From: a virus
Virus record (IMG/VR): IMGVR_UViG_3300008050_007680
Coordinates: 1 to 64,000 of that record
DNA: 64,000 bases
Reading direction: 5' to 3' (one strand)
This document shows positions 1-64,000 of this stretch, piece after piece. The position numbers and the translations under genes were made by a program. Under the pieces are notes generated by a model. That model worked only from the letters and a program-made list of their open reading frames with translations. It searched no databases and had not been told where the DNA came from. Numbering within the stretch: the stretch's first letter is position 1; the number at the start of each line of letters is the position of its first letter.

Positions 1-13
1 ATGAGCATGAGTG

Positions 14-250
14 ATGAAACCGGGTGATTTAGTCGTAATACCAGGAAGATGTATAGTTATAAACTATAACATAATCCCATTATCGGAATCTGACCCACCC
101 TATAAGGGTGCGTACATAATTATGCCAACTACACTCATGATTGTTTTATCACATGATAAGCATATATACAAAATTTATCATGATGGTAATATTCTATCAT
201 TTAGAACAGAAAGGATGCCACCCAAGAAGGTAGCCTCTGTAGGGATATAG
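14..250 (+). CDS. Small SH3-like protein, hypothetical
   Basis: A 78-residue ORF starting ATG at 14 (a GTG at 11 is also in frame). A stop at 12-14 in another frame overlaps this ATG as TGATG, so an upstream gene probably ends here. The opening KPGDLVVIPG followed by alternating beta-type segments resembles small SH3/KOW-like barrels, and the same kind of opening recurs in the small proteins between 30990 and 33841. Function unknown. Its last codons overlap the 5' end of the tRNA-Gln gene by about 10 bases, which is unusual and lowers confidence in the exact end. Confidence 0.5.
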   Translation: MKPGDLVVIPGRCIVINYNIIPLSESDPPYKGAYIIMPTTLMIVLSHDKHIYKIYHDGNILSFRTERMPPKKVASVGI

Positions 251-311
251 TTCAGTGGCAGAATGTCACACTCTGACTGTGAAGACTGGGGTTCGAACCC
301 CCATATCCCCA
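241..311 (+). tRNA. tRNA-Gln (anticodon CUG)
   Basis: The cloverleaf folds by eye: acceptor AGGGATA/TATCCCC, D stem GTTC/GAAT, anticodon stem TCACA/TGTGA around loop CTCTGAC (anticodon CTG, reading CAG), T stem TGGGG/CCCCA with loop TTCGAAC, discriminator A. Position 1-72 is an A.C mismatch; glutamine tRNAs often have a weak first pair. CCA is not encoded. First of three adjacent tRNA genes. Confidence 0.85.
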
Positions 312-314
312 TAC

Positions 315-388
315 ACCAGCGAAGCATAAATAGCATATGCATCGGTCTCATAAGCCGAAGATAAAGGGTGCAAGTCCCTTGGCTGGTA
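315..388 (+). tRNA. tRNA with CAU anticodon (elongator Met or Ile-lysidine type)
   Basis: Acceptor ACCAGCG/GGCTGGT with a mismatched seventh pair, D stem GCAT/ATGC, anticodon stem TCGGT/GCCGA around loop CTCATAA (anticodon CAT), T stem AAGGG/CCCTT with loop TGCAAGT. The paired A1-U72 argues against an initiator tRNA. Whether it is elongator Met or an Ile tRNA modified to read AUA cannot be decided by eye. Confidence 0.82.
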
Positions 389-391
389 TTT

Positions 392-462
392 GCCACTCTA
401 GTACAAAGGAAGTATACTTGTTTCGTAATCAAGTGATGGGAATTCGATTTTCCCGAGTGGCT
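392..462 (+). tRNA. tRNA-Thr (anticodon CGU)
   Basis: Acceptor GCCACTC/GAGTGGC pairs perfectly. D stem GTAC/GTAT, anticodon arm CTTGT/TCAAG with a T.T mismatch next to loop TTCGTAA (anticodon CGT, reading ACG), T stem GGGAA/TTCCC with loop TTCGATT, discriminator T. It lies 3 bases after the preceding tRNA, so the three are probably cut from one transcript. Confidence 0.83.
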
Positions 463-503
463 TATTTCGTGTAAATAGAAAATAATATGAATTAAAATAA
501 ATT

Positions 504-761
504 ATGAAACTTACAGAGGAAGTTGTATCCACAAAAATTGTACTTAAAGATGTCATTTGTAATCAATGTGGTGAATCTTTAAAAAACAACTCTGATCTCT
601 CCTATGAAGGTATAATAGAAGTTGGTAGCTATGGGGGTTATAACTCAATTATTGGTGATGGGTGTTTTTACGAATTTTCGCTATGTGAAACTTGTTTAAA
701 GCGGATGTTTAATACATTTAAGCATAGCCCATTCCAAGACCAGACAGAAGCGGACGAATAA
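504..761 (+). CDS. Small zinc-ribbon-like protein, hypothetical
   Basis: An 85-residue protein. Two Cys pairs, CNQC near residue 19 and CETC near residue 62, could bind one zinc ion as a rubredoxin/zinc-ribbon knuckle pair. Between them is a Gly/Tyr-rich stretch. No catalytic motif is visible. It ends 2 bases before the phosphoesterase gene and is probably co-transcribed with it. A role in nucleic-acid binding would be a guess. Confidence 0.6.
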   Translation: MKLTEEVVSTKIVLKDVICNQCGESLKNNSDLSYEGIIEVGSYGGYNSIIGDGCFYEFSLCETCLKRMFNTFKHSPFQDQTEADE

Positions 762-763
762 TT

Positions 764-1372
764 ATGACAGAACAAAAAATATGGTTTACATCAGATTTAC
801 ATTTTGGACACAAGAACATTCTAAAATATTGCCCCACGAGGAAATTCTCTTCCGTTGAAGAGATGGACGCGGGGATAGTTAAAAATTGGAATGAAGTTGT
901 TGGAAAGAATGACAAAACATATCTGTTAGGTGATGTGTCCTTTTACCATAAAGACAACAAAGGGCTTAATTTACTCAATCAACTGAATGGTGAAATATTT
1001 CTGGTGCGTGGAAACCATGATTACACAAAGAGTATCGAAGAATATGGTAGTCGATTTACGTGGATTAAAGACTATTATGAACTTACAGTAATGGACGAAA
1101 GCCTTAAGTATAGGACGGAAAGCGGTAAACTTCGTGGCGGTAAGCAGAAGATTATTTTATCACACTTCCCATTCTTAGTGTGGAATCACGGACATAATGG
1201 CGCTTGGAATCTCCATGGACATTCACATGGCTCGTTGCCTGATGATCCGAATGCATTGAGAATTGACGTTGGCGTTGATTGTCATGATTGCTATCCAGTT
1301 TCATATGAAGCTGTGAAAAAGTTAATGTCTGTCAAAACGTGGAAGCCCGTCGATCATCATGGAAATTTATAA
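764..1372 (+). CDS. Calcineurin-like metallophosphoesterase
   Basis: 202 residues carrying the full order of metallophosphoesterase motifs: DLHFGH at 11-16, GD at 56-57, GNHD at 83-86, then SHFPF and HGHSHG in the second half. These residues bind the two active-site metals. The length and the FGH after the first motif fit small phage/bacterial phosphoesterases that act on phosphodiesters or phosphomonoesters. The substrate is unknown. The nearby RNA ligase and polynucleotide-kinase-like gene make a nucleic-acid end-processing role possible (inference). Confidence 0.85.
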   Translation: MTEQKIWFTSDLHFGHKNILKYCPTRKFSSVEEMDAGIVKNWNEVVGKNDKTYLLGDVSFYHKDNKGLNLLNQLNGEIFLVRGNHDYTKSIEEYGSRFTWIKDYYELTVMDESLKYRTESGKLRGGKQKIILSHFPFLVWNHGHNGAWNLHGHSHGSLPDDPNALRIDVGVDCHDCYPVSYEAVKKLMSVKTWKPVDHHGNL

Positions 1373-1398
1373 TTTTGTGTATTTTTTAATATCTATGC

Positions 1399-1413
1399 TG
1401 TATTATTAATACA
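1399..1413 (+). promoter_or_regulatory. AT-rich dyad abutting the HD-gene start codon
   Basis: TGTATTA-T-TAATACA is a perfect 7-bp inverted repeat whose last base is the A of the ATG at 1413. It contains TATTAT, which resembles a -10 box 6 bases before the ATG, and there is no Shine-Dalgarno. The same geometry recurs before 7567 and 43883. Confidence 0.45.
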
Positions 1414-1970
1414 TGGTAAACTTAATAGGTGATGCATCAGACTTTGCTGTAAAACGCCATGGCGAACAAAAATATGGGCGAAAACCCTATCATGTACATT
1501 TATTAGATGTCGTTAATGTGCAAAAGAGGTTCCACGATTGGTCAGAACTAACTCAAGAGTTGATTGACGCATCATGGTTGCATGATACAATTGAAGATAC
1601 TGATGTTACATATGGTGACATTTTGTTCTCCTTTAACCGAAAGACGGCCGATCTTGTTTTTGCTGTTTCAAATGAAGAGGGCAAAACAAGAAAAGAAAGA
1701 CACATTCGTGTTTATTCAAAAATTAGAGGTACAGAACAAGCAATAATTTTAAAGCTTGCAGACCGTATTGCGAATATAGAACAATCTATAAGTTACGGCC
1801 GGATCGGCAGGAAGCCGCATAAATTGTTTTCAATGTATCTTAAAGAGTGGGAAGGCTTTCAAAAAGCTCTTCGTGGTCGTTGTGCAGGAGAATCGTATAT
1901 TGCTAGAGCAATGTGGGAACATCTAGACGAACTCTTCATTATTGGTAAAGAAAACTTGGTCAGTGAATGA
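1413..1970 (+). CDS. HD-domain hydrolase, SpoT/Mesh1-like
   Basis: 185 residues. The metal-binding HD motifs are in order: His in the RKPYHVH segment (residues 23-29), WLHDTIED (55-62, the HDxxED box), and LADR at about 127-131. This is the layout of the ppGpp hydrolase domain of SpoT and of stand-alone Mesh1 enzymes, which remove the 3'-diphosphate from (p)ppGpp. No synthetase domain is present. By family knowledge it may lower the host stringent alarmone or hydrolyse a related nucleotide. Its stop overlaps the RNA ligase start by 4 bases. Confidence 0.78.
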   Translation: MVNLIGDASDFAVKRHGEQKYGRKPYHVHLLDVVNVQKRFHDWSELTQELIDASWLHDTIEDTDVTYGDILFSFNRKTADLVFAVSNEEGKTRKERHIRVYSKIRGTEQAIILKLADRIANIEQSISYGRIGRKPHKLFSMYLKEWEGFQKALRGRCAGESYIARAMWEHLDELFIIGKENLVSE

Positions 1971-2575
1971 AAAGATATCCTACTATACCCAAAGATATAA
2001 ACAGAAGCATTGATGTTTATGCATTTGATAAGCTGGATGGCTCAAATATAAGGGCGGAATGGACTAGGAAAGCAAAAGTTTTTTCAAAATTTGGAACTAG
2101 AAAAAGGCTTCTTGATAAAAATGAAAAGCCTTTGGGCGAAGCTTGCAACTTGATTATTGAAAAATATCAAGCTGACTTAACAAAAATCTTCGTAAAAGAA
2201 CGTTGGGAAAAGGTTATTTGTTTTTTTGAATTTTTTGGTGAGAATTCGTTTGCAGGAAACCACGAAGATGAACCTCATAATGTAATTTTATTTGATGTTA
2301 ACCCTCATAAAAAAGGGATTTTGCGACCAAAAGAGTTTTTATCAAAATTTGCACATTTAGACATACCAGAGCTTCTCTACCACGGGAAAGCAAATAGGGA
2401 GTTTCAAGAGCAAGTAACATCAGCCACCCTACCAGGAATGACGTTTGAGGGTGTTGTATGTAAATCAAACATAAAGCATAACCCAATAACTTTTAAAATA
2501 AAAAATGCACGCTGGATTAAGAAGCTTAAAGAAATGTATAAAGGTAATGATGCTTTAATAGAAGAATTGCTATAA
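1967..2575 (+). CDS. RNA ligase, Rnl2-like
   Basis: 202 residues with the nucleotidyltransferase motifs of the T4 Rnl2 group: motif I KLDGSN (predicted AMP-accepting Lys22), FEFFGE (motif III region), FEGVVCK (motif IV) and FKIKNARW (motif V). It lacks the C-terminal domain of T4 Rnl2 (T4 Rnl2 is 334 residues), so it resembles minimal ligases. It would seal 3'-OH/5'-phosphate RNA ends. Together with the kinase-like protein at 7567 and the phage tRNAs this suggests repair of tRNA cut by host anticodon nucleases. Overlaps both neighbours by 1-4 bases. Confidence 0.85.
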   Translation: MKRYPTIPKDINRSIDVYAFDKLDGSNIRAEWTRKAKVFSKFGTRKRLLDKNEKPLGEACNLIIEKYQADLTKIFVKERWEKVICFFEFFGENSFAGNHEDEPHNVILFDVNPHKKGILRPKEFLSKFAHLDIPELLYHGKANREFQEQVTSATLPGMTFEGVVCKSNIKHNPITFKIKNARWIKKLKEMYKGNDALIEELL

Positions 2576-2898
2576 TGAAAAAGAATAAGCTTAAAAAATT
2601 ACGCACCAAATTTCGGAATGACGTTTTTCAAAGAGATAAAAATTTATGTGTCATTTGTCAAGCAGCCGCTGTAGATGCTCATCATATAACTGACAGGCAT
2701 GAAATGCCCAACGGAGGCTACGTCAAAGAGAATGGTATCTCGCTGTGTGCTTTAGATCATACAAGAGCAGAGATGTTTCATAGAAGTGAAAAAGAAACAT
2801 GGTTTCAAGATGCCCATCCAGACGATCTTTATAGGTTAATTGGTTCATCTCACGATTTAGCATTAAAAAAATCTGAAGCGTTATCCGAGGGAGTTTAG
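2575..2898 (+). CDS. HNH-type small endonuclease
   Basis: 107 residues. A basic N-terminus (KKNKLKKLRTKFR) leads into CVIC, then DAHHI, N and LCALDH, matching the HNH layout with an extra Cys pair for a structural zinc. The protein is short for a homing endonuclease and carries no separate DNA-binding domain. It starts inside the ligase stop codon. It may be a free-standing nicking enzyme or a packaging-associated HNH protein; the sequence does not decide. Confidence 0.72.
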   Translation: MKKNKLKKLRTKFRNDVFQRDKNLCVICQAAAVDAHHITDRHEMPNGGYVKENGISLCALDHTRAEMFHRSEKETWFQDAHPDDLYRLIGSSHDLALKKSEALSEGV

Positions 2899-2900
2899 CT

Positions 2901-3215
2901 ATGGTCGGAACAGACAATAAAACTATCGAAGAAACTAACACGAAAGACGAAGAAAAATTTGAAGAGCCAAAGATGTACAAAGTCGTTCTACATAACGATG
3001 ATTATACGCCTATGGATTTTGTTTCAAAGATACTTTGCCAAGTATTTCATATGCAAGAAGCTGCAGCCGATAGTGTAACACTAGCAGTCCATGAGAAAGG
3101 TAAGGGTATCGCGGGTGTCTTTACAAAAGAGATAGCAGAAATGAAGGTAGCGACTACCAAGTTTTTATCAAAAAAATTTGAGCATCCTCTGGAAACAACA
3201 ATGGAACAAGAATAG
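2901..3215 (+). CDS. clpS: ClpS-like N-end-rule adaptor
   Basis: 104 residues. After a charged 24-residue N-terminal extension comes YKVVLHNDDYTPMDFV, the ClpS core signature that forms the N-degron pocket. It is followed by VHEKGKGIAGVFTKE, which matches the conserved H-x-x-G-x-G/A segment. ClpS delivers proteins with destabilising N-terminal residues to ClpAP. The phage copy could redirect host proteolysis or change which substrates ClpA takes. No clpA or clpP is present in the window. Confidence 0.9.
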   Translation: MVGTDNKTIEETNTKDEEKFEEPKMYKVVLHNDDYTPMDFVSKILCQVFHMQEAAADSVTLAVHEKGKGIAGVFTKEIAEMKVATTKFLSKKFEHPLETTMEQE

Positions 3216-3288
3216 TTATAAGAGCAATTAATGCACACTAGTTATTGTAAACAACACTTTACGCAATGCGATATGGGGACAATCAAGT

Positions 3289-4806
3289 ATGAAAAAAATT
3301 AATGCCGCAGGCATTTTATTGGGGTTGGGTATTGCTGCCACAGCAGGCTTTATTACAACCTCAGGTGACATCTCAGCAGGTCGGCTAACAGCGGACGGAA
3401 CAATCAAGATCGGTAACTCAGACCCTATTCCATTAGAGCTTGATTTAGCAATTAATTTCACCCCTGTGGACAGTGGCATCCATCAGGATGCTTCAATTCC
3501 AGACAGTGGCGTTTGGCCAGATGCTGCAGTGGCAGACAGTGGCGTTTGGCCAGATGCTGCAGTGGCAGACAGTGGAACATTACCCACTGCCTCATGTGTG
3601 TACCCTGGGTCGACTACTAAGATTGTACATTACTGCCCAAACGGAAATGACAATAATGACGGCTCAATTTCTTCACCCAAGGCTACGATGCAAGCACTCG
3701 GCAATGATATTCGAGCCATGAAGGTGTCGACGCAATTTCTTTTATGTAGAGGCGGAAGTTGGCCGGCGGGTTACAGGTTAAGACCATTGGCACAAAATGA
3801 CGCTAATGGTAACATTATTCATGCAACAGTTGGTGCGTATGGGCCAGTAAGCAGCCCCAATCCTGTCGTGAATGGTGCGATCAAAGTGATGGCTGGAGAT
3901 CCAACTACGATGTATGGTAACATATCATTTTTTGATCTTACGCTACGCGGAACTGGTGATGCAGACGGCAATGCTGGCTTTTTCTACTATAATAGTGTAA
4001 CTAACGTTGACATGTGCAATGTCGATGTTAGGGACTTTAACATTGGAGTTCAATTTGCTATGTGGGGAGGTAAAAACTTTATTTTACGAGAAAGCTATAT
4101 TGCTGACAATCACGGCCAGGGAGTTCTTGGAGCAGGAATTGATACTTACGTTTTGGGTAACATCTTTAAGAATAATGGCTATGCCACCGGAACAGGTAAG
4201 CAGGGTCACAACATGTACATTTCAGGCGGCTCAAACATCTTAGTTCAAGGTAATACCAGCCTTGATAATGGTCACGGACAGCCTGGTAAATGTACGCAGG
4301 TTGTGATTGCTGTTCATGGCGGAACTCAAAACAGAGTGCGTATCATTAATAATACTATCAAAGAGGTGCAAGGCACGGCTCAGCAGGGATGTTGGGGTAT
4401 CGCTATTGATGCCGCTTCGGCGGGTTCTAACGGCTGTATCGATTGTGAAATATCAAATAACCATATTGAAAACGTGGGTAATGTGGCAATTGCATTGCAG
4501 AATGCAAGTGGGTATAAAATTACGGGTAATACAATTATACACAAGGGTGCAGCTTTTGGTACAAAGGGCATCGCAGCTCCGTCAAGGCCGCCTGAAGATG
4601 GTGCGAGTGTCATCCTCTCTGCGGGCGCGGTATCAGGTAATACGTTGGATCTTGAAAGCGGATCATTATGTTTTCTTTATGGGCCTGCTGTGCTAAAATC
4701 ATCAGATAATAACACATGTGCAGCCGCATTTTTTGCAAATGATATGAATCTTACTGATTGGCAAGCGACAGGGTTTGATGCGAATTCAACATTTACGCAA
4801 CAGTAG
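3289..4806 (+). CDS. Secreted or surface right-handed beta-helix protein
   Basis: 505 residues. A hydrophobic segment (about residues 8-24) looks like a signal peptide or anchor. It is followed by a low-complexity linker with DSGVWPDA-type repeats (about 64-100). The body begins with CPNGNDNNDGS, the usual start of pectate-lyase-like parallel beta-helices, and continues with stacked Asn-rich turns (for example IINNTI, ISNNHIENVG, ITGNTI). Such folds bind or cut polysaccharide in tail spikes and surface proteins. An export signal is odd for a virion protein, so it may act on the infected cell surface. A terminator follows at 4838. Confidence 0.72.
   Translation: MKKINAAGILLGLGIAATAGFITTSGDISAGRLTADGTIKIGNSDPIPLELDLAINFTPVDSGIHQDASIPDSGVWPDAAVADSGVWPDAAVADSGTLPTASCVYPGSTTKIVHYCPNGNDNNDGSISSPKATMQALGNDIRAMKVSTQFLLCRGGSWPAGYRLRPLAQNDANGNIIHATVGAYGPVSSPNPVVNGAIKVMAGDPTTMYGNISFFDLTLRGTGDADGNAGFFYYNSVTNVDMCNVDVRDFNIGVQFAMWGGKNFILRESYIADNHGQGVLGAGIDTYVLGNIFKNNGYATGTGKQGHNMYISGGSNILVQGNTSLDNGHGQPGKCTQVVIAVHGGTQNRVRIINNTIKEVQGTAQQGCWGIAIDAASAGSNGCIDCEISNNHIENVGNVAIALQNASGYKITGNTIIHKGAAFGTKGIAAPSRPPEDGASVILSAGAVSGNTLDLESGSLCFLYGPAVLKSSDNNTCAAAFFANDMNLTDWQATGFDANSTFTQQ
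3502..3575 (+). repeat. 33-bp in-frame tandem repeat in the beta-helix linker
   Basis: Two identical 33-bp units starting with GACAGTGGCGTTTGGCC (3502-3534 and 3535-3567), plus the first 8 bases of a third. Each unit encodes 11 residues of the DSGVWPDAAVA type. Being in frame, copy number changes would lengthen or shorten the linker without breaking the protein. Confidence 0.9.
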
Positions 4807-4837
4807 TTTAAAACTTAGGTTCTAAAGCTTAAATGAG

Positions 4838-4880
4838 GGCCAGTGTTTCTTAATTGAGATACTGGCCTTTGTCATTTTTG
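4838..4880 (+). terminator. Rho-independent terminator
   Basis: GGCCAGTGTTTC pairs with GAGATACTGGCC (12 pairs including two G-U type pairs) around a TTAATT loop. A T-rich stretch follows. It closes the transcript after the beta-helix gene. Confidence 0.8.
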
Positions 4881-4927
4881 ATTTATATTTGTTGCATCTA
4901 GTTACCTATTGTTATATTTTAATTTAG

Positions 4928-5887
4928 ATGATAATCAAACCACATAATATATTAATTCTATTTGCCAGTTTAGCACTTACGCTAAATGCATGTTCAAATG
5001 ACAGACCAACAAGACCTGCAGGTAGGGTAACAACTAATGATGTTGTTGAAGCAAAGAAATTCCTCCTTGATGCTAAGTCTTTCAATTTGCAGCATGTTAT
5101 TGGCATGATTACAAACCAAAGTGTTACAGATCTTGGCGCTATCGAAACAGCAATTAACAAAGATGATGCTATTAGCTCTGTTGATCTTGATAAGGATGAT
5201 AAGACTGACTGGGTTGGTATAAACGAAAGAGAAGGCGGTGCAATTGACTTCGTTGCTTATAAATCAAGCAACCCGAATGGCCAGCCAACAGTAATAGCCT
5301 CGATTACTATTACAAGAAATGCCCAGACGAATGAAGCGTTTGTTTCAGGCGGGTATCCAGATTATGTTGAGGGCTTTGACAGTGGGTACTACGAGTCGTC
5401 TATGCCATGGCGGCCAAGGGTTGGTGGATTATATATAGGCTATGGGTACAGAACCTATGTTCCCCGACCAATGTTGAGTATTAGCGTACAACGCCAGCGC
5501 CGGATCTCTCTAGCAGCTAGGACAACTAGGACAACCAGAACGATTAAGCAGAAATCTCGGCCTGCACGTTTTAAAATTAAGTCTGCTGCGAAAACAAAGC
5601 AGCGACTAAAAGCACAGAGAACTAACGCCAGACCAGCCCCCAGGGGGACAACATTCGGATCACATGCAAATCAGACAACTAAGTTAAAGAACAGAGCCCC
5701 TACCAAGGCGAGGGCAAAGGCTACAGGTTTTGGTGCTAAGCGGCCTGCACCGAAGAGGCCAGCAGCTCGACCAGCGCCGAAGAGACCGACACGCAGCTTT
5801 TTTGGTGGATCATCTAGCCCATCAAGAAGTAGGAGTACTCCTTCTCGCAGAAGTCGCCCAACACGCTCTCGTTCGCGGCGCCGATAA
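4928..5887 (+). CDS. Lipoprotein with a long Arg/Lys/Pro-rich tail
   Basis: 319 residues. The N-terminus has a hydrophobic signal ending in LTLNAC, a lipobox with predicted lipidated Cys22. Residues about 30-150 form an ordinary globular region with a DLDKDDKTDW segment. A Gly/Tyr-rich stretch (about 150-180) leads to a C-terminal half that is extremely rich in Arg, Lys, Pro and Ser, including KRPAPKRP-type repeats and a final run of Arg/Ser. A membrane-tethered, very basic tail could bind nucleic acid, LPS phosphate or the acidic protein encoded next. I do not recognise the family. The reading frame has no obvious break. Confidence 0.6.
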   Translation: MIIKPHNILILFASLALTLNACSNDRPTRPAGRVTTNDVVEAKKFLLDAKSFNLQHVIGMITNQSVTDLGAIETAINKDDAISSVDLDKDDKTDWVGINEREGGAIDFVAYKSSNPNGQPTVIASITITRNAQTNEAFVSGGYPDYVEGFDSGYYESSMPWRPRVGGLYIGYGYRTYVPRPMLSISVQRQRRISLAARTTRTTRTIKQKSRPARFKIKSAAKTKQRLKAQRTNARPAPRGTTFGSHANQTTKLKNRAPTKARAKATGFGAKRPAPKRPAARPAPKRPTRSFFGGSSSPSRSRSTPSRRSRPTRSRSRRR

Positions 5888-5904
5888 TTAAAAGGAGATA
5901 ACTA

Positions 5905-6756
5905 ATGGATTGGAAAAAAGAGATGCTGTTTGCGACGATTATTTATCGTCTAGATCAAATTAATGAAGTAATACCCTTTATCACTGCTGGAACAGAATTC
6001 GAGTTTATTGATAAAGAGCTTCTTGAAATGTCAAGAGAAAATCTAATTGAACATGTAAGAAAAAATGATGAACTTGTTTGGCAAATTGCAGACAAAGGCA
6101 GAGTATTACAGGCAAACTTACTCAAAGTATATGATCAACTAATCAACTTTGAAGTGTTTTCAAACGTTAATCTCACTGTTGATTTACCAGAATCTTTTAA
6201 AGCCGGTTCAACAAATGACCCAAGATTCATTGTTCCTAGAGATGACATACAAAGTAATATGTGGCAGTCGGAGGACTTAAGGTTAGCTATGATAACCTTC
6301 TCTGCTGAGGCAATACATGAAGTTGACATGTCACCGCACAAGATCGTATTTTTGCAAAACCTAATCGATGGTTACCTAGAGACAGATAATCTTTGGGTTG
6401 ATTTAAAGTTTGACAGACCATTCAAAGAAGTTGAATCACTAGTTGATAATTCTTATAAGTGGACAAATGTAGCAGAAGACATTGAGGAAGCAAAGTCTGT
6501 CATGCAATCGATCTATACAGCTGGCATGCTTGAACAGCAATATAAAGATAGTATTGCTACTGGAAGCGATGAAGATGAGCTTGATGATAGTGAACTTGAA
6601 GAAGGGTTTGAAGATGAACTCGAAGAAGATGACGAATTTGAAGAGGAAGAATTCGAAACATTCGATATCATCGTTGAACCATATGGGTATTATGACCCAT
6701 ATGACCCGTATCTTGACTCAGGTGCATTTGGTGTTTTATCCGCTAGGCTGTGGTAA
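5905..6756 (+). CDS. Hypothetical protein with an acidic C-terminal tail
   Basis: 283 residues, preceded by a strong Shine-Dalgarno (AAAGGAG). The first 205 residues look helical and globular. About residues 213-255 are dominated by Glu and Asp, and a Tyr/Pro/Asp segment with YDPYDPY follows near the end. The acidic tail is the mirror image of the basic tail of the preceding lipoprotein 17 bases upstream, so the two may pair by charge (inference). No known domain is recognised. A terminator lies downstream. Confidence 0.6.
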   Translation: MDWKKEMLFATIIYRLDQINEVIPFITAGTEFEFIDKELLEMSRENLIEHVRKNDELVWQIADKGRVLQANLLKVYDQLINFEVFSNVNLTVDLPESFKAGSTNDPRFIVPRDDIQSNMWQSEDLRLAMITFSAEAIHEVDMSPHKIVFLQNLIDGYLETDNLWVDLKFDRPFKEVESLVDNSYKWTNVAEDIEEAKSVMQSIYTAGMLEQQYKDSIATGSDEDELDDSELEEGFEDELEEDDEFEEEEFETFDIIVEPYGYYDPYDPYLDSGAFGVLSARLW

Positions 6757-6788
6757 TCACCACGTGAACCCCTAATACACAGAATATT

Positions 6789-6818
6789 TTAATATAATAC
6801 CCAATAATATTAATATAA
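6789..6818 (+). promoter_or_regulatory. Two copies of the candidate phage promoter motif TTAATATAA
   Basis: TTAATATAA occurs at 6789-6797 and again at 6810-6818 in the intergenic region after the acidic-tail gene. The same 9-mer sits just before the genes at 7567, 9174 and 19467. Two copies upstream of a terminator (6843) leave the transcribed target unclear. Confidence 0.35.
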
Positions 6819-6842
6819 AAGTTGACTAGACGTTAACACGGG

Positions 6843-6884
6843 AACCCAGGATATACTTTGATGTTATATCCTGGGTTTTTATTT
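6843..6884 (+). terminator. Rho-independent terminator
   Basis: AACCCAGGATATA pairs perfectly with TATATCCTGGGTT (13 bp) around a 9-base loop, and is followed by a T-rich run. One of the clearest terminators in the window. It separates the acidic-tail gene from the tail-tube-like gene. Confidence 0.9.
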
Positions 6885-6915
6885 ATCCGGTGGTCTGGAT
6901 CATATATGATTATTT

Positions 6916-7293
6916 ATGAAAAATGATAAGCAAAAGCTTGCATATAGATGGATTTTAAATATTGATGGATTTAATAACTTTCTTTTAGTAAAAATATCTC
7001 GCCCGAAACTTCATTTTGATGAAACTGGACCTCATATAAAGCCTATAAAAATTACTGTTTTTGATGACTATGACGGCCTTAATGCTAAGGCAGTAATGGC
7101 ATGGTCGCATGCTTGGGAAACAGAAAAAGCTATAGAAATCAAGATGCTCGGTAGCAGTGGTGAAGTATTAGAAACCTGGAAATATACAGGCGTAAAACTA
7201 CACAAAGTTAAGTTTAGCACGCTTAATTATACTAAAAATAAGCCTTGTAAAATCAAGATAGCTGTTACGTATAAGGATGTCATTCTTGAATAA
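6916..7293 (+). CDS. Tail-tube-like structural protein
   Basis: 125 residues. The start LAYRWILNIDGF and the C-terminal pattern (EVLETWKYTGV, a FSTLNY segment, then KIKIAVTYKDVIL) follow the layout of T4 gp19-type tail-tube and baseplate tube-initiator proteins: a strand, W-x-x-x-G, then L-x-Y and a final beta strand. It would polymerise as hexameric rings or be a paralogue that starts the tube. It is far from the baseplate cluster. A perfect 12-base palindrome, ATCATATATGAT (6899-6910), sits 5 bases before the start. Alternative: an unrelated beta protein. Confidence 0.5.
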   Translation: MKNDKQKLAYRWILNIDGFNNFLLVKISRPKLHFDETGPHIKPIKITVFDDYDGLNAKAVMAWSHAWETEKAIEIKMLGSSGEVLETWKYTGVKLHKVKFSTLNYTKNKPCKIKIAVTYKDVILE

Positions 7294-7534
7294 TTGGTTT
7301 GTATATATTATAGTCTGTGCTGATGATTCATTATACACTGGGATTACGACAGACCTAAAAAGAAGACTGAAGGAACATAACTCTGGTAAGGGTGCTAAAT
7401 ACACTAGAGGTAGAACGCCCGTCACGTATCTAGCCTCAGTATCAGTTAAAAACAGATCAGAAGCCACAAAACTCGAGTACAGAGTTAAACAAACAAAAAA
7501 ATCACAAAAGCTTGATGTTTTATTAAAGATGTAA
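7277..7534 (+). CDS. GIY-YIG nuclease, UPF0213/YhbQ-like
   Basis: 85 residues. WFVYIIVC and SLYTGIT form the GIY-YIG pair, followed by RRLKEHNSGKGAKYTRGR (catalytic Arg and the KYTRGR motif) and the EATKLEYRVKQTKK segment typical of the UPF0213 group. These stand-alone domains are thought to cut DNA. It overlaps the end of the tail-tube-like gene by 17 bases, so the start could also be a few codons later. Confidence 0.85.
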   Translation: MSFLNNWFVYIIVCADDSLYTGITTDLKRRLKEHNSGKGAKYTRGRTPVTYLASVSVKNRSEATKLEYRVKQTKKSQKLDVLLKM

Positions 7535-7547
7535 TATTGCACTTTTG

Positions 7548-7567
7548 TGTTATATTTTAATATAACA
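7548..7567 (+). promoter_or_regulatory. AT-rich dyad with TTAATATAA abutting the kinase start codon
   Basis: TGTTATATT-TT-AATATAACA is a perfect 9-bp inverted repeat whose last A is the A of the ATG at 7567. It contains TTAATATAA (7557-7565). No Shine-Dalgarno precedes the start, so a transcript starting here would be nearly leaderless. Confidence 0.5.
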
Positions 7568-8409
7568 TGATGGATAATAAATACGGTTGCTGGCCAGGAA
7601 TTTTTGAGAAATATTACCTGCAGGGTAGCTTATCAAGTTCTGATTTAGAGAATTTTAATTTAATAAGTGACGAAGACTTACGACTAACATCAAAATTTCG
7701 CCAGCGGGCCCCCGCGATGTTACAAGCGCGTGATCGGGATGTCTTGTTTGCGATCATGCTTCTTTCTTCCTATACTCCATCTGACGCTAGAGCTGTTCTT
7801 TGGCAGATGAAGTGCCCGTTTAAACTAAGAGAAATCATCTGTACTGGAATTACGCACAAAGAAAATCATCGCCTTACCAAATTATTTGGAACAGAGCCTG
7901 TGCACCATGACTTGTTGTCTGCTCCCGCACCTGGTGCGGTTGAGGTTATAGTAATGACAGGGATTCCTGGCTCAGGAAAAGATACATGGATTCGTAACCA
8001 TGCGCCTGATCTTCCTATGGTTTCGCTTGACGCGATTAAAGAAGAAAATGGGTGGACGTTGGCCGACACCAACAAAGCTAAAAAAGTAAGCAGAGAGCGA
8101 ATGACTTCTCTCATAGAAAGCAAAGTGCCTTTCGTTTACAACGCTACAAATCTCACAAGAAAGAGTAGAAAAAAAATCACTGGCTTTCTTCTAAAACATA
8201 ATGTTAAAATTAAAATCGTGTATGTTGAAACGACATGCAAAAAGCAGTATTCACAAAACAAAAATAGGGATGCTGCTGTACCAGAAAGAGCTATTAACAG
8301 TATGCTAACATATTGGAGTGTACCACAAAGTGATGAGGGACATGAAGTCAGCTACTACGTAGAAGGAGAAGAAATTGAAAATACAAATTTTGTCAGATCT
8401 TCATTTTGA
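7567..8409 (+). CDS. Polynucleotide-kinase-like P-loop protein
   Basis: 280 residues. Residues about 1-120 are an unidentified helical N-terminal domain. From about 126 there is a P-loop kinase with VIVMTGIPGSGKDTW (Walker A 132-140), then VSLDAIKEENG and FVYNATNLTRKSRKK, which match the DxxR-type and N-A-T-N motifs of the T4 Pnk kinase domain. The HAD phosphatase half of T4 Pnk is absent. It probably phosphorylates 5'-OH ends before sealing by the ligase at 1967. It overlaps the next metallophosphoesterase by 35 bases, which might supply the missing 3'-phosphatase (inference). Confidence 0.75.
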   Translation: MMDNKYGCWPGIFEKYYLQGSLSSSDLENFNLISDEDLRLTSKFRQRAPAMLQARDRDVLFAIMLLSSYTPSDARAVLWQMKCPFKLREIICTGITHKENHRLTKLFGTEPVHHDLLSAPAPGAVEVIVMTGIPGSGKDTWIRNHAPDLPMVSLDAIKEENGWTLADTNKAKKVSRERMTSLIESKVPFVYNATNLTRKSRKKITGFLLKHNVKIKIVYVETTCKKQYSQNKNRDAAVPERAINSMLTYWSVPQSDEGHEVSYYVEGEEIENTNFVRSSF

Positions 8410-9127
8410 ATTTGAAAGGCCTGATCAAGAAAAGGCGTTCATTAACTCGCTTGACCCAAGTGGTATTGATGTATTAGTTTTAGCTGGTGACATTACATCA
8501 TCGAAACGTCTCTTGCCGACGATGAATTTAATCTGCAAGAGATACTCAGATGCGAAAGTTCTGTGGGTTCATGGAAACCACGTTTTTTATAGTTCTACAC
8601 GAAATGAAGTAGTTCAAAAAACTAATCAAGCCATTAGAGAAAATGAAAATCTTTTTTGGTTAGACAACACTATGGTAGTTATTGATGGCCAAAGGTTCAT
8701 TGGTGGACCTATGTGGTTCGATTTTAAGCAAGACAACTTTATGTATCATCAATGGCTAAATGATTTTAGCCAGATCAAGGATGATTATGATGTTTGGGTT
8801 TATAATGAAAATTCTAAGTTCAAGGACTTCTTGAGGAATAACGCACAAAGTGATGATATTATTATATCACACCACCTACCACACAACAAATCCGTTGCAT
8901 CTAGGTTCATAGGCTCTGAGCTTAACCGTTTCTTTGTTTGTGACATGCAGTCAGAAATACACTATATTGAACCTAAAATATGGATCCACGGACATACTCA
9001 TTTTAGCCTTGATTATGAAATACCCACTGAAAGTGGGTCAAAAACTAGAATTGTTGCAAACCCTAGAGGGTATGCTCATATGAATGAAAATTCGCGCTTT
9101 AATAAAGATTTCTCTATTGTTGTGTAA
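8375..9127 (+). CDS. Calcineurin-like metallophosphoesterase
   Basis: 250 residues: ILSDLHFEFE (D-x-H), VLAGDIT, VHGNHVFY (the usual GNHD here reads GNHV), ISHHLPH and IHGHTH. The metal ligands are otherwise complete. It resembles phage and bacterial Icc/YmdB-style phosphoesterases of unknown substrate and differs from the protein at 764, so the two are not recent duplicates. Its start lies inside the kinase gene, which suggests translational coupling. Confidence 0.83.
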   Translation: MKIQILSDLHFEFERPDQEKAFINSLDPSGIDVLVLAGDITSSKRLLPTMNLICKRYSDAKVLWVHGNHVFYSSTRNEVVQKTNQAIRENENLFWLDNTMVVIDGQRFIGGPMWFDFKQDNFMYHQWLNDFSQIKDDYDVWVYNENSKFKDFLRNNAQSDDIIISHHLPHNKSVASRFIGSELNRFFVCDMQSEIHYIEPKIWIHGHTHFSLDYEIPTESGSKTRIVANPRGYAHMNENSRFNKDFSIVV

Positions 9128-9142
9128 ACATTCATTCGTATG

Positions 9143-9160
9143 TTATATAAATTAATATAA
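9143..9160 (+). promoter_or_regulatory. Candidate promoter dyad with TTAATATAA
   Basis: TTATAT-AAATTA-ATATAA is an inverted repeat. It includes TTAATATAA (9152-9160) and a TATAAT box at 9156-9161. A Shine-Dalgarno-like AAGGA lies between it and the ATG at 9174. Confidence 0.4.
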
Positions 9161-9173
9161 TAGCAAGGAAAAA

Positions 9174-9716
9174 ATGGAAACTTTAGTATTAGATGCAAGT
9201 TACAGGCCAATTGATAAAGTACATTGGACACGTGCATTTACTCTTATCTTTCTAGAGAAGGTAGAAGTAATTGAAGAATATGATAAAGTTGTTCATTCTT
9301 CAAGTGACGCTTGGCAAGTCCCATCAGTTATTAGATTTGTAACATACAAAAAAAATAGAAAAAGAGCTATAAAATTTTCAAGAGAAAATGTTTATATACG
9401 TGATAAAGGAAAATGTCAATATTGCCTTTTTAAAATAAAAAGACAAGAATTTACTTATGATCATGTTATTCCACGTGCGCAAGGTGGAAAGACAAAATGG
9501 AGTAATGTCGTAACAGCTTGCTATAGTTGTAACCAGAAAAAAAGCGACAGAACACCAGAACAGGCTAGGATGCAATTGGCCACTGAGCCTGTAAAACCTA
9601 AAAGCTTACCAAATGTATTAAGCTTTAATTTTGTATGGAGAGATGGTATGCCAGAAACATGGCAAAGCTATCTTTATGAACTAAAAGACTGGAACTCTTC
9701 AAGCTCTTTTCTTTAA
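9174..9716 (+). CDS. HNH endonuclease
   Basis: 180 residues. The start VLDASYRPIDKVHWTRAF is typical of a widespread bacterial and phage HNH family. The nuclease core has CQYC, then TYDHVIPRAQGGKTKWSNVVTAC and YSCNQKKSDR: two Cys pairs for zinc plus the D-H, N and N/K positions of HNH. The role in these phages is unknown; packaging or genome mobility are options. An SD-like AAGGA precedes the start. Confidence 0.85.
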   Translation: METLVLDASYRPIDKVHWTRAFTLIFLEKVEVIEEYDKVVHSSSDAWQVPSVIRFVTYKKNRKRAIKFSRENVYIRDKGKCQYCLFKIKRQEFTYDHVIPRAQGGKTKWSNVVTACYSCNQKKSDRTPEQARMQLATEPVKPKSLPNVLSFNFVWRDGMPETWQSYLYELKDWNSSSSFL

Positions 9717-9729
9717 AGCGTAATTTCTA

Positions 9730-9993
9730 ATGAGCAAGATACATGACATAGTAACCAATGTCTTTAAAAAAAAGACATTGGCACCAGATCCACAAACGGT
9801 ACTCATCAATGAAGAAAAAATGCTTCTATCGATGGTCGAAGACAAATACAAAAAAGATTTCTCAGTGTATTTAAAAACTTTAAGGATGACAGACGAATTA
9901 GAAGATTATATATCGGAAAACAAGCAAATATTGACGGCTACAAGCGAACTTATGACCAAACGCTATAAGCCAGATTCTAATAAGGATGTATAA
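9730..9993 (+). CDS. Hypothetical small helical protein
   Basis: 87 residues, highly charged and probably helical, with no motif I recognise. It sits 13 bases after the HNH gene and 2 bases before the AAA ATPase gene, so it may be co-translated with the ATPase and could be a partner (inference from position only). Confidence 0.55.
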   Translation: MSKIHDIVTNVFKKKTLAPDPQTVLINEEKMLLSMVEDKYKKDFSVYLKTLRMTDELEDYISENKQILTATSELMTKRYKPDSNKDV

Positions 9994-9995
9994 CA

Positions 9996-11279
9996 TTGAC
10001 AAAAACAACACAACCAAAAATAAACGAAAAAGCTAAAATATCATATGTTTGTCGTTATGAGACGGAGATTGATAGACAGCTTGTTTGGTCACAAATGGGA
10101 CCTTACATAAAGACTGTCCTAGGTAGCGACATCAATAGCGGAGATATACTATTCGTTAAAGCTCCAATGAGAGCTATCAATGAAGTGTTTGATATGGATC
10201 TAACAAACCCAGGCGAAGACATAGACTTCTATTCTAGCTACAAGTCTAATGGTATTGTAAGGCTGAGCGAGTTGAAGGGTGATGATTTGCCATCTATCTG
10301 GTCTGTGTTAGTTCATAAAGACTCTGATGTAAAGATTATTTCGACTATCGAGCCATGTAAGTTTATAATTAAGGTTAGTGATTTAGACGCTTTTGAAGCT
10401 ATTCTAGCTGGTGTAAGTATAGCGCCAAAAGAATATACACTCGAAGCATTCGATAAGGTTCACTGGAATGATAAAACATTACAATTACGAAATGATCTTG
10501 AGTTTTTTGTAACGAATAAAACATTTTATGATAAAAGAGAAATGCCTTTTACACGCTCATATTTGTTTTATGGTCCTCCAGGAAATGGTAAAACAACAAC
10601 AATCAAAGCAGTCTCTAAATACCTAAATGCGCAAGCATCAACATTCGATTTTTCTGCAGCATCCCAATCTCCCGATTCAGATTTTCAAAACTGGGTTATG
10701 GGTGCTCCAGAATCTGAGCCAGACTATCCTACCCATTGGGATGATGAGGGGGACGAGACCATCCAGTATAAGAATTCAGGCACTGTACCTTTAAGGCTTC
10801 TTATATTAGAAGATGTTGATAGATTTTTTCCTAAATCCGGGCCCCCGCAAACGAATGTATCACTTAGTGCAATTTTGAATGCTTTAGATGGCGCTTTTGA
10901 AAGAAGGAACGTAATAATCATCGCAACGGCTAACAATCCGGAAGATCTAGATCAGCAAGTTCTTGCTAGGCCTGGTAGATTTGATAAGCAGATCTTTTAT
11001 GAAGAACCTTCTTTCGACGATGCTGTTTCATACTTGAAGGATCAGTTCACTGGCGAGAATGTTAAGTCGAAAACACTCAAAGCTGCTGCAAAGAAATTTA
11101 AGGGTCATTCATACGCCGTGTTAAGAGAAGTTTTTCTGACCTCGGCATCAAATGCATTTGCACGAAAAGCTGATAAGATTAATGATGAAGACGTTAATCT
11201 AACTACTACAAGCATGTTGGAGCAGTTCGATGGTAACGTGATGAAATCTTCGAAGACTACGTTCGGGTTTAGTGATTAA
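9996..11279 (+). CDS. AAA+ ATPase, BCS1-like
   Basis: 427 residues beginning with TTG at 9996 behind an AAGGATG ribosome site. Residues about 1-180 form an N-terminal domain of unknown fold. The AAA core has FYGPPGNGKT (Walker A 193-200), LLILEDVDRFF (Walker B), a TANNPEDLD sensor 1 and LARPGRFDKQI (arginine-finger region). The order and the D-V-D Walker B resemble BCS1/AAA-Mmr-type ATPases common in jumbo phages. It is likely an unfoldase or remodeller. The chaperonin-like gene lies two genes downstream. Confidence 0.82.
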   Translation: MTKTTQPKINEKAKISYVCRYETEIDRQLVWSQMGPYIKTVLGSDINSGDILFVKAPMRAINEVFDMDLTNPGEDIDFYSSYKSNGIVRLSELKGDDLPSIWSVLVHKDSDVKIISTIEPCKFIIKVSDLDAFEAILAGVSIAPKEYTLEAFDKVHWNDKTLQLRNDLEFFVTNKTFYDKREMPFTRSYLFYGPPGNGKTTTIKAVSKYLNAQASTFDFSAASQSPDSDFQNWVMGAPESEPDYPTHWDDEGDETIQYKNSGTVPLRLLILEDVDRFFPKSGPPQTNVSLSAILNALDGAFERRNVIIIATANNPEDLDQQVLARPGRFDKQIFYEEPSFDDAVSYLKDQFTGENVKSKTLKAAAKKFKGHSYAVLREVFLTSASNAFARKADKINDEDVNLTTTSMLEQFDGNVMKSSKTTFGFSD

Positions 11280-11575
11280 TGTCAAAAGTTATCGCATATA
11301 ATTTCGCTACAGAAGAGAAATTGAGTTTTGATGAAGAATACAGATGCGTAAATGCAGCTGCAGTCACAGACGTGAGCCACCCGCCATTTATGACATCGGG
11401 CTTAGATAACCTACAAGTCAAAAAGCTGCGTGATATGATAGCGGGTGATGTTGTATTCATCGAATGGGAAAAAGACAGGTTCTACAAACGGAATCTTGAG
11501 AGTCATGAATCGTTCGAGGATGATCATGTTCCAGGCCTTGTTGTTTGGAGAAAGGCGCGTATATTAGAGGTATGA
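11279..11575 (+). CDS. Hypothetical protein
   Basis: 98 residues. The ATG overlaps the ATPase stop (TAATG), indicating coupled translation. It contains a GDVVFIEWEKDRFYKR segment that could be a small beta barrel. No family recognised. Confidence 0.6.
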   Translation: MSKVIAYNFATEEKLSFDEEYRCVNAAAVTDVSHPPFMTSGLDNLQVKKLRDMIAGDVVFIEWEKDRFYKRNLESHESFEDDHVPGLVVWRKARILEV

Positions 11576-11576
11576 A

Positions 11577-11849
11577 ATGAAATTAAACAACATCGAAAAA
11601 GTCGAGGATGACATAGAGGAAGTAACTGAGAGGCTAAATATAATTTCACGTGATGCTAAAGAAATTTCATCAAACGCTAGACGTGCAATTATTACTCTAA
11701 CCCGCGCAGTTAATGACTTCAACACAGCATTGAGGACATTAGCTGTGGCAGCAAAAAAAGCTGGAGATGTGCTTAATTTAGAGAAACGAAGATTTAATGC
11801 GATTAAATCAGAAGACAAGCGGCGCAACACACTAAAAGCAAAAAAATAA
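11577..11849 (+). CDS. Hypothetical coiled-coil protein
   Basis: 90 residues, almost entirely amphipathic helix with regular Ile/Leu/Ala spacing and many Lys/Arg/Glu, likely a coiled coil. It starts 1 base after the previous stop and ends 1 base before the chaperonin-like gene. A structural or adaptor role for the chaperonin or ATPase is possible but unsupported. Confidence 0.6.
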   Translation: MKLNNIEKVEDDIEEVTERLNIISRDAKEISSNARRAIITLTRAVNDFNTALRTLAVAAKKAGDVLNLEKRRFNAIKSEDKRRNTLKAKK

Positions 11850-11850
11850 A

Positions 11851-13233
11851 GTGTCAAAGGCAGAATTTTTACTGTATAATCATAATATGCCAGTAAAAAT
11901 TCTGCCTAGATGTGATGCACTAGTATCAATAAGCGAAACATACCAAAAAGTAGAAAACATATTCTTCGGAAATATGCAGATATCACGCTTGCCTGATGGT
12001 TCTATCTTACCTATAGGTCAAAGCTCCCCTCTAGTTACACTGCAACACAACACAGAAAAATCACTGTTTTTTGATTTTTTTAAAGAGGCATGTAACAGAG
12101 CAGAATCTATAGGCCCAGGCAGCTCAAAGTTTCTCAATGCATTCTCTAAAAAAGTTTTTCTTAGCTTGAAAGACTCTGGTACCGAAGGCAAAAACTCAAT
12201 TAAGAAAGACATAAATTCACTCATTGAATCTTTATGTGAATATAGTGTAACACTTACAGACAGTAATGTTAAGCAGCTGCTGTCTGGCGTTATCGATGAT
12301 ACTACATTGGTTGATATAGTTTATGAGGCAATCCAATTAGCAGGAAACCAGTCAAAAATTTTTATTGAAGACTCTGTTTCAATGACTACGACAATCGAAA
12401 AAGTCGAGGGTTACACATTTAACATCTTTCCAGATGCTGCATTTTATACAAACGGAAGATGGAGAGAAAAAAATGTTAAATGTGTGATTGTTGATGGCAT
12501 AATTGATGTAATCTCTGAAATTGATACTATGTTATCAGAAGCGAGCGACAGCAAAACGGCTGTCGCAATCTTTGCTAGGGGTTTTAGCGATGATGTTATT
12601 AATACGCTGCGTACAAACAAAGCTAGAGGAACGCTAGACGTCATTCCGGTATGTGTTCCTTTTGATTTACAAAACGCAAATGTATTGAATGATATAGCTG
12701 CTGTATGCTCTGCAGATGTTATATCATCATTGAAGGGTGAAATGTTATCTACTGTATCACTCGACAATCTCAGTGTTGTCGGAAGCGTAGTATGCTCAAA
12801 TGGTTGTGTAACATTATCGAATGCATGCTCTAATAAAGGTGTCAAAAGGCAAATAGCATCTCTAAAGAAGAAAAGACTTGAGCAGAATGTACACGATGTT
12901 AAAGTCATTCTTGACAAAAGAATAAAATCACTGTCTTCATCTTCAGTTATTATCCGTATAGGGAAAGCATCACATATTAAAACGATCGACTTAAAGGAGA
13001 AGCTTGATATAGCTCTTAAAGTTATTCACTCAAGCTTAGTGCATGGGTTTATTGATTCGAGTATTTTAAAAGAAAGTATCAAAAATACTGATTATAGTGA
13101 ATACTTTGAGGGTATATTAACGACTGATTGGCTGTTGCCGACGGTTAGCGTGGCGTCAGCCATTAAATTTGGTACAACACTAGCATACACATTAGATGAC
13201 GTCGGTTTGGTGCTGTTAGATGATTCATTGTGA
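11851..13233 (+). CDS. Divergent GroEL-like chaperonin
   Basis: 460 residues from a GTG at 11851. By eye, residues 180-310 follow the GroEL apical domain: a VEGYTFN turn, a VIVDGIIDVI strand, an FARGFSDDVINTL helix, a VIPVCVPF strand and a DIAAVCSADVIS helix. Residues 355-400 follow the intermediate/equatorial return (RIKSLSSSSVIIRIGKAS, then KLDIALK). The nucleotide-site residues look lost: the GDGTTTA loop is replaced by GPGSSKF (Pro89 at the Asp position), the D398-type Asp by Ile, and no TLGPKGRN or KDGV motif is seen. It is about 90 residues shorter than GroEL. It may form a ring that does not turn over ATP or a non-ring apical scaffold. Confidence 0.8.
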   Translation: MSKAEFLLYNHNMPVKILPRCDALVSISETYQKVENIFFGNMQISRLPDGSILPIGQSSPLVTLQHNTEKSLFFDFFKEACNRAESIGPGSSKFLNAFSKKVFLSLKDSGTEGKNSIKKDINSLIESLCEYSVTLTDSNVKQLLSGVIDDTTLVDIVYEAIQLAGNQSKIFIEDSVSMTTTIEKVEGYTFNIFPDAAFYTNGRWREKNVKCVIVDGIIDVISEIDTMLSEASDSKTAVAIFARGFSDDVINTLRTNKARGTLDVIPVCVPFDLQNANVLNDIAAVCSADVISSLKGEMLSTVSLDNLSVVGSVVCSNGCVTLSNACSNKGVKRQIASLKKKRLEQNVHDVKVILDKRIKSLSSSSVIIRIGKASHIKTIDLKEKLDIALKVIHSSLVHGFIDSSILKESIKNTDYSEYFEGILTTDWLLPTVSVASAIKFGTTLAYTLDDVGLVLLDDSL

Positions 13234-14223
13234 AAAGAATTTACCATATTTTTTGAGCATCATATCTGTGACTGCATCAGCAACTTTATTCGTCATCTTG
13301 TCTGCGTAGGGCACTTTTCTGCCGGCGTTTAATGAGTCGATAATGTCCTTCCGAAACGTCTCCGTTCTAGCCATCCCCTTTGATTGATCTAATGTGATGG
13401 GTGGACTCTTAGGAAATGAGGGTACATCAACTTTCTTAGCCGGATCATCTGGTAAAATATGACTTTTAGACTTCGGCACGTCTTGTGCGTCTTGTGGCTT
13501 ACTACCTAGAACGACATCCGCAGCTGCCTGCACGTCTTCAGGTTCAGCTACTGCTACATTTTTAATTTGATCAAGCGTTTTTTCATCTGCCTTCTTTGGT
13601 GGCAGCTCATTAGCGCTGTTTGTGACTACGTCAGATAACGTTTTCATCTGCGTAAATGAAAGCTTCAAAATCTGGTTTGCTGCAGCTTCATCATTGATAT
13701 AAGGAATACCCTTTATTTTGAGCCAGCCAAGAAGTCCGGGTGGCCGAAGAGAATTTAAAATAATTTTTCTTACCTTTTGTTGTTTAGCCACATCAAGCAT
13801 CGAGCTTAAAGCTGCATCTGGATCCCATGAACCATCGCCTCTACCAGAATCTAGTGATGTTCTTACAACGTTGGCAATTTTAGGCAACTGTCTCAATGTA
13901 TTTCCGATGCCAGTTTGGAATGCAGCAATTCTTCCTAACGTTGTAAATGAATCAGGAAGAATTTGCGAAACCCATGATCTTACTGGCCCCTGATTTAAGA
14001 GTTCCAACATCTCATCTGAAGCTTGTTGTATGCCACTGCGAAAGCCTTTTAATAAATTGAAAGCTGGATCTGATAACATCCTATCAAGTGCTTTCAATGA
14101 AGTACTTAGGTTCTCTAACTGATCATCATTTATTGCTTCTCGCAAAAGCTCAGGATTTTTCTTTATATTTTCCAATAATGTTTGTTGTTTAACTTCGAAA
14201 TTTTTCTTAAGTGTAGGTATCAT
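13225..14223 (-). CDS. Hypothetical protein, lone long minus-strand gene
   Basis: 332 residues on the minus strand in an otherwise plus-strand region. The N-terminal 200 residues are helical; a Pro/Asp/Lys-rich, probably disordered segment spans about 205-285; a short helical C-terminus ends in LKKYGKFFSQ. No catalytic motif is visible. Its 3' end overlaps the chaperonin gene by 9 bases in a convergent arrangement. A palindromic TATAAT element upstream could be its promoter. Function unknown; virion-internal or scaffolding proteins can look like this. Confidence 0.65.
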   Translation of the reverse strand: MIPTLKKNFEVKQQTLLENIKKNPELLREAINDDQLENLSTSLKALDRMLSDPAFNLLKGFRSGIQQASDEMLELLNQGPVRSWVSQILPDSFTTLGRIAAFQTGIGNTLRQLPKIANVVRTSLDSGRGDGSWDPDAALSSMLDVAKQQKVRKIILNSLRPPGLLGWLKIKGIPYINDEAAANQILKLSFTQMKTLSDVVTNSANELPPKKADEKTLDQIKNVAVAEPEDVQAAADVVLGSKPQDAQDVPKSKSHILPDDPAKKVDVPSFPKSPPITLDQSKGMARTETFRKDIIDSLNAGRKVPYADKMTNKVADAVTDMMLKKYGKFFSQ

Positions 14224-14233
14224 ATTACGCCCG

Positions 14234-14245
14234 CTATAATTATAG
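14234..14245. promoter_or_regulatory. Palindromic -10 element between divergent genes
   Basis: CTATAATTATAG is a perfect 12-base palindrome with TATAAT readable on both strands. It lies 11 bases from the start of the minus-strand gene and 55 bases from the plus-strand gene. It may act as a bidirectional promoter. Confidence 0.45.
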
Positions 14246-14299
14246 TCTAATACTATATATTCTTTTAATAAACTAAAACATTATACAAAAGAGCAAAAC

Positions 14300-14548
14300 A
14301 TGGTAAAATTAGCACAGGAAAACAACATGAGCTTTGAAAGAGAAATGAATGTGGCAGTTAGAACGATGTTTGATTTTGCAAAAGCAGAAGCTACTAAGAA
14401 TCTATTAAGTGCTGTACGAAATAAAAAAATAACCATAGATGAAGCTAGATTACCTGGTATAGAACTCATCATTAATACAAGCATCGATGATGCTTTCAAA
14501 AAAAGTGCTAGACAAATTACTGGCGTTATCAAAAAATTTGAAGTGTAA
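14300..14548 (+). CDS. Hypothetical small helical protein
   Basis: 82 residues, mainly helical and charged, with no recognised motif. First plus-strand gene after the divergent region; its stop overlaps the next ATG (TAATG). An alternative start at the internal Met10 is possible. Confidence 0.6.
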   Translation: MVKLAQENNMSFEREMNVAVRTMFDFAKAEATKNLLSAVRNKKITIDEARLPGIELIINTSIDDAFKKSARQITGVIKKFEV

Positions 14549-15012
14549 TGCCCGCAGGTATTAAACATATCATCGAATGCCACTGCATCCTTCCCCAGTT
14601 TAAGAAAAGTCCAACACCTCCATACCATAAATTTGTAGTCTTCTCTATCATAGACGATAATGATGTTGTACAAGTAAAGCATGCTGCATGCAACAATTGT
14701 GGTGTTATTCATAAAGTTACAGATATTATGAAATCCGAAGTCTCTTTGGGTAATGAAAATGTCTCTAGTGTTATAAACATTGATGACATTAAACTTAGCT
14801 TAAATGACAACATCATTAAAACACTAGAATCTTATAAAGCAAGTTTAGCGACTTGGGAAGAAGCTGCATTTATTTTTGAATATGAAAAATGGGGCAGCAC
14901 TCTTGTGTTGTCTGCAGCTGACGATGGTGATCAGACTGTCGGAAAGATAATACGCATCAATAAAAACTCAATTAAAATAGAGCAATTCGCTTCAAATCAG
15001 TTTATAACATAG
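14548..15012 (+). CDS. Hypothetical zinc-binding protein
   Basis: 154 residues. ECHC near residue 10 and CNNC near residue 49 could together bind zinc; the region between is a beta-rich PPYHKFVVFSIIDD segment. The C-terminal half alternates strands and ends with KINRN-type basic residues. Proteins of this look occur in phage genomes, but I know no function for them. Confidence 0.6.
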   Translation: MPAGIKHIIECHCILPQFKKSPTPPYHKFVVFSIIDDNDVVQVKHAACNNCGVIHKVTDIMKSEVSLGNENVSSVINIDDIKLSLNDNIIKTLESYKASLATWEEAAFIFEYEKWGSTLVLSAADDGDQTVGKIIRINKNSIKIEQFASNQFIT

Positions 15013-15019
15013 TTGTATA

Positions 15020-15047
15020 TTATAATAACAAAGTGTTATTATAAATA
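15020..15047 (+). promoter_or_regulatory. 11-bp inverted repeat plus TATAAATA before a start codon
   Basis: TTATAATAACA-AAG-TGTTATTATAA is a perfect inverted repeat (15020-15044). It runs directly into TATAAATA (15040-15047), identical to the T4 late promoter core, and the ATG follows at 15048. No Shine-Dalgarno is seen. Confidence 0.5.
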
Positions 15048-15272
15048 ATGAAATATGGCCAAACAGACGAAGAAAGAGAAGCGAATGAACTTCATAAGTG
15101 TCGAGAAATAAACTCCGAGATTAACCGGTACGGGATAACCGATGCCCAGAGGCTTCGGTTGATTTATCTATTATCACTAGAATTAGAAGATAGAACACAT
15201 TTAACACAAATTTCTTCTTTGATCAAAGATTTAGAGGCTGGCGAGAAAGCTGTAAGTACGCTTATTAAGTAA
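15048..15272 (+). CDS. Hypothetical small protein
   Basis: 74 residues, helical and acidic/basic mixed, ending 1 base before the helicase gene. No recognised domain. Its start codon abuts the dyad and TATAAATA element, so its mRNA may be leaderless. Confidence 0.55.
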   Translation: MKYGQTDEEREANELHKCREINSEINRYGITDAQRLRLIYLLSLELEDRTHLTQISSLIKDLEAGEKAVSTLIK

Positions 15273-15273
15273 T

Positions 15274-16917
15274 ATGAAGTATAACTATAAAGAGTTTTTT
15301 CCACATGATACAATAAGGCCCCAGCAAGATAATGCAATACAGCTAGCCTTAGAAGCTTTTTTAGAAAAGAAAAAAAGATTTGTTGTATTAGAGTTAGGAA
15401 CTGGGTGCGGCAAATCAGCCATTGGGGTTACTGTCGGCCGATATCTTCACTCTATAAACCAATCTGCACCTAATCCAGATTTAGAAACTGTATATGTACC
15501 TGGTACGTATGTATTGACGACACAAAAAGTCCTGCAAGATCAGTACATGAAAGACTTCAGCCCGTCGCCAATTGGTATGAGATCTATAAAGTCTGCAACA
15601 AATTTTACGTGTGGGTTCTATAAAGAGTCTTCATGCGCAGATAGTTTAAGAATTTTGCAAACAGAAAAGCCTGGCACTCCATTTTGGAGAAATTGCATAG
15701 GGAATTGTGTATATAAAAAAGAGAAAGAAAAATTCATAAATGCACCAATTGGTGTTACAAATTTCTCATATTTCTTAGCAGAAACGATGTACGGAGGGAA
15801 ACTGCCGCCGAAGCAGCTAATTGTCGTTGACGAAGCACATAACACAGAAGCTGAGCTTAGCAAATTTGTTGAAATAGCGTTCACGGAAAAATTCACAATT
15901 GACGTTCTTAAACTGGCCTGGCCAGAAAAAGCGACACAGGTTAGCGCGATGAAGTGGATAAAAACAGAATATCATCCTGCGCTTAATGACTACATCCTTA
16001 AAATTCAAAAAACGCTAGAAAAATTTAAAGGTCTTAAAGAAAAACTAGAGAACTTTAAAACGCTTGCTAGGCAAGTTGAAATGCTTGACAAACATTTTTC
16101 TAAAATTAACAGATTTCTAGAAATGTATTCAGAATCGAACTGGATTATGAATCTAGTTGAGGCATCCGAGCGTACAGGAAGAAAGTTTGAGTTTAAGCCA
16201 GTCGATGTAGGTCCCTTCTCAGAAGAATTGTTGTTTAGGCAGGCAGAACATGTAATTCTAATGTCTGCAACGATCGTTAATAAAGATGTTTTCTGTAAAA
16301 CGATCGGGATTCCAGAAGAGGATGTCGCTTTTCTATCTATTGATTCACCTTTCCCTATCGAAAACAGACCAGTTTATTATGCACCTGTAGGTGCTATGAC
16401 GATGGCGGAGCAACAAGCTACTTTACCTAAGATGGCAGAGATGGTAGCGTTAATCTTAGAACAACACAAGGGCGAAAAAGGAATTATTCATACGCATACC
16501 TTTAAAATAGCAAAATATCTTAAAGCAAATATCAAAAGTAGAAGGTTACTCGTACATCATTCTTTGAATAGAGAAGAAATAGTAGATAAGCACTGCAAAG
16601 CAAAAAATGGCACTGTACTGTTATCTCCATCTCTATCAGAAGGCATTGATCTAAAAGACAATCTAAGTCGGTTCCAGATTATATGTAAAATACCATATCC
16701 ATACTTAGGTGATAAACTTGTAAGAAAAAGAATGGCAAAATATAAAGAGTGGTACGGGTACCAAACAGCCAAATCAATAGTCCAGTCTGCTGGACGTTCT
16801 GTTAGAAATGACAAAGACCATGCCATAACATACATTTTAGATTCAAGCTGGGATTATTTCTTCAAAAGAAACAGAGATATGTTCCCAGAATCATTCATAA
16901 ATGCTATACAAGACTAA
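15274..16917 (+). CDS. XPD/DinG-family iron-sulfur helicase
   Basis: 547 residues. Walker A LGTGCGKSA (41-49), four Cys that can hold a 4Fe-4S cluster (C113, C121, C141, C145), DEAH box at 186-189, MSATI in motif III, and the motif VI region QSAGRSVRN near the C-terminus. This is the superfamily 2 layout of XPD/DinG, which unwind DNA 5'-3'. It is shorter than E. coli DinG (716 residues). It may act in phage replication, recombination or R-loop removal. Confidence 0.9.
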   Translation: MKYNYKEFFPHDTIRPQQDNAIQLALEAFLEKKKRFVVLELGTGCGKSAIGVTVGRYLHSINQSAPNPDLETVYVPGTYVLTTQKVLQDQYMKDFSPSPIGMRSIKSATNFTCGFYKESSCADSLRILQTEKPGTPFWRNCIGNCVYKKEKEKFINAPIGVTNFSYFLAETMYGGKLPPKQLIVVDEAHNTEAELSKFVEIAFTEKFTIDVLKLAWPEKATQVSAMKWIKTEYHPALNDYILKIQKTLEKFKGLKEKLENFKTLARQVEMLDKHFSKINRFLEMYSESNWIMNLVEASERTGRKFEFKPVDVGPFSEELLFRQAEHVILMSATIVNKDVFCKTIGIPEEDVAFLSIDSPFPIENRPVYYAPVGAMTMAEQQATLPKMAEMVALILEQHKGEKGIIHTHTFKIAKYLKANIKSRRLLVHHSLNREEIVDKHCKAKNGTVLLSPSLSEGIDLKDNLSRFQIICKIPYPYLGDKLVRKRMAKYKEWYGYQTAKSIVQSAGRSVRNDKDHAITYILDSSWDYFFKRNRDMFPESFINAIQD

Positions 16918-16935
16918 TTTCCTCTCAATGTTCTG

Positions 16936-16964
16936 ATTACAAAAGCCTATCTTACCATTATAAT
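16936..16964 (+). promoter_or_regulatory. Putative sigma-70-like promoter
   Basis: TATAAT at 16959-16964 with ATTACA 17 bases upstream (16936-16941, 4 of 6 matches to TTGACA). It precedes the H1-like gene, which has a strong AGGAGG ribosome site. Confidence 0.4.
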
Positions 16965-16999
16965 ACGTTATCTGTCAATGTACAGGAGGAAGTTATATA

Positions 17000-17203
17000 A
17001 TGGCGAAACAAGAAAATCAAAAAATCATTGAACAATGGGAAAGGCTTAAAACCCTACTTTCCGCAACCGAAGACGACGTAGTGAAGAATGCCAAGGGTAA
17101 TGCTTCTGCTGGTGTTCGCGCACGGAAAGGCCTGCGTTTGTTAAAAGCAGAAGCACACAGCTTAATTAAGCTAACTGTTCAAGAAACTAAAGAAAAAAAG
17201 TAA
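17000..17203 (+). CDS. Histone H1-like (Hc1-type) nucleoid protein
   Basis: 67 residues with a strong AGGAGGAAG ribosome site. An N-terminal amphipathic helix ends in a KGN turn; GVRARKGLRLLK and a final VQETKEKK follow. This matches the pattern of Hc1/H1-like proteins of Chlamydia and Bacteroidetes (KGN, R-x-R, L-x-x-L, Lys-rich end). Such proteins condense DNA. In a phage it could bind its own replicating genome or compact host DNA. The next gene also encodes a Lys-rich protein. Confidence 0.6.
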   Translation: MAKQENQKIIEQWERLKTLLSATEDDVVKNAKGNASAGVRARKGLRLLKAEAHSLIKLTVQETKEKK

Positions 17204-17215
17204 TTTCTTTATATT

Positions 17216-17257
17216 CCCTAGGTCCTACGTACATACAACGAAATTTAGGACCTAGGG
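17216..17257 (+). terminator. Perfect 12-bp hairpin, terminator-like
   Basis: CCCTAGGTCCTA pairs with TAGGACCTAGGG around an 18-base loop. Each arm itself contains the palindrome CCTAGG. No U tract follows, so it may be an RNA-stability or regulatory hairpin rather than a terminator. The rest of the gap to 17441 holds a small TATCC/GGATA dyad (17325-17337) and a TATAAT at 17361-17366, a possible promoter for the next gene. Confidence 0.5.
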
Positions 17258-17440
17258 ATATCCTATATCATTATCAATGTTCATTAGATGATGACCTCGA
17301 GACCCTAGATGACACTCATGTTAATATCCTAAGGATAAATAATAATGAGAACTGCAGGTATATAATCGGTGACAACAATTTAATGATGACAAAATTTGTA
17401 TGCCAACAATAATTAGAAATAATCTTAAGGAGAAATAAGT

Positions 17441-17770
17441 ATGGGCAAACGACAAGTACGATTAGACGTAGAGAAAAAAGGGCTAAAATGTGATAAGCCA
17501 CATTCTGCGTTATATAAAACAAGCCTAAAGGCGCCTGAAGCTGTTGAAGCTGTTGAAGCTGTTGAAGCTGTTGAAGCTGTTGAAGCTGTTGAAGCTGTTG
17601 AAGCTGTTGAAGCTGTTGAAGCTGTTGAAGCTGTTGAAGCTGTTGAAGCTAAGCCGATTGTTAAAAAACCAATTGTTAAAAAACCAATTGCTAAAAAGGT
17701 TCAACGTGGAAAAGTGAAACCAAGAACAACCCCTAGGGCTCGGAAGGCAAATCCAGATCAGACAGAATAG
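17441..17770 (+). CDS. Low-complexity basic protein with an EAV repeat tract
   Basis: 109 residues behind an AAGGAG ribosome site. A basic N-terminus (about 1-32) is followed by 12 Glu-Ala-Val units, then KPIVKK-type repeats and a Lys/Arg/Pro-rich end. The Ala/Val/Lys/Pro composition resembles the tails of bacterial histone-H1-like proteins, so it may bind DNA alongside the protein at 17000. The repeat tract would form a stiff acidic helix or coil between two basic ends. Its 3' end overlaps the minus-strand sigma-like gene by 38 bases. Confidence 0.6.
   Translation: MGKRQVRLDVEKKGLKCDKPHSALYKTSLKAPEAVEAVEAVEAVEAVEAVEAVEAVEAVEAVEAVEAVEAKPIVKKPIVKKPIAKKVQRGKVKPRTTPRARKANPDQTE
17537..17650 (+). 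repeat. 9-bp microsatellite (GAAGCTGTT)n
   Basis: Twelve perfect copies of GAAGCTGTT plus a final GAAGCT, all in frame, coding for Glu-Ala-Val. There are no internal substitutions, which suggests recent expansion by slippage. Copy number may vary between virions. Confidence 0.95.
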
Positions 17771-18005
17771 GCAATAATTTTCTTTTTATATTCTTCTCTA
17801 TTTGGCAAACTCTCATTCGTGTTAACCCAAATACATCACCAATTTGTTCCAAGGTCATTCCCTTGTGTTGGTTCGTTGCAATCAACGCACAATTGTGAGA
17901 AGAATCATGATCTATCCAATATTTACAAGAAGACTCTTTACAATCTGACTTATATCGTTCTCTCGCAGAAAAACAGGTATCACCTTCAACAATTTTTTCA
18001 TCCAT
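17733..18005 (-). CDS. Sigma-70 region-4-like transcription regulator
   Basis: 90 residues on the minus strand. The C-terminal half has MTLEQIGDVFGLTRMRVCQIEKN, the helix-turn-helix of sigma region 4 that reads the -35 box. The N-terminal half has spaced Cys (including SDC, SSC and NCAL), as in small Cys-containing sigma-4 proteins of bacteria and phages. It lacks regions 1-3, so it probably acts as a regulator or a partial sigma. It is divergent from the PhoH gene, and a 15-bp inverted repeat covers its start codon. Confidence 0.75.
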   Translation of the reverse strand: MDEKIVEGDTCFSARERYKSDCKESSCKYWIDHDSSHNCALIATNQHKGMTLEQIGDVFGLTRMRVCQIEKNIKRKLLPILSDLDLPSEP

Positions 18006-18033
18006 TTATTATCTTAACAAATGGATGAAAAAA
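17993..18033. promoter_or_regulatory. 15-bp perfect inverted repeat over a gene start
   Basis: TTTTTTCATCCATTT (17993-18007) and AAATGGATGAAAAAA (18019-18033) are perfect inverted copies with an 11-base spacer. The left arm holds the start codon of the minus-strand sigma-like gene; the right arm begins a mini-ORF of 8 codons on the plus strand. It lies between divergent genes and may be an operator for the sigma-like protein. Confidence 0.55.
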
Positions 18034-18058
18034 AGTACAGTAAATAAATGAGGTTACA

Positions 18059-19366
18059 TTGAAAAAAACATTTTGCCTAGATACTAATGTCTTACTTTAC
18101 GATCCGAGATCAATTTTTTCTTTTGGCGATAATGACGTAATTATCCCCCTTGTTGTACTAGAAGAACTAGATAAACAGAAAACGAGACAAGACGAAGTTG
18201 GAAAAAATGCAAGAACGACCAACAGAATCTTAGATGATCTAAGAACGAAGGGGAATCTTTCTTCTGGCATTAAACTTGATTCTGGTGGCACTTTAAAAAT
18301 TGTCACTAAAAACTTTAGTGATGACATTATTCCTCCAGAGCTTGATGGTGGGAAGAATGATAATCTTATTATCTCGCATGCGCTAGAGATAAGCAAGAAA
18401 ATAAATGGAGTATTTCTAATAACGAAAGATATTAGTATGCGTCTTAAGTGTGACGCTCTGGGTGTTCCATGTGAAGATTATCTAAAGCATAGAGTCGCTG
18501 GTGGTGCTGAGCAGATATTTGGCGGTCTACAAGTCATTCTGACTTCAGGTAATAATATCGATAAGTTTTATGCTTCTAGTGAGTTAAAAGTTGAATCTAT
18601 AGAAAATTGTCCTGAGCTTTTGCCTAATGAATTTGTTGTGCTGAAGAATCATGACGGGTCCTCAGGATCAGCTTTGGCAAGAAATCGTGGTAACATGCTA
18701 AAGCCTCTCGTATATAATAATAGAGAATTCTGGGGAATAAAGCCAAAGAATAAAGAGCAAACATTCGCGACAGATATTCTATTAGACGCTGGTGTCGACT
18801 TAGTATCGTTGATTGGACCTGCAGGTACTGGTAAAACGCTTCTTGCTTTGGCAGCCGGCTTAGAACAAACACTCGAAAAGGGCATTTATAAAAAACTTAT
18901 CGTTAGCAAGCCAGTCATCCCCGTCGGAAAAGATATCGGCTACTTACCCGGTACCAAAGAAGAAAAAATGGCTCCCTGGATTCAACCCATTCGTGACAAC
19001 CTAGAATTCCTCATAGGAAGTGAACAAAACGATACACTAAATATGTTGTTTGAACAAGGGACAATTGAAGTTGAGGCTATGACGTATATTAGAGGAAGAT
19101 CCATTCCAAAAGCGTTTATCATAATCGATGAAGCACAGAACCTTTCAGTGCATGAACTAAAGACAATAATAACACGATGTGCTGAGGGTACTAAAATTGT
19201 CTTGACAGGTGATATTGACCAGATTGATAACAATCTTATTGATGCTGTAAGTAATGGTTTAACGTATGCAGTAGAGAAATTTAAGCATTATGACATTGCT
19301 GGTCATATTACAATGCTTAAGGGCGAAAGATCAAGACTAGCTTCACTAGCTGCAGAGATCTTATAG
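18059..19366 (+). CDS. phoH: PhoH-family ATPase with N-terminal PIN domain
   Basis: 435 residues from a TTG at 18059. Residues 1-150 are a PIN ribonuclease domain (CLDTNVLLYDP, then acidic residues around VVLEELD and ITKDISM). Residues about 225-435 are the PhoH ATPase with IGPAGTGKT (Walker A 253-260), IIIDEAQN (Walker B) and LTGDIDQID. This PhoH2-type fusion is a toxin-like RNase/RNA helicase in bacteria and is common in marine phages. It may degrade host RNA. Confidence 0.92.
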   Translation: MKKTFCLDTNVLLYDPRSIFSFGDNDVIIPLVVLEELDKQKTRQDEVGKNARTTNRILDDLRTKGNLSSGIKLDSGGTLKIVTKNFSDDIIPPELDGGKNDNLIISHALEISKKINGVFLITKDISMRLKCDALGVPCEDYLKHRVAGGAEQIFGGLQVILTSGNNIDKFYASSELKVESIENCPELLPNEFVVLKNHDGSSGSALARNRGNMLKPLVYNNREFWGIKPKNKEQTFATDILLDAGVDLVSLIGPAGTGKTLLALAAGLEQTLEKGIYKKLIVSKPVIPVGKDIGYLPGTKEEKMAPWIQPIRDNLEFLIGSEQNDTLNMLFEQGTIEVEAMTYIRGRSIPKAFIIIDEAQNLSVHELKTIITRCAEGTKIVLTGDIDQIDNNLIDAVSNGLTYAVEKFKHYDIAGHITMLKGERSRLASLAAEIL

Positions 19367-19419
19367 AATAAAAAAAGTTAACTTTGTGAGCTCCTGATTA
19401 AACATTTTAATAATAGGCA

Positions 19420-19428
19420 TTAATATAA
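19420..19428 (+). promoter_or_regulatory. Candidate phage promoter motif TTAATATAA before the glycan operon
   Basis: TTAATATAA lies upstream of the first glycosyltransferase gene of a run that continues to about 42.5 kb with no visible terminator. Confidence 0.4.
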
Positions 19429-19466
19429 AAATGGATCTGGTTTGTCCGGAAACAAGGAAATATTCA

Positions 19467-21392
19467 ATGTCTTTTATTAATTTAGGGGCTTCACTCTTTA
19501 ACTCTATTACTATACCTAATAATATTGATGTAGTCTTTGTCTCTGATAATTTTATAGATGATTATTCTGGTGGTGCAGAACTTACTAGTGAAGCTTTAAT
19601 AACATCTAGCCCATTTAATGTTTTTAAGTTAAAATCTAGTGATGTTAGTCTTAAGTTATTAGAATCAGGGCATAAACTTTTCTGGATCTTTGGAAATTAT
19701 TCTAATCTAGATATAAACTTAATTCCTAGTATCTGTGCAAACATAAATTTTTCTATTATAGAATATGATTATAAGTACTGTAAATATAGATCAATAGAAA
19801 AGCACGCAGAAATAGAACAAGCACCATGTAATTGCGAAGATTCTAATAACGGAAAGATGGTTTCTGCATTTATGCATGCTGCCGCCTCATTATGGTGGAT
19901 GTCTGAAGGTCAGATGGAGTTATACCACAGTAAGTTTCCATTTTTGAAGAATGGAAAAAATACTGTTCTTTCATCTGTGTTTGATGATCTTACTTTCGCA
20001 AAAATAAAGACGTTAAGAGAGAAAACTATAAAAACAGATCGTTGGATTGTATTAGGCTCTCCTTCTTGGATTAAAGGTACCAAGGCTGCCGAAGATTTTT
20101 GCATTAAAAATAATCTAGAGTATGATGTTGTATGGAATGTTAGTTATGATGAAATGCTAGCCAAACTAGCAGCAGCACAAGGTTTAGTGTTTATGCCCTC
20201 AGGGATGGACACTTGTCCAAGACTGGTAATCGAAGCTAAACTCCTGGGCTGCAAGCTTCATTTAAATAAAAACGTCCAGCACAAAGATGAGATTTGGTTT
20301 GATACTGATGAGATGCTTGACACAGAATCCTATCTCTATTTATCAAAAGAAAGATTCTGGAATGGCACAAGGTTTGACATGTCATTTGAACCAACAATTT
20401 CAGGATATACGACCACCAAAGACTGCATAACACAAGATTATCCTTTTCAGGAAAGCATCGAATCAATGCTTGGGTTTTGTGATGAAGTGATCGTAGTTGA
20501 CGGCGGCTCAACAGATGGCACTATGGAAGCCTTAGAAGCCCTTGCTAAAACAGAACCAAAATTAATAGTGCATCAGCAAAAAAGAGATTGGCTAGAAAAA
20601 AGATTTGCTGTTCATGATGGCCAACAAAAAGCTCTTGCTAGATCATTATGCACGAAAGATTTTTGCTGGCAGATGGATTCTGACGAGATAGTTCATGAAG
20701 ATGACTATACAAAAATCAAAGCAATAATTCATGAGATACCTAAGAGCGCTGATTTATTAGCTCTCCCGATGATTGAATACTGGGGAAGTGAAGAAAAAGT
20801 TAGATGTGATGTTAATTTGTGGAAGTGGCGCCTGAGTAGAAATAAGCCTTATATAACTCATGGAATACCTGCCAAGCTTAGAAAATTCGATGAAAATGGA
20901 AAATTATACTCTGCGCCGGGGTCTGATGGGTGTGACTATATTAGGTTTGATAATTACGAGCCTATCCCATGCATAAACTTTGTAACGCCTGACGTATATC
21001 AAGCACAGCAGGCGTCTCATACGAATGCTGGTGCCTTGAGCAGTTTAAATGGGTGGTTTGATCAAGTTATAGATGCGATGCCCAGTGTCCATCATTATTC
21101 ATGGTTTAACCTTAACAGAAAAATAAAAACATACAAGCTGTATTGGAGTAAGCATTGGGAAAGTCTTTTTGATGTTAAACAAGATGACACTCCAGAACAG
21201 AATATGTTTTTTGATAAAGCTTGGAAAGATGTTACTGACACAGACATCAAAGACTTATCATTACGATTAAAAACTAAGATGGGCGGTTGGGTTTTTCATA
21301 ACAAAATCGATTTTAGCAAACCTACGAAACATTTGTGTGTTAAAATTAAATCACCTGCTAATATGACTACCTGGATAGAGAGAAACAAGTAA
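19467..21392 (+). CDS. Two-domain glycosyltransferase (GT4-like plus GT2-like)
   Basis: 641 residues from the ATG at 19467, which has AAGGA 10 bases before it. An in-frame ATG at 19431 is only 2 bases after the TTAATATAA motif and is less likely. The N-terminal half is GT-B-like, with GSPSWIKGTKAAEDF and a MPSGMDTCPRLVIEAK segment (the nucleotide-sugar binding region of GT4). The C-terminal half is GT-A/GT2-like, with a VDGGSTDGT turn and a QMDSDE (DxD-type) motif. It could add two successive sugars. Its stop overlaps the next start. Confidence 0.78.
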   Translation: MSFINLGASLFNSITIPNNIDVVFVSDNFIDDYSGGAELTSEALITSSPFNVFKLKSSDVSLKLLESGHKLFWIFGNYSNLDINLIPSICANINFSIIEYDYKYCKYRSIEKHAEIEQAPCNCEDSNNGKMVSAFMHAAASLWWMSEGQMELYHSKFPFLKNGKNTVLSSVFDDLTFAKIKTLREKTIKTDRWIVLGSPSWIKGTKAAEDFCIKNNLEYDVVWNVSYDEMLAKLAAAQGLVFMPSGMDTCPRLVIEAKLLGCKLHLNKNVQHKDEIWFDTDEMLDTESYLYLSKERFWNGTRFDMSFEPTISGYTTTKDCITQDYPFQESIESMLGFCDEVIVVDGGSTDGTMEALEALAKTEPKLIVHQQKRDWLEKRFAVHDGQQKALARSLCTKDFCWQMDSDEIVHEDDYTKIKAIIHEIPKSADLLALPMIEYWGSEEKVRCDVNLWKWRLSRNKPYITHGIPAKLRKFDENGKLYSAPGSDGCDYIRFDNYEPIPCINFVTPDVYQAQQASHTNAGALSSLNGWFDQVIDAMPSVHHYSWFNLNRKIKTYKLYWSKHWESLFDVKQDDTPEQNMFFDKAWKDVTDTDIKDLSLRLKTKMGGWVFHNKIDFSKPTKHLCVKIKSPANMTTWIERNK

Positions 21393-22120
21393 TGAAAACA
21401 ACAAGCATTAAACAAAAGCTAGAAGAAATTGACTTCCCTGTATGCGATATCACGCTTGGTGATTTTGATTACATCGGTGAGTTTACGGCAAAGAAAAATA
21501 GAAGCCCAGGTAGCGAGCTATATAAAACTGCAGGCTGTTTTTTTAGACCAAATTATGAGCGTGGTTTACTAATCTATCACATGGTCAAGCGTTTCGAAAT
21601 AAAATCATTTTTTGAAATTGGCTTCGGACGAGGCTACGGTGCATTTTGTGCTGCAAAAGCTATGTCCGATATGGGATGGTCCGATGCAAGAGTGTACTCA
21701 GTGGATCCGAACGTCGACCAAGCTCATATAGAAAATTTAACAAAGATTTTTCCAAAAGATTGGTTCGATCACTTAATGCTAATGAAAGGTACTGTAACTG
21801 AAGCTTTGCAACACATTCCTGAGAGTATTGACATGGTTTATATCGATGGTGATCATAGATATGATGCCGTAAAACATGACTGGGAATCTGTTAAAGACAT
21901 ATACACAAAGTTTGTGCTCTTCGATGATTATAATGAGGCTGAGACTAAAGATATCGAGTGTAAAAAGCTTATCGATGAAATCCCTCTTGAAAAAGAGCTT
22001 ATAATCAGTGATCGCCGAATATTTTTTGACGATCGCCGAATCCCTGATGAAGAAATTGATTATGGCCAAGTTTTAATAAAGCACCCTGATTATGATATTT
22101 CTGATCTTGTGGGGTGGTAA
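21392..22120 (+). CDS. SAM-dependent methyltransferase (class I)
   Basis: 242 residues. FFEIGFGRGYGAF is the SAM-binding glycine loop (motif I), YSVDPN the acidic end of strand 2, and DMVYIDGDHRYDAV the motif IV region typical of the Methyltransf_24 group. By context it would methylate a sugar or a glycan end. Overlaps its upstream neighbour by 1 base. Confidence 0.75.
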   Translation: MKTTSIKQKLEEIDFPVCDITLGDFDYIGEFTAKKNRSPGSELYKTAGCFFRPNYERGLLIYHMVKRFEIKSFFEIGFGRGYGAFCAAKAMSDMGWSDARVYSVDPNVDQAHIENLTKIFPKDWFDHLMLMKGTVTEALQHIPESIDMVYIDGDHRYDAVKHDWESVKDIYTKFVLFDDYNEAETKDIECKKLIDEIPLEKELIISDRRIFFDDRRIPDEEIDYGQVLIKHPDYDISDLVGW

Positions 22121-22810
22121 GTGACAGTTTTATTTATTATACCGAGCTATAACGCACAAGAGAATATAGAAGCATTAACATACTCAATTATTTCGCAGCA
22201 GTCGCAAGATTGGCGTGCTGTTGTTATTGATGATTGCTCAGAGTCACCCCTTGTATTACCTGATTATTGTACATTAAAATTTCATTTGATAAGAAATGAC
22301 GAAAGACAATACGCATTGAAAAACATCATTAGTGCTGTTAAGGCTCATTCATCAAAAGATGATATTATCGCTGTAATTGATGGCGATGACTCATTATGTA
22401 ATGTAAATACTGTTGATATTTTGATGAATGAATATGAAGCCGGTCATGATGTAGTTTGGACAGCACATAAGTGGGATATAAACGGGTTAAACATATCAAG
22501 AGACTTACTTCCTCGTGATCCATACCAAACTCCCTGGGTGTCATCACATCTGAGAACTTTCAAAGCATCACTACTAGATCAAATCCCAGAGTCAAATTTT
22601 CAGGATAACGTTGGTGATTGGTTTAAAAGGGGATATGATCAAGCGTTAATGTTACCTTTACTCACTGTCGCTTCATCAAAGAAGTATGTATCTGAAGTAT
22701 GCTATCTTTATAACATTGAATCATGCTCAATCTCTGATAGAGACTGGGCCGAGGCAAAGCAGTTACAGACGATTAATTTTGTGAGGTCACGCGGGTTCTT
22801 GCATGAATAA
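22121..22810 (+). CDS. Glycosyltransferase family 2
   Basis: 229 residues from a GTG directly after the methyltransferase stop. LFIIPSYNAQENI is the GT2 opening, VVIDDCSESP the nucleotide-binding turn and AVIDGDDSL the DxD metal site. No membrane segments, so probably cytoplasmic. Acceptor and donor are unknown. Confidence 0.8.
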   Translation: MTVLFIIPSYNAQENIEALTYSIISQQSQDWRAVVIDDCSESPLVLPDYCTLKFHLIRNDERQYALKNIISAVKAHSSKDDIIAVIDGDDSLCNVNTVDILMNEYEAGHDVVWTAHKWDINGLNISRDLLPRDPYQTPWVSSHLRTFKASLLDQIPESNFQDNVGDWFKRGYDQALMLPLLTVASSKKYVSEVCYLYNIESCSISDRDWAEAKQLQTINFVRSRGFLHE

Positions 22811-23216
22811 TCATGTCATACAAAAGTTTAGAACAAAAGAGGGTTATATGACGCCCATCTTTAAAGATTACGACGCTTGGCATGAGAATCATGAAGTAAA
22901 GATGGTATATACAACCTCAATGTCACTTCATTCTGTCAAAGGCCCCATCGTACATACTAAAAGAGATAGTCTTGTCACTGCGATTTCTGGTGTAGTTATG
23001 CTTGTCACTGAAGTTAATGGCATAAAAGAAGAGATAATGCTAAGAGACAGAGCTGGGAAGTCTATATTAGCAAAGATTATTGCGGGTGTACCAGCGCAGT
23101 ATAAATGTATGTCTGCTGAAGGTATTATTCTTTGTATGCCTAATATCGCCTGGCATGAAAAAACTGATGATTCTGTTAAATTTGATAACTGGGAAGAGTA
23201 TAATTTAAGTAAATGA
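22803..23216 (+). CDS. RmlC/FdtA-like cupin (sugar 3,4-ketoisomerase or epimerase)
   Basis: 137 residues. A beta-rich core from MSLHSVKGPIVHTKR through a Gly-rich turn to IAWHEKTDDSVKFDNWEEY follows the WxcM/FdtA-like cupins that isomerise dTDP-4-keto-6-deoxyglucose. The following dehydratase, aminotransferase and acetyltransferase complete such a pathway. A role as a 3,5-epimerase is also possible. Starts 8 bases before the previous stop. Confidence 0.55.
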   Translation: MNNHVIQKFRTKEGYMTPIFKDYDAWHENHEVKMVYTTSMSLHSVKGPIVHTKRDSLVTAISGVVMLVTEVNGIKEEIMLRDRAGKSILAKIIAGVPAQYKCMSAEGIILCMPNIAWHEKTDDSVKFDNWEEYNLSK

Positions 23217-24181
23217 ACAGGCTAGAAAGAAAGAAAGTTATTCTATGTACTGGAGGCCTTGGTTTCATTGGCTCACATTTCGTTGATCTATGCTTGAGAC
23301 ATGGACATAAGGTAATAAACATAGACAAAGAGACATATGCAGCAAATACTGGGATGAAGCTTGTTTGTTCAACAGGCGAGTATGCATATAAGAAAGCAGA
23401 CATTAGCAAATTAGATGATATTCCTCATTGTGATGTTATAGTAAATTTTGCTGCTGAGTCTCATGTGGATAACTCTATTTCTGGCAATGACGTATTTTTA
23501 AATTCGAATGTTTTAGGTGTTCATAATCTTTTGGAGATAATAAAGAACAAAAAAATAAAGAATATGATGTCGTCTTGGTCATATAAACCCCCACTATTCA
23601 TCCAGATATCAACTGATGAAGTATTCGGGGATATCTTACATGGGTTTTTCAAAGAAGATGATAGGCATATGCCAAGCAACCCGTATGCAGCAACAAAATC
23701 GATGGCCGAACAGCTTGTCGTGTCTTGGGGCAGAACGTACGGTCTCCCATATATTATAACAAGAACAACAAATAATTATGGGCCTCGGCAACACGTCGAA
23801 AAATTGATTCCTAACGTGATCACGAAGTTAGTAACTGGCAAAAAAGCGCTAGTTCATGGTGATGGTTCATACATCAGAAACTGGATCCATGTTGATGATA
23901 ATGTAGAGGCTCTTTACAAGATAATAAGCGAGGGTAACTGCAATGAGTCTTATCATATAGCTTCACCTGAAGAATTTAGCGTGAAAGAAATTGTTGAAAA
24001 GGTCTGCAAGTTTAGAAAGCTAAAGTATGATGATGTCGTTGACTCAAGTAATGACCGTTCTGGGTGTGATTTGAGATATGCTTTAGATTGTTCAAAGACT
24101 AAAGCATTAGGCTGGGCTCCACGTCATACATTCGACAAACAATTAAAGAATTTAATACAATATTACTGTGATGACATATAA
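23213..24181 (+). CDS. dTDP-glucose 4,6-dehydratase-like SDR
   Basis: 322 residues of an extended SDR: TGGLGFIGSH binds NAD, NFAAESHVDNSI is the RmlB signature, STDEVFGD contains the catalytic Thr/Asp/Glu equivalents and YAATK (Tyr and Lys) is catalytic. RTTNNYGPRQ and RNWIHVDDN complete the RmlB pattern. It would make the 4-keto-6-deoxy sugar nucleotide. No thymidylyltransferase (RmlA) is in the window, so the substrate may come from the host. Confidence 0.85.
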   Translation: MNRLERKKVILCTGGLGFIGSHFVDLCLRHGHKVINIDKETYAANTGMKLVCSTGEYAYKKADISKLDDIPHCDVIVNFAAESHVDNSISGNDVFLNSNVLGVHNLLEIIKNKKIKNMMSSWSYKPPLFIQISTDEVFGDILHGFFKEDDRHMPSNPYAATKSMAEQLVVSWGRTYGLPYIITRTTNNYGPRQHVEKLIPNVITKLVTGKKALVHGDGSYIRNWIHVDDNVEALYKIISEGNCNESYHIASPEEFSVKEIVEKVCKFRKLKYDDVVDSSNDRSGCDLRYALDCSKTKALGWAPRHTFDKQLKNLIQYYCDDI

Positions 24182-24187
24182 TAAAAA

Positions 24188-25294
24188 ATGATTCCTTTAT
24201 TTAAGCCTAATATTCCTAAAAACTTGGGTGTGACACTGCAAAAGGTTTTTGATTCTGGGATGTTAACTGAGGGTGCTTTATCTGATGAATTTGAGGAAAA
24301 GTTTTCCAAATTAATTGATAATCCATATACTGCATTAACAAACAGCTGCACGTCTGCGCTTACATTAGCATATAAATTATGTGATGTACAACAGGGTGAT
24401 GTAGTTATCACAACGCCTATGACATGTATGGCAACAAACGTTCCACTCCATAACCTCGGAGCAAAATTAGCATGGGCGGATGTCAGTAAACAAACTGGCA
24501 ATATTAGCTGCCGGTCCGTTGAGGAATTATTAAAGAAACACAAAGGGAAAGTGAAAGCCGTTGTCTGCGTTCATTGGGCCGGTGAACCAGTTTGCTTGTC
24601 AGGCCTGAAGGAGATTTGTGGGAAAGCGAATGTGCCACTCGTTGCTGACGCAGCGCACGCCCTTTGTGCGAAATACAAAGGGGTTGATATTTCACACTGG
24701 GCGGACTACACATGTTATTCCTTTCAGGCAATAAAGCACTTAACAACAATCGACGGTGGTGCACTAGCCTGTAGAAACAAGCTTGATTTCGAAAAAGTAA
24801 AATTGCTTAGGTGGTTTGGTTTAGACAGAAAATACCCAGGGTCAAAGTGGGAACAAGATATCTCTCTTGCTGGTTATAAGTTTCATATGAATAATGTAAA
24901 TGCAGCAGTAGGTCTTGAGCAACTAAAGAATATAAACATGATTTTGTCGCGCCATGTCAACAATGCTAACCGTTATCGTCGTGAGCTAAAGACAGAATAC
25001 CAGGTTCGCCGCAGCAAAGAATTTGGCACAAGATCAGCAGATTGGTTATTTACTATCCATGTTGAAGACCCTAAAGCTTTTAAAACATTTATGAATGAGC
25101 GGGATATACAAGTAGATCAGGTTCATATGAGGAATGATAAGTACACGGTTTTTAGAAGTCACTGCAAAGGTAATGATAGTTTACCCGGCGTATCAGCATT
25201 TTGTGCACATATGACAAATATACCTGTGGGCGCCCATTTAAGTGATGATGATGTAACAAGGGTCATTGAGGCAGTAAATGCATACTCTCAATGA
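24188..25294 (+). CDS. DegT/DnrJ/EryC1/StrS aminotransferase
   Basis: 368 residues. TNSCTSALTLAY binds the PLP phosphate, VPLVADAAHA has the Asp that pairs with the pyridine N, and SFQAIKHLTTIDGGAL contains the PLP-binding Lys. This family makes 3- or 4-amino sugars from keto sugar nucleotides. It sits between the dehydratase and the acetyltransferase, as in Qui3NAc/Fuc3NAc or similar pathways. Confidence 0.87.
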   Translation: MIPLFKPNIPKNLGVTLQKVFDSGMLTEGALSDEFEEKFSKLIDNPYTALTNSCTSALTLAYKLCDVQQGDVVITTPMTCMATNVPLHNLGAKLAWADVSKQTGNISCRSVEELLKKHKGKVKAVVCVHWAGEPVCLSGLKEICGKANVPLVADAAHALCAKYKGVDISHWADYTCYSFQAIKHLTTIDGGALACRNKLDFEKVKLLRWFGLDRKYPGSKWEQDISLAGYKFHMNNVNAAVGLEQLKNINMILSRHVNNANRYRRELKTEYQVRRSKEFGTRSADWLFTIHVEDPKAFKTFMNERDIQVDQVHMRNDKYTVFRSHCKGNDSLPGVSAFCAHMTNIPVGAHLSDDDVTRVIEAVNAYSQ

Positions 25295-25835
25295 TGGAAT
25301 AAGCCTTCGAGTACTCGAAAAAAAGGACTTAGAGTGGGCCCGTTTACTACATAATGAACCATCGACACTTTGTATGCTTACTAATAACGAGCCAGTAAGT
25401 CAGGTGCAACAACACATGTGGTTCAAAAAACTATGTATATCTCCGACGTCATCTAGATGGGTCATTACATGCAAGGCACCAGCTGGGGACGTTCCAGTGG
25501 GTGTTGTTCGTATTGACAACAAAGACTATAAGAATTCGAGTGTACAAATTGGCCTCGATATCGCCTCGGCTCACCGCCGACAGGGCATTGCGACAAAGGT
25601 ATATAAATATTTGTTGACATTCTTCTTTGATAAGCTTGAAATGAATAGGATTTCATTAAAAGTTCTTGAAACAAATCTTGGAGCAAAACGAATTTACGAA
25701 AAGCTCGGGTTTATCCAAGAAGGTATTGAGCGTCAGGCAATTTATAGGGACGGTAAGTTTATCGACTATATACTGATGTCAGTGCTTAGGGATGAATATG
25801 AAAAAAATAGAAATAGGTATAGCACTATCGCGTAA
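25278..25835 (+). CDS. GNAT acetyltransferase (RimJ/PseH-like)
   Basis: 185 residues. IASAHRRQGIATKVYKYLL is the acetyl-CoA binding loop (R/Q-x-x-G-x-G/A), and VLETNLGAKRIYEKLGF is the C-terminal GNAT signature. With the aminotransferase it probably N-acetylates an amino sugar nucleotide. Overlaps the aminotransferase by 17 bases. Confidence 0.8.
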   Translation: MHTLNDGISLRVLEKKDLEWARLLHNEPSTLCMLTNNEPVSQVQQHMWFKKLCISPTSSRWVITCKAPAGDVPVGVVRIDNKDYKNSSVQIGLDIASAHRRQGIATKVYKYLLTFFFDKLEMNRISLKVLETNLGAKRIYEKLGFIQEGIERQAIYRDGKFIDYILMSVLRDEYEKNRNRYSTIA

Positions 25836-26601
25836 CGGAAATGCATACCTTCGCTTTCTGATAGAAACACTAAAGCGAACAGTAAATGACTTTAATAGAT
25901 TCACTTTTATAATTGGCGTAGATTCTTTTGAAGTCGATGAAAAAGAAACCAAAGACATTTTAAAACAAGCAGGACTCTATAGAGATAATTCTACTTTTAT
26001 ATTAAAAAGCAAGAGTGAATATGGTAGCATGCATCATGGCCTATCACTAGATGAAGTATTCCAGCGAATGACAGAGGATATTTGCATTTTAATGGACTGT
26101 GATGTTGCTTTTCTACAAAATGATTGGGACAATAAAATGTTACAGACACTAGTTGGTGATGTTGTAATTGTAGGCGCCGAGTATGACGGAAAGAAGTACT
26201 CTGAATTCCCCAACGTGATATGTGCAATGTTCAGAAGAGACATTATCAAAAGTTTAAATGTAAGTTTTAAACCTGAGGGTATGGTAACTATTACAGAGAC
26301 TAACAACGCGTGGTACAAGAGAGAAGTCGCCGAGCAAATATTGCTAGATACAGGCTCAGAGCTTCCAAGAAAAATTATACAAGCAGGTTTAGCAGGAAAG
26401 CATATGCATTTGCATAGAGCGAAATCATCTAGCGCAGTTTTCATGAAACAAGATACACGGGGAGAAGAATACCAATTATTCGGTGAACCTGTTTTTACAC
26501 ATATAGGCAGATCATTTACAAGATGCTTTGGTAAAGATTCAAATGCAATTATATGGGAAAAAAATGTGAGGGATTGGTTAAATGCGAATTCTATTCGATA
26601 A
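25798..26601 (+). CDS. GT-A-fold glycosyltransferase-like protein
   Basis: 267 residues. I prefer the ATG at 25798, five bases after AGGGA, over the ATG at 25792. The start IEIGIALSRNG and ICILMDCDVAF (a DxD-type metal site) suggest a GT-A glycosyltransferase. The C-terminal KHMHLHRAKSS may bind the acceptor. Family not identified. Overlaps both neighbours. Confidence 0.6.
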   Translation: MKKIEIGIALSRNGNAYLRFLIETLKRTVNDFNRFTFIIGVDSFEVDEKETKDILKQAGLYRDNSTFILKSKSEYGSMHHGLSLDEVFQRMTEDICILMDCDVAFLQNDWDNKMLQTLVGDVVIVGAEYDGKKYSEFPNVICAMFRRDIIKSLNVSFKPEGMVTITETNNAWYKREVAEQILLDTGSELPRKIIQAGLAGKHMHLHRAKSSSAVFMKQDTRGEEYQLFGEPVFTHIGRSFTRCFGKDSNAIIWEKNVRDWLNANSIR

Positions 26602-27478
26602 CGTAAACTTTTTATCAAGAACTGGACCAAATGCGTTCGGCCATAAGCTAGCAACCCAGCTATCAAAAAATGGGCACATTATAGTAAACGAAGATGAATC
26701 ACCAGATGTTCAACTGTCGTTTATTCAAGCCCTTTCTACTAAATCGCCGATGGTCCAACGTTTGGATGGGATTTGGTTTAACAACACACAAGATTGGAAA
26801 ACACAGAATCTAAAAATAAAAGATACGTATAATAAAGCAAAATCGGTAGTCTTTCAATCTAGTTTTGATAAAAAGTTAGTAGAAACGTTTTTTGGGCCTC
26901 ATGAATCGTCGGAAATTATACGTAATGGTACCAATATTGACTACATCGATAGCATTGATCCAATGTATGCTCCTACGCTACAGTCCGTTGATAAAGTGTG
27001 GTCATGTGCAGCTTCATGGAGGCCGCATAAGCGGCTAAGCGAAAACGTGAGATATTTTAAAGAGCATGCTGGCCATAAAGATTGCTTAATCATTGCCGGC
27101 GCAAACCCAGACTACAAAGTGGTTGATCCAAGAATATTTTATGCTGGTGATTTAGACTATAAGACGTTAGTATCTTTATACAAAGCAACTGATTATTTCT
27201 TGCATCTGGCCTGGTTAGATCATTGTCCAAATTGCGTCGTTGATGCCAGAGCCGCAGGATGCCAGATTATTTGTTCCTCATCTGGTGGTACAAGAGAAAT
27301 TGCGGGCAAGAATTCTGTTGTGATAAACGAAGCGCCATGGGATTTTAAGCCTTGCAATTTATATAACCCGCCTCAAATGGATTTTTCAAGAAAATCACCA
27401 AACTTAGAAGAATCAGAACTTGATATTAGAAATACTGCTGTTAAATACACGAGGGTTTTAGAAAATGCAAAAGCGTAA
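26582..27478 (+). CDS. Glycosyltransferase, GT4-like
   Basis: 298 residues. RTGPNAFGHKLA is the Gly-rich acceptor loop, AASWRPHKRLSEN the start of the second Rossmann domain, and LHLAWLDHCPNCVVDARAAGC with GGTREI forms the donor site (the E-x7-E glutamates are partly replaced). Short for GT4 (usually 350-400), but both half-domains are recognisable. Confidence 0.72.
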   Translation: MRILFDNVNFLSRTGPNAFGHKLATQLSKNGHIIVNEDESPDVQLSFIQALSTKSPMVQRLDGIWFNNTQDWKTQNLKIKDTYNKAKSVVFQSSFDKKLVETFFGPHESSEIIRNGTNIDYIDSIDPMYAPTLQSVDKVWSCAASWRPHKRLSENVRYFKEHAGHKDCLIIAGANPDYKVVDPRIFYAGDLDYKTLVSLYKATDYFLHLAWLDHCPNCVVDARAAGCQIICSSSGGTREIAGKNSVVINEAPWDFKPCNLYNPPQMDFSRKSPNLEESELDIRNTAVKYTRVLENAKA

Positions 27479-28427
27479 AGCACTTATTACAGGCGTTGCT
27501 GGCCAGGATGGTAGTTATTTAGCTGAGCTTTTGCTTGAAAAGGGATATGATGTCTACGGTTTAAAAAGGTTTTCAACGACCAGCTCGTCCGATGTAAATA
27601 TAGCGCATATTCGTGATTTGAATATTATCGAGGGTGACGTTACTGATCGCACGCTACTAGACAAAACGCTAAGATTAATTAAGCCACATGAAGTATACAA
27701 CTTGGCAGCGCAATCTCATGTAGGAAAATCATTCCAGATTCCTGAATATACAGCGAAGGTGACAGGTAGCGCAGTACTTTCGTTACTTGAATCAATAAGA
27801 TTGTCTGGCTTTAACTCGAAGTTCTATCAAGCGTCTACATCTGAGCTATATGGAAATGCTACGTCAAATGATCTTCTAAATGAGAATTCGACATTCGGTC
27901 CAGTATCACCGTATGCCTGTGCAAAGTTATTCGCACATAATATAACAAAAATGTACAGAGAATCATATAATATGTTCGCATGCTGTGGTATATTATTTAA
28001 TCATGAATCACCTCGAAGGGGATCCACATTTGTAACTAGAAAGCTAACATTGGCTGCAGCAGCAGCCGCAAACGATCCCACATTCAGGGTCGGGATGGGA
28101 AACTTAAATTCTGCTCGTGATTGGGGCCATGCAAAAGACTACGTTAGAGGAATGTGGATGATGATGCAACACAGTGAACCTGATGATTACGTCTTGGCTA
28201 CTGGTGAGTCTCATACAATCGATGCTTTTGCTGATATTGCATTTAAAGAAGCAGGAATTAGTAGCTATGGAAAACATATATACGTAGATGAGACATATTA
28301 TCGCCCCACAGACGTACACACACTAAGGGGTGATGCATCAAAAGCATTATCTATTTTAGGGTGGAAGCCTGAGTATACATTTAATGATCTTGTAAAAGAA
28401 ATGGTCAGAGAGGACCTGCGGAGATGA
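27465..28427 (+). CDS. gmd: GDP-mannose 4,6-dehydratase
   Basis: 320 residues of extended SDR: TGVAGQDGSYLAELLL binds NADP, YNLAAQSHVGKSF and ASTSELYG are GMD signatures, YACAK holds the catalytic Tyr and Lys, and ILFNHESPRRG is specific to GMD. It makes GDP-4-keto-6-deoxymannose, a precursor of GDP-fucose, -rhamnose or -perosamine. No fucose synthase is seen in the window. Overlaps both neighbours. Confidence 0.9.
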   Translation: MQKRKALITGVAGQDGSYLAELLLEKGYDVYGLKRFSTTSSSDVNIAHIRDLNIIEGDVTDRTLLDKTLRLIKPHEVYNLAAQSHVGKSFQIPEYTAKVTGSAVLSLLESIRLSGFNSKFYQASTSELYGNATSNDLLNENSTFGPVSPYACAKLFAHNITKMYRESYNMFACCGILFNHESPRRGSTFVTRKLTLAAAAAANDPTFRVGMGNLNSARDWGHAKDYVRGMWMMMQHSEPDDYVLATGESHTIDAFADIAFKEAGISSYGKHIYVDETYYRPTDVHTLRGDASKALSILGWKPEYTFNDLVKEMVREDLRR

Positions 28428-29383
28428 AAGTTTTTATACCGAAGCCAGGAGAGAATTGGGTTTGTGATACGATAATCGGCGAATTCGAGAAAAACACACG
28501 TCATGATATTGTATATGACATTAAAAAAAGTGATATTGTTTTCTTGTATGCTAAGTGGATTGCAAACCACTTTCCTATCATGCAGCTCTGTATGAAGCCC
28601 GTTGTGACGACAGTTCACCATATTGTACCTACTAAAGCTCGGGCAGTAGACTATATAGCGCTAAGCCAGTTCACAAATGTATTTCATGTCTCAAATGAGA
28701 AAACAGGCAGCATGTTGAAAAATTTTGTTCCAAATGTACACATAAAGAAATTGCCATATTGGGTGAACTCAGAAAGGTGGTTTCCTGTTGAACAACCAGC
28801 AAAAATCCCTGTTAACCTTCATGTAGGTGATCGTAAGCTTATAGCCTCATTTCAACGAGATACTGAGGGTGCAAGTATCAATAGCGGTGTGTTTTTGCCT
28901 AAGCTCGAAAAGGGACCGGACATACTTGCAAGAATAGTAAAAGAGTTTACGCCAAAAGAGATGGCAGTGTTTTTAGGCGGTTGGCGTAGAGACTATCTCT
29001 TGAAAGAGCTAGATAAGGATTATATAGTTTCATCGATGAGGATTGACGAAACTTCTATGAATGCAGCATATAACGTAATTAGAAAATATAATGGCTATTA
29101 TCTTGTTACATCTCGTTACGAAGGCGGCCCACAAGCAATTTTAGAGGCAGCAAGGACAAAAACAAAGATTCTATCAACAGACGTTGGTATCGCATCTGAT
29201 ATACTTCACCCAGATTGTATATGTTCTTCTGAGCAAGATTTTGTTGATAAAATCAGTAATGACGCTATCGAACATACAATCGAGTACAACTTTAACAATG
29301 TTAAAAAGTACGAGATGACAAAAGTAATCACCATGTATGATGATTTATTAGATGAGGTTTATTTAAATGCTCGTGTACGTTAA
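28424..29383 (+). CDS. Glycosyltransferase, GT4-like
   Basis: 319 residues. ASFQRDTEG, AVFLGGWRRDYL and TSRYEGGPQAILEAARTK (the E-x7-E donor-binding pattern of GT4) are visible. The N-terminal half, with VTTVHHIVPTKARAVDY, is the acceptor domain. Start overlaps the gmd stop by 4 bases. Confidence 0.75.
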   Translation: MKVFIPKPGENWVCDTIIGEFEKNTRHDIVYDIKKSDIVFLYAKWIANHFPIMQLCMKPVVTTVHHIVPTKARAVDYIALSQFTNVFHVSNEKTGSMLKNFVPNVHIKKLPYWVNSERWFPVEQPAKIPVNLHVGDRKLIASFQRDTEGASINSGVFLPKLEKGPDILARIVKEFTPKEMAVFLGGWRRDYLLKELDKDYIVSSMRIDETSMNAAYNVIRKYNGYYLVTSRYEGGPQAILEAARTKTKILSTDVGIASDILHPDCICSSEQDFVDKISNDAIEHTIEYNFNNVKKYEMTKVITMYDDLLDEVYLNARVR

Positions 29384-30275
29384 TCGCAAGCCCGTTGCAG
29401 GCCCTTGGGGCGGCGGGACGAAAAGTTTAAACTCGATAATACTTGCGTTAATAGATGCAGGACATAATATCACGTTTGACATGTCAAAAAAGTTTGATGT
29501 AGCATTAATCGTCGACCCACGACCAACAAACGATAATAACTATGACATGATACACAACATATCACGTATCTATGACGCAAAGATAGTTCAACGTGTCGGA
29601 GATTTAGGAACGCACTCCAAACCTGAACTCACCGAATTAGTGAAAAAGACAGTTCAGCAATCTGATTGTGTAATTTTTCCCAGTACCTGGGCATGTGAAT
29701 CAGTTCTTGAGAAAATGCAGAAAGCACATATTCCAATGGGGAAAGATTGGTTTGTCATTCAAAATGAGCCGATGAGGCACTTTGACTGCAAGCCAAAAGA
29801 AGATTTACCCGTTGACATTTCATTCGTTACACATCACTGGTCAACGAACGCATTCAAGGGATTCTCTTTTTACAAAGAGCTGGATAAAATTAGCAATTTT
29901 ACGTATGTAGGCAGAGCTCCACAAGATATAAAATATAAAAATCAAATAGGACCAATGGATGGAGAATCTCTTGTTAATGAAGTGAGCAAGCATAACGTAT
30001 ATGTTACTGCCTCACTTCACGAAGCCGGAGCTAACCATGTATTGGAAGCATTAGCAATGGGTTTACCAGTGATTTATCATGAGCAGGGAGGTAGCATACC
30101 CGAGTATTGTACGGGATATGGCACATCATTTGATGGCACTATTGAATCATTTAACACCGCTGTTTTGCTTTTAAGAGAAACCTACAATGACGTAATAAAA
30201 TCCAGGCTTTCGGCACGTAACAGATTTATAGATGATATGGCTTTGTCATATGTTGATATCATAGAAGGGCAGTGA
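29367..30275 (+). CDS. Glycosyltransferase, GT4-like
   Basis: 302 residues. NRKPVAGPWGGGTKSLN is a Gly-rich acceptor loop, FVTHHWSTNAFKGF lies at the domain boundary, and TASLHEAGANHVLEALAMGLP gives the E-x7-E donor site. A near relative in layout to the two preceding GT4 proteins. The first 6 codons overlap the previous gene. Confidence 0.75.
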   Translation: MLVYVNRKPVAGPWGGGTKSLNSIILALIDAGHNITFDMSKKFDVALIVDPRPTNDNNYDMIHNISRIYDAKIVQRVGDLGTHSKPELTELVKKTVQQSDCVIFPSTWACESVLEKMQKAHIPMGKDWFVIQNEPMRHFDCKPKEDLPVDISFVTHHWSTNAFKGFSFYKELDKISNFTYVGRAPQDIKYKNQIGPMDGESLVNEVSKHNVYVTASLHEAGANHVLEALAMGLPVIYHEQGGSIPEYCTGYGTSFDGTIESFNTAVLLLRETYNDVIKSRLSARNRFIDDMALSYVDIIEGQ

Positions 30276-30276
30276 A

Positions 30277-30993
30277 GTGTATAAAGTTAATATATCAATC
30301 GATGATGTTTCGCCTCATCCGCAATCATCTACAAAGGTACTTCATAATTGCTATGATATATTAAGTGTATTCCCTGATGCAAAGTTTACACTGTTCGTGC
30401 CTGTTTCATATTGGAGAACGATCGGGCCTACTGCAACACCACAACCTCTGCAATTGGATCTTTATCCAGAGTTTTGTCAAGAGCTACAAGAATTAGATAA
30501 AAATACATTCGAGGTATGTTATCATGGATTTCATCACGGGATTCCTGGTAAATCAAATAATGACGAGCTGCAAACGATGGGTTATCAAGAAGCTCTTAAA
30601 TGCATCGAATTAATGAGGGGTATGGTTAATAAGTCAGGCCTATCGAGTGTATTTAAAGATGTCCTGAGGCCTCCTGCATGGCGCATGTCACCTAATGTCT
30701 TTGATGCATGTAAAGACACAGGAATAAATACTCTTGCTTTGAGTGCTGATGAGTATGCTAATGTTACATACGGCGATAGAGATAAGACGGACCACTGGAA
30801 AGATAAGGTTATCTATTATACTTGCGCTCCGCCATTTAAACCACTTGAACTTAGTGAAAAAACAGAGATCGTGTTTCATGCTTGCGAATGGGACGCGAAT
30901 CTATTGTCTGATATACTTACTATAGAGTTGATACAGTTTTTAAAAGATCATGAAGGGCAATATAAATTTTCTTTTATTGAAGGGTTGCTATGA
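30277..30993 (+). CDS. Polysaccharide-deacetylase-like (NodB fold) protein
   Basis: 238 residues from a GTG. NISIDDVSPHP has the catalytic Asp pair, EVCYHGFHHGIPG the two metal-binding His, and LRPPAWRMSP the R-P-P-x-W motif. This is the NodB/DUF2334-like layout that removes N-acetyl groups from sugars. With the acetyltransferase and amino-sugar genes it may set the acetylation state of the glycan. Confidence 0.7.
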   Translation: MYKVNISIDDVSPHPQSSTKVLHNCYDILSVFPDAKFTLFVPVSYWRTIGPTATPQPLQLDLYPEFCQELQELDKNTFEVCYHGFHHGIPGKSNNDELQTMGYQEALKCIELMRGMVNKSGLSSVFKDVLRPPAWRMSPNVFDACKDTGINTLALSADEYANVTYGDRDKTDHWKDKVIYYTCAPPFKPLELSEKTEIVFHACEWDANLLSDILTIELIQFLKDHEGQYKFSFIEGLL

Positions 30994-31220
30994 GCTTGGC
31001 TGGAGTGGTTTATAAGAAATCTTCAATAAAATTGCTTGATCTAGTATCATTTCACGTTTGGGGCAACAATACCATCGGCATAGTTGTACAGACTGATGAT
31101 CATCACGGGTGGGTTATGAATGAATGCATGATCACAGTGTACGATATCAAAACACACAGACCGCACCGCACAGATTTCCGGCGTGTAAATGTTGTCGCAT
31201 CTATGAAGGAGCCTTTATGA
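30990..31220 (+). CDS. Small SH3-like protein, family A copy 1
   Basis: 76 residues. The pattern L-D-L-V, then G-I-V-V-Q-T, W-V-M-N-E-C, T-V-Y-D-I and a final V-V-A-S-M recurs in the proteins at 32047 and 33435, and more loosely at 31501 and 33641. It looks like a small beta barrel. ATGA overlap with the deacetylase gene. Function unknown. Confidence 0.65.
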   Translation: MSLAGVVYKKSSIKLLDLVSFHVWGNNTIGIVVQTDDHHGWVMNECMITVYDIKTHRPHRTDFRRVNVVASMKEPL

Positions 31221-31504
31221 CTGGCCCTAAGGGATATGCAGCCTCAAAGTTATCCATTGTAAGCGTGTGTACATGTACAAACCACCCGACAATTCGGGGC
31301 ATGATAAGATTACCAAATAACGTTAAAGAACCATCATTACGTATCGTTATACATGCCTTGCAAGCGGCACATCAAGCAGCTGGTCACCCTATTGTTAAAT
31401 ACCGTATAGAACAGTTCGAGCAAGGTTCAATAAGCGATGAAGAGCTATACAACATGATATACGATTTTACGCAAATTGTTATAAGGTTGTGTTTAGGAGC
31501 ATGA
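31217..31504 (+). CDS. Small protein, family B copy 1
   Basis: 95 residues starting at the ATG that overlaps the preceding TGA; longer upstream starts would overlap family A copy 1 entirely. The KLSIVS opening, a VIHALQAAHQAAGHP helix, and the DEELYNMIYDF segment with a RLCL end match the protein at 31745 and the relic at 32602. Function unknown. Confidence 0.6.
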   Translation: MTGPKGYAASKLSIVSVCTCTNHPTIRGMIRLPNNVKEPSLRIVIHALQAAHQAAGHPIVKYRIEQFEQGSISDEELYNMIYDFTQIVIRLCLGA

Positions 31505-31743
31505 AAGTGTTAGATTTAGTCGCATATACGGATAAAAATGCTTCTTGTTCATTTATAGAAAATAGGTTTATTATAATTGGTATTGGATATGTGAACCTTT
31601 TTAAAAAAACAAAATATACTGTATATGACCTAGAATCTCATAGCATCCGTTATATTTTTAGCTATAAAAGCAAAACAGTTATCTATGATAAATCTAAATG
31701 CACATTTAAAGATATAGAGCTAAAACTGCTAGGTTCAATATAA
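31501..31743 (+). CDS. Small SH3-like protein, family A copy 2 (divergent)
   Basis: 80 residues from the ATGA-overlapping start. KVLDLVAYTD and TVYDLESHSIR echo family A (L-D-L-V and TVYD-x-x-T/S), but the middle is diverged. Translationally coupled to the family B genes on both sides. Confidence 0.55.
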   Translation: MKVLDLVAYTDKNASCSFIENRFIIIGIGYVNLFKKTKYTVYDLESHSIRYIFSYKSKTVIYDKSKCTFKDIELKLLGSI

Positions 31744-31744
31744 G

Positions 31745-32059
31745 ATGCAAAAAGCAAAATTTTCAATAGTCTCTGGACATACTGTATCACATGATATCCT
31801 ATATATGTCTGGTATGACTACAGTTGACATGCAGATAAGTCATGGCTTATATACTGTAGTGCATAAAGCAGTAGCTGCTGTGTATAATACCTTTTTGCAA
31901 CCGAATATCATATATGACGTTGCTTACTTCGACGAAGCAGAATTTGATACACCAGATGAAGCTTATAAATTCATAGTAAAGCTTGTTACTCTTGTAACAG
32001 CTAGTATTTGCTTTACGGAACCGGATATAATATACGGAAAGTTGACATGTCATCTTTAA
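31745..32059 (+). CDS. Small protein, family B copy 2
   Basis: 104 residues. The KFSIVSG opening, VVHKAVAAVYN helix, DVAYFDEAEFDTPDEAYKF segment and a TASICFTEP end match family B copy 1 in order, and its end matches the frameshifted copy at 32602. Function unknown. Confidence 0.6.
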   Translation: MQKAKFSIVSGHTVSHDILYMSGMTTVDMQISHGLYTVVHKAVAAVYNTFLQPNIIYDVAYFDEAEFDTPDEAYKFIVKLVTLVTASICFTEPDIIYGKLTCHL

Positions 32060-32310
32060 TCAGTCCAGATGAACAACTAAGCAGTAAAGCTTTGTTAAGA
32101 AAATTTGATCTAGTGTTATTTCGATCATATATAACTGAATATAAAGATGCTTTTGGCGTAATTTTACAAACAGAGCAGCACACTGGTTGGACTAATAATG
32201 AGCATATGTTAACCTTAGGTATTCTAGGCTCTAGAACAACTACTTGTGTTCATTATTGTAATATTCGGTGCATTATTGCTTCCCTGGGAGATGAAGAAAG
32301 CTATGGATGA
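32047..32310 (+). CDS. Small SH3-like protein, family A copy 3
   Basis: 87 residues starting inside the end of family B copy 2. KFDLVLF, FGVILQTEQHTGWTNNEHM and a final CIIASL line up well with family A copy 1 (GIVVQTDDHHGWVMNECM). Nine upstream codons have been added. Confidence 0.6.
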   Translation: MSSLISPDEQLSSKALLRKFDLVLFRSYITEYKDAFGVILQTEQHTGWTNNEHMLTLGILGSRTTTCVHYCNIRCIIASLGDEESYG

Positions 32311-32605
32311 TAGAGAATCAAGACAGAAAAAAATTAAAGCTGGTGACTATATTATGGCTTATCATAAAGGGTATTGGCGTGTAGATTCTGTCCAGAACAG
32401 GGATGGCGATGCACCGGGAGATTTAATTTTTTATACGAAAGTACTTGATGCTAATCTTAAAAAATGTTCAAAAAGAAAGAATAGTTGTGATGAACATTTT
32501 TGCAGAGTTTTAGATGTAGAATTCTTTGATCAGAAGATCCTTGAATATGAATTGATGAAAAAAGCATTATGCAATTTTAGGGATGAGGTGCTGTCACAAT
32601 CATGA
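32291..32605 (+). CDS. Small SH3-like basic protein
   Basis: 104 residues from the ATG at 32291, which follows GGGAG; an ATG at 32303 is the alternative. KAGDYIMAYHKGYWRVDSVQ resembles an SH3/KOW-type strand pair, but the rest differs from family A, with a Lys/Cys-rich middle and a helical C-terminus. Overlaps family A copy 3 by 20 bases. Confidence 0.5.
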   Translation: MKKAMDDRESRQKKIKAGDYIMAYHKGYWRVDSVQNRDGDAPGDLIFYTKVLDANLKKCSKRKNSCDEHFCRVLDVEFFDQKILEYELMKKALCNFRDEVLSQS

Positions 32606-32819
32606 AAAAAACACATAGCATCATCAATGACATTATACATGACGTTCATCATGAAATGAAAAGGCCATACATTATGTATAATGTGGCATCATTTGACACA
32701 AGTAGCGTAAGCATACAAGACGTCCACAAATAATAAGGTTATCAGCTATATTCGCAACAGCAAGTATATGTTTAACTGAGCCAGGTTTGAGCTATGGAGA
32801 TTATGATGGGAAAAAGTGA
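32602..32819 (+). pseudogene. Frameshifted relic of a family B gene
   Basis: A 43-codon frame from ATG 32602 (with MYNVASFDTSSVSIQD) matches the middle of family B. It ends at a stop at 32731-32733. The homology continues in another frame as IIRLSAIFATASICLTEP, matching the TASICFTEP end of copy 2, up to a stop at 32817-32819. A net frameshift between about 32715 and 32735 breaks the gene. It overlaps the start of the next methyltransferase-like gene. Confidence 0.6.
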
Positions 32820-33438
32820 TCCAATAATATTCAAAGAATATTACAAAATGACATGTGACACGTTAGCACCTAAAAGTGTAGCGTTTTTAGGGTTTAGCGG
32901 CGAAAATGCCTACACAAAGACGATCCATTCAGAGTATCGTGATTTTTATGACCTCACATTAAGAAATTGGGATGTTAATGAACCTTGGTCATTAAAAAGA
33001 AAATATGATCTTATAGTATGTACAAGAGTTGCTTACTTTGCGAAAGATCCAGTTGGGCTAGTTGATAAATGCCTGAACCATCTTAACTCTGATGGCCGAC
33101 TTTTTATTGATTGGGGCTTCGGCGATCATTGGCGCTTTAAAGATTTTAAGGTTGGATGGGTAAGAGATGGGGAGCATGAATTTGCATATAAGCCAGATAA
33201 TTTTTTACATTCTGGCTATTGGCATCCAGACTTAAATGGGTTATATGATGTAAAACAATTCTGGAAATATGCAAAAAATGTCGGCAACTACACTGATGAA
33301 GACGATTTACAATCTGTTATTAAAGCAGAGACGCCTGCTTTAATAACAGACGAATTTGATGATAGGATAACCAAAATTAGTGTTAAATTTTTATGGCCTG
33401 ACTCACCGCAACTGTACATAATGGTAATGTACAAATGA
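32806..33438 (+). CDS. Methyltransferase-like protein
   Basis: 210 residues; the ATG at 32806 follows GGAG by 6 bases (ATGs at 32794 and 32803 are alternatives). VAFLGFSGENAYT sits where a SAM motif I would be, YDLIVCTRVAYFAKDP and LNSDGRLFIDWGFGDHW resemble motifs IV-V of class I methyltransferases. The glycine loop is weak, so the activity is uncertain. It splits the small-gene array. Confidence 0.5.
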   Translation: MGKSDPIIFKEYYKMTCDTLAPKSVAFLGFSGENAYTKTIHSEYRDFYDLTLRNWDVNEPWSLKRKYDLIVCTRVAYFAKDPVGLVDKCLNHLNSDGRLFIDWGFGDHWRFKDFKVGWVRDGEHEFAYKPDNFLHSGYWHPDLNGLYDVKQFWKYAKNVGNYTDEDDLQSVIKAETPALITDEFDDRITKISVKFLWPDSPQLYIMVMYK

Positions 33439-33644
33439 ATAAAGCCACAGATTTTGTAGCAGGCGTATTGTGTTTTCACAGAGTGCACAGCCGTGTAGGT
33501 CGCTATGGCATCGTCGTATCCGCTATAAACCCCCGCCTGGTGACCGTCGGATTCAATGAATGCTATGTTACATTGTTTGATATAGAAACGAGTTCTATGA
33601 TGACTTATTTCTCTGGTGATTTAACAGTCGTGGCAACTTTATGA
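33435..33644 (+). CDS. Small SH3-like protein, family A copy 4
   Basis: 69 residues, ATGA overlap on both sides. YGIVVSAINPRLVTVGFNECYVTLFDIETSS and a final VVATL match family A copy 1 in the same order (GIVV, NEC, T-x-Y/F-D-I-x-T, VVAS/T). Confidence 0.62.
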   Translation: MNKATDFVAGVLCFHRVHSRVGRYGIVVSAINPRLVTVGFNECYVTLFDIETSSMMTYFSGDLTVVATL

Positions 33645-33841
33645 GCAATATATTAAAATTCGGAGATTTGTGTACAATTATTAATTATCACTGGCTGGGA
33701 TATGTCATTTACCTATATGACATTAAGATAAGCGCTGGTGACCCAATAAAGGAGTATAATTGTACGCGTGTATATTCATTAAGGCGCAAGCGCGTAAATA
33801 CACAACGTGATATTGTCCTAGGGCGCGTCACATGTTTATAA
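33641..33841 (+). CDS. Small SH3-like protein, family A copy 5 (divergent)
   Basis: 66 residues, ATGA overlap with copy 4 and 10-base overlap with the next gene. KFGDLCTIINYHWLGYVIYLYD fits the opening of family A and also resembles the small protein at the window start; the rest is diverged. Confidence 0.55.
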   Translation: MSNILKFGDLCTIINYHWLGYVIYLYDIKISAGDPIKEYNCTRVYSLRRKRVNTQRDIVLGRVTCL

Positions 33842-34905
33842 AAAAGAATGCTGTTTTAATTAGTGACTTCTTTTGGAGTACAGTTCCGTATGATGGCCTG
33901 CGCCTTTATGACAAGCTAAGTAAAGTAACATCGTGTGATTTATTGATGTTCAAGGATGATATTAGACTAAATAAAAAGTTTACTGGAAATGAAAAGTTCC
34001 ATTTTGATATTGCGGAGTTCACTAGTAGAAGGCCTATTCTATTAAAAGATTGGTCAGATTTTGTAAAAAAGTCTGCAAATTACGAATCGATTTTGTGTTC
34101 TTCTCATATAGCACCGAAGATAAGGTTTCCGAAAGGTCTCCGTGATGCTGTGCAATGTAACTTATGTGCCTGGGATATTGGCGGTGCAGATATTCTAACA
34201 AACGCTACACACTTTGCTACGCATTTTTTTGTAAAGGGTAACATATGGAAAAATTGGCTTGTTAGAATGGGTTATAATGAAAATAATATTTTCGTCACTG
34301 GTTCTCCCCACTATGATCCATACTTAGGATGTAACACAAAAACAGAGAAGGGTTCTATCTTAGTCGTTCCGTCAAATCCAAAAAGCCATCAAGAGCAGTT
34401 TAAGCAAAATATGCATGTGCTCACGCAGTTGAGTCATGAGAAAAATATAAAAGTATACGTTAAAACATATCCCCATGACTATCTTTTTTATGAAAGTGAG
34501 AGAAAGTATACTGGCGTTTATAGAAGACCTATCGGTAATAAACCGCAATATGAAATGCTGAAGAGTATGTTTCCTACATTTTCGATAGTCGACAGCCAAA
34601 ATCACTTTGAAGTGATGTCAAAATGTGAGAAAATTTTCAATATGTCTGGAAGCCATATTTCTTGGGAAACTTATTTTACGGGTGTTCCTTGTTACGCTAT
34701 GAATATGGTGGGCAAGTCTTACCACAAAGGAGTAAGTTATCTTCCAGAATATGTGGTATATCCTGATGATCTTGTTAATATACACATAGATTCTATCGAC
34801 AAAATGCTCGGTCCATGTCCACGAATTGATTATAGTGGCATGTCAGACTATATTTTGAAAGAAAATGCAGTAGATAATATTGTTACGTCTTTTTTAAACA
34901 TCTAA
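33832..34905 (+). CDS. GT-B-like protein of the ulosonate locus, hypothetical
   Basis: 357 residues with no membrane segment. Two alpha/beta halves are suggested: FFVKGNIWKNWL and VTGSPHYDP near the centre, and FNMSGSHISWETYFTGVPCYAMN near the end, where GT-B enzymes bind the sugar nucleotide. It resembles glycerophosphotransferase/polysialyltransferase-type GT-B proteins only in outline. It lies just before the NeuB-like gene. Confidence 0.5.
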   Translation: MFIKKNAVLISDFFWSTVPYDGLRLYDKLSKVTSCDLLMFKDDIRLNKKFTGNEKFHFDIAEFTSRRPILLKDWSDFVKKSANYESILCSSHIAPKIRFPKGLRDAVQCNLCAWDIGGADILTNATHFATHFFVKGNIWKNWLVRMGYNENNIFVTGSPHYDPYLGCNTKTEKGSILVVPSNPKSHQEQFKQNMHVLTQLSHEKNIKVYVKTYPHDYLFYESERKYTGVYRRPIGNKPQYEMLKSMFPTFSIVDSQNHFEVMSKCEKIFNMSGSHISWETYFTGVPCYAMNMVGKSYHKGVSYLPEYVVYPDDLVNIHIDSIDKMLGPCPRIDYSGMSDYILKENAVDNIVTSFLNI

Positions 34906-34928
34906 GCAATAAGGGGTAAATTAAATTA

Positions 34929-35642
34929 ATGTCAATTAAGATTATAGCAGAAATAGGGATTAATTGGAATGGAAATTTTGACCTTATTCCCGAACTCATT
35001 CGCCAAGCTTCACTATCAGGTGCAGATTTTGCAAAGTTTCAACTATACTCATCGCAAAGCTTATTTGGTGACAGTTCAAGGGCTCATAATGAATTAACTT
35101 TTGGACAACTAGAAAAAATAAAGAAGTTTTGTGAGCACTATGATATTAAATTGATGATATCTGCATTTGATAAGATCCGATTAGGGTGGTGCGGTTTACT
35201 TGATATCGATGCGTATAAGGTCGCCAGCAGGACAGTCAAGCATGACCCTGCTCTTGCATCATTAGTAACGAGTTTAGCAAAAAAATTGGAAAAAGATGTC
35301 TATGTTTCTCTAGGGATGCATGATAATGAAGCTTTACCTTTTAAATTATCTGGATATACAAAGTTCTTAAACTGCATCTCTAAATACCCTACGACGTTTA
35401 TTGATCAAGCACCCCTTAGGGATTACGTCGGCAATGTTATCGGCTTAAGTGATCACTCTTTTGGTTTGGGTGCGCCGCTTTATCATATTGCACAAGGTGC
35501 TGATGTTATAGAGAAGCACTTTACACTAAATAAAACAATGAGTGGTCGTGATCATCTAGGTTCTATGACACCAGATGAATTAAAAGGTTTAAGAACTTAT
35601 GGCAACGAAATACAGAGAGCAAGAAATGCAATCAAAAGATAA
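34929..35642 (+). CDS. neuB: NeuB-type ulosonic (sialic) acid synthase, short form
   Basis: 237 residues. IIAEIGINWNGN opens the TIM barrel, then DFAKFQLY, YKVASR, GLSDHSFG and VIEKHFTLNK, with GRDHLGSMTPDEL at the end: the full NeuB series of PEP- and metal-binding motifs. The C-terminal antifreeze-like (SAF) domain of normal NeuB (about 345 residues) is missing. It would condense PEP with a hexosamine derivative. It overlaps the cytidylyltransferase. Confidence 0.88.
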   Translation: MSIKIIAEIGINWNGNFDLIPELIRQASLSGADFAKFQLYSSQSLFGDSSRAHNELTFGQLEKIKKFCEHYDIKLMISAFDKIRLGWCGLLDIDAYKVASRTVKHDPALASLVTSLAKKLEKDVYVSLGMHDNEALPFKLSGYTKFLNCISKYPTTFIDQAPLRDYVGNVIGLSDHSFGLGAPLYHIAQGADVIEKHFTLNKTMSGRDHLGSMTPDELKGLRTYGNEIQRARNAIKR

Positions 35643-36357
35643 AAAAGTACTATGTGTCGTATTAGCTAGGGGCGGTTCTAAAGGAATCCCTTACAAAAAT
35701 ATATACCCTATCGCGGGAAAATATTTGATCCAATGGACGCTAGAGGCCGCACTAGACTCCGGCATTTTTTCTGACATTGTAGTCAGTACAGACGATGAAA
35801 ATATTGCATTAGCTGTTAAGACATCGACACAAGAGGTTAAAATCATCGACAGACCAAAAGAATTGGCTGGCGATAATGTTTGGTCACGAGATGCATTAAA
35901 GCATGCTGTTCTTGAGGCAGAAAAAACATTGCTCACTAATTGCGATACATACGACTACGTGTTCGAGCTGCCATGCGTCGCACCACTAAGAAATAAAAAG
36001 CATATTAATGAAGCTGCGGAACTTCTATTCTCTTCTCCTGACATTACTGGCGTGACATCAGTAACAATGATGCAAGATAAGCATCCACGCAGAATGAAAA
36101 GAATACTGGATGATGGAACATTTACGGATTTTTGCAAAGAATTTCCTGAAGGTGAGGGTTCTAGAAGGCAAGACTTAGAGCCATGTTACATTAGAAATGG
36201 TGCTATTTATTCTATGACAAGAGATACGATCATCAATGAATTTTCTAGGCATGGCAAAAGGTGTTTAGCGTACATTATGCCAGAAATGGAATCAGTAAAC
36301 ATCGATACTAAACTTGACATGAAGATTGCGGAACTACTATTAAATGAAAAATTATAA
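35626..36357 (+). CDS. neuA: NeuA-like CMP-ulosonate cytidylyltransferase
   Basis: 243 residues; the ATG at 35599 would add nine residues, but 35626 gives the usual spacing before the nucleotide-binding loop. VVLARGGSKGIPYKNI binds CTP; VVSTDDENIA, LPCVAPLR and MESVNIDTKLDMKIAE complete the acylneuraminate cytidylyltransferase pattern. It would activate the NeuB product as a CMP-sugar. Overlaps NeuB and the following dehydrogenase. Confidence 0.87.
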   Translation: MQSKDKKVLCVVLARGGSKGIPYKNIYPIAGKYLIQWTLEAALDSGIFSDIVVSTDDENIALAVKTSTQEVKIIDRPKELAGDNVWSRDALKHAVLEAEKTLLTNCDTYDYVFELPCVAPLRNKKHINEAAELLFSSPDITGVTSVTMMQDKHPRRMKRILDDGTFTDFCKEFPEGEGSRRQDLEPCYIRNGAIYSMTRDTIINEFSRHGKRCLAYIMPEMESVNIDTKLDMKIAELLLNEKL

Positions 36358-37261
36358 AAGAATTAAGCTAGATTGCCCAATTGATTGGTTGGAAGAAGAT
36401 TTAAATTTGTATCTAAACTCTCATGGGTTTATGATAGATAACTCTAGCCCAAACTATCTTGTCGTTAATCCAGGGACTGATAGATTTTTGGGCGAAGATT
36501 ACTTTAGCGATTATCCCACGCTAGTCCATGTAGGAACACCTTCGACGGGCAAAAACCACGTCGACACTGATTTGTTAGCAAAAAAGCGGGTAAAATTTAG
36601 TAGCTTACTTGATAATAGGGATGAGCTCACAAAAATAACAGCATCTTCAGAGTTTACATGGTTACATATTATGAGCGCTTATAGAATGTTTCTTGCAGCT
36701 TTAGCTGGAACTGCTTCTTGGCGCGAGACTGCAAATGAAAGCAAACTAAGAAGCAGACAGCTATCAGGTGCGACGATTGGGATTATAGGCTTTGGTCGTA
36801 TCGGGCAAAATATCGCAAGATATGCATTAGCTTTTGGTATGCGCGTAAAGTTTTATGATCCGCATATATACAGACAACGTCACAATGCCACAAAAGAGTA
36901 CTCAATTGCCGACTTGGCGACATGTGATATTATTTCTATCAACTGTTCATTAAATGAGTCTTCAACGAATCTCATTTCTCGTGGAACATTCGAAAACTTT
37001 AAAGATGGGCTGGTCATAGTGAATACTTCACGTGGTGAAGTTATTGATGAAGATTACATATGCGATTTAGTCGAGGCTAAAAAGATAATTTACTCATGTG
37101 ATGTTGTTAGAAACGAACAGAATGCTGCATTGCTAGGCAAAACAAGAATTTTCAAACTTGCTAATGATCCCTCTATGGAACTTCATATTACACCTCATGT
37201 CGCAGGTGCCACCGTTGATAGCCAAAAAATAGCGCTCGAGGGCATATTAAGCCTAATGTAA
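36344..37261 (+). CDS. D-isomer-specific 2-hydroxyacid dehydrogenase-like protein
   Basis: 305 residues. IGIIGFGRIGQNIARYAL is the NAD-binding GxGxxG loop, FYDPHI follows, VNTSRGEVIDE holds the conserved Arg, and HITPHVAGAT the catalytic His. It oxidises or reduces a 2-hydroxyacid; in this locus it may act on a keto-acid sugar or its precursor. Confidence 0.85.
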   Translation: MKNYKRIKLDCPIDWLEEDLNLYLNSHGFMIDNSSPNYLVVNPGTDRFLGEDYFSDYPTLVHVGTPSTGKNHVDTDLLAKKRVKFSSLLDNRDELTKITASSEFTWLHIMSAYRMFLAALAGTASWRETANESKLRSRQLSGATIGIIGFGRIGQNIARYALAFGMRVKFYDPHIYRQRHNATKEYSIADLATCDIISINCSLNESSTNLISRGTFENFKDGLVIVNTSRGEVIDEDYICDLVEAKKIIYSCDVVRNEQNAALLGKTRIFKLANDPSMELHITPHVAGATVDSQKIALEGILSLM

Positions 37262-37911
37262 TGAATGCTTTTAATATAACAATCGCGATTTGTAATTTTA
37301 AGCAAAAAAAATGGATCCACAGATGCCTCCGCAGTTTGGCAGATCAAACAATTGGAAGCGGCAAATTCGAAATAATAGTAGTAAATGATGATCCTGATGA
37401 TGATTTAACTGCAATCATAAAATCATGGTCTGATATTATGAACATTAGGCTTTTCAATAATGATGTAAATATAGGGCTCCCAGCATCATTAAATGTAGCT
37501 TTAGAAAATTCTCGTGGTAGATATTTTTTTCGAGTTGATGCTGATGATTATATTTCTAAACATACACTATATGTCCTTTCATTATTTTTAGATATGAATA
37601 GAGACTATCAAGCTGTTGCATGTGATTATAACGAAGTAGATAATTTGGGGAAAACTTTGGCTCGTAAGCATTCTGAGGATGATCCTATAGCCTGTGGCAT
37701 AATGTTTACGTATGAATCGTTATGTGATGTTGGGTTTTATGACAAGACATACAAGATGAGAGAAGGTCATGAGTTATTAAAAAGATATGTAAAAAGGCAT
37801 AACATCTATTATATGCCGATGCCTTTTTACAGATACAGAAAACATAATGATAATAGGACAAATGATATAGCAAACGTCGCTATATACGATGAGAGATTAC
37901 AAAGGGCATGA
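37261..37911 (+). CDS. Glycosyltransferase family 2
   Basis: 216 residues. NITIAICNFKQKKWI opens the GT2 fold, VVNDDPDDD the nucleotide turn, FRVDADDYIS the DxD site. Overlaps both neighbours by 1-4 bases. Confidence 0.82.
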   Translation: MNAFNITIAICNFKQKKWIHRCLRSLADQTIGSGKFEIIVVNDDPDDDLTAIIKSWSDIMNIRLFNNDVNIGLPASLNVALENSRGRYFFRVDADDYISKHTLYVLSLFLDMNRDYQAVACDYNEVDNLGKTLARKHSEDDPIACGIMFTYESLCDVGFYDKTYKMREGHELLKRYVKRHNIYYMPMPFYRYRKHNDNRTNDIANVAIYDERLQRA

Positions 37912-38597
37912 TTGACGAAAAAACTAAAGTAGTAATTATTGGCGGTGCACCAACTGTAAAAGACGTCAAGCTTGGTTCACTTGTTGACGCTTTTGATTTA
38001 GTTGTCCGATGTAACAATTACACCACATCAGGATTTGAGCAATACGTTGGAAGCAAAACTGACATTTGGGCAATTAATACATCACGCAGCACAAAACGCC
38101 GTGATTGTCGGGTGTATAAAGAGGTATGGCACAAAAATCAGCCAGCACATAAACTTGCTGCAAAAATGCACCAGCCCAAATCAGTAATCAGGATGCTTGA
38201 TCCAGATCAATGGGACGAAAGATTTGCAACTATGAATGAACCCAACCCATCTATAGGTTTTAGAGCCATTGCTCATGCGCTGCACTACTATAAAGATGTT
38301 ACTGCTTTTGGTTTTACATTTTTTACAGATACAGATGATGGATTTTATAAACATTATTATGAAGATGTAGCGCTGAAAGAATATTACAAGAAATTTTTTA
38401 TAAAGGGTAATTGGGCAAAGGACGAAGAAGAGCGTGAGATATTCAAGCAAGCATTAGCTGACAATAAGAATGTTGTCAGAGGTGATCATCATAAGGGTGC
38501 ACTTGAAAAAGAGCATGCTAATAAGCTATATAATGAAGGCACATTAAAATTGTTATACCCTTTCGAAATAACAGACGGCAAGAGTGATGTCATATAA
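37908..38597 (+). CDS. GT29-like sialyltransferase
   Basis: 229 residues. By eye all three sialylmotifs of family GT29 are present. Motif L (8-57) has VVIIGGAPTVKD, DLVVRCNNYTTSGFEQYVG and SKTDIW. Motif S (112-136) has NPSIGFRAIAHALHYY and VTAFGF. Motif VS is HYYED (149-153), with the catalytic-base-type His. GT29 enzymes transfer sialic acid from CMP-Neu5Ac. With the NeuB and NeuA genes just upstream, it probably transfers the phage-encoded CMP-ulosonate. No N-terminal membrane anchor is present. Confidence 0.72.
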   Translation: MIDEKTKVVIIGGAPTVKDVKLGSLVDAFDLVVRCNNYTTSGFEQYVGSKTDIWAINTSRSTKRRDCRVYKEVWHKNQPAHKLAAKMHQPKSVIRMLDPDQWDERFATMNEPNPSIGFRAIAHALHYYKDVTAFGFTFFTDTDDGFYKHYYEDVALKEYYKKFFIKGNWAKDEEEREIFKQALADNKNVVRGDHHKGALEKEHANKLYNEGTLKLLYPFEITDGKSDVI

Positions 38598-39375
38598 ATT
38601 ATTACAGAATGTGACAAAGGACGATCTGAGGCTGGATCCGTATCCCCATGTTGTTATTAAAAATGCATTGCCATCCGCAGAATGTGACAAGCTAGTTGAC
38701 GAGTTTCCCGCAGATCACACTATCGCAAAGAGCGCAAACTTGGGTAGCAATCAGCGTTTCAATTATTCATCATTTGATATATTGAATGATTCCCAGATTA
38801 ATGAACACTGGAAGAAGTACGTTCAAGCAAACACGGGCAAAGATTTTTTTGAAGACTTTGTTGACATTTTTGGTGATGCATTAAAAGTGGAATACCCAGC
38901 ATTCTACAAGAAGTACATTTTAAACAATGCATTCAAAACAGGCATTTGGGGCGCTAATACACAGCATGATGGTGGGATCAACGTAGCTGCAGATATTAAC
39001 AGTCCCGTATTAAAAACCTCTTCAGTACAAAGAGGCCCTCATTTAGATCAACCTAATAAATTGATTTTCGGGTTGCTATATCTAAGGCCTCCCGAAGATA
39101 CCACACCTGGTGGCGATTTAGAAATTTATAAGCTAAAAAATAAGAAGAGTTTTAAATTTGAGAGAAATGGCAGGCACATAGATGCAAAATATATAGAGCT
39201 TGTTGATACTGTTAAATACGAAAAAAACACTCTTGTCTTAGGTCTAAATACATTACGGAGTATTCATGGCTTAACTCCTAGAGAGCCTACAAAGGTATCA
39301 AGAAGGTTTTCGAATTTCTTTATTGAGCTAAAGAAGCCACTATTTGATCCTAAGGAGACGTCATGGGACGATTAG
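38587..39375 (+). CDS. 2-oxoglutarate/Fe(II) oxygenase
   Basis: 262 residues from the ATG at 38587 (a GTG at 38584 is in frame). GPHLDQPNKLIFGLLYL gives the H-x-D iron ligands, GGDLEIY follows, then LRSIHGLTP the distal His and SRRFSNFF the 2OG-binding Arg. It hydroxylates an unknown small molecule or sugar. Overlaps the aldolase fusion by 13 bases, so the two are probably coupled. Confidence 0.78.
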   Translation: MSYKLLQNVTKDDLRLDPYPHVVIKNALPSAECDKLVDEFPADHTIAKSANLGSNQRFNYSSFDILNDSQINEHWKKYVQANTGKDFFEDFVDIFGDALKVEYPAFYKKYILNNAFKTGIWGANTQHDGGINVAADINSPVLKTSSVQRGPHLDQPNKLIFGLLYLRPPEDTTPGGDLEIYKLKNKKSFKFERNGRHIDAKYIELVDTVKYEKNTLVLGLNTLRSIHGLTPREPTKVSRRFSNFFIELKKPLFDPKETSWDD

Positions 39376-41117
39376 CACAACTCGGATTAAAAATTTTAGA
39401 TTGCACATTGAGAGATGGTGGATACTACACTGGTTGGAATTTCGATAGAGATATAACAGAGCGGCTAGTAACGTCACTTGACGAAGCAAAAGTAGATATT
39501 ATAGAACTTGGATATAAGTCAAGATTAGAAGGCGGTATCTTTAGAAGGTGCGAAGAAAAAGATTTAGCTTATCTACCGAAACTTGAACACTCAAAGTATT
39601 GCTTCATGATTGATTTAAAAGATTTCTCTTCTTATCATGAAATAACACAAATTGATGCTCTTGTACCCGACGAAAAATGCTCAATATTCAGTTGGTGTAG
39701 GGTAGCCACAAGATATAAGGACATCGAGACGGCTGCTAAAGTTTGCTTTTTACTAAAGAGAAAAGGGTATAACGTTGCATTAAATGTGATGTGTATATCA
39801 CAGTTGACTAGTAAGGAGTTACGTGTTGTTCAAGACGCATTTTCATGTCGAAGTTATGCTGACGTACTATATCTAGCTGACTCATATGGGTCATTAAGCA
39901 CAGCCGGTTTAACAGAGATTATGAATGATTTTGGTAAGTATAGTCCCATGGGTTTGCACTTACATGATAATTTAGGCACATCATTGGCAACAGCGATACA
40001 GTCTTTGAGTACACCTAATATCAGATATATAGATGGCACGATTGCAGGGATGGGGCGCGGCGTAGGAAATTTACGTTTAGAGCAATTCCTACCACTAGTA
40101 AAAAGTTTAAGACCTGATACTGACATAGCATATTTGGAACATACGATTCATGATTTTGAGTCGCTAAAACAAAAATACGACTGGGGATGGAGCCAAGCAT
40201 ACCAACTGTCAGGCTTAAATGACATCCACCCATTTTATTGTATGAAGTTAAAGCAACGGGGTTTTGACGATTTTACGTCATGCAAAATTTTAAGCAGGGT
40301 TGATGAAAGAAAAGTATCATTCGATCCAGCATATTTGCAAGAATTAATTGACTGCAATAATAAGAAGGAAGTTGCTGTTATCATTCCTGCAAGATTTGAG
40401 TCAACAAGATTTCCAGGAAAGCCACTCGTTAAGATTAACGGCACGCGAATGATAATCAGGGTTGCTGAGCTTGTTTCTAAGGCAGTGGGCAAAGAAAATG
40501 TTTATATCGCTACAGACTCAGAAGAAATTAGGGAACATGTCGAAGAAAGAAAATTTAATGTGATTTTGACGAGTAAGAATTGTATGACAGGAACGGATAG
40601 GGTTGCAGAAGCTGCGAAGAAAATAAACGCTAGCACTATCATAAGTGTACAAGGCGATGAACCGCTGTTAGAACCTGGGCTGATAACTAGGGTGTTGGCT
40701 GCTAAGACACAATTTCCTGGACATGTAATTAATTGCGCATCTAAACTAGATCCAAACAATCAAACGCCTTCAGACCCCAAGATGCCCAAGATGGTTTTAA
40801 ATAACGAAAATGAATTGCTCTATGCATCACGTTCTCCAATCCCAGGAAACAAAAAGGGTATAATAAATGATAACGTTGGTACTTTGCTAACGATGAAACA
40901 AGTGTGTGTATACGCTTTCACTAATATACAACTTGAGCGGTATGCAAGTATTATGTCAAAAACACGCCTTGAAGCACAGGAAGATATAGAAATATTACGT
41001 TTTCTTGAATTAGGCATACCAGTTAAAGTTGTTATTGAAGAAAATGTTTTTACGCATGCTGTTGATTATCCAGAAGACATTCCAATTGTCGAAGGTATTT
41101 TAAATGCTAGATTATGA
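39363..41117 (+). CDS. Fusion: DRE-TIM aldolase plus KdsB-like cytidylyltransferase
   Basis: 584 residues. Residues about 8-330 are a DRE-TIM aldolase/HMG-CoA-lyase-type barrel, with DCTLRDGGYY (13-22), IIELGYKS, HLHDN (199-203, metal-binding His pair) and GMGRGVGNLRLE. Residues about 336-584 are KdsB/NeuA-like, with IIPARFESTRFPGKPL, YIATDSEEI, TGTDRVAEA and VQGDEPLLE, as in CMP-Kdo synthetase. One chain could form a 2-keto acid by aldol chemistry and activate it with CMP. The junction is in frame with no stop. Confidence 0.85.
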   Translation: MGRLAQLGLKILDCTLRDGGYYTGWNFDRDITERLVTSLDEAKVDIIELGYKSRLEGGIFRRCEEKDLAYLPKLEHSKYCFMIDLKDFSSYHEITQIDALVPDEKCSIFSWCRVATRYKDIETAAKVCFLLKRKGYNVALNVMCISQLTSKELRVVQDAFSCRSYADVLYLADSYGSLSTAGLTEIMNDFGKYSPMGLHLHDNLGTSLATAIQSLSTPNIRYIDGTIAGMGRGVGNLRLEQFLPLVKSLRPDTDIAYLEHTIHDFESLKQKYDWGWSQAYQLSGLNDIHPFYCMKLKQRGFDDFTSCKILSRVDERKVSFDPAYLQELIDCNNKKEVAVIIPARFESTRFPGKPLVKINGTRMIIRVAELVSKAVGKENVYIATDSEEIREHVEERKFNVILTSKNCMTGTDRVAEAAKKINASTIISVQGDEPLLEPGLITRVLAAKTQFPGHVINCASKLDPNNQTPSDPKMPKMVLNNENELLYASRSPIPGNKKGIINDNVGTLLTMKQVCVYAFTNIQLERYASIMSKTRLEAQEDIEILRFLELGIPVKVVIEENVFTHAVDYPEDIPIVEGILNARL

Positions 41118-41736
41118 TTTGTACATTTTTGATTTTGATGGTACAATTTTTGACACAAATAAGATCAAAAATGACGCTTTTGAGTGTGTTATAAAAGAAG
41201 TATGTCCACAAAGATACTTGCGCCGCTACATGAAGAAGTTAAATACATATAATGAAATGACTCGACGTATAAAATTTGATGTATTAGCTGATGTCATTGA
41301 ACCAGAATGTAGATATACTTTTGTAGAAAAATGCATTAAAAAATATGAAAGTATAATAAGCGAAAGTTTTATGAATGCAGAATTTATACCTGGCGCAGCC
41401 AATTTTTTGAAGAAAATAAAAGGAAAGCGGAAATTCATTGTGTCTGGAGGCAAAGAGTCTGAGATAGCTGCATTACTCAAGAAGCATAGTCTGCTTGGCG
41501 AGTTTGAAGCAATTTATGACGGCGAAAAATCGAAGTTTGATCATTTTTTTATGATTAAACACAAGTCTCCGGGCGCTAAAAGGTTATCAATCGGCGATTC
41601 TAAACTAGATTATTCATCATCTATTGATCACGTTAATAATTTTGTTTTTGTTCAATGTGCCTCTCAAGAAGAAAATACGTCATGGTTTAGAGATAATAAC
41701 GCAATTTTGATAAATGACTTTAGGGAACTGATATGA
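41104..41736 (+). CDS. HAD-superfamily phosphatase-like protein
   Basis: 210 residues. FDFDGTIFDTN (catalytic DxD), FIVSGGKESEIAALLKKHSLL (motif II Ser), then SPGAKRLSIGDSKLDYSSS (motif III Lys and motif IV acidic pair). It is a Cof/PGP-like HAD and could dephosphorylate the ulosonate-phosphate before activation, as KdsC does for Kdo-8-P. Overlaps the fusion gene by 14 bases. Confidence 0.78.
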   Translation: MLDYDLYIFDFDGTIFDTNKIKNDAFECVIKEVCPQRYLRRYMKKLNTYNEMTRRIKFDVLADVIEPECRYTFVEKCIKKYESIISESFMNAEFIPGAANFLKKIKGKRKFIVSGGKESEIAALLKKHSLLGEFEAIYDGEKSKFDHFFMIKHKSPGAKRLSIGDSKLDYSSSIDHVNNFVFVQCASQEENTSWFRDNNAILINDFRELI

Positions 41737-42493
41737 GAAGATACGAAATCGAGTCTGATCTACAGGTAGCTGGACAAGCAAAAAAGCATAGTCTTCCTAG
41801 GCGTCGTGCCATGACAAAAAAGCGTGCACCAAAGCGAGAAAAAGAGATTGACTTAATGATTTCGTCATTACCAAAGTTTGAATCTGTTTTATGCGTAGGG
41901 TGTAGAGATGATTCTGAGGTCCAGAGCTTTATTGATAGGGGCTTCGTTGCTTCTGGGCTTGACATTTCTAATAAATCACCTCTGATATTGCAAGGCGATG
42001 CTCATCTCTTGACAGACATTTACGAAGAAGACAGCTTTGATGTTATATATTGTGTCGATGCAATCGAGCATATGCATGATACAGAGCTTGTGTTGAAGAA
42101 CTTTAGGAAAGTTGCTAAGCTTGGTGTTTTTCTTGATCTGCCTGTGTATCCAGGATTGGCAGAGTTAGATGAAAATCATTGTTCGATCTTTCATCTAATG
42201 GACACAAATAACGCAAAAAGATTCGAAGATTCGAAGAGACGCCAGAATTCCTAAAAGACTTCAGCACTCTAGAACCATTTAAGTTGGTAAATTATGAATA
42301 TGATGCGGGTGCGCATCACACAACACATAGAGGTGTTGGATTATTTCAAATGATATTTTCATTTGAGGAGAAATTAATGACACGAAATATTAAGGCAAAG
42401 TTTGTATTGGGTGATAACCACCTTGACGTTTATGATGAAAAGCATGAAATGCTCGCAGAGGTTCTTAAAGAAATGAGTAAGGAGAAAAAGTAA
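41733..42493 (+). pseudogene. SAM methyltransferase broken by an 8-bp tandem duplication
   Basis: The first frame (from ATG 41733) encodes a class I methyltransferase: VLCVGCRDDSEVQSF (motif I region), ASGLDISNKSP, FDVIYCVDAIEHMHD (motif IV) and GVFLDLPVYPG. It shifts frame at a tandem ATTCGAAG pair (42221-42236), ends at a stop at 42252-42254, and the rest continues in another frame from about 42237 to 42493 (with FKLVNYEYDAGAHHTTHRG). Deleting one 8-bp unit restores one open frame through to 42493. Confidence 0.8.
42221..42236 (+). repeat. 8-bp tandem duplication causing a frameshift
   Basis: ATTCGAAG occurs twice head-to-tail at 42221-42228 and 42229-42236. It adds 8 bases, so the frame shifts by two. 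This is the likely cause of the break in the methyltransferase. Confidence 0.9.
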
Positions 42494-42494
42494 G

Positions 42495-42911
42495 ATGGTA
42501 AAATATTATTGGTCAAGTACCCCTGGGCAGTTTGTTAATAAACTGACAGGTATACGAACAGCACCAGTCAGTCCAGCTCGAGGACCAAGCTGGACTGGTA
42601 AACCAGAACACTGGTTATCAACATTACAAGAAATTATTTACGATGTACAGAGGCAACTCACTAAAAATTTTGCGCAGGGTACGATCTATGCTTCGCCAGC
42701 TGTTTTAAAGATTTTTAAGAACTGCAGTCAGTATACATCTGCTGGTTCTGGCCAGCTATCTACGGGGGTTATTGCTGGGAAGTTTTCATTCGATGATAGT
42801 AGTTTAGATGTATTGTGTTCTACTCAGAATGGAGCAATAGTCGAATTGAACGTAAATGATGAATTTGGAACACTGCAAACAGGCACAGTAGAAGTTTTAG
42901 ATTTAAAATAG
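42495..42911 (+). CDS. Hypothetical protein, weakly capsid-like
   Basis: 138 residues. IYASPAVLKIFKNC followed by TGVIAGKF and a strand-rich end recall the segment of T4 gp23-type capsid proteins that reads ASRNVV, then GVLGGKY. The length is far below a capsid protein, so it may be a small capsid or coat-like domain, or the likeness may be chance. It lies between the glycan operon and the RecB-like gene. Confidence 0.4.
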   Translation: MVKYYWSSTPGQFVNKLTGIRTAPVSPARGPSWTGKPEHWLSTLQEIIYDVQRQLTKNFAQGTIYASPAVLKIFKNCSQYTSAGSGQLSTGVIAGKFSFDDSSLDVLCSTQNGAIVELNVNDEFGTLQTGTVEVLDLK

Positions 42912-42956
42912 TGTAAGCATGAATTCATAAATCACTAAATTTAAACTTAAAACACA

Positions 42957-42986
42957 CGCTGACATATAATAATTTATATGTCAGCG
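42957..42986 (+). promoter_or_regulatory. 13-bp perfect inverted repeat containing a start codon
   Basis: CGCTGACATATAA and TTATATGTCAGCG are perfect inverted copies around a TAAT loop. The ATG at 42978 lies in the right arm; a TATAAT (42965-42970) lies in the left arm and loop. It could be an operator or, in RNA, a hairpin that hides the start codon. Confidence 0.6.
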
Positions 42987-43865
42987 ATTATTGATCCCAG
43001 TACAGGTTTACCAGTAGACTTTAAATCCACAGAGGTAGATTGGCCTACTGGTAAACCCCACGTCTCGTATTCTGAGCTCGCCAACTGGCTTGAGTGTAGT
43101 TGGAGGCACAAACTCTTATATATCGAAAAGCTTGGTACATTTTCAACTACACCCCATGTTGGGTTAGGGACTGCATGTCATAATGCAAATGAATATTTCA
43201 TCTCTAAAGGAACAATGAATAAACAGATAGCATTTGACTTTATTCGTAAAGACTGGAAAGATAATCATGAAGCATTTATGAATGGGCCCTTTCCTGATTG
43301 GTCTCCAGGGGGATATGGTAATGTAGATGATTGGCTCAAAAAAGCAGACAATATCCTTAACAGCATTCCAAAATTCCTAAATAAAGAATTTCCTGGTTGG
43401 GAGTGCTTTGGTGCTGAAGAAAGGTTATACGAACCCATCGAAGGATTACCTATATCATTGAAAGGTTTTATTGATGCAGTCTTTAAGGTCATGAAGAAGA
43501 ATGGTAAGGTAATTTACTGGATTATTGACTGGAAAACATGCGGTTGGGGATGGACACGTCATAAAAAGCAAGATTTTAAAGTACAGCTGCAATTGATTTT
43601 GTATAAGAGCTTTTGGGCAAAAAAGCATAATATTCCTCTAAAAGATATTAGGTGTGCTTTTGCTTTGCTTAAGAGAGATGCAAAGATAGGATCACCGGCA
43701 GTGCAATTAGTGCCAGTTTCAGTAGGTCCAAAAGCTGAAGCTAAAGGATTAAATATTATTAAGAATCATGCGAAGGCTGTTAAGAAAGGGTTCTTTTTGA
43801 AAAATAGGGATTCATGCAGGTTTTGTGATTTTGAAAATACGGAGCATTGCAAAAATAGCATGTGA
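42978..43865 (+). CDS. RecB/Cas4-like PD-(D/E)XK nuclease
   Basis: 295 residues. HVSYSELANWLECSWRHKL is the usual opening, LGTACHNANEYF follows, LKGFIDAVF gives the first Asp of the active site, WIIDWKT the (D/E)-x-K and VQLQLILY the Q-x-x-x-Y helix. A CRFCDF...CKNSM end with three Cys, plus the Cys in the opening, could hold an iron-sulfur cluster as in Cas4. Likely a DNA exonuclease for recombination or host DNA breakdown. Confidence 0.85.
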   Translation: MSAIIDPSTGLPVDFKSTEVDWPTGKPHVSYSELANWLECSWRHKLLYIEKLGTFSTTPHVGLGTACHNANEYFISKGTMNKQIAFDFIRKDWKDNHEAFMNGPFPDWSPGGYGNVDDWLKKADNILNSIPKFLNKEFPGWECFGAEERLYEPIEGLPISLKGFIDAVFKVMKKNGKVIYWIIDWKTCGWGWTRHKKQDFKVQLQLILYKSFWAKKHNIPLKDIRCAFALLKRDAKIGSPAVQLVPVSVGPKAEAKGLNIIKNHAKAVKKGFFLKNRDSCRFCDFENTEHCKNSM

Positions 43866-43882
43866 TATAATAGTTAGTATTA

Positions 43883-44560
43883 ATGTTATTACAAGAATTT
43901 ATTAGAGTATTTCTTAAAGAAGATGCCGCCGAACCAGAGTGGGAAAAGCATGCCTTAGGTCAAGAAAGGGGCACTGGTGAATTAGATGTACCATCAGAGA
44001 GAAGGGCATCACATCAGCTGGAGCGTTACGTAGATGGAGGCGGGGGCATATCAAAAGAGACAATAGCTTTAATACGTGATATGGCTGATGATTATCCTAA
44101 TGTTCTCAAGCCGGCACAAGAGTTTAAAACTGCATACCGAGTAATACTTATTACGAAATTGGAAGAATTAGAAAAGCTTAAGCTCCACGCCGGCCACCAA
44201 ACGTTTAACTATAAAGCAGGTGGCGGCGGCGGAATGTCACAAACGGAAGATGTTTCATCTTGGACTACATCATATAAAAAAATTGGTGATCTTGCAATGC
44301 TGCATAGCAATTTTCATTCGGAATACTATAATCCATCTGGGTATAAAGACGAAGATGAGTGGGATTACCCTGCTTGGGTGGTAGTGTTTTCTGCGCCAAT
44401 ACAAAATAACGGATTTTATTTAAATTGGAAAGAGGTTCCGATGCTATTCGATATTGGCCAAGATGAAGTATTATTATTCGGCGATGTTAGATGCACTGCA
44501 AATGTTACTCAAGTCGACAGCCAAAACGAGCTATATCAATTTAGTGATACATTTTGTTAA
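43883..44560 (+). CDS. ADP-ribosyltransferase-like protein
   Basis: 225 residues. The R-S-E layout of ADP-ribosyltransferases is suggested by YR at 85-86, SSWTTS at 125-130 and DEVLL at 194-198, with beta strands VVVFSAP between. Phage ARTs (Alt, ModA) modify host RNA polymerase and ribosomal proteins. The N-terminal LLQEFIRVFLKED is typical of phage-encoded short leader helices. The similarity is by pattern only. Its start codon follows a TATAAT and a TAATA-TATTA dyad with no Shine-Dalgarno. Confidence 0.42.
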   Translation: MLLQEFIRVFLKEDAAEPEWEKHALGQERGTGELDVPSERRASHQLERYVDGGGGISKETIALIRDMADDYPNVLKPAQEFKTAYRVILITKLEELEKLKLHAGHQTFNYKAGGGGGMSQTEDVSSWTTSYKKIGDLAMLHSNFHSEYYNPSGYKDEDEWDYPAWVVVFSAPIQNNGFYLNWKEVPMLFDIGQDEVLLFGDVRCTANVTQVDSQNELYQFSDTFC

Positions 44561-44579
44561 CTTTATGCTAATATGAACT

Positions 44580-45125
44580 ATGATATCAATTTGTTATTAC
44601 TGTGAAAAAGAACCTACTATCATAGATTTTGGATCAGGTAAACACATACTACCCTGCAGAGCATGTCACTCATCGCCCCCAATCCCAGAAGGATATTATA
44701 GACTTAACAGTGGAGAAGAAGTTCTTCCAGGTGATGAAAGATGGGATAATGAATCAGGCGAGACTGCTGAGTGGCGTGACATTGGGGCACATGATATGGC
44801 ATATACGGACTACAGGTGGTATGTCGATGATGATGAAATTATAATTCGCTTTGGAAGTAAACAACAAAACAAAGCAAGTTATAATCCTAACATGAATGAA
44901 TTTGAAAATGAGTCTAATGAAGATATAAGCAAGGTTGTTGTCGTAAAAGTTGACGTGTCATGTATAGCAACTGAGCTTATCACCGATTTCATGAAAGACT
45001 ACCAGGAAAGAATATTTTCGCAGGCTTTAAAAGACCTTGGGTACCTTTACATTTTTTTGCCTGTTAAAGTGCCTACGACAATAACGTTTATTGATCTTGA
45101 GACGATGGAATCTGCTACAGCTTAA
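44580..45125 (+). CDS. Hypothetical protein with N-terminal zinc ribbon
   Basis: 181 residues. CYYC near residue 5 and CRAC near residue 27 make a zinc-ribbon pair; the following segment with EGYYRLNSGEEVLPGDE resembles a small SH3-like domain seen in other phage proteins. The last 70 residues contain alternating strands and helices. No function assigned. Confidence 0.6.
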   Translation: MISICYYCEKEPTIIDFGSGKHILPCRACHSSPPIPEGYYRLNSGEEVLPGDERWDNESGETAEWRDIGAHDMAYTDYRWYVDDDEIIIRFGSKQQNKASYNPNMNEFENESNEDISKVVVVKVDVSCIATELITDFMKDYQERIFSQALKDLGYLYIFLPVKVPTTITFIDLETMESATA

Positions 45126-45167
45126 TTTAAATACAAGCACTACATATACAGTTATAATCAATAACAA

Positions 45168-46433
45168 ATGAACACTAGAAAAAAGAAAAAGGTTTTAGTG
45201 CTGTCGGACCACCCGTTATCTACCTCGGGCGTCGGCGTGCAATCTCGCTACCTGATCAATGGTCTTTTAGAAACTGGCGAATATTCATTTAGGTGTTTCG
45301 GCGCTGCTGTCAAACATTCAAATTATGACGTAGTAAAGGTAAGCGATGATTTTATTATCAAACCGATCGACGGCTTTGGTAATAGGGATATGCTTAGATT
45401 AGCTCTAGCGACTGAGAAGCCTGATGTATTATTCTTATTTACAGATCCTAGATTCTTTATTTGGGTCTGGGAGATGGAAGAAGAAATTCATCAAATTTGC
45501 CCAATAGCTTATTGGCATGTTTGGGATAACGGCCCATGGCCAGCGTATAATAAGGTACTGTATGAGTCTACCGACTTAGTAAATTGCCATTCACATTTGA
45601 CATATAATATGGTAAAAGAGCATTTCCCAAAAAAGACAAACTTTATACCACATGCTCTTCCGAAAGAGTTATTCAACGTATTACCCGCTGGCGTAATCAG
45701 GGAAAACAAGATTAACCTGTTGGGAAAGAAAAATGCTGATGCATTTACTGTATTATGGGTAAACAGGAACGCGAAGAGGAAGCGGCCAAATGATGTTTTA
45801 GTCTCATGGAAGCTTTTTCTTGATAAACTAGAGCTAAAGCATGGTCACAGGAATGCAACAATGGTGATGCATACCGACCCACTGGATGACCAAGGCTCAA
45901 ATTTGCTAAAGACGTCAGAGATGCTTGATATAAATGAAAGTGTGTTTTTTTCTAAAGAGAGACTATCTTTCGAGCAAATGAATATATTACATAATATATC
46001 TGACTGTTGTCTTAATATTTCATCTGCTGAAGGTTTTGGGCTATCTACATTGGAATCTATGCAATGTGGTAAGCCCATTATTGCTGTAAAAACAGGCGGT
46101 CTAACTAGGCAGGTTGTTGATTATCGAGATGATACTGAGAATGGTATTGCACTTGATGTAACTCAACGTTCTTTGGTCGGATCACAGATGGTTCCGTACA
46201 TTTACGAAGATTATTGCACAAATGAAGCTGTTTCTGACGCATTGCTAGAAATGTACGAAAAGGGCCCTGATGAGCGAGAACGCCTGGGCAAGAAAGCAAG
46301 AAAGTATGTACACTCAGAGTTTGATTTGAAGACGACGGTTTCTGACTGGCATAAAACACTTAGCGCAACAATCGATAAATGGGAAAATAACAGGGAAGAA
46401 ATTTACTCTCCATGGGAGCATAAGGTTTTATGA
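45168..46433 (+). CDS. Glycosyltransferase family 4
   Basis: 421 residues. LSDHPLSTSGVGVQSRYLI is the acceptor-domain Gly loop, WVNRNAKRKRPNDVL the domain boundary, and NISSAEGFGLSTLESMQCGKP the E-x7-E donor site. A TATAAT sits 9 bases before the ATG and no Shine-Dalgarno is visible. Pairs with the next GT4 gene by a 4-base overlap. Confidence 0.88.
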   Translation: MNTRKKKKVLVLSDHPLSTSGVGVQSRYLINGLLETGEYSFRCFGAAVKHSNYDVVKVSDDFIIKPIDGFGNRDMLRLALATEKPDVLFLFTDPRFFIWVWEMEEEIHQICPIAYWHVWDNGPWPAYNKVLYESTDLVNCHSHLTYNMVKEHFPKKTNFIPHALPKELFNVLPAGVIRENKINLLGKKNADAFTVLWVNRNAKRKRPNDVLVSWKLFLDKLELKHGHRNATMVMHTDPLDDQGSNLLKTSEMLDINESVFFSKERLSFEQMNILHNISDCCLNISSAEGFGLSTLESMQCGKPIIAVKTGGLTRQVVDYRDDTENGIALDVTQRSLVGSQMVPYIYEDYCTNEAVSDALLEMYEKGPDERERLGKKARKYVHSEFDLKTTVSDWHKTLSATIDKWENNREEIYSPWEHKVL

Positions 46434-47605
46434 AAAAAGTTATTCTAAGAGCACCAGTATTAAGCCAAAGTGGGTATGGCGTTCATTCTAGACAAATTGC
46501 TAGATGGCTTCTTGGTAGAGATGATGTAGAATTGTTTGTTGAACCTGTACAGTGGGGCGCGACACCATGGTATCTAGACAGTGACTTAAAAGATGGTCTC
46601 ATTGGTAAGTTGATGAAGAAAGCAAGCCCTGCAGAAAATGAGACGTATGATATGTCTGTGCAGGTACAACTTCCGAATGAGTGGAATTACAAGCTGGCGC
46701 GTGTTAATGTAGGCGTAACGGCTGCCGTCGAAACTGATGTTTGCAATCCAGCTTGGATAGACAGTGTTAATATGATGGATCACGTTATCGTACCATCAAG
46801 CTTTACGAAAGACGTTCTTGTAAAAACGTCGCAATCAACTGGCAAAGAAATCACAACACCCATACACGTAATTCCAGAGTCATTTATTGACAGCATTTTT
46901 GATGAAGACGCTAGCATTGACTTAGAACTAGATACAGATTTCAATTTTTTGTTGGTTGGTCAAACGACCGGTCAAAACGCTGATAACGATAGAAAAAGTA
47001 TATTTCATACGATCAAGTTGTTCTGCGAAGAATTTAAGGGAAACAAATCTGTCGGGCTTGTGTTAAAAACGAATAATGGGCGAGATACAAAAATTGATAG
47101 ACAGATTACGACGAACTTATTAAAAAGCGTACTACAGCAAGTAAGAACCGGTGAGTATCCTAAGGTACACTTGGTTCATGGGACATTAAATGATAAAGAG
47201 ATTGCAGGCCTGTACAGACACCCTAAAATGCATGCATTTTTGAGTATGACACGAGGGGAAGGTTTCGGTTTACCATTACTGGAGGCTGCAGCATCGGGTT
47301 TAACTGTCATCGCGACGAATTGGTCAGGCCACCTTGACTTTATGAATTTGGGTAAATTTATAAAGTTAGACTTCGAATTAAAAGAGATTCATCCATCAAG
47401 GGTAGATGGTAGGATTTTTGTAAATGGATCAAAATGGGCTGAAGTTAATCAGAAATCTGCTAAGCGCAAATTGAGAAAATTTAAAGAGAAGCCTGATGTA
47501 CCTTTTAAATGGGCAGAAGATTTGGCGGAAGATATCAAAGCCAAGTTCTCTTTCAGCGCTATCTCTAATTTATACGATGCATTTTTTGAAGAGAATATAC
47601 AATGA
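46430..47605 (+). CDS. Glycosyltransferase family 4
   Basis: 391 residues. LSQSGYGVHSRQIARWLL is the acceptor loop, LLVGQTTGQNADNDRKS starts the second domain, and SMTRGEGFGLPLLEAAASGL gives the E-x7-E donor site. It and the protein at 45168 share a similar opening (S-G-V/Y-G-V), so they may be distant duplicates. They are separated from the main glycan locus by about 3 kb of unrelated genes. Confidence 0.88.
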   Translation: MKKVILRAPVLSQSGYGVHSRQIARWLLGRDDVELFVEPVQWGATPWYLDSDLKDGLIGKLMKKASPAENETYDMSVQVQLPNEWNYKLARVNVGVTAAVETDVCNPAWIDSVNMMDHVIVPSSFTKDVLVKTSQSTGKEITTPIHVIPESFIDSIFDEDASIDLELDTDFNFLLVGQTTGQNADNDRKSIFHTIKLFCEEFKGNKSVGLVLKTNNGRDTKIDRQITTNLLKSVLQQVRTGEYPKVHLVHGTLNDKEIAGLYRHPKMHAFLSMTRGEGFGLPLLEAAASGLTVIATNWSGHLDFMNLGKFIKLDFELKEIHPSRVDGRIFVNGSKWAEVNQKSAKRKLRKFKEKPDVPFKWAEDLAEDIKAKFSFSAISNLYDAFFEENIQ

Positions 47606-47925
47606 CTGGTTGGATTGCATTCGGCGTAATTCTGGTGCTATTCCTAATCTCAGTTAGGTATAACTTCGTTTTTGCAAAAAGAATTTTTAAGTTTAATGAT
47701 GCTACAGAAGATGCATTAAGAATTTTAGATGATGTGTATAACTCAGTTTATGATGTTCTTGAGATGCCTGTAGCCGCCGATAGCGAAGAGATTAGATTTG
47801 TTGTCAAGCGTGTAGATGATGCGCACAGTGCAATATTGCAGGTCTCGAACATCATGGCTCATGCTGCCAATGATACTGTATCTGATGATCAGGATACAGG
47901 CCAGAATTCACCCGCCGACGCCTGA
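47602..47925 (+). CDS. Single-pass membrane protein, hypothetical
   Basis: 107 residues. One hydrophobic segment (about residues 2-19) anchors the protein; the rest is helical and acidic, ending in a Gln/Asp/Pro-rich tail. Overlaps the GT4 stop by 4 bases. It may tether the glycosyltransferase pair to the membrane (inference from position). Confidence 0.6.
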   Translation: MTGWIAFGVILVLFLISVRYNFVFAKRIFKFNDATEDALRILDDVYNSVYDVLEMPVAADSEEIRFVVKRVDDAHSAILQVSNIMAHAANDTVSDDQDTGQNSPADA

Positions 47926-47996
47926 TTATCTAATATTCTTAATCAATATATCCACCACACCTTTATTTCGGTGAAACAAGATGTATTTTATGAATA

Positions 47997-48755
47997 ATGA
48001 CAACTATTAAAAGAAGAAGAAAAATTTCTCGTCGAAAGTCCGGTAAGAAGCCGAATATGTATTTTCACGAAGGTACGGCGGCCGCGATTGATGCATATCA
48101 GGCAACGGATGACTTGAAAGAGCGACAAAAGCTATATAACACAGAAATATTACCTGCATTTAGTAAACTAGTAGAAAACTTGATTTTTATTCATGGGTTT
48201 AGAGGGCTTCATGATACATACGAAGATTTAAAGAATGATTGCGTATCATTTCTATACGAGGCTATCTGTAAATTTGACGCTAGTAGAGGCTCCAAGCCCT
48301 TTTCATACTTTAACGTGGTAGCGAAAAACTGGTTAATTATTAGATCAAAACAGCGGATGAAGAGTATAAAGAGGAATATAAGCATCGACGATCGCGATCA
48401 TGTTGGCCGAAGAGACTCAGAAACAATTGAAAACTTTCAAGTTATTCCAGCACAGGATGAGCAAATGCTCGAGTGGGAATTTTTAAAAAATATCAACTGT
48501 ATGCTTAAAGAAATATCTAATCGTATTACAAACGAGAATGAAATTAAGTGTATGAATGCAATTGTGCATATTTTTGATGTTGTAAGTGATCATAACGGAA
48601 CCCCCGGCAGTGATATAATGTTAAATAAACGAGCAGTCTTTAGATACATAAGGGATATATCAGGACTAACGCCTAAACAGCTTACTACCGTCATAGCGTC
48701 TTTAAAAAAACACTATCGTGAATTAAAACATAATCCAGAATTTGGCATATTTTGA
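47997..48755 (+). CDS. T4 gp55-like late sigma factor
   Basis: 252 residues. A basic N-terminus leads to KLVENLIFIHGF, DLKNDCVSFLYEAICKFDASRG and PFSYFNVVAKNWLI, which is the region-2-like core shared by gp55 of T4 and cyanophages. The C-terminal half, with a GLTPKQLTTVIASLKK segment, is the extended part of the family. It would direct RNA polymerase to late promoters; candidates are the TTAATATAA or TATAAATA elements listed here. Confidence 0.82.
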   Translation: MTTIKRRRKISRRKSGKKPNMYFHEGTAAAIDAYQATDDLKERQKLYNTEILPAFSKLVENLIFIHGFRGLHDTYEDLKNDCVSFLYEAICKFDASRGSKPFSYFNVVAKNWLIIRSKQRMKSIKRNISIDDRDHVGRRDSETIENFQVIPAQDEQMLEWEFLKNINCMLKEISNRITNENEIKCMNAIVHIFDVVSDHNGTPGSDIMLNKRAVFRYIRDISGLTPKQLTTVIASLKKHYRELKHNPEFGIF

Positions 48756-48775
48756 ATAACGGAGTAATTATCTAA

Positions 48776-49165
48776 ATGGACAATGAAAAAGATATATCAA
48801 AGGGTGTCGTCGCAACTTTAGACAGCGCCCAGTCTGATGTTGAAGAATTTAATGATTTAATTTCAAAAATTAGTTACGTCAGGCCTGAAGTTAGAAAATT
48901 GTGGCAAGAAACTTATCGCAACGCCGTTGAAGATAGAGTAAACGCTTCTTTATTATTTCTCGATCTATATAAATTTGTTGCTAATAGTAGGGAGGGCCAC
49001 TTAAATTATGGTGATAAGATTACAAGATATCTAGAAAAGATGTCGAAAGCAAATGAGCAATTGTTAAAAATATCTGAGATGGCTAACGCTGCTAAGCCCG
49101 AAGACGAAGAAATAGACGCAGACGATCTATACGAGACGATTGCAAACGAAAATGACATAACATAA
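48776..49165 (+). CDS. Hypothetical protein near the late sigma gene
   Basis: 129 residues, helical, acidic at both ends. A GGAG site lies 10 bases upstream. It could be a gp33-like co-activator because of its place beside the gp55-like gene, or a small tail protein because the spike gene follows by 1 base. No motif decides this. Confidence 0.55.
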   Translation: MDNEKDISKGVVATLDSAQSDVEEFNDLISKISYVRPEVRKLWQETYRNAVEDRVNASLLFLDLYKFVANSREGHLNYGDKITRYLEKMSKANEQLLKISEMANAAKPEDEEIDADDLYETIANENDIT

Positions 49166-49166
49166 T

Positions 49167-50813
49167 ATGACTGGTATACTTACAAAGAAAGGGCTTCGAG
49201 CAGATAGAAAGCTATTCGCAGGAAGCTCGAATCGTGATTCTGAATTGAATGATTTGATCTCGACGTCACCTACACCTTTCATGAAGCGAGCAGTCGTCGT
49301 CGACGTAATCTTTGATCCGCAAGCGCAACGTAAAGAGTTAGCAGATATTTTTACCGATCGCGAACTCTTAACACCTGAGCTCTTAGACAGTATACCCAAT
49401 GATAGTATCATAGCTCGTGTAGTTTCACTCGGTGAAGATAGACGAGACCAAACACCTGCAATATTTTACCCATTTCATTCGCATGTTAGGGTCCCTATAA
49501 AGCCAGGTGAACACGTCTGGGTCTTTTTTGAAAACCCAGCTTCTTCATTGGACCAGGGTTTTTGGATAACAAGAATTAGAGAACCCAGCGACATAGATGA
49601 TCCAAATTTTACACATGCAGATAGAAAGTTTATTAGCGATAGAACACCAACAACACTAGATAGACTGAATGAAATTCAGGCTTTTGATAATCTAGCTCAA
49701 GATGTGAAGGAGAGGATAAAGAGAACATCAGGTACAGGGCCACAATTCCCCAATGGCGGAAGTACGGAGGAGTCTTTTACACTTGCCGACGTCGACGCTT
49801 ACGAAAGAATAAATGACGAAGCTATCGCCTCTCGTGTATTTACGCCTGAAGTCGTCCCCAGATATAATAAGAGACCAGGTGACATTGCTTTTGAGGGTTC
49901 TAATAATTCTCTTCTTGTTCTCGGTGAAGATAGAACTGGAACATCTGCTGACATAAACCAGGGTAATATCATAGGAAAACCCACAGGAGACAAGTCCAGC
50001 TCTGCTGGAATGTTTGATTTAGTTGTAGGCCGCGGCCTCAATGAGGATGGCGTATTTCCGCAACCAGGAGCTCAACCAGCGGGTACATCTCCGAATGTCA
50101 TCCAGAATGCTAGAGGGTTATTAGAAAATAATAAAACTCGTTCGGCTCAACATAACTTGAATGAAGGTAATCCAAGTTTTGAGAATGATGCTGCTCGAAT
50201 CTATGGTAGCATGGATACTGATGTAGATTTAAATTTCGGAAAACCATTACCTAATCTTGAGGCAGGAAATAAACCAGTTGTAGTAAACACCGGTCCTGCT
50301 ATTATAGTCAAAACGCTACATAATAGAATTATCGCTAAAAAAGACGGTACAATAAGAATTGTAAAAGAGGGTGATGAAGACAATGAGCAAGGCACTGGAA
50401 GGGCTGTCATTCTTATAGAGCCTGATGGTTCTATTATGATAGATGGTCCAAAAATAGTTTTGGGTTCTGGGATAGAGAAAGCAAATGGCAAGGGAGCGCA
50501 AGTCATTATCGGTAGAGATGCAACGGAACCATTGGTTATGGGTGACGAACTTAAAACTCTGATAGACGCCCACGGAGCGAATATCAACAGCAACATTGCT
50601 GCATTTGCCGATGCGATAACTTCTGGACTTACACCCTTCACAGCGCCTCCTGGCAATTTTGGCAACCTCGGGGCACCAGTCCCAGGCTTAACTGGGGGCT
50701 TGAGTGCAATTATAAGCGCTGCATCTACATTAAAGGCTCAAATAAAGGTTTCAACTGATACACTGCAGAATAACACAATAAAATTTTTATCGAAAGTTGG
50801 GAAAACAAAATGA
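49167..50813 (+). CDS. Baseplate spike/hub protein with OB fold
   Basis: 548 residues. About 60-160 has the strand pattern of a gp5-type OB fold (SIIARVVSLGED, VRVPIKPGEHVWVFFENP, GFWITRI). RPGDIAFEGSNNSLLVLGED begins the part that leads to a beta-helix-like C-terminus with repeated IIVKTL, IRIVKEGD and IMIDGPKIVLG strands. This order fits the central spike of contractile tails. A lysozyme domain is not seen. Confidence 0.7.
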   Translation: MTGILTKKGLRADRKLFAGSSNRDSELNDLISTSPTPFMKRAVVVDVIFDPQAQRKELADIFTDRELLTPELLDSIPNDSIIARVVSLGEDRRDQTPAIFYPFHSHVRVPIKPGEHVWVFFENPASSLDQGFWITRIREPSDIDDPNFTHADRKFISDRTPTTLDRLNEIQAFDNLAQDVKERIKRTSGTGPQFPNGGSTEESFTLADVDAYERINDEAIASRVFTPEVVPRYNKRPGDIAFEGSNNSLLVLGEDRTGTSADINQGNIIGKPTGDKSSSAGMFDLVVGRGLNEDGVFPQPGAQPAGTSPNVIQNARGLLENNKTRSAQHNLNEGNPSFENDAARIYGSMDTDVDLNFGKPLPNLEAGNKPVVVNTGPAIIVKTLHNRIIAKKDGTIRIVKEGDEDNEQGTGRAVILIEPDGSIMIDGPKIVLGSGIEKANGKGAQVIIGRDATEPLVMGDELKTLIDAHGANINSNIAAFADAITSGLTPFTAPPGNFGNLGAPVPGLTGGLSAIISAASTLKAQIKVSTDTLQNNTIKFLSKVGKTK

Positions 50814-51253
50814 CGATAGCTGATTTTTTTGTGTCCAATTCTGTTAGTGGCATTTCACCAGAGCTTATTGACGCTTTTGATACCTTGGGTCAAGCGCTGA
50901 TGCGAGTAGCTATAAGCTTAGCTCCCAACCCAGCGTTACCGCTTGTTTTAACGCCGCTTGCTGTTAAAATAGCTGCACCACACCCGCCACCACCACCAGG
51001 TGCAGCATTTATTAACCTTATTGCTGCCGACATCACAAAATTTATATTGATACCACTGACGCTAGGGTCTGTTAACATCAAGACTCCTGCAGCAGTGGGC
51101 CTACCAGCTTTACCGATATCACCAGCGACTGCTACTGCAGCTCTTGCTATGCTACCCCCTAACCCATCTTTCATGAAAGCTGTTTTACAATGGGCGGTGT
51201 CATTAGTTCCCGTGGGTGATCTTCGTGTGCCAGGCGGCTTCATAATAATTTGA
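50810..51253 (+). CDS. Hypothetical baseplate-associated protein
   Basis: 147 residues, unusually rich in Ala, Pro, Leu and Ile, with a HPPPPPG turn and several hydrophobic stretches. It lies between the spike and gp25-like genes, so it is probably a baseplate or spike-tip component. No PAAR motif is visible. Start overlaps the spike stop by 4 bases. Confidence 0.55.
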   Translation: MTIADFFVSNSVSGISPELIDAFDTLGQALMRVAISLAPNPALPLVLTPLAVKIAAPHPPPPPGAAFINLIAADITKFILIPLTLGSVNIKTPAAVGLPALPISPATATAALAMLPPNPSFMKAVLQWAVSLVPVGDLRVPGGFIII

Positions 51254-51284
51254 CAACCTTTAGCTGTACGCAATAATTAATGGA

Positions 51285-51752
51285 ATGGTGATTAGAGATT
51301 TTAAGAGCGTTGGCGAAAAAAGTTCGGCAAATAAGTTCAAGGCTAAGCAAAATGAAATCCCTATAGGCATCAAGACGCCTCTTAGATATGGATCTGCGAA
51401 CGATGGAATATTCAGCATGCACTTTGACGTTGCTTCACAGATACAAGATAATTTAAGAAATTTGTTGCTAACAAACCACGGAGAGCGATTAGGACAATAT
51501 AACTTCGGTGCAAATTTAAGAGAGCTTTCTTTAGAGCTTAGTCAAGAAGCATTTGATTTTGAGGCTATAACAAGGGTGAGAACTGCAATAAGCAAGTTCA
51601 TGCCTGTTATTGAACCCAGAACATTCGAGTCAAATTTATTCATAGGAATGGAAAATAGTACAGATAGAGTTGATATCAAAATTACTTATGACGTTCCTAG
51701 ACTAGAGATTACAGGGAAAGTAATGCAAGTTACAATTTTTGCCGGAGGATGA
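51285..51752 (+). CDS. gp25-like baseplate wedge protein
   Basis: 155 residues. VASQIQDNLRNLLLTNHGERLGQYNFGANLREL is split here by function: the N-L-L-L-T-x-x-G-E-R and the Y-x-F-G-x-x-L-x-x segment are the GPW/gp25 family signature, a lysozyme-like fold that links wedge to tube. The final beta strands (VDIKITYDVP and VMQVTIF) complete the domain. Confidence 0.88.
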   Translation: MVIRDFKSVGEKSSANKFKAKQNEIPIGIKTPLRYGSANDGIFSMHFDVASQIQDNLRNLLLTNHGERLGQYNFGANLRELSLELSQEAFDFEAITRVRTAISKFMPVIEPRTFESNLFIGMENSTDRVDIKITYDVPRLEITGKVMQVTIFAGG

Positions 51753-51756
51753 ATAA

Positions 51757-53631
51757 ATGGTTATAAATAGCAAAAAAGAGATAAAAAAAGTCAATAACAG
51801 ATCATTCCTGAATAAGGACTTTGATTCTTTGAGATCAGAACTGCTGCAGTATGCGCGGACATTTTTTCCTGACAAGATTAGGGATTTTTCTGAGGCATCT
51901 GTCGGGGGCTTGTTCCTCGATTTCGCTGCTCACGTAGGTGATACAACTTCATTTTACTTAGACCATCAATTCAATGAATTAGATCCCACGATCGCTGTCG
52001 AGTCAAAGAATATCCAGCGCCACCTTAAAAATGCTGGTGTCCCCATTACTGGTGCATCGCCCGCCGCTGTCGCAGAAGAATGGGTTATAGAGGTTCCCGC
52101 GGAGCGCACTGGGGCGATTTACCGACCCATGGAATCAGCATTACCAGTTATCTATGCAGGTAGCATTGTTGAATCAGACTCTGGAATTAGCTTCGAGTTA
52201 ACAGAAGATCTTGATTTTTCTAGTAGAGGCGCCGATGGTAATCTTAAATGCAAAGTCATCGTTGGAACATCTAGTGCAGATGGTAGCCCATTAACGTACT
52301 TATTAAAGCTCGGCGGCCCAGGAAACTCACCCAGAGCATCTGATGGGGTTTGTCTGTCAGGTTTACGAACGACAGAAACATTTACTATACAAAATACATT
52401 TCAACCTTTTCGTGAAATATCACTAGCGAACGAAGATGCATCAGAGATTATTTCGGTTACTGACTCTGAGGGTAATATATACTACGAAGTAGAGTCACTG
52501 ACGCAAGATACTATATTCAGGGGTATACGAAATATTTCGACAGACAATGAGCTTGTTAATGAGAATTTAGAAGTAATACCAGCACCTTACAGGTTTACAA
52601 GTACAACCGACTTTGACACAAAGCTCACGACTATACGATTTGGCGCTGGAAATGCAGCTACATTGAATGATGATATTATTCCAGACCCAAGTGAATTAGC
52701 ACTACCCTTATACGGCAAAAAAACATTTTCTAGATTTTCGCTTGATCCAGGCCAGCTACTATCTACTCAAACATTAGGTGTATCCCCGATCAATACAACA
52801 ATTAGTGTTGTGTATAGATTTGGTGGCGGCCTATCACATAATGTTATCGCTAATACTATAAAGACAGTTTCCACACTTCGCATGGGATTTCCCGGTATTC
52901 CTGCTGCAGCGCTATCACAACAGATTCGTGCGTCTGTTTCCGTCAATAATCCGCACAGCGCCGCTGGTGGCGAAGAATCATTAACATTAGATGAATTGCG
53001 TTCAAGAATACCTGCTGCAAAGAATGCACAGTCAAGAATAGTCACGAAATCCGATTTACTCGCAAGAGTTTACACGATGCCATCTAATTTTGGTAGAGTT
53101 TTTCGTGCAGGTATTAGAACAAGCCCTAGTAATCCTCTTGCCGCGCAGCTATTTATAATATCAAGAGATATTGAACAAAGGCTCGTCATTTCTCCAGACT
53201 CACTAAAGAAAAACCTTCGTGTATTTCTCAATGAGTTTAGGATGATTAGCGATGCGATTGATATTCTTGATGCACAAGTTTTGAATATAGGCGTCGAGTT
53301 TAAAGTCGTTACTGAGCAACAAGCAATAAAGAATATAATCATTCAAGACATAATAACTCGATTACAAAGCTTTTTTGATATTAAAAACTTCCAGATAGAT
53401 CAACCTATCCCGATCGATGACGTTAGAAATATAATTTTCAATAGTCCAGGTGTCGTATCAGTGTTAGAAACAAGATTTAGAAACCTAAGTGGTAAACAAA
53501 ACGAAAGAGAGTACAGCGGCACAGCATTCGACGTTAATTCTAATATAAGAAAGAATTTAATTATAGGGCCGCCTGGATCAATTTTCGAAATGAAATATCC
53601 CAAATTTGACATAGTCGGCAGCGCAGTTTAA
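51757..53631 (+). CDS. gp6/baseplate-J-like wedge protein
   Basis: 624 residues. DFDSLRSELLQYARTFFPD, then EASVGGLFLDFAAHVGDTTSFYLDHQFNE, is the start of gp6/baseplate J. Central beta-rich domains follow, and SKSDLLARVYTMPSNFGRVFRAG and IDDVRNIIFNSPGVVSVLE are the C-terminal J-type motifs. It is the main wedge scaffold around the hub. A 4-base gap follows the gp25-like gene. Confidence 0.87.
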   Translation: MVINSKKEIKKVNNRSFLNKDFDSLRSELLQYARTFFPDKIRDFSEASVGGLFLDFAAHVGDTTSFYLDHQFNELDPTIAVESKNIQRHLKNAGVPITGASPAAVAEEWVIEVPAERTGAIYRPMESALPVIYAGSIVESDSGISFELTEDLDFSSRGADGNLKCKVIVGTSSADGSPLTYLLKLGGPGNSPRASDGVCLSGLRTTETFTIQNTFQPFREISLANEDASEIISVTDSEGNIYYEVESLTQDTIFRGIRNISTDNELVNENLEVIPAPYRFTSTTDFDTKLTTIRFGAGNAATLNDDIIPDPSELALPLYGKKTFSRFSLDPGQLLSTQTLGVSPINTTISVVYRFGGGLSHNVIANTIKTVSTLRMGFPGIPAAALSQQIRASVSVNNPHSAAGGEESLTLDELRSRIPAAKNAQSRIVTKSDLLARVYTMPSNFGRVFRAGIRTSPSNPLAAQLFIISRDIEQRLVISPDSLKKNLRVFLNEFRMISDAIDILDAQVLNIGVEFKVVTEQQAIKNIIIQDIITRLQSFFDIKNFQIDQPIPIDDVRNIIFNSPGVVSVLETRFRNLSGKQNEREYSGTAFDVNSNIRKNLIIGPPGSIFEMKYPKFDIVGSAV

Positions 53632-53641
53632 CGGAGACGTC

Positions 53642-55195
53642 ATGAAAAGACTATTATCAGCTAGTAAAGATACTTACATAACAAACAGAATAATACGTAA
53701 TGCTTTTCGTGCGACAGACACAAATGTCGGTCAAGCAGGAACGTTGGATTTATTTAAGCTTGCGGGTGAATCTTCATACACTACTGATGGTCCACTGATC
53801 TCAGGAACGACAGACCCAATTGAGCTAACAAGACTCTTACTAAAATTTGATTTAAGCCCGTTATATGCATTAACATCTAGCATACTTGATATCTCTGATC
53901 AGTCATTTAAATGTACACTAAAGATGTTTGACGTAATCGGCGGGCAAACAATACCTTCAAACTTTACTGCGATATTATATCCGCTATCAAAATCATTTGA
54001 TGAGGGACTGGGGCGTGATGTTATTTCATATGAAGATATAGATTCATGTAACTTCATTACAGCATCAACAGCAGGCGGATCAACGTCAATTTGGGCACAG
54101 TCTGGTGCCAATGCAATGGGATATGCAGGTCAGCAAAATGTTGACGTAATTACTGGCTCTACGTCTCTTGGTAACATGTTTGCAACACAATATTTCGCTG
54201 AGGGCTCTGAAGATCTTAGCATGGATATTACGTCTATCATCTCGGCGACGATGACAAACCAACTTCCAGACCATGGTTTCCGTATATCATTCTCAGGAAG
54301 TCAGGAAACAGATTCAAAGACCCGGTTTGTAAAAAGATTCATATCAAGACATAGTACTAATACAAGGCAGACACCCAGGGTCATCATCGGCTGGGACGAC
54401 TCGGTGCATGATAACCACGAAAATTTTGAGTTTGATGTTAGCGGATCACTGTTTTTAAATAATTTTGCTCGGGGCCAACCATCGAATATAGTGTCAGGCA
54501 CCGCAGCCACACAAATATCAGGTCTAAATTCTCTGTTGTTGACCGTCACGTCGGGGACGAACTCTGGTTCTCTTGCAAATTCGTATTTTTCGTTGACAAC
54601 AACGGCATCACAACATCAGGTTGGTACGAATTTTATCCCAGGAGTCTATTCTGCATCATTATCAATCTCTTCATTTGAACCAGCACTTAGGGATGAAATA
54701 ATAAATGCACAGTCAGCAACATTCACTGAAATTTGGGGTTCACTCGATGGTACGATAGGTTATCATACTGGTACGCTCGTAGTAAAGACTATACCCAAAT
54801 CATCATTCTCTAATGTCCCTGAGCGTTTAAAGCTTAACGTCACAAATATGAGAGAATTTTTTAAAGTAACTGAGAAAGTTAGGTTTAGGGTATTTGCACA
54901 AGATGAGGGCACGTTTTCATTACGCTACACTAGAGTACCTATAGAAGCAAAAAGTGTAATTTTTGATAAAGCTTATTACAGAGTCAGAGATACGAACAGC
55001 AACGAAACTATTTTTGAATTTGATGAAACGACAAATTCAACAAAACTATCGACAGACTCATCAGGAATGTACTTCGATTTATTTATGAATGATTTAGATG
55101 TTGGAAGAGTTTATCAGATAGATATGTTAATAAATAACGGCGGCGTCAAGCAGATTTTTGAACGTGTTGGTGGCGTTTTTAGAGTAGATCCATAA
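53642..55195 (+). CDS. Baseplate or fibre protein with DNRLRE-like start
   Basis: 517 residues. SKDTYITNRIIRN, then TDTNVGQAGTLDLFKL and RLLLKFDLSPL, follow the pattern of DNRLRE/carbohydrate-binding domains. The rest is Ser/Thr/Gly-rich beta structure with no membrane part. It may be a wedge or receptor-binding element. GGAG lies just before its start and its stop overlaps the next ATG. Confidence 0.6.
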   Translation: MKRLLSASKDTYITNRIIRNAFRATDTNVGQAGTLDLFKLAGESSYTTDGPLISGTTDPIELTRLLLKFDLSPLYALTSSILDISDQSFKCTLKMFDVIGGQTIPSNFTAILYPLSKSFDEGLGRDVISYEDIDSCNFITASTAGGSTSIWAQSGANAMGYAGQQNVDVITGSTSLGNMFATQYFAEGSEDLSMDITSIISATMTNQLPDHGFRISFSGSQETDSKTRFVKRFISRHSTNTRQTPRVIIGWDDSVHDNHENFEFDVSGSLFLNNFARGQPSNIVSGTAATQISGLNSLLLTVTSGTNSGSLANSYFSLTTTASQHQVGTNFIPGVYSASLSISSFEPALRDEIINAQSATFTEIWGSLDGTIGYHTGTLVVKTIPKSSFSNVPERLKLNVTNMREFFKVTEKVRFRVFAQDEGTFSLRYTRVPIEAKSVIFDKAYYRVRDTNSNETIFEFDETTNSTKLSTDSSGMYFDLFMNDLDVGRVYQIDMLINNGGVKQIFERVGGVFRVDP

Positions 55196-58100
55196 TGGCA
55201 AAAAGAACAGCACTCGATTTTGGTAAACCTAGGCTATTTTCATCGACGGCTATTCGTCGCATCGTCGACGATAATGGGTCTGTTGTCAATAAAAACGCAC
55301 AAGATCTAGCAGACACAAATGTCGCCTCATCAGCCTCATTCAGATATGACCCACCATTTCTTGGCATCCGTTCGACACAACAGATTCCTACAGACTTTTC
55401 AAGCTTTGAAAATCATACATTTTTTAGCTCTGCTGAAGTCAATGTAAACGTTGCATTTGATAGAATTATTAATGAATACCCATTTGATGGAACAAGAAAA
55501 GAGGTTGAGGTATTTCTAGATTCATTAACGGGCTATGAGAAATGGGTATTTGATAGTTTCCCACGTAATAAAGGCTACTTATTCTTCTCTGGATCTTCCT
55601 CACCATCTTCTAGCGAGGGAACATACATTAGTGTTAAAGACTTTGCTGGACATCAATACCCGACTGTATCAAAGACAAGGTCGGGCGATAATATACTTGA
55701 CCCTGGTCTAAACCCATTTACTACAGAATTCCACATTTATGTGCCGGCCGAGACAAACACAGCTCAAGTAATCTGTCAAAAACTTTCTGGATCAAGTAGT
55801 GGTTTATCGATTGCCTTGACGGGTTCCGCATCTACTGCAACATGTGGTCTTCTTTTCGGGGTTAGTTCTGGATCGCATACACTTACTACGAGCATGCCAA
55901 TTACGAAGGGCCAGTTTTCGCATGTTGTAGCTACATTTGATAGAAGGCCAGGCATAAACAACTTACAGCTATTTTTAAACCAAGCGCTTGTTTCAACGTC
56001 ATCGAACATTGAAGAAATGGGTTTAATAGACTTTACTACCTCACCCCTGATTATAGGTAGCGGTTCTTTACACACAGGTATAGTAACACCCGAAGCTACA
56101 TTATCTGGAGCGATAGACGAATTCAGGGTATTTCATAGCGCCAGAACACTGAATGAACAAAAACTCTTTGCAAAAAAATCAATTTTTGCAACTCCTGAGC
56201 TAAAGTTATATTTTAAGTTCAATGAACCCTCAGGAACAATCGGTCCAGACAGCACGATTTTAGATAGTTCTGGAAACTCTTTACACTCAAAAATATCGAA
56301 TTTTTCACTCAGTTTAAGAAATACTGGTTCTATTCCCGTACCTATGCTTTCGGAAAAATTAGCAGCGAACCCAATTTTATTTCCAAGCTACGCTGGTGTT
56401 GCGGCATTCAATGAAAGTTTATTGGCCTCGGCCAGCTTATATGATAGTGATAATCCGAATATCATTACGAAGCTTATACCTGACCACTACTTCTTAGAAG
56501 GTCAGGTACATGAAGGTCTTGGTAGCGAAACTGGTTCGATAGGTGATACACTGGCTGGTAGTGGTATTCCTGGTAGCGCAGAGTTTGGAACATCACAATT
56601 AATGTCATCATTTTTGTATACATGGGCAAAGTTTTTTGACGAAATCAAAATGATGGTTGACTTGTTTGGGTCAATTACACATGTTGATTATGACAAGCCA
56701 AACTTTACAGCCGATCAGTTTTTGCCGTTTCTTGCAAATTACTATGGCTTCGAAATGCCTGCATTTTTTGTGAATTCATCAATCGAGCAATTTATTGATG
56801 CAGAAAATATCGGTAGTGACATCAGCACGAATGCTCTAGCATTACAGTATGTCCAAAACCAAATTTGGCGCCGGATATTAACGAACATTAGCGAGATTAT
56901 TAAGTCAAAGGGAACATTGCATAGTATAAAGTCACTCTTACGTTCAATGGGCATTGACGCAAATAGTAATTTCAAAATACGCGAATTTGGCGGCGCAACA
57001 AAAAGATCACTGCAGGATTCAAGAGAAGATAGATCTCGTGTAGGAACAATGCTGGACTTTAGTGGGTCTTTAGCATCAGTAGTTTCATCATTTAATACGC
57101 ATGGCATTCCGAATAATAAACCTTTTTTGAAATTGCCATATCTCTCGGGCTCAAGAACAGAGGTTGGGTTCCCTGGTGCTCGCGGACTTATGACCCAGCA
57201 TTCGATGCATAGCCCCCATGGTATCTCGAATGATGCCAGTGATGGCCTGTTCACATCTGGTTCATGGACATATGAAGCGCTATATAGACACCCCACTTAT
57301 ATAACTGGGCAACATGCCGTAACACAGAGCCTTGCTAGAATATTTACAACAGGCTCTGCGACTCAGGTAACAGGGTCAGGCGGCTTATTATTTAACTTAG
57401 TAGCTGTGTCTGGATCTATGCTCACGCTATTTGCATCTCCGGGCGTAGGCGGCACAGCTCCAACATTGACGCTGCCACTATCAGGTGCTGATGTCATGGA
57501 TGGTCATCCATGGAGTATTTCATTCGGTAGAAATAGAGGCGACGAAATTGGAGCCTTTAATTCCTCTTCATATTTCTTACGAGCAGCAAGACAAGAGTTT
57601 GGATCTATAGTAGAAAGTTATACAACGCAAAGCCTTTTTCTTGCATCAGGCTCAACAGCAGGTATGTCTGATGCACAGTCTGTTATATCACCTACACTAA
57701 ATGCTTCTGGTACATTTGTCGTGATTGGTTCGCAAAGCCTAACTGAGAACCAGTCTGGCATGTTCTTGAACAACTCCGCCGTAGGTCAAATGGCCAAAGC
57801 AACATCGTTCAGTGGAAAAGTTACGCAGATACGTTTCTGGAGTAAGGGGCTTACAAAGGGCGAAAGTATTGAGCATGCAAGAAACTATGATTCTCTTGGT
57901 GTAGAAACTCCCGGTTCAAATTTTAACTTTTCAACCGGCTTCTCAGGTTCATTCGAGAAGCTTCGTTTGGATATTACGACAGAGCAGCACTTATCAAAGA
58001 GCTCAGCAAGTGGTGATATAGAACTTTTTGACTATTCGCAGAATAATTTCCATGGCGCAGCTTCTGGATTTGAGCCATCTGTTAACGTTCTATCACCAGA

Positions 58101-58689
58101 GAGATATTTCTTTAGTCAGCTATCACCTAGGTTTGATGAAGCAGCATCGAACAATAAAGTAAGAATAAGAAGTTTCCAATCATTCGAAAATGCTTCATCA
58201 TTTAAGACGCAGATAGCTCCAGTTTATGAGATCCCTTTAAGCGAAGCTCCTGTCGATGATGCCAGGTTCTCTATAGATTTTTCTATCATGGATGCTCTAA
58301 ATGACGATATCATTAAGATATTTTCAACACTAGATAGCTTAGACAACACTTTAGGTAACCCTGAATTGTTATTTTCTCCAGATTATCCAGAGCTCGAAAC
58401 GCTCAGAAATGTTTACTTTAATAGACTAACTGGACAAGTAAGAATGAGACAATTTTTTGAATTTTTTAAGTGGTTTGATTCAATGCTGGGTATATCATCA
58501 TTTATAGAGCAGCTTGTCCCAAGGAAGACGCTATTTCTAGGGACAAATTTCATTATTGAAAGCCACATGCTTGAAAGGCCTAAGCTTGAATATCATTCGA
58601 CCGATATTTATTTGGGCGAGGCTGATAGAGACAGCAAGAAGGGTATCATATTGGTACAGCAGCTAACAGGTCAATTGGGGAGACAATAA
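55195..58689 (+). CDS. Large tail protein with LamG-like domains
   Basis: 1164 residues, the largest protein here. About 180-310 is a LamG/concanavalin-like domain (TEFHIYVPAE, SHVVATFDRR, AIDEFRVFHSARTLNEQ), and a second lies near 670-900 (SWTYEALYRHP, VTQIRFWSKGLT). Between them, FLPFLANYYGFEMP and LRSMGID recall tail protein I/gp7-type wedges. The likely role is a wedge protein bearing glycan-binding domains for host recognition. Confidence 0.65.
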   Translation: MAKRTALDFGKPRLFSSTAIRRIVDDNGSVVNKNAQDLADTNVASSASFRYDPPFLGIRSTQQIPTDFSSFENHTFFSSAEVNVNVAFDRIINEYPFDGTRKEVEVFLDSLTGYEKWVFDSFPRNKGYLFFSGSSSPSSSEGTYISVKDFAGHQYPTVSKTRSGDNILDPGLNPFTTEFHIYVPAETNTAQVICQKLSGSSSGLSIALTGSASTATCGLLFGVSSGSHTLTTSMPITKGQFSHVVATFDRRPGINNLQLFLNQALVSTSSNIEEMGLIDFTTSPLIIGSGSLHTGIVTPEATLSGAIDEFRVFHSARTLNEQKLFAKKSIFATPELKLYFKFNEPSGTIGPDSTILDSSGNSLHSKISNFSLSLRNTGSIPVPMLSEKLAANPILFPSYAGVAAFNESLLASASLYDSDNPNIITKLIPDHYFLEGQVHEGLGSETGSIGDTLAGSGIPGSAEFGTSQLMSSFLYTWAKFFDEIKMMVDLFGSITHVDYDKPNFTADQFLPFLANYYGFEMPAFFVNSSIEQFIDAENIGSDISTNALALQYVQNQIWRRILTNISEIIKSKGTLHSIKSLLRSMGIDANSNFKIREFGGATKRSLQDSREDRSRVGTMLDFSGSLASVVSSFNTHGIPNNKPFLKLPYLSGSRTEVGFPGARGLMTQHSMHSPHGISNDASDGLFTSGSWTYEALYRHPTYITGQHAVTQSLARIFTTGSATQVTGSGGLLFNLVAVSGSMLTLFASPGVGGTAPTLTLPLSGADVMDGHPWSISFGRNRGDEIGAFNSSSYFLRAARQEFGSIVESYTTQSLFLASGSTAGMSDAQSVISPTLNASGTFVVIGSQSLTENQSGMFLNNSAVGQMAKATSFSGKVTQIRFWSKGLTKGESIEHARNYDSLGVETPGSNFNFSTGFSGSFEKLRLDITTEQHLSKSSASGDIELFDYSQNNFHGAASGFEPSVNVLSPERYFFSQLSPRFDEAASNNKVRIRSFQSFENASSFKTQIAPVYEIPLSEAPVDDARFSIDFSIMDALNDDIIKIFSTLDSLDNTLGNPELLFSPDYPELETLRNVYFNRLTGQVRMRQFFEFFKWFDSMLGISSFIEQLVPRKTLFLGTNFIIESHMLERPKLEYHSTDIYLGEADRDSKKGIILVQQLTGQLGRQ

Positions 58690-59529
58690 ATGCAAGGCTC
58701 ATTTGGATATTTTACGCCCTTTGTAGAAGCTAAAACAGTAAGAACAACACCTACTGTAATGACACAAACAGGCTCAAATTTGAGTGCTATAGAGCATGTG
58801 CTGCAAGGCATTTCTGTCGTTACGGAGAGACAAAAGTATTCTGGTATGTTACCAAAGTTGGGCACCGGTCGCCTCGACGGGCAGATCGAAATCACAACTT
58901 TTGGGCAATCAAAAGAGTTTAATGAGAATGAAAAGTTCGAAGAATTATTACGCTTTAACCCAGTAACGTATATAGAGAATCCAAATACTTTAATTTTTCC
59001 CGCAGTTCTTGGCAATGCATCACTTGAAGATCCAGAGAGGTTCGGTGGGTTTATAGAACCATTAACAATAGATTCTAGAGAGCTCTTAAAGTCATTACAA
59101 GCACTTGATGATGACCCTCATAGAATTAGAGGGCATATACAAGACGGAAATGAGGATTCATTTACTAAAACATCGAAGATTGTACAATTCATAGATAATT
59201 TTGATGATTCACTTCCAGATGACCTATATATCGATTCTACGTCACATATCGGCTCATTAGGTGGTGATATTCTTATTCCAGGCTATTTTCCAGAATCAGA
59301 GAAAAAAATTGCACCATTTGATGAAACGATTACACAGGGTAAAGTATTTATTCCAGGAAGCATCGCTGGTTCAAGTACGGGCGATATAGAGAGTGCAATA
59401 ATAGCAATGACCAATTCAGCGACAGATGATATACCTGGTATCGATTATAAGTCTATGGGAGCAGGATTTACATATTCAAATAATCCTGCAGGCACAGATT
59501 CTATCGCTTATGGCGGTCTAAAGAGATGA
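58690..59529 (+). CDS. Hypothetical tail protein
   Basis: 279 residues beginning right after the LamG protein. Mixed alpha/beta, with Asp/Ser/Gly-rich turns; no recognised domain. Its position in the baseplate/fibre operon makes a structural role likely. Confidence 0.6.
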   Translation: MQGSFGYFTPFVEAKTVRTTPTVMTQTGSNLSAIEHVLQGISVVTERQKYSGMLPKLGTGRLDGQIEITTFGQSKEFNENEKFEELLRFNPVTYIENPNTLIFPAVLGNASLEDPERFGGFIEPLTIDSRELLKSLQALDDDPHRIRGHIQDGNEDSFTKTSKIVQFIDNFDDSLPDDLYIDSTSHIGSLGGDILIPGYFPESEKKIAPFDETITQGKVFIPGSIAGSSTGDIESAIIAMTNSATDDIPGIDYKSMGAGFTYSNNPAGTDSIAYGGLKR

Positions 59530-62135
59530 CTAACATCAACTTAGCATCTCGTATACAGATACGAGACGAGGATAACACGACTGGTAGTTATCCTACTATT
59601 TCTAGAACGAGTACAGATCGCCCCGGTACATTTGGCAGCAGGTTCGATGATACAAACTCTATTGTGTTTATTGAATCTACACAGATCACATTACCCGCTG
59701 GGTTACCTTTATCATCACCATTTATTACTGACCAGACATCCTCATTCACGTCAGTAACTGGGGCCGTACGGAAAGGTATCGCCGACGGCATCGCAATATT
59801 CTCTACTGGTCAGATACTGTCTGCCTTCGATGATAGCTTACATCCTGAGCAAAGTGTCTATGATAACTTTCATGAAACTGGTTCAACATTAGCAACCGTA
59901 GGGTTCGGGTTTACATCACCCTTACGAAGTAAGACTAAACTAACTGTAAACTTAAACCAGTCATTGACTACAACACTGCAATTATCATCATCGTTAAACA
60001 ATGATAGGGTAGATGGCACCGGCAGTTATCCTATGGCATATTACAATTTTGATAAAGTGTCCTGGGAAAATGTTGGCCAAGGGACAGGATATAATACAAA
60101 CTCGCCTACAGCGGATGGACAGCCTGATCACAACTTAGCAACTCAAATGTTAGGCTTTTCGCCATCATTTTTGGGTGATGGTAATATTATAGGCAATTCT
60201 TCGCAGTCGGCAATCCCATTTGATGCATTCGGATTTCCTACCCACCAAAAATTTCATGCAACTTCATCGCAAGTTTACCCAGTTTCTAACTTGATAGACA
60301 AACCCTTTCTAGTAGAAAAGGTTATATATGAATGTTCTGCATCATTTAGCGGAACTGGTGACTTTATTGAACAATCTGAGGGCCTCTATAACACATTTTT
60401 TGTCTTGAACCAGAGAGGTCCATTTTCTGCTTCAATAAGTAATGGCCCATATTTACTAACTGACACCAAGCAACTAACAACATCAATTCCCTCTGGTATC
60501 ATTTTATCACAAAATGGTTCACCTACATACGTTGATACTCAGCGTGATATCGTTACATGGTTGCAAGTTGCATCATTTTCTTCGACCATTAACTCTTCTT
60601 CGTCTGACCACTCAAACTTTGCTCTTAGGGAAAAGAATATAATATCTACGACAGGAGCTAACTGGTCAGATAAACTGATATTGTCGGGCGTCGCAAAAAC
60701 ACCCGCGAAGGTAGGGTTGCATAGTAGCTTTAATGATAACGATGATGTCAATGAAGAACCTGTAACTTATCGTTTCGGTGGCCGAGGCAATTTAGGAAAG
60801 CCATCAGGAAGAGATCTTGTCTCTGGATTCGTTTCGAACATCGGGAATACACCAATTGCCTTAACGGATTTTAACAAAGCTACTGTAATTTCTGGTACAA
60901 GTCCGTACATCATTATGCCAGGTGATAAGCTTATTTTTGGGTGGCAAGTTGCTCAACCTGGTTCACCAGTAAGCGTCGCAAATGCATTTAATCCAACACT
61001 AACGTTACCACCGGCGTCTGGTAGGTTAACATTATATGGGTCATACATTTGTGATGCTCAAGAAATTCATGATTCACTCAACCAGCAATTAACGACAAAT
61101 GCTGTACATGAAGACGTGAGAGGAACTGGGATTATTCATGATCAGTTCGACGTCGAGCAATTAACACAGTTTTCTGGTACAATAAATGCTAGATTTTTAA
61201 CTGGTACTATCGGGTTAGCGGAGTCTAGGCGCGTCCAAGCATCAACAATCTCTTTTGACAGAAATGTAAGTCATCATAAACTTTTATCTGGCTCATTTAT
61301 CCCAGGATTTATTCGGGGTACTCAACATACATCGGAGAATGAAAGGTTCTTTGATACATTATTACCAGATCCAGCTGAAATAACTGCGCTGAATGGTGTC
61401 TTAGTTGAGTGGCAATCAAACGGCGGAACGCTGGCTAACCAAAACATGATTAACTTAGGTCACGTTATGACTGGTGATAGCAACACAGACACTACGTGGC
61501 CCTTAGCTTTTCCGTTTGAGCCAAAATATTCATCGTTAAACAGAAATCTAACGTTACCGACAGTGGCAGATCAAACATTCATACCCGGTGTAACTAGGCG
61601 TTCTCCGATGTCCATTAAGAGATCTAATGATCTTTTATTCTCTACTCAAAGGTATTCACTATTAAATGCTAAAGATAGGGTAAGCTCAGCAGGAGATTTT
61701 ACTCATCACAGTGCAGCTTCATCAAGAGATATGCTTTTGCATTATTATGGTACAGGCGACTTTTTCTCTGGTAGCGTAAAGCCTTTTGAGGTCAGGTCTG
61801 ATAAATATATTTTTGGCTCCGTACATAGAGGCTTCAAGTATGGCATCTTGAACCCAATAAAGCAATTTACAAAGGCCATCTTCAAGAGAGATCACTATGG
61901 ATATTTCAGAGATATGCTTGAGCAGCGCTTAGATGCAAAATTCTATGATATTATAGGGTTAACAAGCGATGGTATAAAGTCTGGGGGCCCAGCTCTACGC
62001 ACAAGCCCCATTACTATACGCTTCGTTGCGTCAGGTTCGAATACAGCAGTTACACCTATTACAACAGATTCTTCAAACTTAAGTCACGAAGCAACATCTA
62101 GTTTACCCTATTTTGATGGGGTATCAAGGAACTAA
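59526..62135 (+). CDS. Large structural protein of the tail operon
   Basis: 869 residues, 4-base overlap with its neighbour. Rich in Ser, Thr, Gly and Asn with recurrent beta-type blocks (for example LQLSSSL, ILYSQNG-type turns and SGTSPYIIMPGDKLIFGWQ). No transmembrane or enzymatic motif. It is probably a fibre or baseplate-wedge protein. Confidence 0.6.
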   Translation: MTNINLASRIQIRDEDNTTGSYPTISRTSTDRPGTFGSRFDDTNSIVFIESTQITLPAGLPLSSPFITDQTSSFTSVTGAVRKGIADGIAIFSTGQILSAFDDSLHPEQSVYDNFHETGSTLATVGFGFTSPLRSKTKLTVNLNQSLTTTLQLSSSLNNDRVDGTGSYPMAYYNFDKVSWENVGQGTGYNTNSPTADGQPDHNLATQMLGFSPSFLGDGNIIGNSSQSAIPFDAFGFPTHQKFHATSSQVYPVSNLIDKPFLVEKVIYECSASFSGTGDFIEQSEGLYNTFFVLNQRGPFSASISNGPYLLTDTKQLTTSIPSGIILSQNGSPTYVDTQRDIVTWLQVASFSSTINSSSSDHSNFALREKNIISTTGANWSDKLILSGVAKTPAKVGLHSSFNDNDDVNEEPVTYRFGGRGNLGKPSGRDLVSGFVSNIGNTPIALTDFNKATVISGTSPYIIMPGDKLIFGWQVAQPGSPVSVANAFNPTLTLPPASGRLTLYGSYICDAQEIHDSLNQQLTTNAVHEDVRGTGIIHDQFDVEQLTQFSGTINARFLTGTIGLAESRRVQASTISFDRNVSHHKLLSGSFIPGFIRGTQHTSENERFFDTLLPDPAEITALNGVLVEWQSNGGTLANQNMINLGHVMTGDSNTDTTWPLAFPFEPKYSSLNRNLTLPTVADQTFIPGVTRRSPMSIKRSNDLLFSTQRYSLLNAKDRVSSAGDFTHHSAASSRDMLLHYYGTGDFFSGSVKPFEVRSDKYIFGSVHRGFKYGILNPIKQFTKAIFKRDHYGYFRDMLEQRLDAKFYDIIGLTSDGIKSGGPALRTSPITIRFVASGSNTAVTPITTDSSNLSHEATSSLPYFDGVSRN

Positions 62136-62136
62136 C

Positions 62137-63054
62137 ATGTCAGGTATTTTAGACAGCAAAACAAGAATGCTTGATACCGTCGTTACAGACGAGGGCAAGA
62201 GACAAATAGCTGCCGGCGAATTAAGAATAAAATTCGTCTCGTTTACAGATTGTAACACATTTTATGAAAGTGACATAATCAGCGGGTCAACAGACGCATC
62301 TGATAGATTATTCCTTGAGGTTGGTTCGCTGCCCCAAGATAGAATAACATTTGAGTCAGATGATTCTGGAAAGCTTAAACCTTTAAGAGGTTCAAATATT
62401 GATGTTCTCGATGGCAAGATTTTATCAGGTTCATCTACATCATTTCTTGGAGTTGTTACTGGATCCGCATTTTCAAGCTTGGCAGAGGTACTTGCTGATA
62501 CAACAGTCAACAATTTTCAAAAATTGCAACTAATTAGAACAGAAGATAATTTCTTTGATGCAGAAAACGAATTCGCTGTGAATACAAACGAAGTAGAATT
62601 TAGTATTTCTGATGCTGCACCTATTAACCCCGGACAAATGACGACAGCAAATATAGATGATGTTGAAACATTGTTTCAGGATAAGAGGCTGTCTCACCTT
62701 CCGAACTTCAAATATCTACCGCCAGTAAACACCGACGGCACATCACTTGGTGATTATCCTTTGCTTGGCCAGCAAAAGAGTGAGTTGTCATATACACAGC
62801 TCATGGGTGAATTGGCCAACAAAGAAAAGCGTGTTATAGAGTTTTCACAAAATACACTACAAGCGAACGTAATGTGTCAATTTTTTGAATTTAAGCAAGA
62901 TCGACTTTTGAAGTTAGACGCTATTGATTTTGGCGAAATTTCAACTGGAGATCAAGATTTCCCAAATAAGAGAATATATTTCATAGGGAAGCTATTTATT
63001 GATAGCTTCGGCGCTCATACATTCGTGAATATATTTACACTTATTTTTGAGTAA
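62137..63054 (+). CDS. Structural protein with GKRQIAAGEL motif
   Basis: 305 residues; I take the ATG at 62137, which follows AAGGA, over an upstream ATG that would overlap the previous gene. The opening MSGILDSKTRMLD and TDEGKRQIAAGELRIKFVSF, then FYESD, matches a protein family found near the baseplate of marine myoviruses. Its exact role is unknown to me. Confidence 0.65.
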   Translation: MSGILDSKTRMLDTVVTDEGKRQIAAGELRIKFVSFTDCNTFYESDIISGSTDASDRLFLEVGSLPQDRITFESDDSGKLKPLRGSNIDVLDGKILSGSSTSFLGVVTGSAFSSLAEVLADTTVNNFQKLQLIRTEDNFFDAENEFAVNTNEVEFSISDAAPINPGQMTTANIDDVETLFQDKRLSHLPNFKYLPPVNTDGTSLGDYPLLGQQKSELSYTQLMGELANKEKRVIEFSQNTLQANVMCQFFEFKQDRLLKLDAIDFGEISTGDQDFPNKRIYFIGKLFIDSFGAHTFVNIFTLIFE

Positions 63055-63066
63055 TACAGGTGATAT

Positions 63067-64000
63067 ATGAAAATCGCAAGCAAAAAAACATCCGAATTAC
63101 TTAAGGTCGATAATAATTTCGCACAACTTTTAAAGATAGAGGGCGGAATATTTTATTACAAGTTTGAATATAGATCTTCAACGATCGATGCACTTAGAAA
63201 AGGCGCAAATATAGTTAGGTTGTCTGTTAGAAAAAGTTTACCCCTGCAAGAAGATAACATCTTCAAGAGTGCTGGTAAATCGAATTATGAACTTATTGAA
63301 GATATACTACATTATGAACCAAAGAAAAAGTCGGCAAAAAGAGATGATGAGTCAAGTATACTGGTAAGAAAAAACTCTGATATCACGTCGAAGCTAAACA
63401 ATGATCTCATCTCTAGCATAAAATTAAGCTCTTTGCCAGCAAGCAGCATAATGCCTGCTCGTAAAGTTGTCGACTTAAAAACTGTCACGGAGATAAGGGC
63501 TTCAAACTTGAATGTACCAGTCATACAAAACTCAGTAGCCCGGTCACAAGAAACATCATCACGACAAGGTCATCAAGTAGCGGCAGTTGATATGATATTC
63601 AATGATGGTGTTGATCCATCTACAGTAGCTGCAAGGTATAGACCATCTGTAGGGACAGAAAAAGCATTTCGTGGCGTCGCTCCTATTGCACAAGAACAAG
63701 TTGAAACGCCCACGGTAAATGCGCAAGATTCACGCCGAAGATTTCTTATAGATACATTATTAAGTAATGTTAAGAAAACAATAACATTAGGTGATCTTGC
63801 AGCAAATACACCAGTTCCAGTAGTTTCTAATAAAAAACAAATTGACGTAAGAAATTCTGAGCTTGTTCTAGTGCCTGAGGTCGATGTCGGCTTAGAAGAT
63901 TTCTATGTCATTTTTGAGCTTATAACTAGCACCGGTGAAGTACTAGAGTCACAAGCAAGAAGAGTAAACCACAGCTTTCTATCAAAAGTATTTAATACAC
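63067..64000 (+). CDS. Hypothetical structural protein, cut by the window end
   Basis: An open frame from ATG 63067 runs 311 codons to the window edge without a stop, so it is partial. It follows the previous gene by 12 bases with a weak AGGTGA site. The N-terminal 60 residues are Lys-rich and beta-type; the middle (about 100-200) is Ser/Ala-rich and probably disordered. The gene's place suggests a tail or neck protein. Confidence 0.6.
   Translation, partial: MKIASKKTSELLKVDNNFAQLLKIEGGIFYYKFEYRSSTIDALRKGANIVRLSVRKSLPLQEDNIFKSAGKSNYELIEDILHYEPKKKSAKRDDESSILVRKNSDITSKLNNDLISSIKLSSLPASSIMPARKVVDLKTVTEIRASNLNVPVIQNSVARSQETSSRQGHQVAAVDMIFNDGVDPSTVAARYRPSVGTEKAFRGVAPIAQEQVETPTVNAQDSRRRFLIDTLLSNVKKTITLGDLAANTPVPVVSNKKQIDVRNSELVLVPEVDVGLEDFYVIFELITSTGEVLESQARRVNHSFLSKVFNT

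Follow-up and report, generated by a model that had tools for sequence, protein, structure and literature searches.

GT29 sialyltransferases such as ST3Gal1 (2wnb), ST8Sia3 (5bo9) and ST6GalNAc2 (6apj) have a common fold, sialylmotifs L, S, III and VS and a catalytic His pair, and sialylmotif-bearing GT29 sequences have also been described in Proteobacteria (Petit et al. 2018, PMC5811610), in a paper that leaves viruses unmentioned. The GT42 (CstII) and Maf/MptE-like nonulosonate transferases belong to a related fold class and share CMP-nonulosonate chemistry. Among phages, the Acinetobacter prophage enzymes EpaA and EpaB act on a nonulosonate; the huge phage LR756508.1 has several GT29 ORFs by a NeuB without the SAF domain; and the cyanophage AG-345-L05 has a glycan cluster with a SAF-less NeuB, a DegT and a CMP-transferase-like (SpsF-type) gene. 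The window analysed here, a 64,000-nucleotide stretch corresponding to positions 1-64,000 of IMG/VR record IMGVR_UViG_3300008050_007680, encodes a GT29 protein which, unlike the three animal-type enzymes above, is only 229 aa long, lacks a transmembrane (TM) segment and the conserved Cys pair, carries a 45-residue spacer before motif VS and is encoded in a phage beside its own donor pathway, whereas the proteobacterial sequences are cellular. EpaA/EpaB differ in that they epimerise pseudaminic acid of the host and perform neither synthesis nor transfer (PMC12053666); LR756508.1, an unannotated record sharing a distantly related baseplate wedge, has another cluster with the NeuA-type gene about 14 kb off; and in AG-345-L05 no GT29 was detected within the 20.7-kb stretch examined. 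The features of the window are as follows.

19431..30993, + strand, upstream glycan genes (profile searches): GT2s, GT-B proteins, dTDP-glucose dehydratase-like, PseC-like DegT, PseH-like GNAT, GMD and methyltransferase
33832..34905, + strand, GT-B-fold-like protein with weak UDP-GlcNAc 2-epimerase similarity (PF02350 below cut-off; PDB 4neq, E 0.004)
34929..35642, + strand, NeuB-type ulosonate synthase, 237 aa, TIM barrel only (PF03102, 118.7 bits; PDB 6ncs, 8h2c, 2wqp)
35599..36357, + strand, NeuA/PseF-type CMP-nonulosonate synthetase, 252 aa, overlapping neuB (PF02348, 65.4 bits)
36344..37261, + strand, D-2-hydroxyacid dehydrogenase-like, overlapping neuA (PF02826, E 4e-34)
37261..37911, + strand, GT2 glycosyltransferase (PF00535, E 3e-20)
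37908..38597, + strand, GT29 sialyltransferase-family protein (PF00777, PDB profile, fold, hydropathy)
37926..38066, + strand, sialylmotif L, residues 7-53, with invariant D27, D30, R34, N36, G48 and T51 (alignment)
38244..38318, + strand, sialylmotif S region, residues 113-137, PSIGF...FGF (alignment)
38352..38363, + strand, sialylmotif III HYYE, residues 149-152, with His149 the putative catalytic acid (alignment, PMC6884586)
38364..38486, + strand, insertion between motifs III and VS (alignment)
38490..38507, + strand, sialylmotif VS, H195-KGAL-E200, with His195 the putative catalytic base (alignment)
38584..39375, + strand, weak 2OG-Fe(II) oxygenase-like protein, overlapping the GT29 gene (PF13640, 19.3 bits, below cut-off)
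39363..41117, + strand, DRE-TIM aldolase fused to a KdsB-type CMP-ulosonate synthetase (PDB 3dxi, 135 bits; KdsB 3pol, 108 bits)
41104..41736, + strand, HAD phosphatase (PF13419)
45168..47605, + strand, two GT4-like glycosyltransferases (profile searches)

The product of 37908-38597, which the initial annotation had placed in GT29, was confirmed as a GT29 glycosyltransferase by profile, PDB-sequence and fold searches, all of which agreed. The PF00777 match reached 67.3 bits (E 1.9e-18; Pfam cut-off 23), far beyond chance, and the profile matched the window's own record and none of the 14 control cellular genomes. In the profile search against PDB, ST3Gal1 was matched at E 2e-31, whereas the GT42 match was weaker (E about 4e-7), and membership of GT42, closer to CstI/CstII, was rejected since GT29 was nearer by both PDB profile and fold; a Maf/MptE-like identity was likewise rejected, the profile search having given no match. 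The best 30 PDB matches of the predicted fold were all GT29 sialyltransferases (E 5e-6 to 6e-4), in agreement with the GT-A variant fold of these enzymes, with a TM score of about 0.55 for a model of moderate confidence (pLDDT 69, residues 60-89 poor). The disulphide conserved between motifs L and S is absent, the only cysteines being C35 and C67, neither at those positions, which places the protein outside the eukaryotic ST3Gal, ST6Gal, ST6GalNAc and ST8Sia subfamilies, and hydropathy gave no hydrophobic segment that could serve as an N-terminal TM anchor of the Golgi type II kind. The rarity of GT29 in prokaryotes and viruses, asserted at the outset, has to be tempered, as GT29s of bacteria have been published (PMC5811610) and databases already contain phage GT29s, one Caudovirales GT29 being named in a structure library; for the linked NeuB/NeuA/GT29 cassette, no report was found in the literature searched.

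All four sialylmotifs (L, S, III and VS) were found in the GT29 protein. The initial annotation was right that L, S and VS are present, whereas the HYYE that it had taken for VS is sialylmotif III (H-Y-Y/F/W-E/D); of its proposed His149/Glu152 pair, His149 corresponds in the alignment to the catalytic acid of ST3Gal1, the His of its motif III (PMC6884586), and Glu152 is not the catalytic partner, because the Gln mutant of the aligned Glu stays active (PMC6884586). The likely catalytic base, judged from the alignment, is His195, which had been missed. The VS motif (H-x4-E) was invariant across 17 aligned relatives, and both catalytic His positions were conserved across the viral GT29 relatives. 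An early 7-sequence alignment had suggested that the VS His was changed to Asn, making a dead enzyme, a reading rejected once the 17 relatives put VS at H195/E200 behind the insertion, the motif III-to-VS spacer being 9-16 residues in most relatives. A catalytically dead, lectin-like remnant would be in keeping with this long insertion and with the diverged donor site, where Asn147 and Ser148 of ST3Gal1 read Gly and Ala in our alignment, yet it is very unlikely given that both catalytic His, the motif III Tyr, Asn36 of motif L and Ser115/Gly117 of motif S are intact.

The short NeuB synthase and the NeuA-type cytidylyltransferase were both recovered as first named, and in the ORF listing they form with the GT29 gene one overlapping operon on the same strand; they are not strictly adjacent as had been described, two genes lying between NeuA and GT29. 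The NeuB lacks the C-terminal SAF/antifreeze domain, as do most phage NeuBs found in the same analysis, and Arg314 in that domain is essential for the N. meningitidis enzyme. Residues E8, K36, K97, S100 and Y153 and the motifs SDHS, EKHFT and GRDH align with the N. meningitidis active site, with N184 replaced by Ser, and the NeuB_NnaB equivalog score of 125.8 bits, under the cut-off of 399.65, sets the protein apart from canonical Neu5Ac synthases. The NeuA bears an LARGGSKG motif and the CTP_transf_3 profile, its PDB matches are the CMP-Neu5Ac synthetases 6ifd and 1eyr, a CMP-Neu5Ac synthetase being the best, and its best NCBIfam is PseF at 120 bits (below the cut-off of 205.7); by sequence it appears intermediate between PseF-like and CMP-Neu5Ac synthetases. 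Among the window genes tested, neither PseG nor a clear NeuC or PseB/PseG pair for the NeuB substrate was found; the 33832 gene was rejected as NeuC, with weak matches only and the epimerase V-E-A-G-L-R reading V-Q-C-N-L-C, and a complete pseudaminic pathway was rejected, the PseC-like and PseH-like genes lying far upstream, beside the dTDP-glucose dehydratase-like gene, and all under equivalog cut-offs. With the NeuA scoring highest against PseF, the NeuB equivocal and the upstream pathway incomplete, the transferred sugar is not necessarily sialic acid itself (Neu5Ac).

Scanned singly against IMG/VR, the GT29 and NeuB proteins gave no close relatives, and viral relatives were gathered by hand-made motif patterns, the GT29 pattern being validated on the window and on LR756508.1. 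NeuB was present in 11, and a CMP-sugar synthetase in 15, of 23 other IMG/VR contigs found by the GT29 motif alone, and reciprocally a GT29-profile match was obtained for 10 of 119 viral loci found by the NeuB motif alone (over the Pfam cut-off in 8/119). In a set of 50,697 phage records, NeuB was matched in just two phages and GT29 likewise in just two, with LR756508.1 in both pairs. The relatives are mostly fragments of metagenomic origin, and in many of them no phage hallmark was found; gene order in the viral cassettes is shuffled, with the NeuB/NeuA/GT29 partnership kept. The combination of all three genes is found again in a huge phage and in numerous sequences from uncultivated viruses, and this reciprocal linkage supports, without proving, the original proposal of a phage that both produces and transfers a CMP-nonulosonate of its own.

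Our main reading, with a probability of about 0.78, is a phage-borne CMP-nonulosonate module for synthesis, activation and cytoplasmic GT29 transfer onto a glycan. Judging from its family and retained barrel residues, NeuB would condense PEP with a hexosamine-type sugar into a sialic-acid-like keto acid, the NeuA/PseF-type enzyme would convert this into a CMP-sugar, and the soluble GT29 would transfer the sugar, His149 serving as the acid and His195 as the base. The aldolase-KdsB fusion is possibly a second donor branch, and GT29 might instead transfer a Kdo-like or other CMP-keto acid, not a nonulosonate, supplied by this fusion and the HAD phosphatase rather than by NeuB/NeuA. The strong KdsB domain 0.8 kb downstream, followed by the phosphatase, and the proposal of Kdo, or a keto-deoxy sugar acid related to it, as the sugar transferred by plant GT29-like proteins (PMC5811610) speak for such a donor; it is unlikely, as the recurrent partners in other viral cassettes are NeuB and a NeuA-type synthetase, and a seed search of those cassettes returned short KdsB-domain-like matches, with the full-length aldolase fusion not found. 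If the nonulosonate module is real, tailed phages carry the whole sequence of steps by which a sialic-acid-like sugar is made, activated and attached, the last of them performed by a transferase whose family is best known from animals. The known GT29 reservoir outside animals is widened, which bears on published views of GT29 origin, and the three-gene cassette is a directly testable source of soluble, disulphide-free sialyltransferase-type enzymes.

The recipient glycan would be assembled in the cytoplasm of the infected cell by the adjacent phage glycosyltransferases. No match to a Wzx flippase or to a membrane initiating transferase turned up in the 24 viral records tested, so sugar attachment is probably cytoplasmic; among the 14 control cellular genomes, 13 had the flippase and nine the transferase. 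The acceptor is probably a glycan on a virion protein, at about even odds, and we propose tentatively, at somewhat less than an even chance, that some tailed phages make, activate and transfer their own nonulosonic acid, capping virion-protein glycans in the host cytoplasm. Soluble transferases can extend the LPS core in the cytoplasm ahead of host export, which counts for the alternative that the cassette modifies host LPS or capsule, in receptor masking or superinfection exclusion, and not virions. Phage enzymes altering host nonulosonates are also documented in Acinetobacter prophages (PMC12053666); against this, the cluster has no flippase or membrane initiating enzyme, and no TM segment was found in its 27 ORFs by hydropathy. 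Modification of the host surface is possible though doubtful, and the same doubt attaches to a host LPS-type precursor as acceptor prior to export.

The module could, lastly, be host LPS-island DNA misassembled into, or newly acquired by, the viral contig, with passenger genes lacking a phage function. Such an origin would suit the absence of the glycan cluster at the corresponding place in distant relatives of the phage and the practice of a global ocean survey, in which contigs with LPS islands were removed as possible host hypervariable regions (PMC11360552). It is nevertheless highly improbable, since helicase, PhoH, RNA ligase, polynucleotide kinase-like and baseplate wedge genes lie on the flanks, the GC of the cluster matches that of the remainder, a huge-phage record of 484 kb shows the linkage as well, and the ORFs are open and tightly overlapping with conserved catalytic residues. 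The PF03237 terminase profile matched 4 of 30 records, the window's own record not among them, and is uninformative as a phage marker; with PHROGs, most putative structural proteins were unrecognised. On the phage module reading, this surface chemistry would be filtered out by at least one large survey, its genes being of the 'LPS island' kind.

A predicted phage CMP-nonulosonate module, comprising GT29, NeuB and NeuA, is real and recurrent, and is probably functional. Its three genes were recovered as ORFs exactly where the initial annotation had placed them, and other sugar genes were observed in the same window:

23213-25835: consecutive genes for dTDP-glucose 4,6-dehydratase-like, PseC-like DegT aminotransferase and PseH-like GNAT proteins
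34929-35642, + strand: NeuB
35599-36357, + strand: NeuA
37908-38597, + strand: GT29 protein, 229 aa
39363-41117: DRE-TIM aldolase fused to KdsB-type cytidylyltransferase (CMP-ulosonate synthetase)
41104-41736: HAD phosphatase, directly after the fusion

The aldolase-KdsB fusion and the phosphatase, downstream of NeuB and NeuA, represent a possible second, unusual ulosonate route. The gene row at 23213-25835 is a predicted amino-sugar route.

The proposed membership of the 37908 protein in GT29 was borne out by the profile search (PF00777, 67.3 bits against a cut-off of 23) and by its AlphaFold2 model (pLDDT 69, residues 60-89 weak), whose first 30 PDB matches were GT29 structures only. Its PDB relatives by sequence were ST3Gal1, ST6Gal1, ST6GalNAc2 and ST8Sia3, and a profile built from 17 viral and bacterial relatives matched ST3Gal1 at E 2e-31 and the GT42 enzyme CstII at about 4e-7 only. 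In human ST3Gal1, the catalytic acid is the motif III His (H299) and the base is the VS His (H316, in H-x4-E); Ala at H299, Y300 or H316 inactivates the enzyme, while W301F, E302Q and E321Q retain 25-80% activity (PMC6884586). In the alignment, HYYE (residues 149-152) is motif III of the window protein, and its VS motif is H195-KGAL-E200, invariant among 17 members; therefore, the earlier assignment of HYYE to VS and of a His149/Glu152 pair to the active site needs correction, the VS His being H195. By its motifs the protein looks catalytically complete. The motif III-to-VS spacer is 45 residues long, whereas almost every relative has one of 9-16; the eukaryotic disulphide is absent from the alignment, and the hydrophobic-segment check revealed no eukaryotic-type membrane anchor.

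On the donor side, the window NeuB aligns with the N. meningitidis enzyme at barrel residues E25, K53, K129, S132 and Y186 and at the SDH and KHF/RHF His motifs, with Ser at the N184 position. It lacks the C-terminal antifreeze-type (SAF) domain, whose Arg314 is essential in meningococcal NeuB (PMC6795526). A short NeuB is nevertheless usual among the phage sequences collected and no mark of decay, since 109 of the 146 NeuB ORFs measure 230-299 aa and PDB 6ncs (290 aa) is also short. Phage NeuB ORFs of ~500 aa with a large extra domain, adjoining GT29, were also observed (L011 11348-12868; L026 3732-5198). NeuA scored highest with PseF in NCBIfam and with CMP-Neu5Ac synthetase in PDB, and the sugar therefore cannot be named.

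A DNA pattern for GT29 motif L, first validated against the window, matched 23 contigs in IMG/VR and a single genome of Pelagibacteraceae, and every tested match was PF00777. NeuB occurred in 11/23 and a CMP-sugar synthetase in 15/23 of these records, which include many fragments and several near-duplicates (~15 distinct). The NeuB-only pattern gave at least 119 new loci; among the 119 matches listed, a GT29-profile match was present in 10 and exceeded the Pfam cut-off in 8, while the full motif III and VS set appeared in just two of these GT29-bearing loci (L037, L040). These background rates are rough, because exact-motif scans overlook relatives and the NeuB count is a lower bound. Among 50,697 phage records, NeuB matched only in LR756508.1 and AG-345-L05, and GT29 only in LR756508.1 and DLP6. 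Wherever GT29 and NeuB co-occurred in viral loci they shared a strand, often with overlapping ends, in orders including GT29-NeuB-NeuA, GT29-NeuA-NeuB, NeuA-NeuB-GT29, NeuB-NeuA-GT29 and NeuB-GT29-NeuA; a partnership retained while order varies is the pattern expected of functional linkage.

The huge phage LR756508.1 has several GT29 ORFs surrounding a NeuB (L004 5950-10771) and seven PF00777 match stretches across its unannotated record; the single-cell cyanophage AG-345-L05 (L007 852-15905) has a long glycan cluster in which a SAF-less NeuB is accompanied by DegT and by a CMP-transferase-like gene of SpsF type; and in the cultured Stenotrophomonas phage DLP6 (L005 4938-5729) a protein annotated as hypothetical is GT29-like but has an altered motif III, and glycosyltransferase genes lie nearby.

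Bacterial GT29 (PMC5811610), coccolithovirus GT29 and phage enzymes acting on host nonulosonates (PMC12053666) have been reported, and the viral structure library contains sialyltransferases from herpesviruses, poxviruses and giant viruses, together with one entry named as a Caudovirales GT29. The open-access literature searched yielded no description of GT29, NeuB and NeuA as a phage cassette. A global ocean survey kept contigs bearing LPS-island genes out of its conservative catalogue, a filter that could conceal such cassettes (PMC11360552).

No hydrophobic segment of transmembrane strength was found in 27 ORFs around the window cluster, and neither the Wzx-type flippase (PF01943) nor the membrane initiating transferase (PF02397), both common in control genomes, occurred in the 24 records (0/24 each); sugar transfer is therefore probably cytoplasmic, like that by FlmG, the nonulosonate-dependent flagellin transferase of Caulobacter (PMC7591256). 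Virion protein glycans and host LPS precursors are both possible acceptors.

In the source record, a virus entry of 76,952 bases, replication and repair genes lie upstream of the cluster, with PhoH immediately upstream, and a baseplate wedge gene lies downstream, its top relative in LR756508.1 and the next in Microcystis and Flavobacterium phages. The cluster looks like an accessory region, because none of this kind is annotated near the baseplate genes of the Microcystis and Flavobacterium phages; its GC is uniform with the rest. A diverged GroEL-like chaperonin (phrog_5725) was also observed at 11851-13233.
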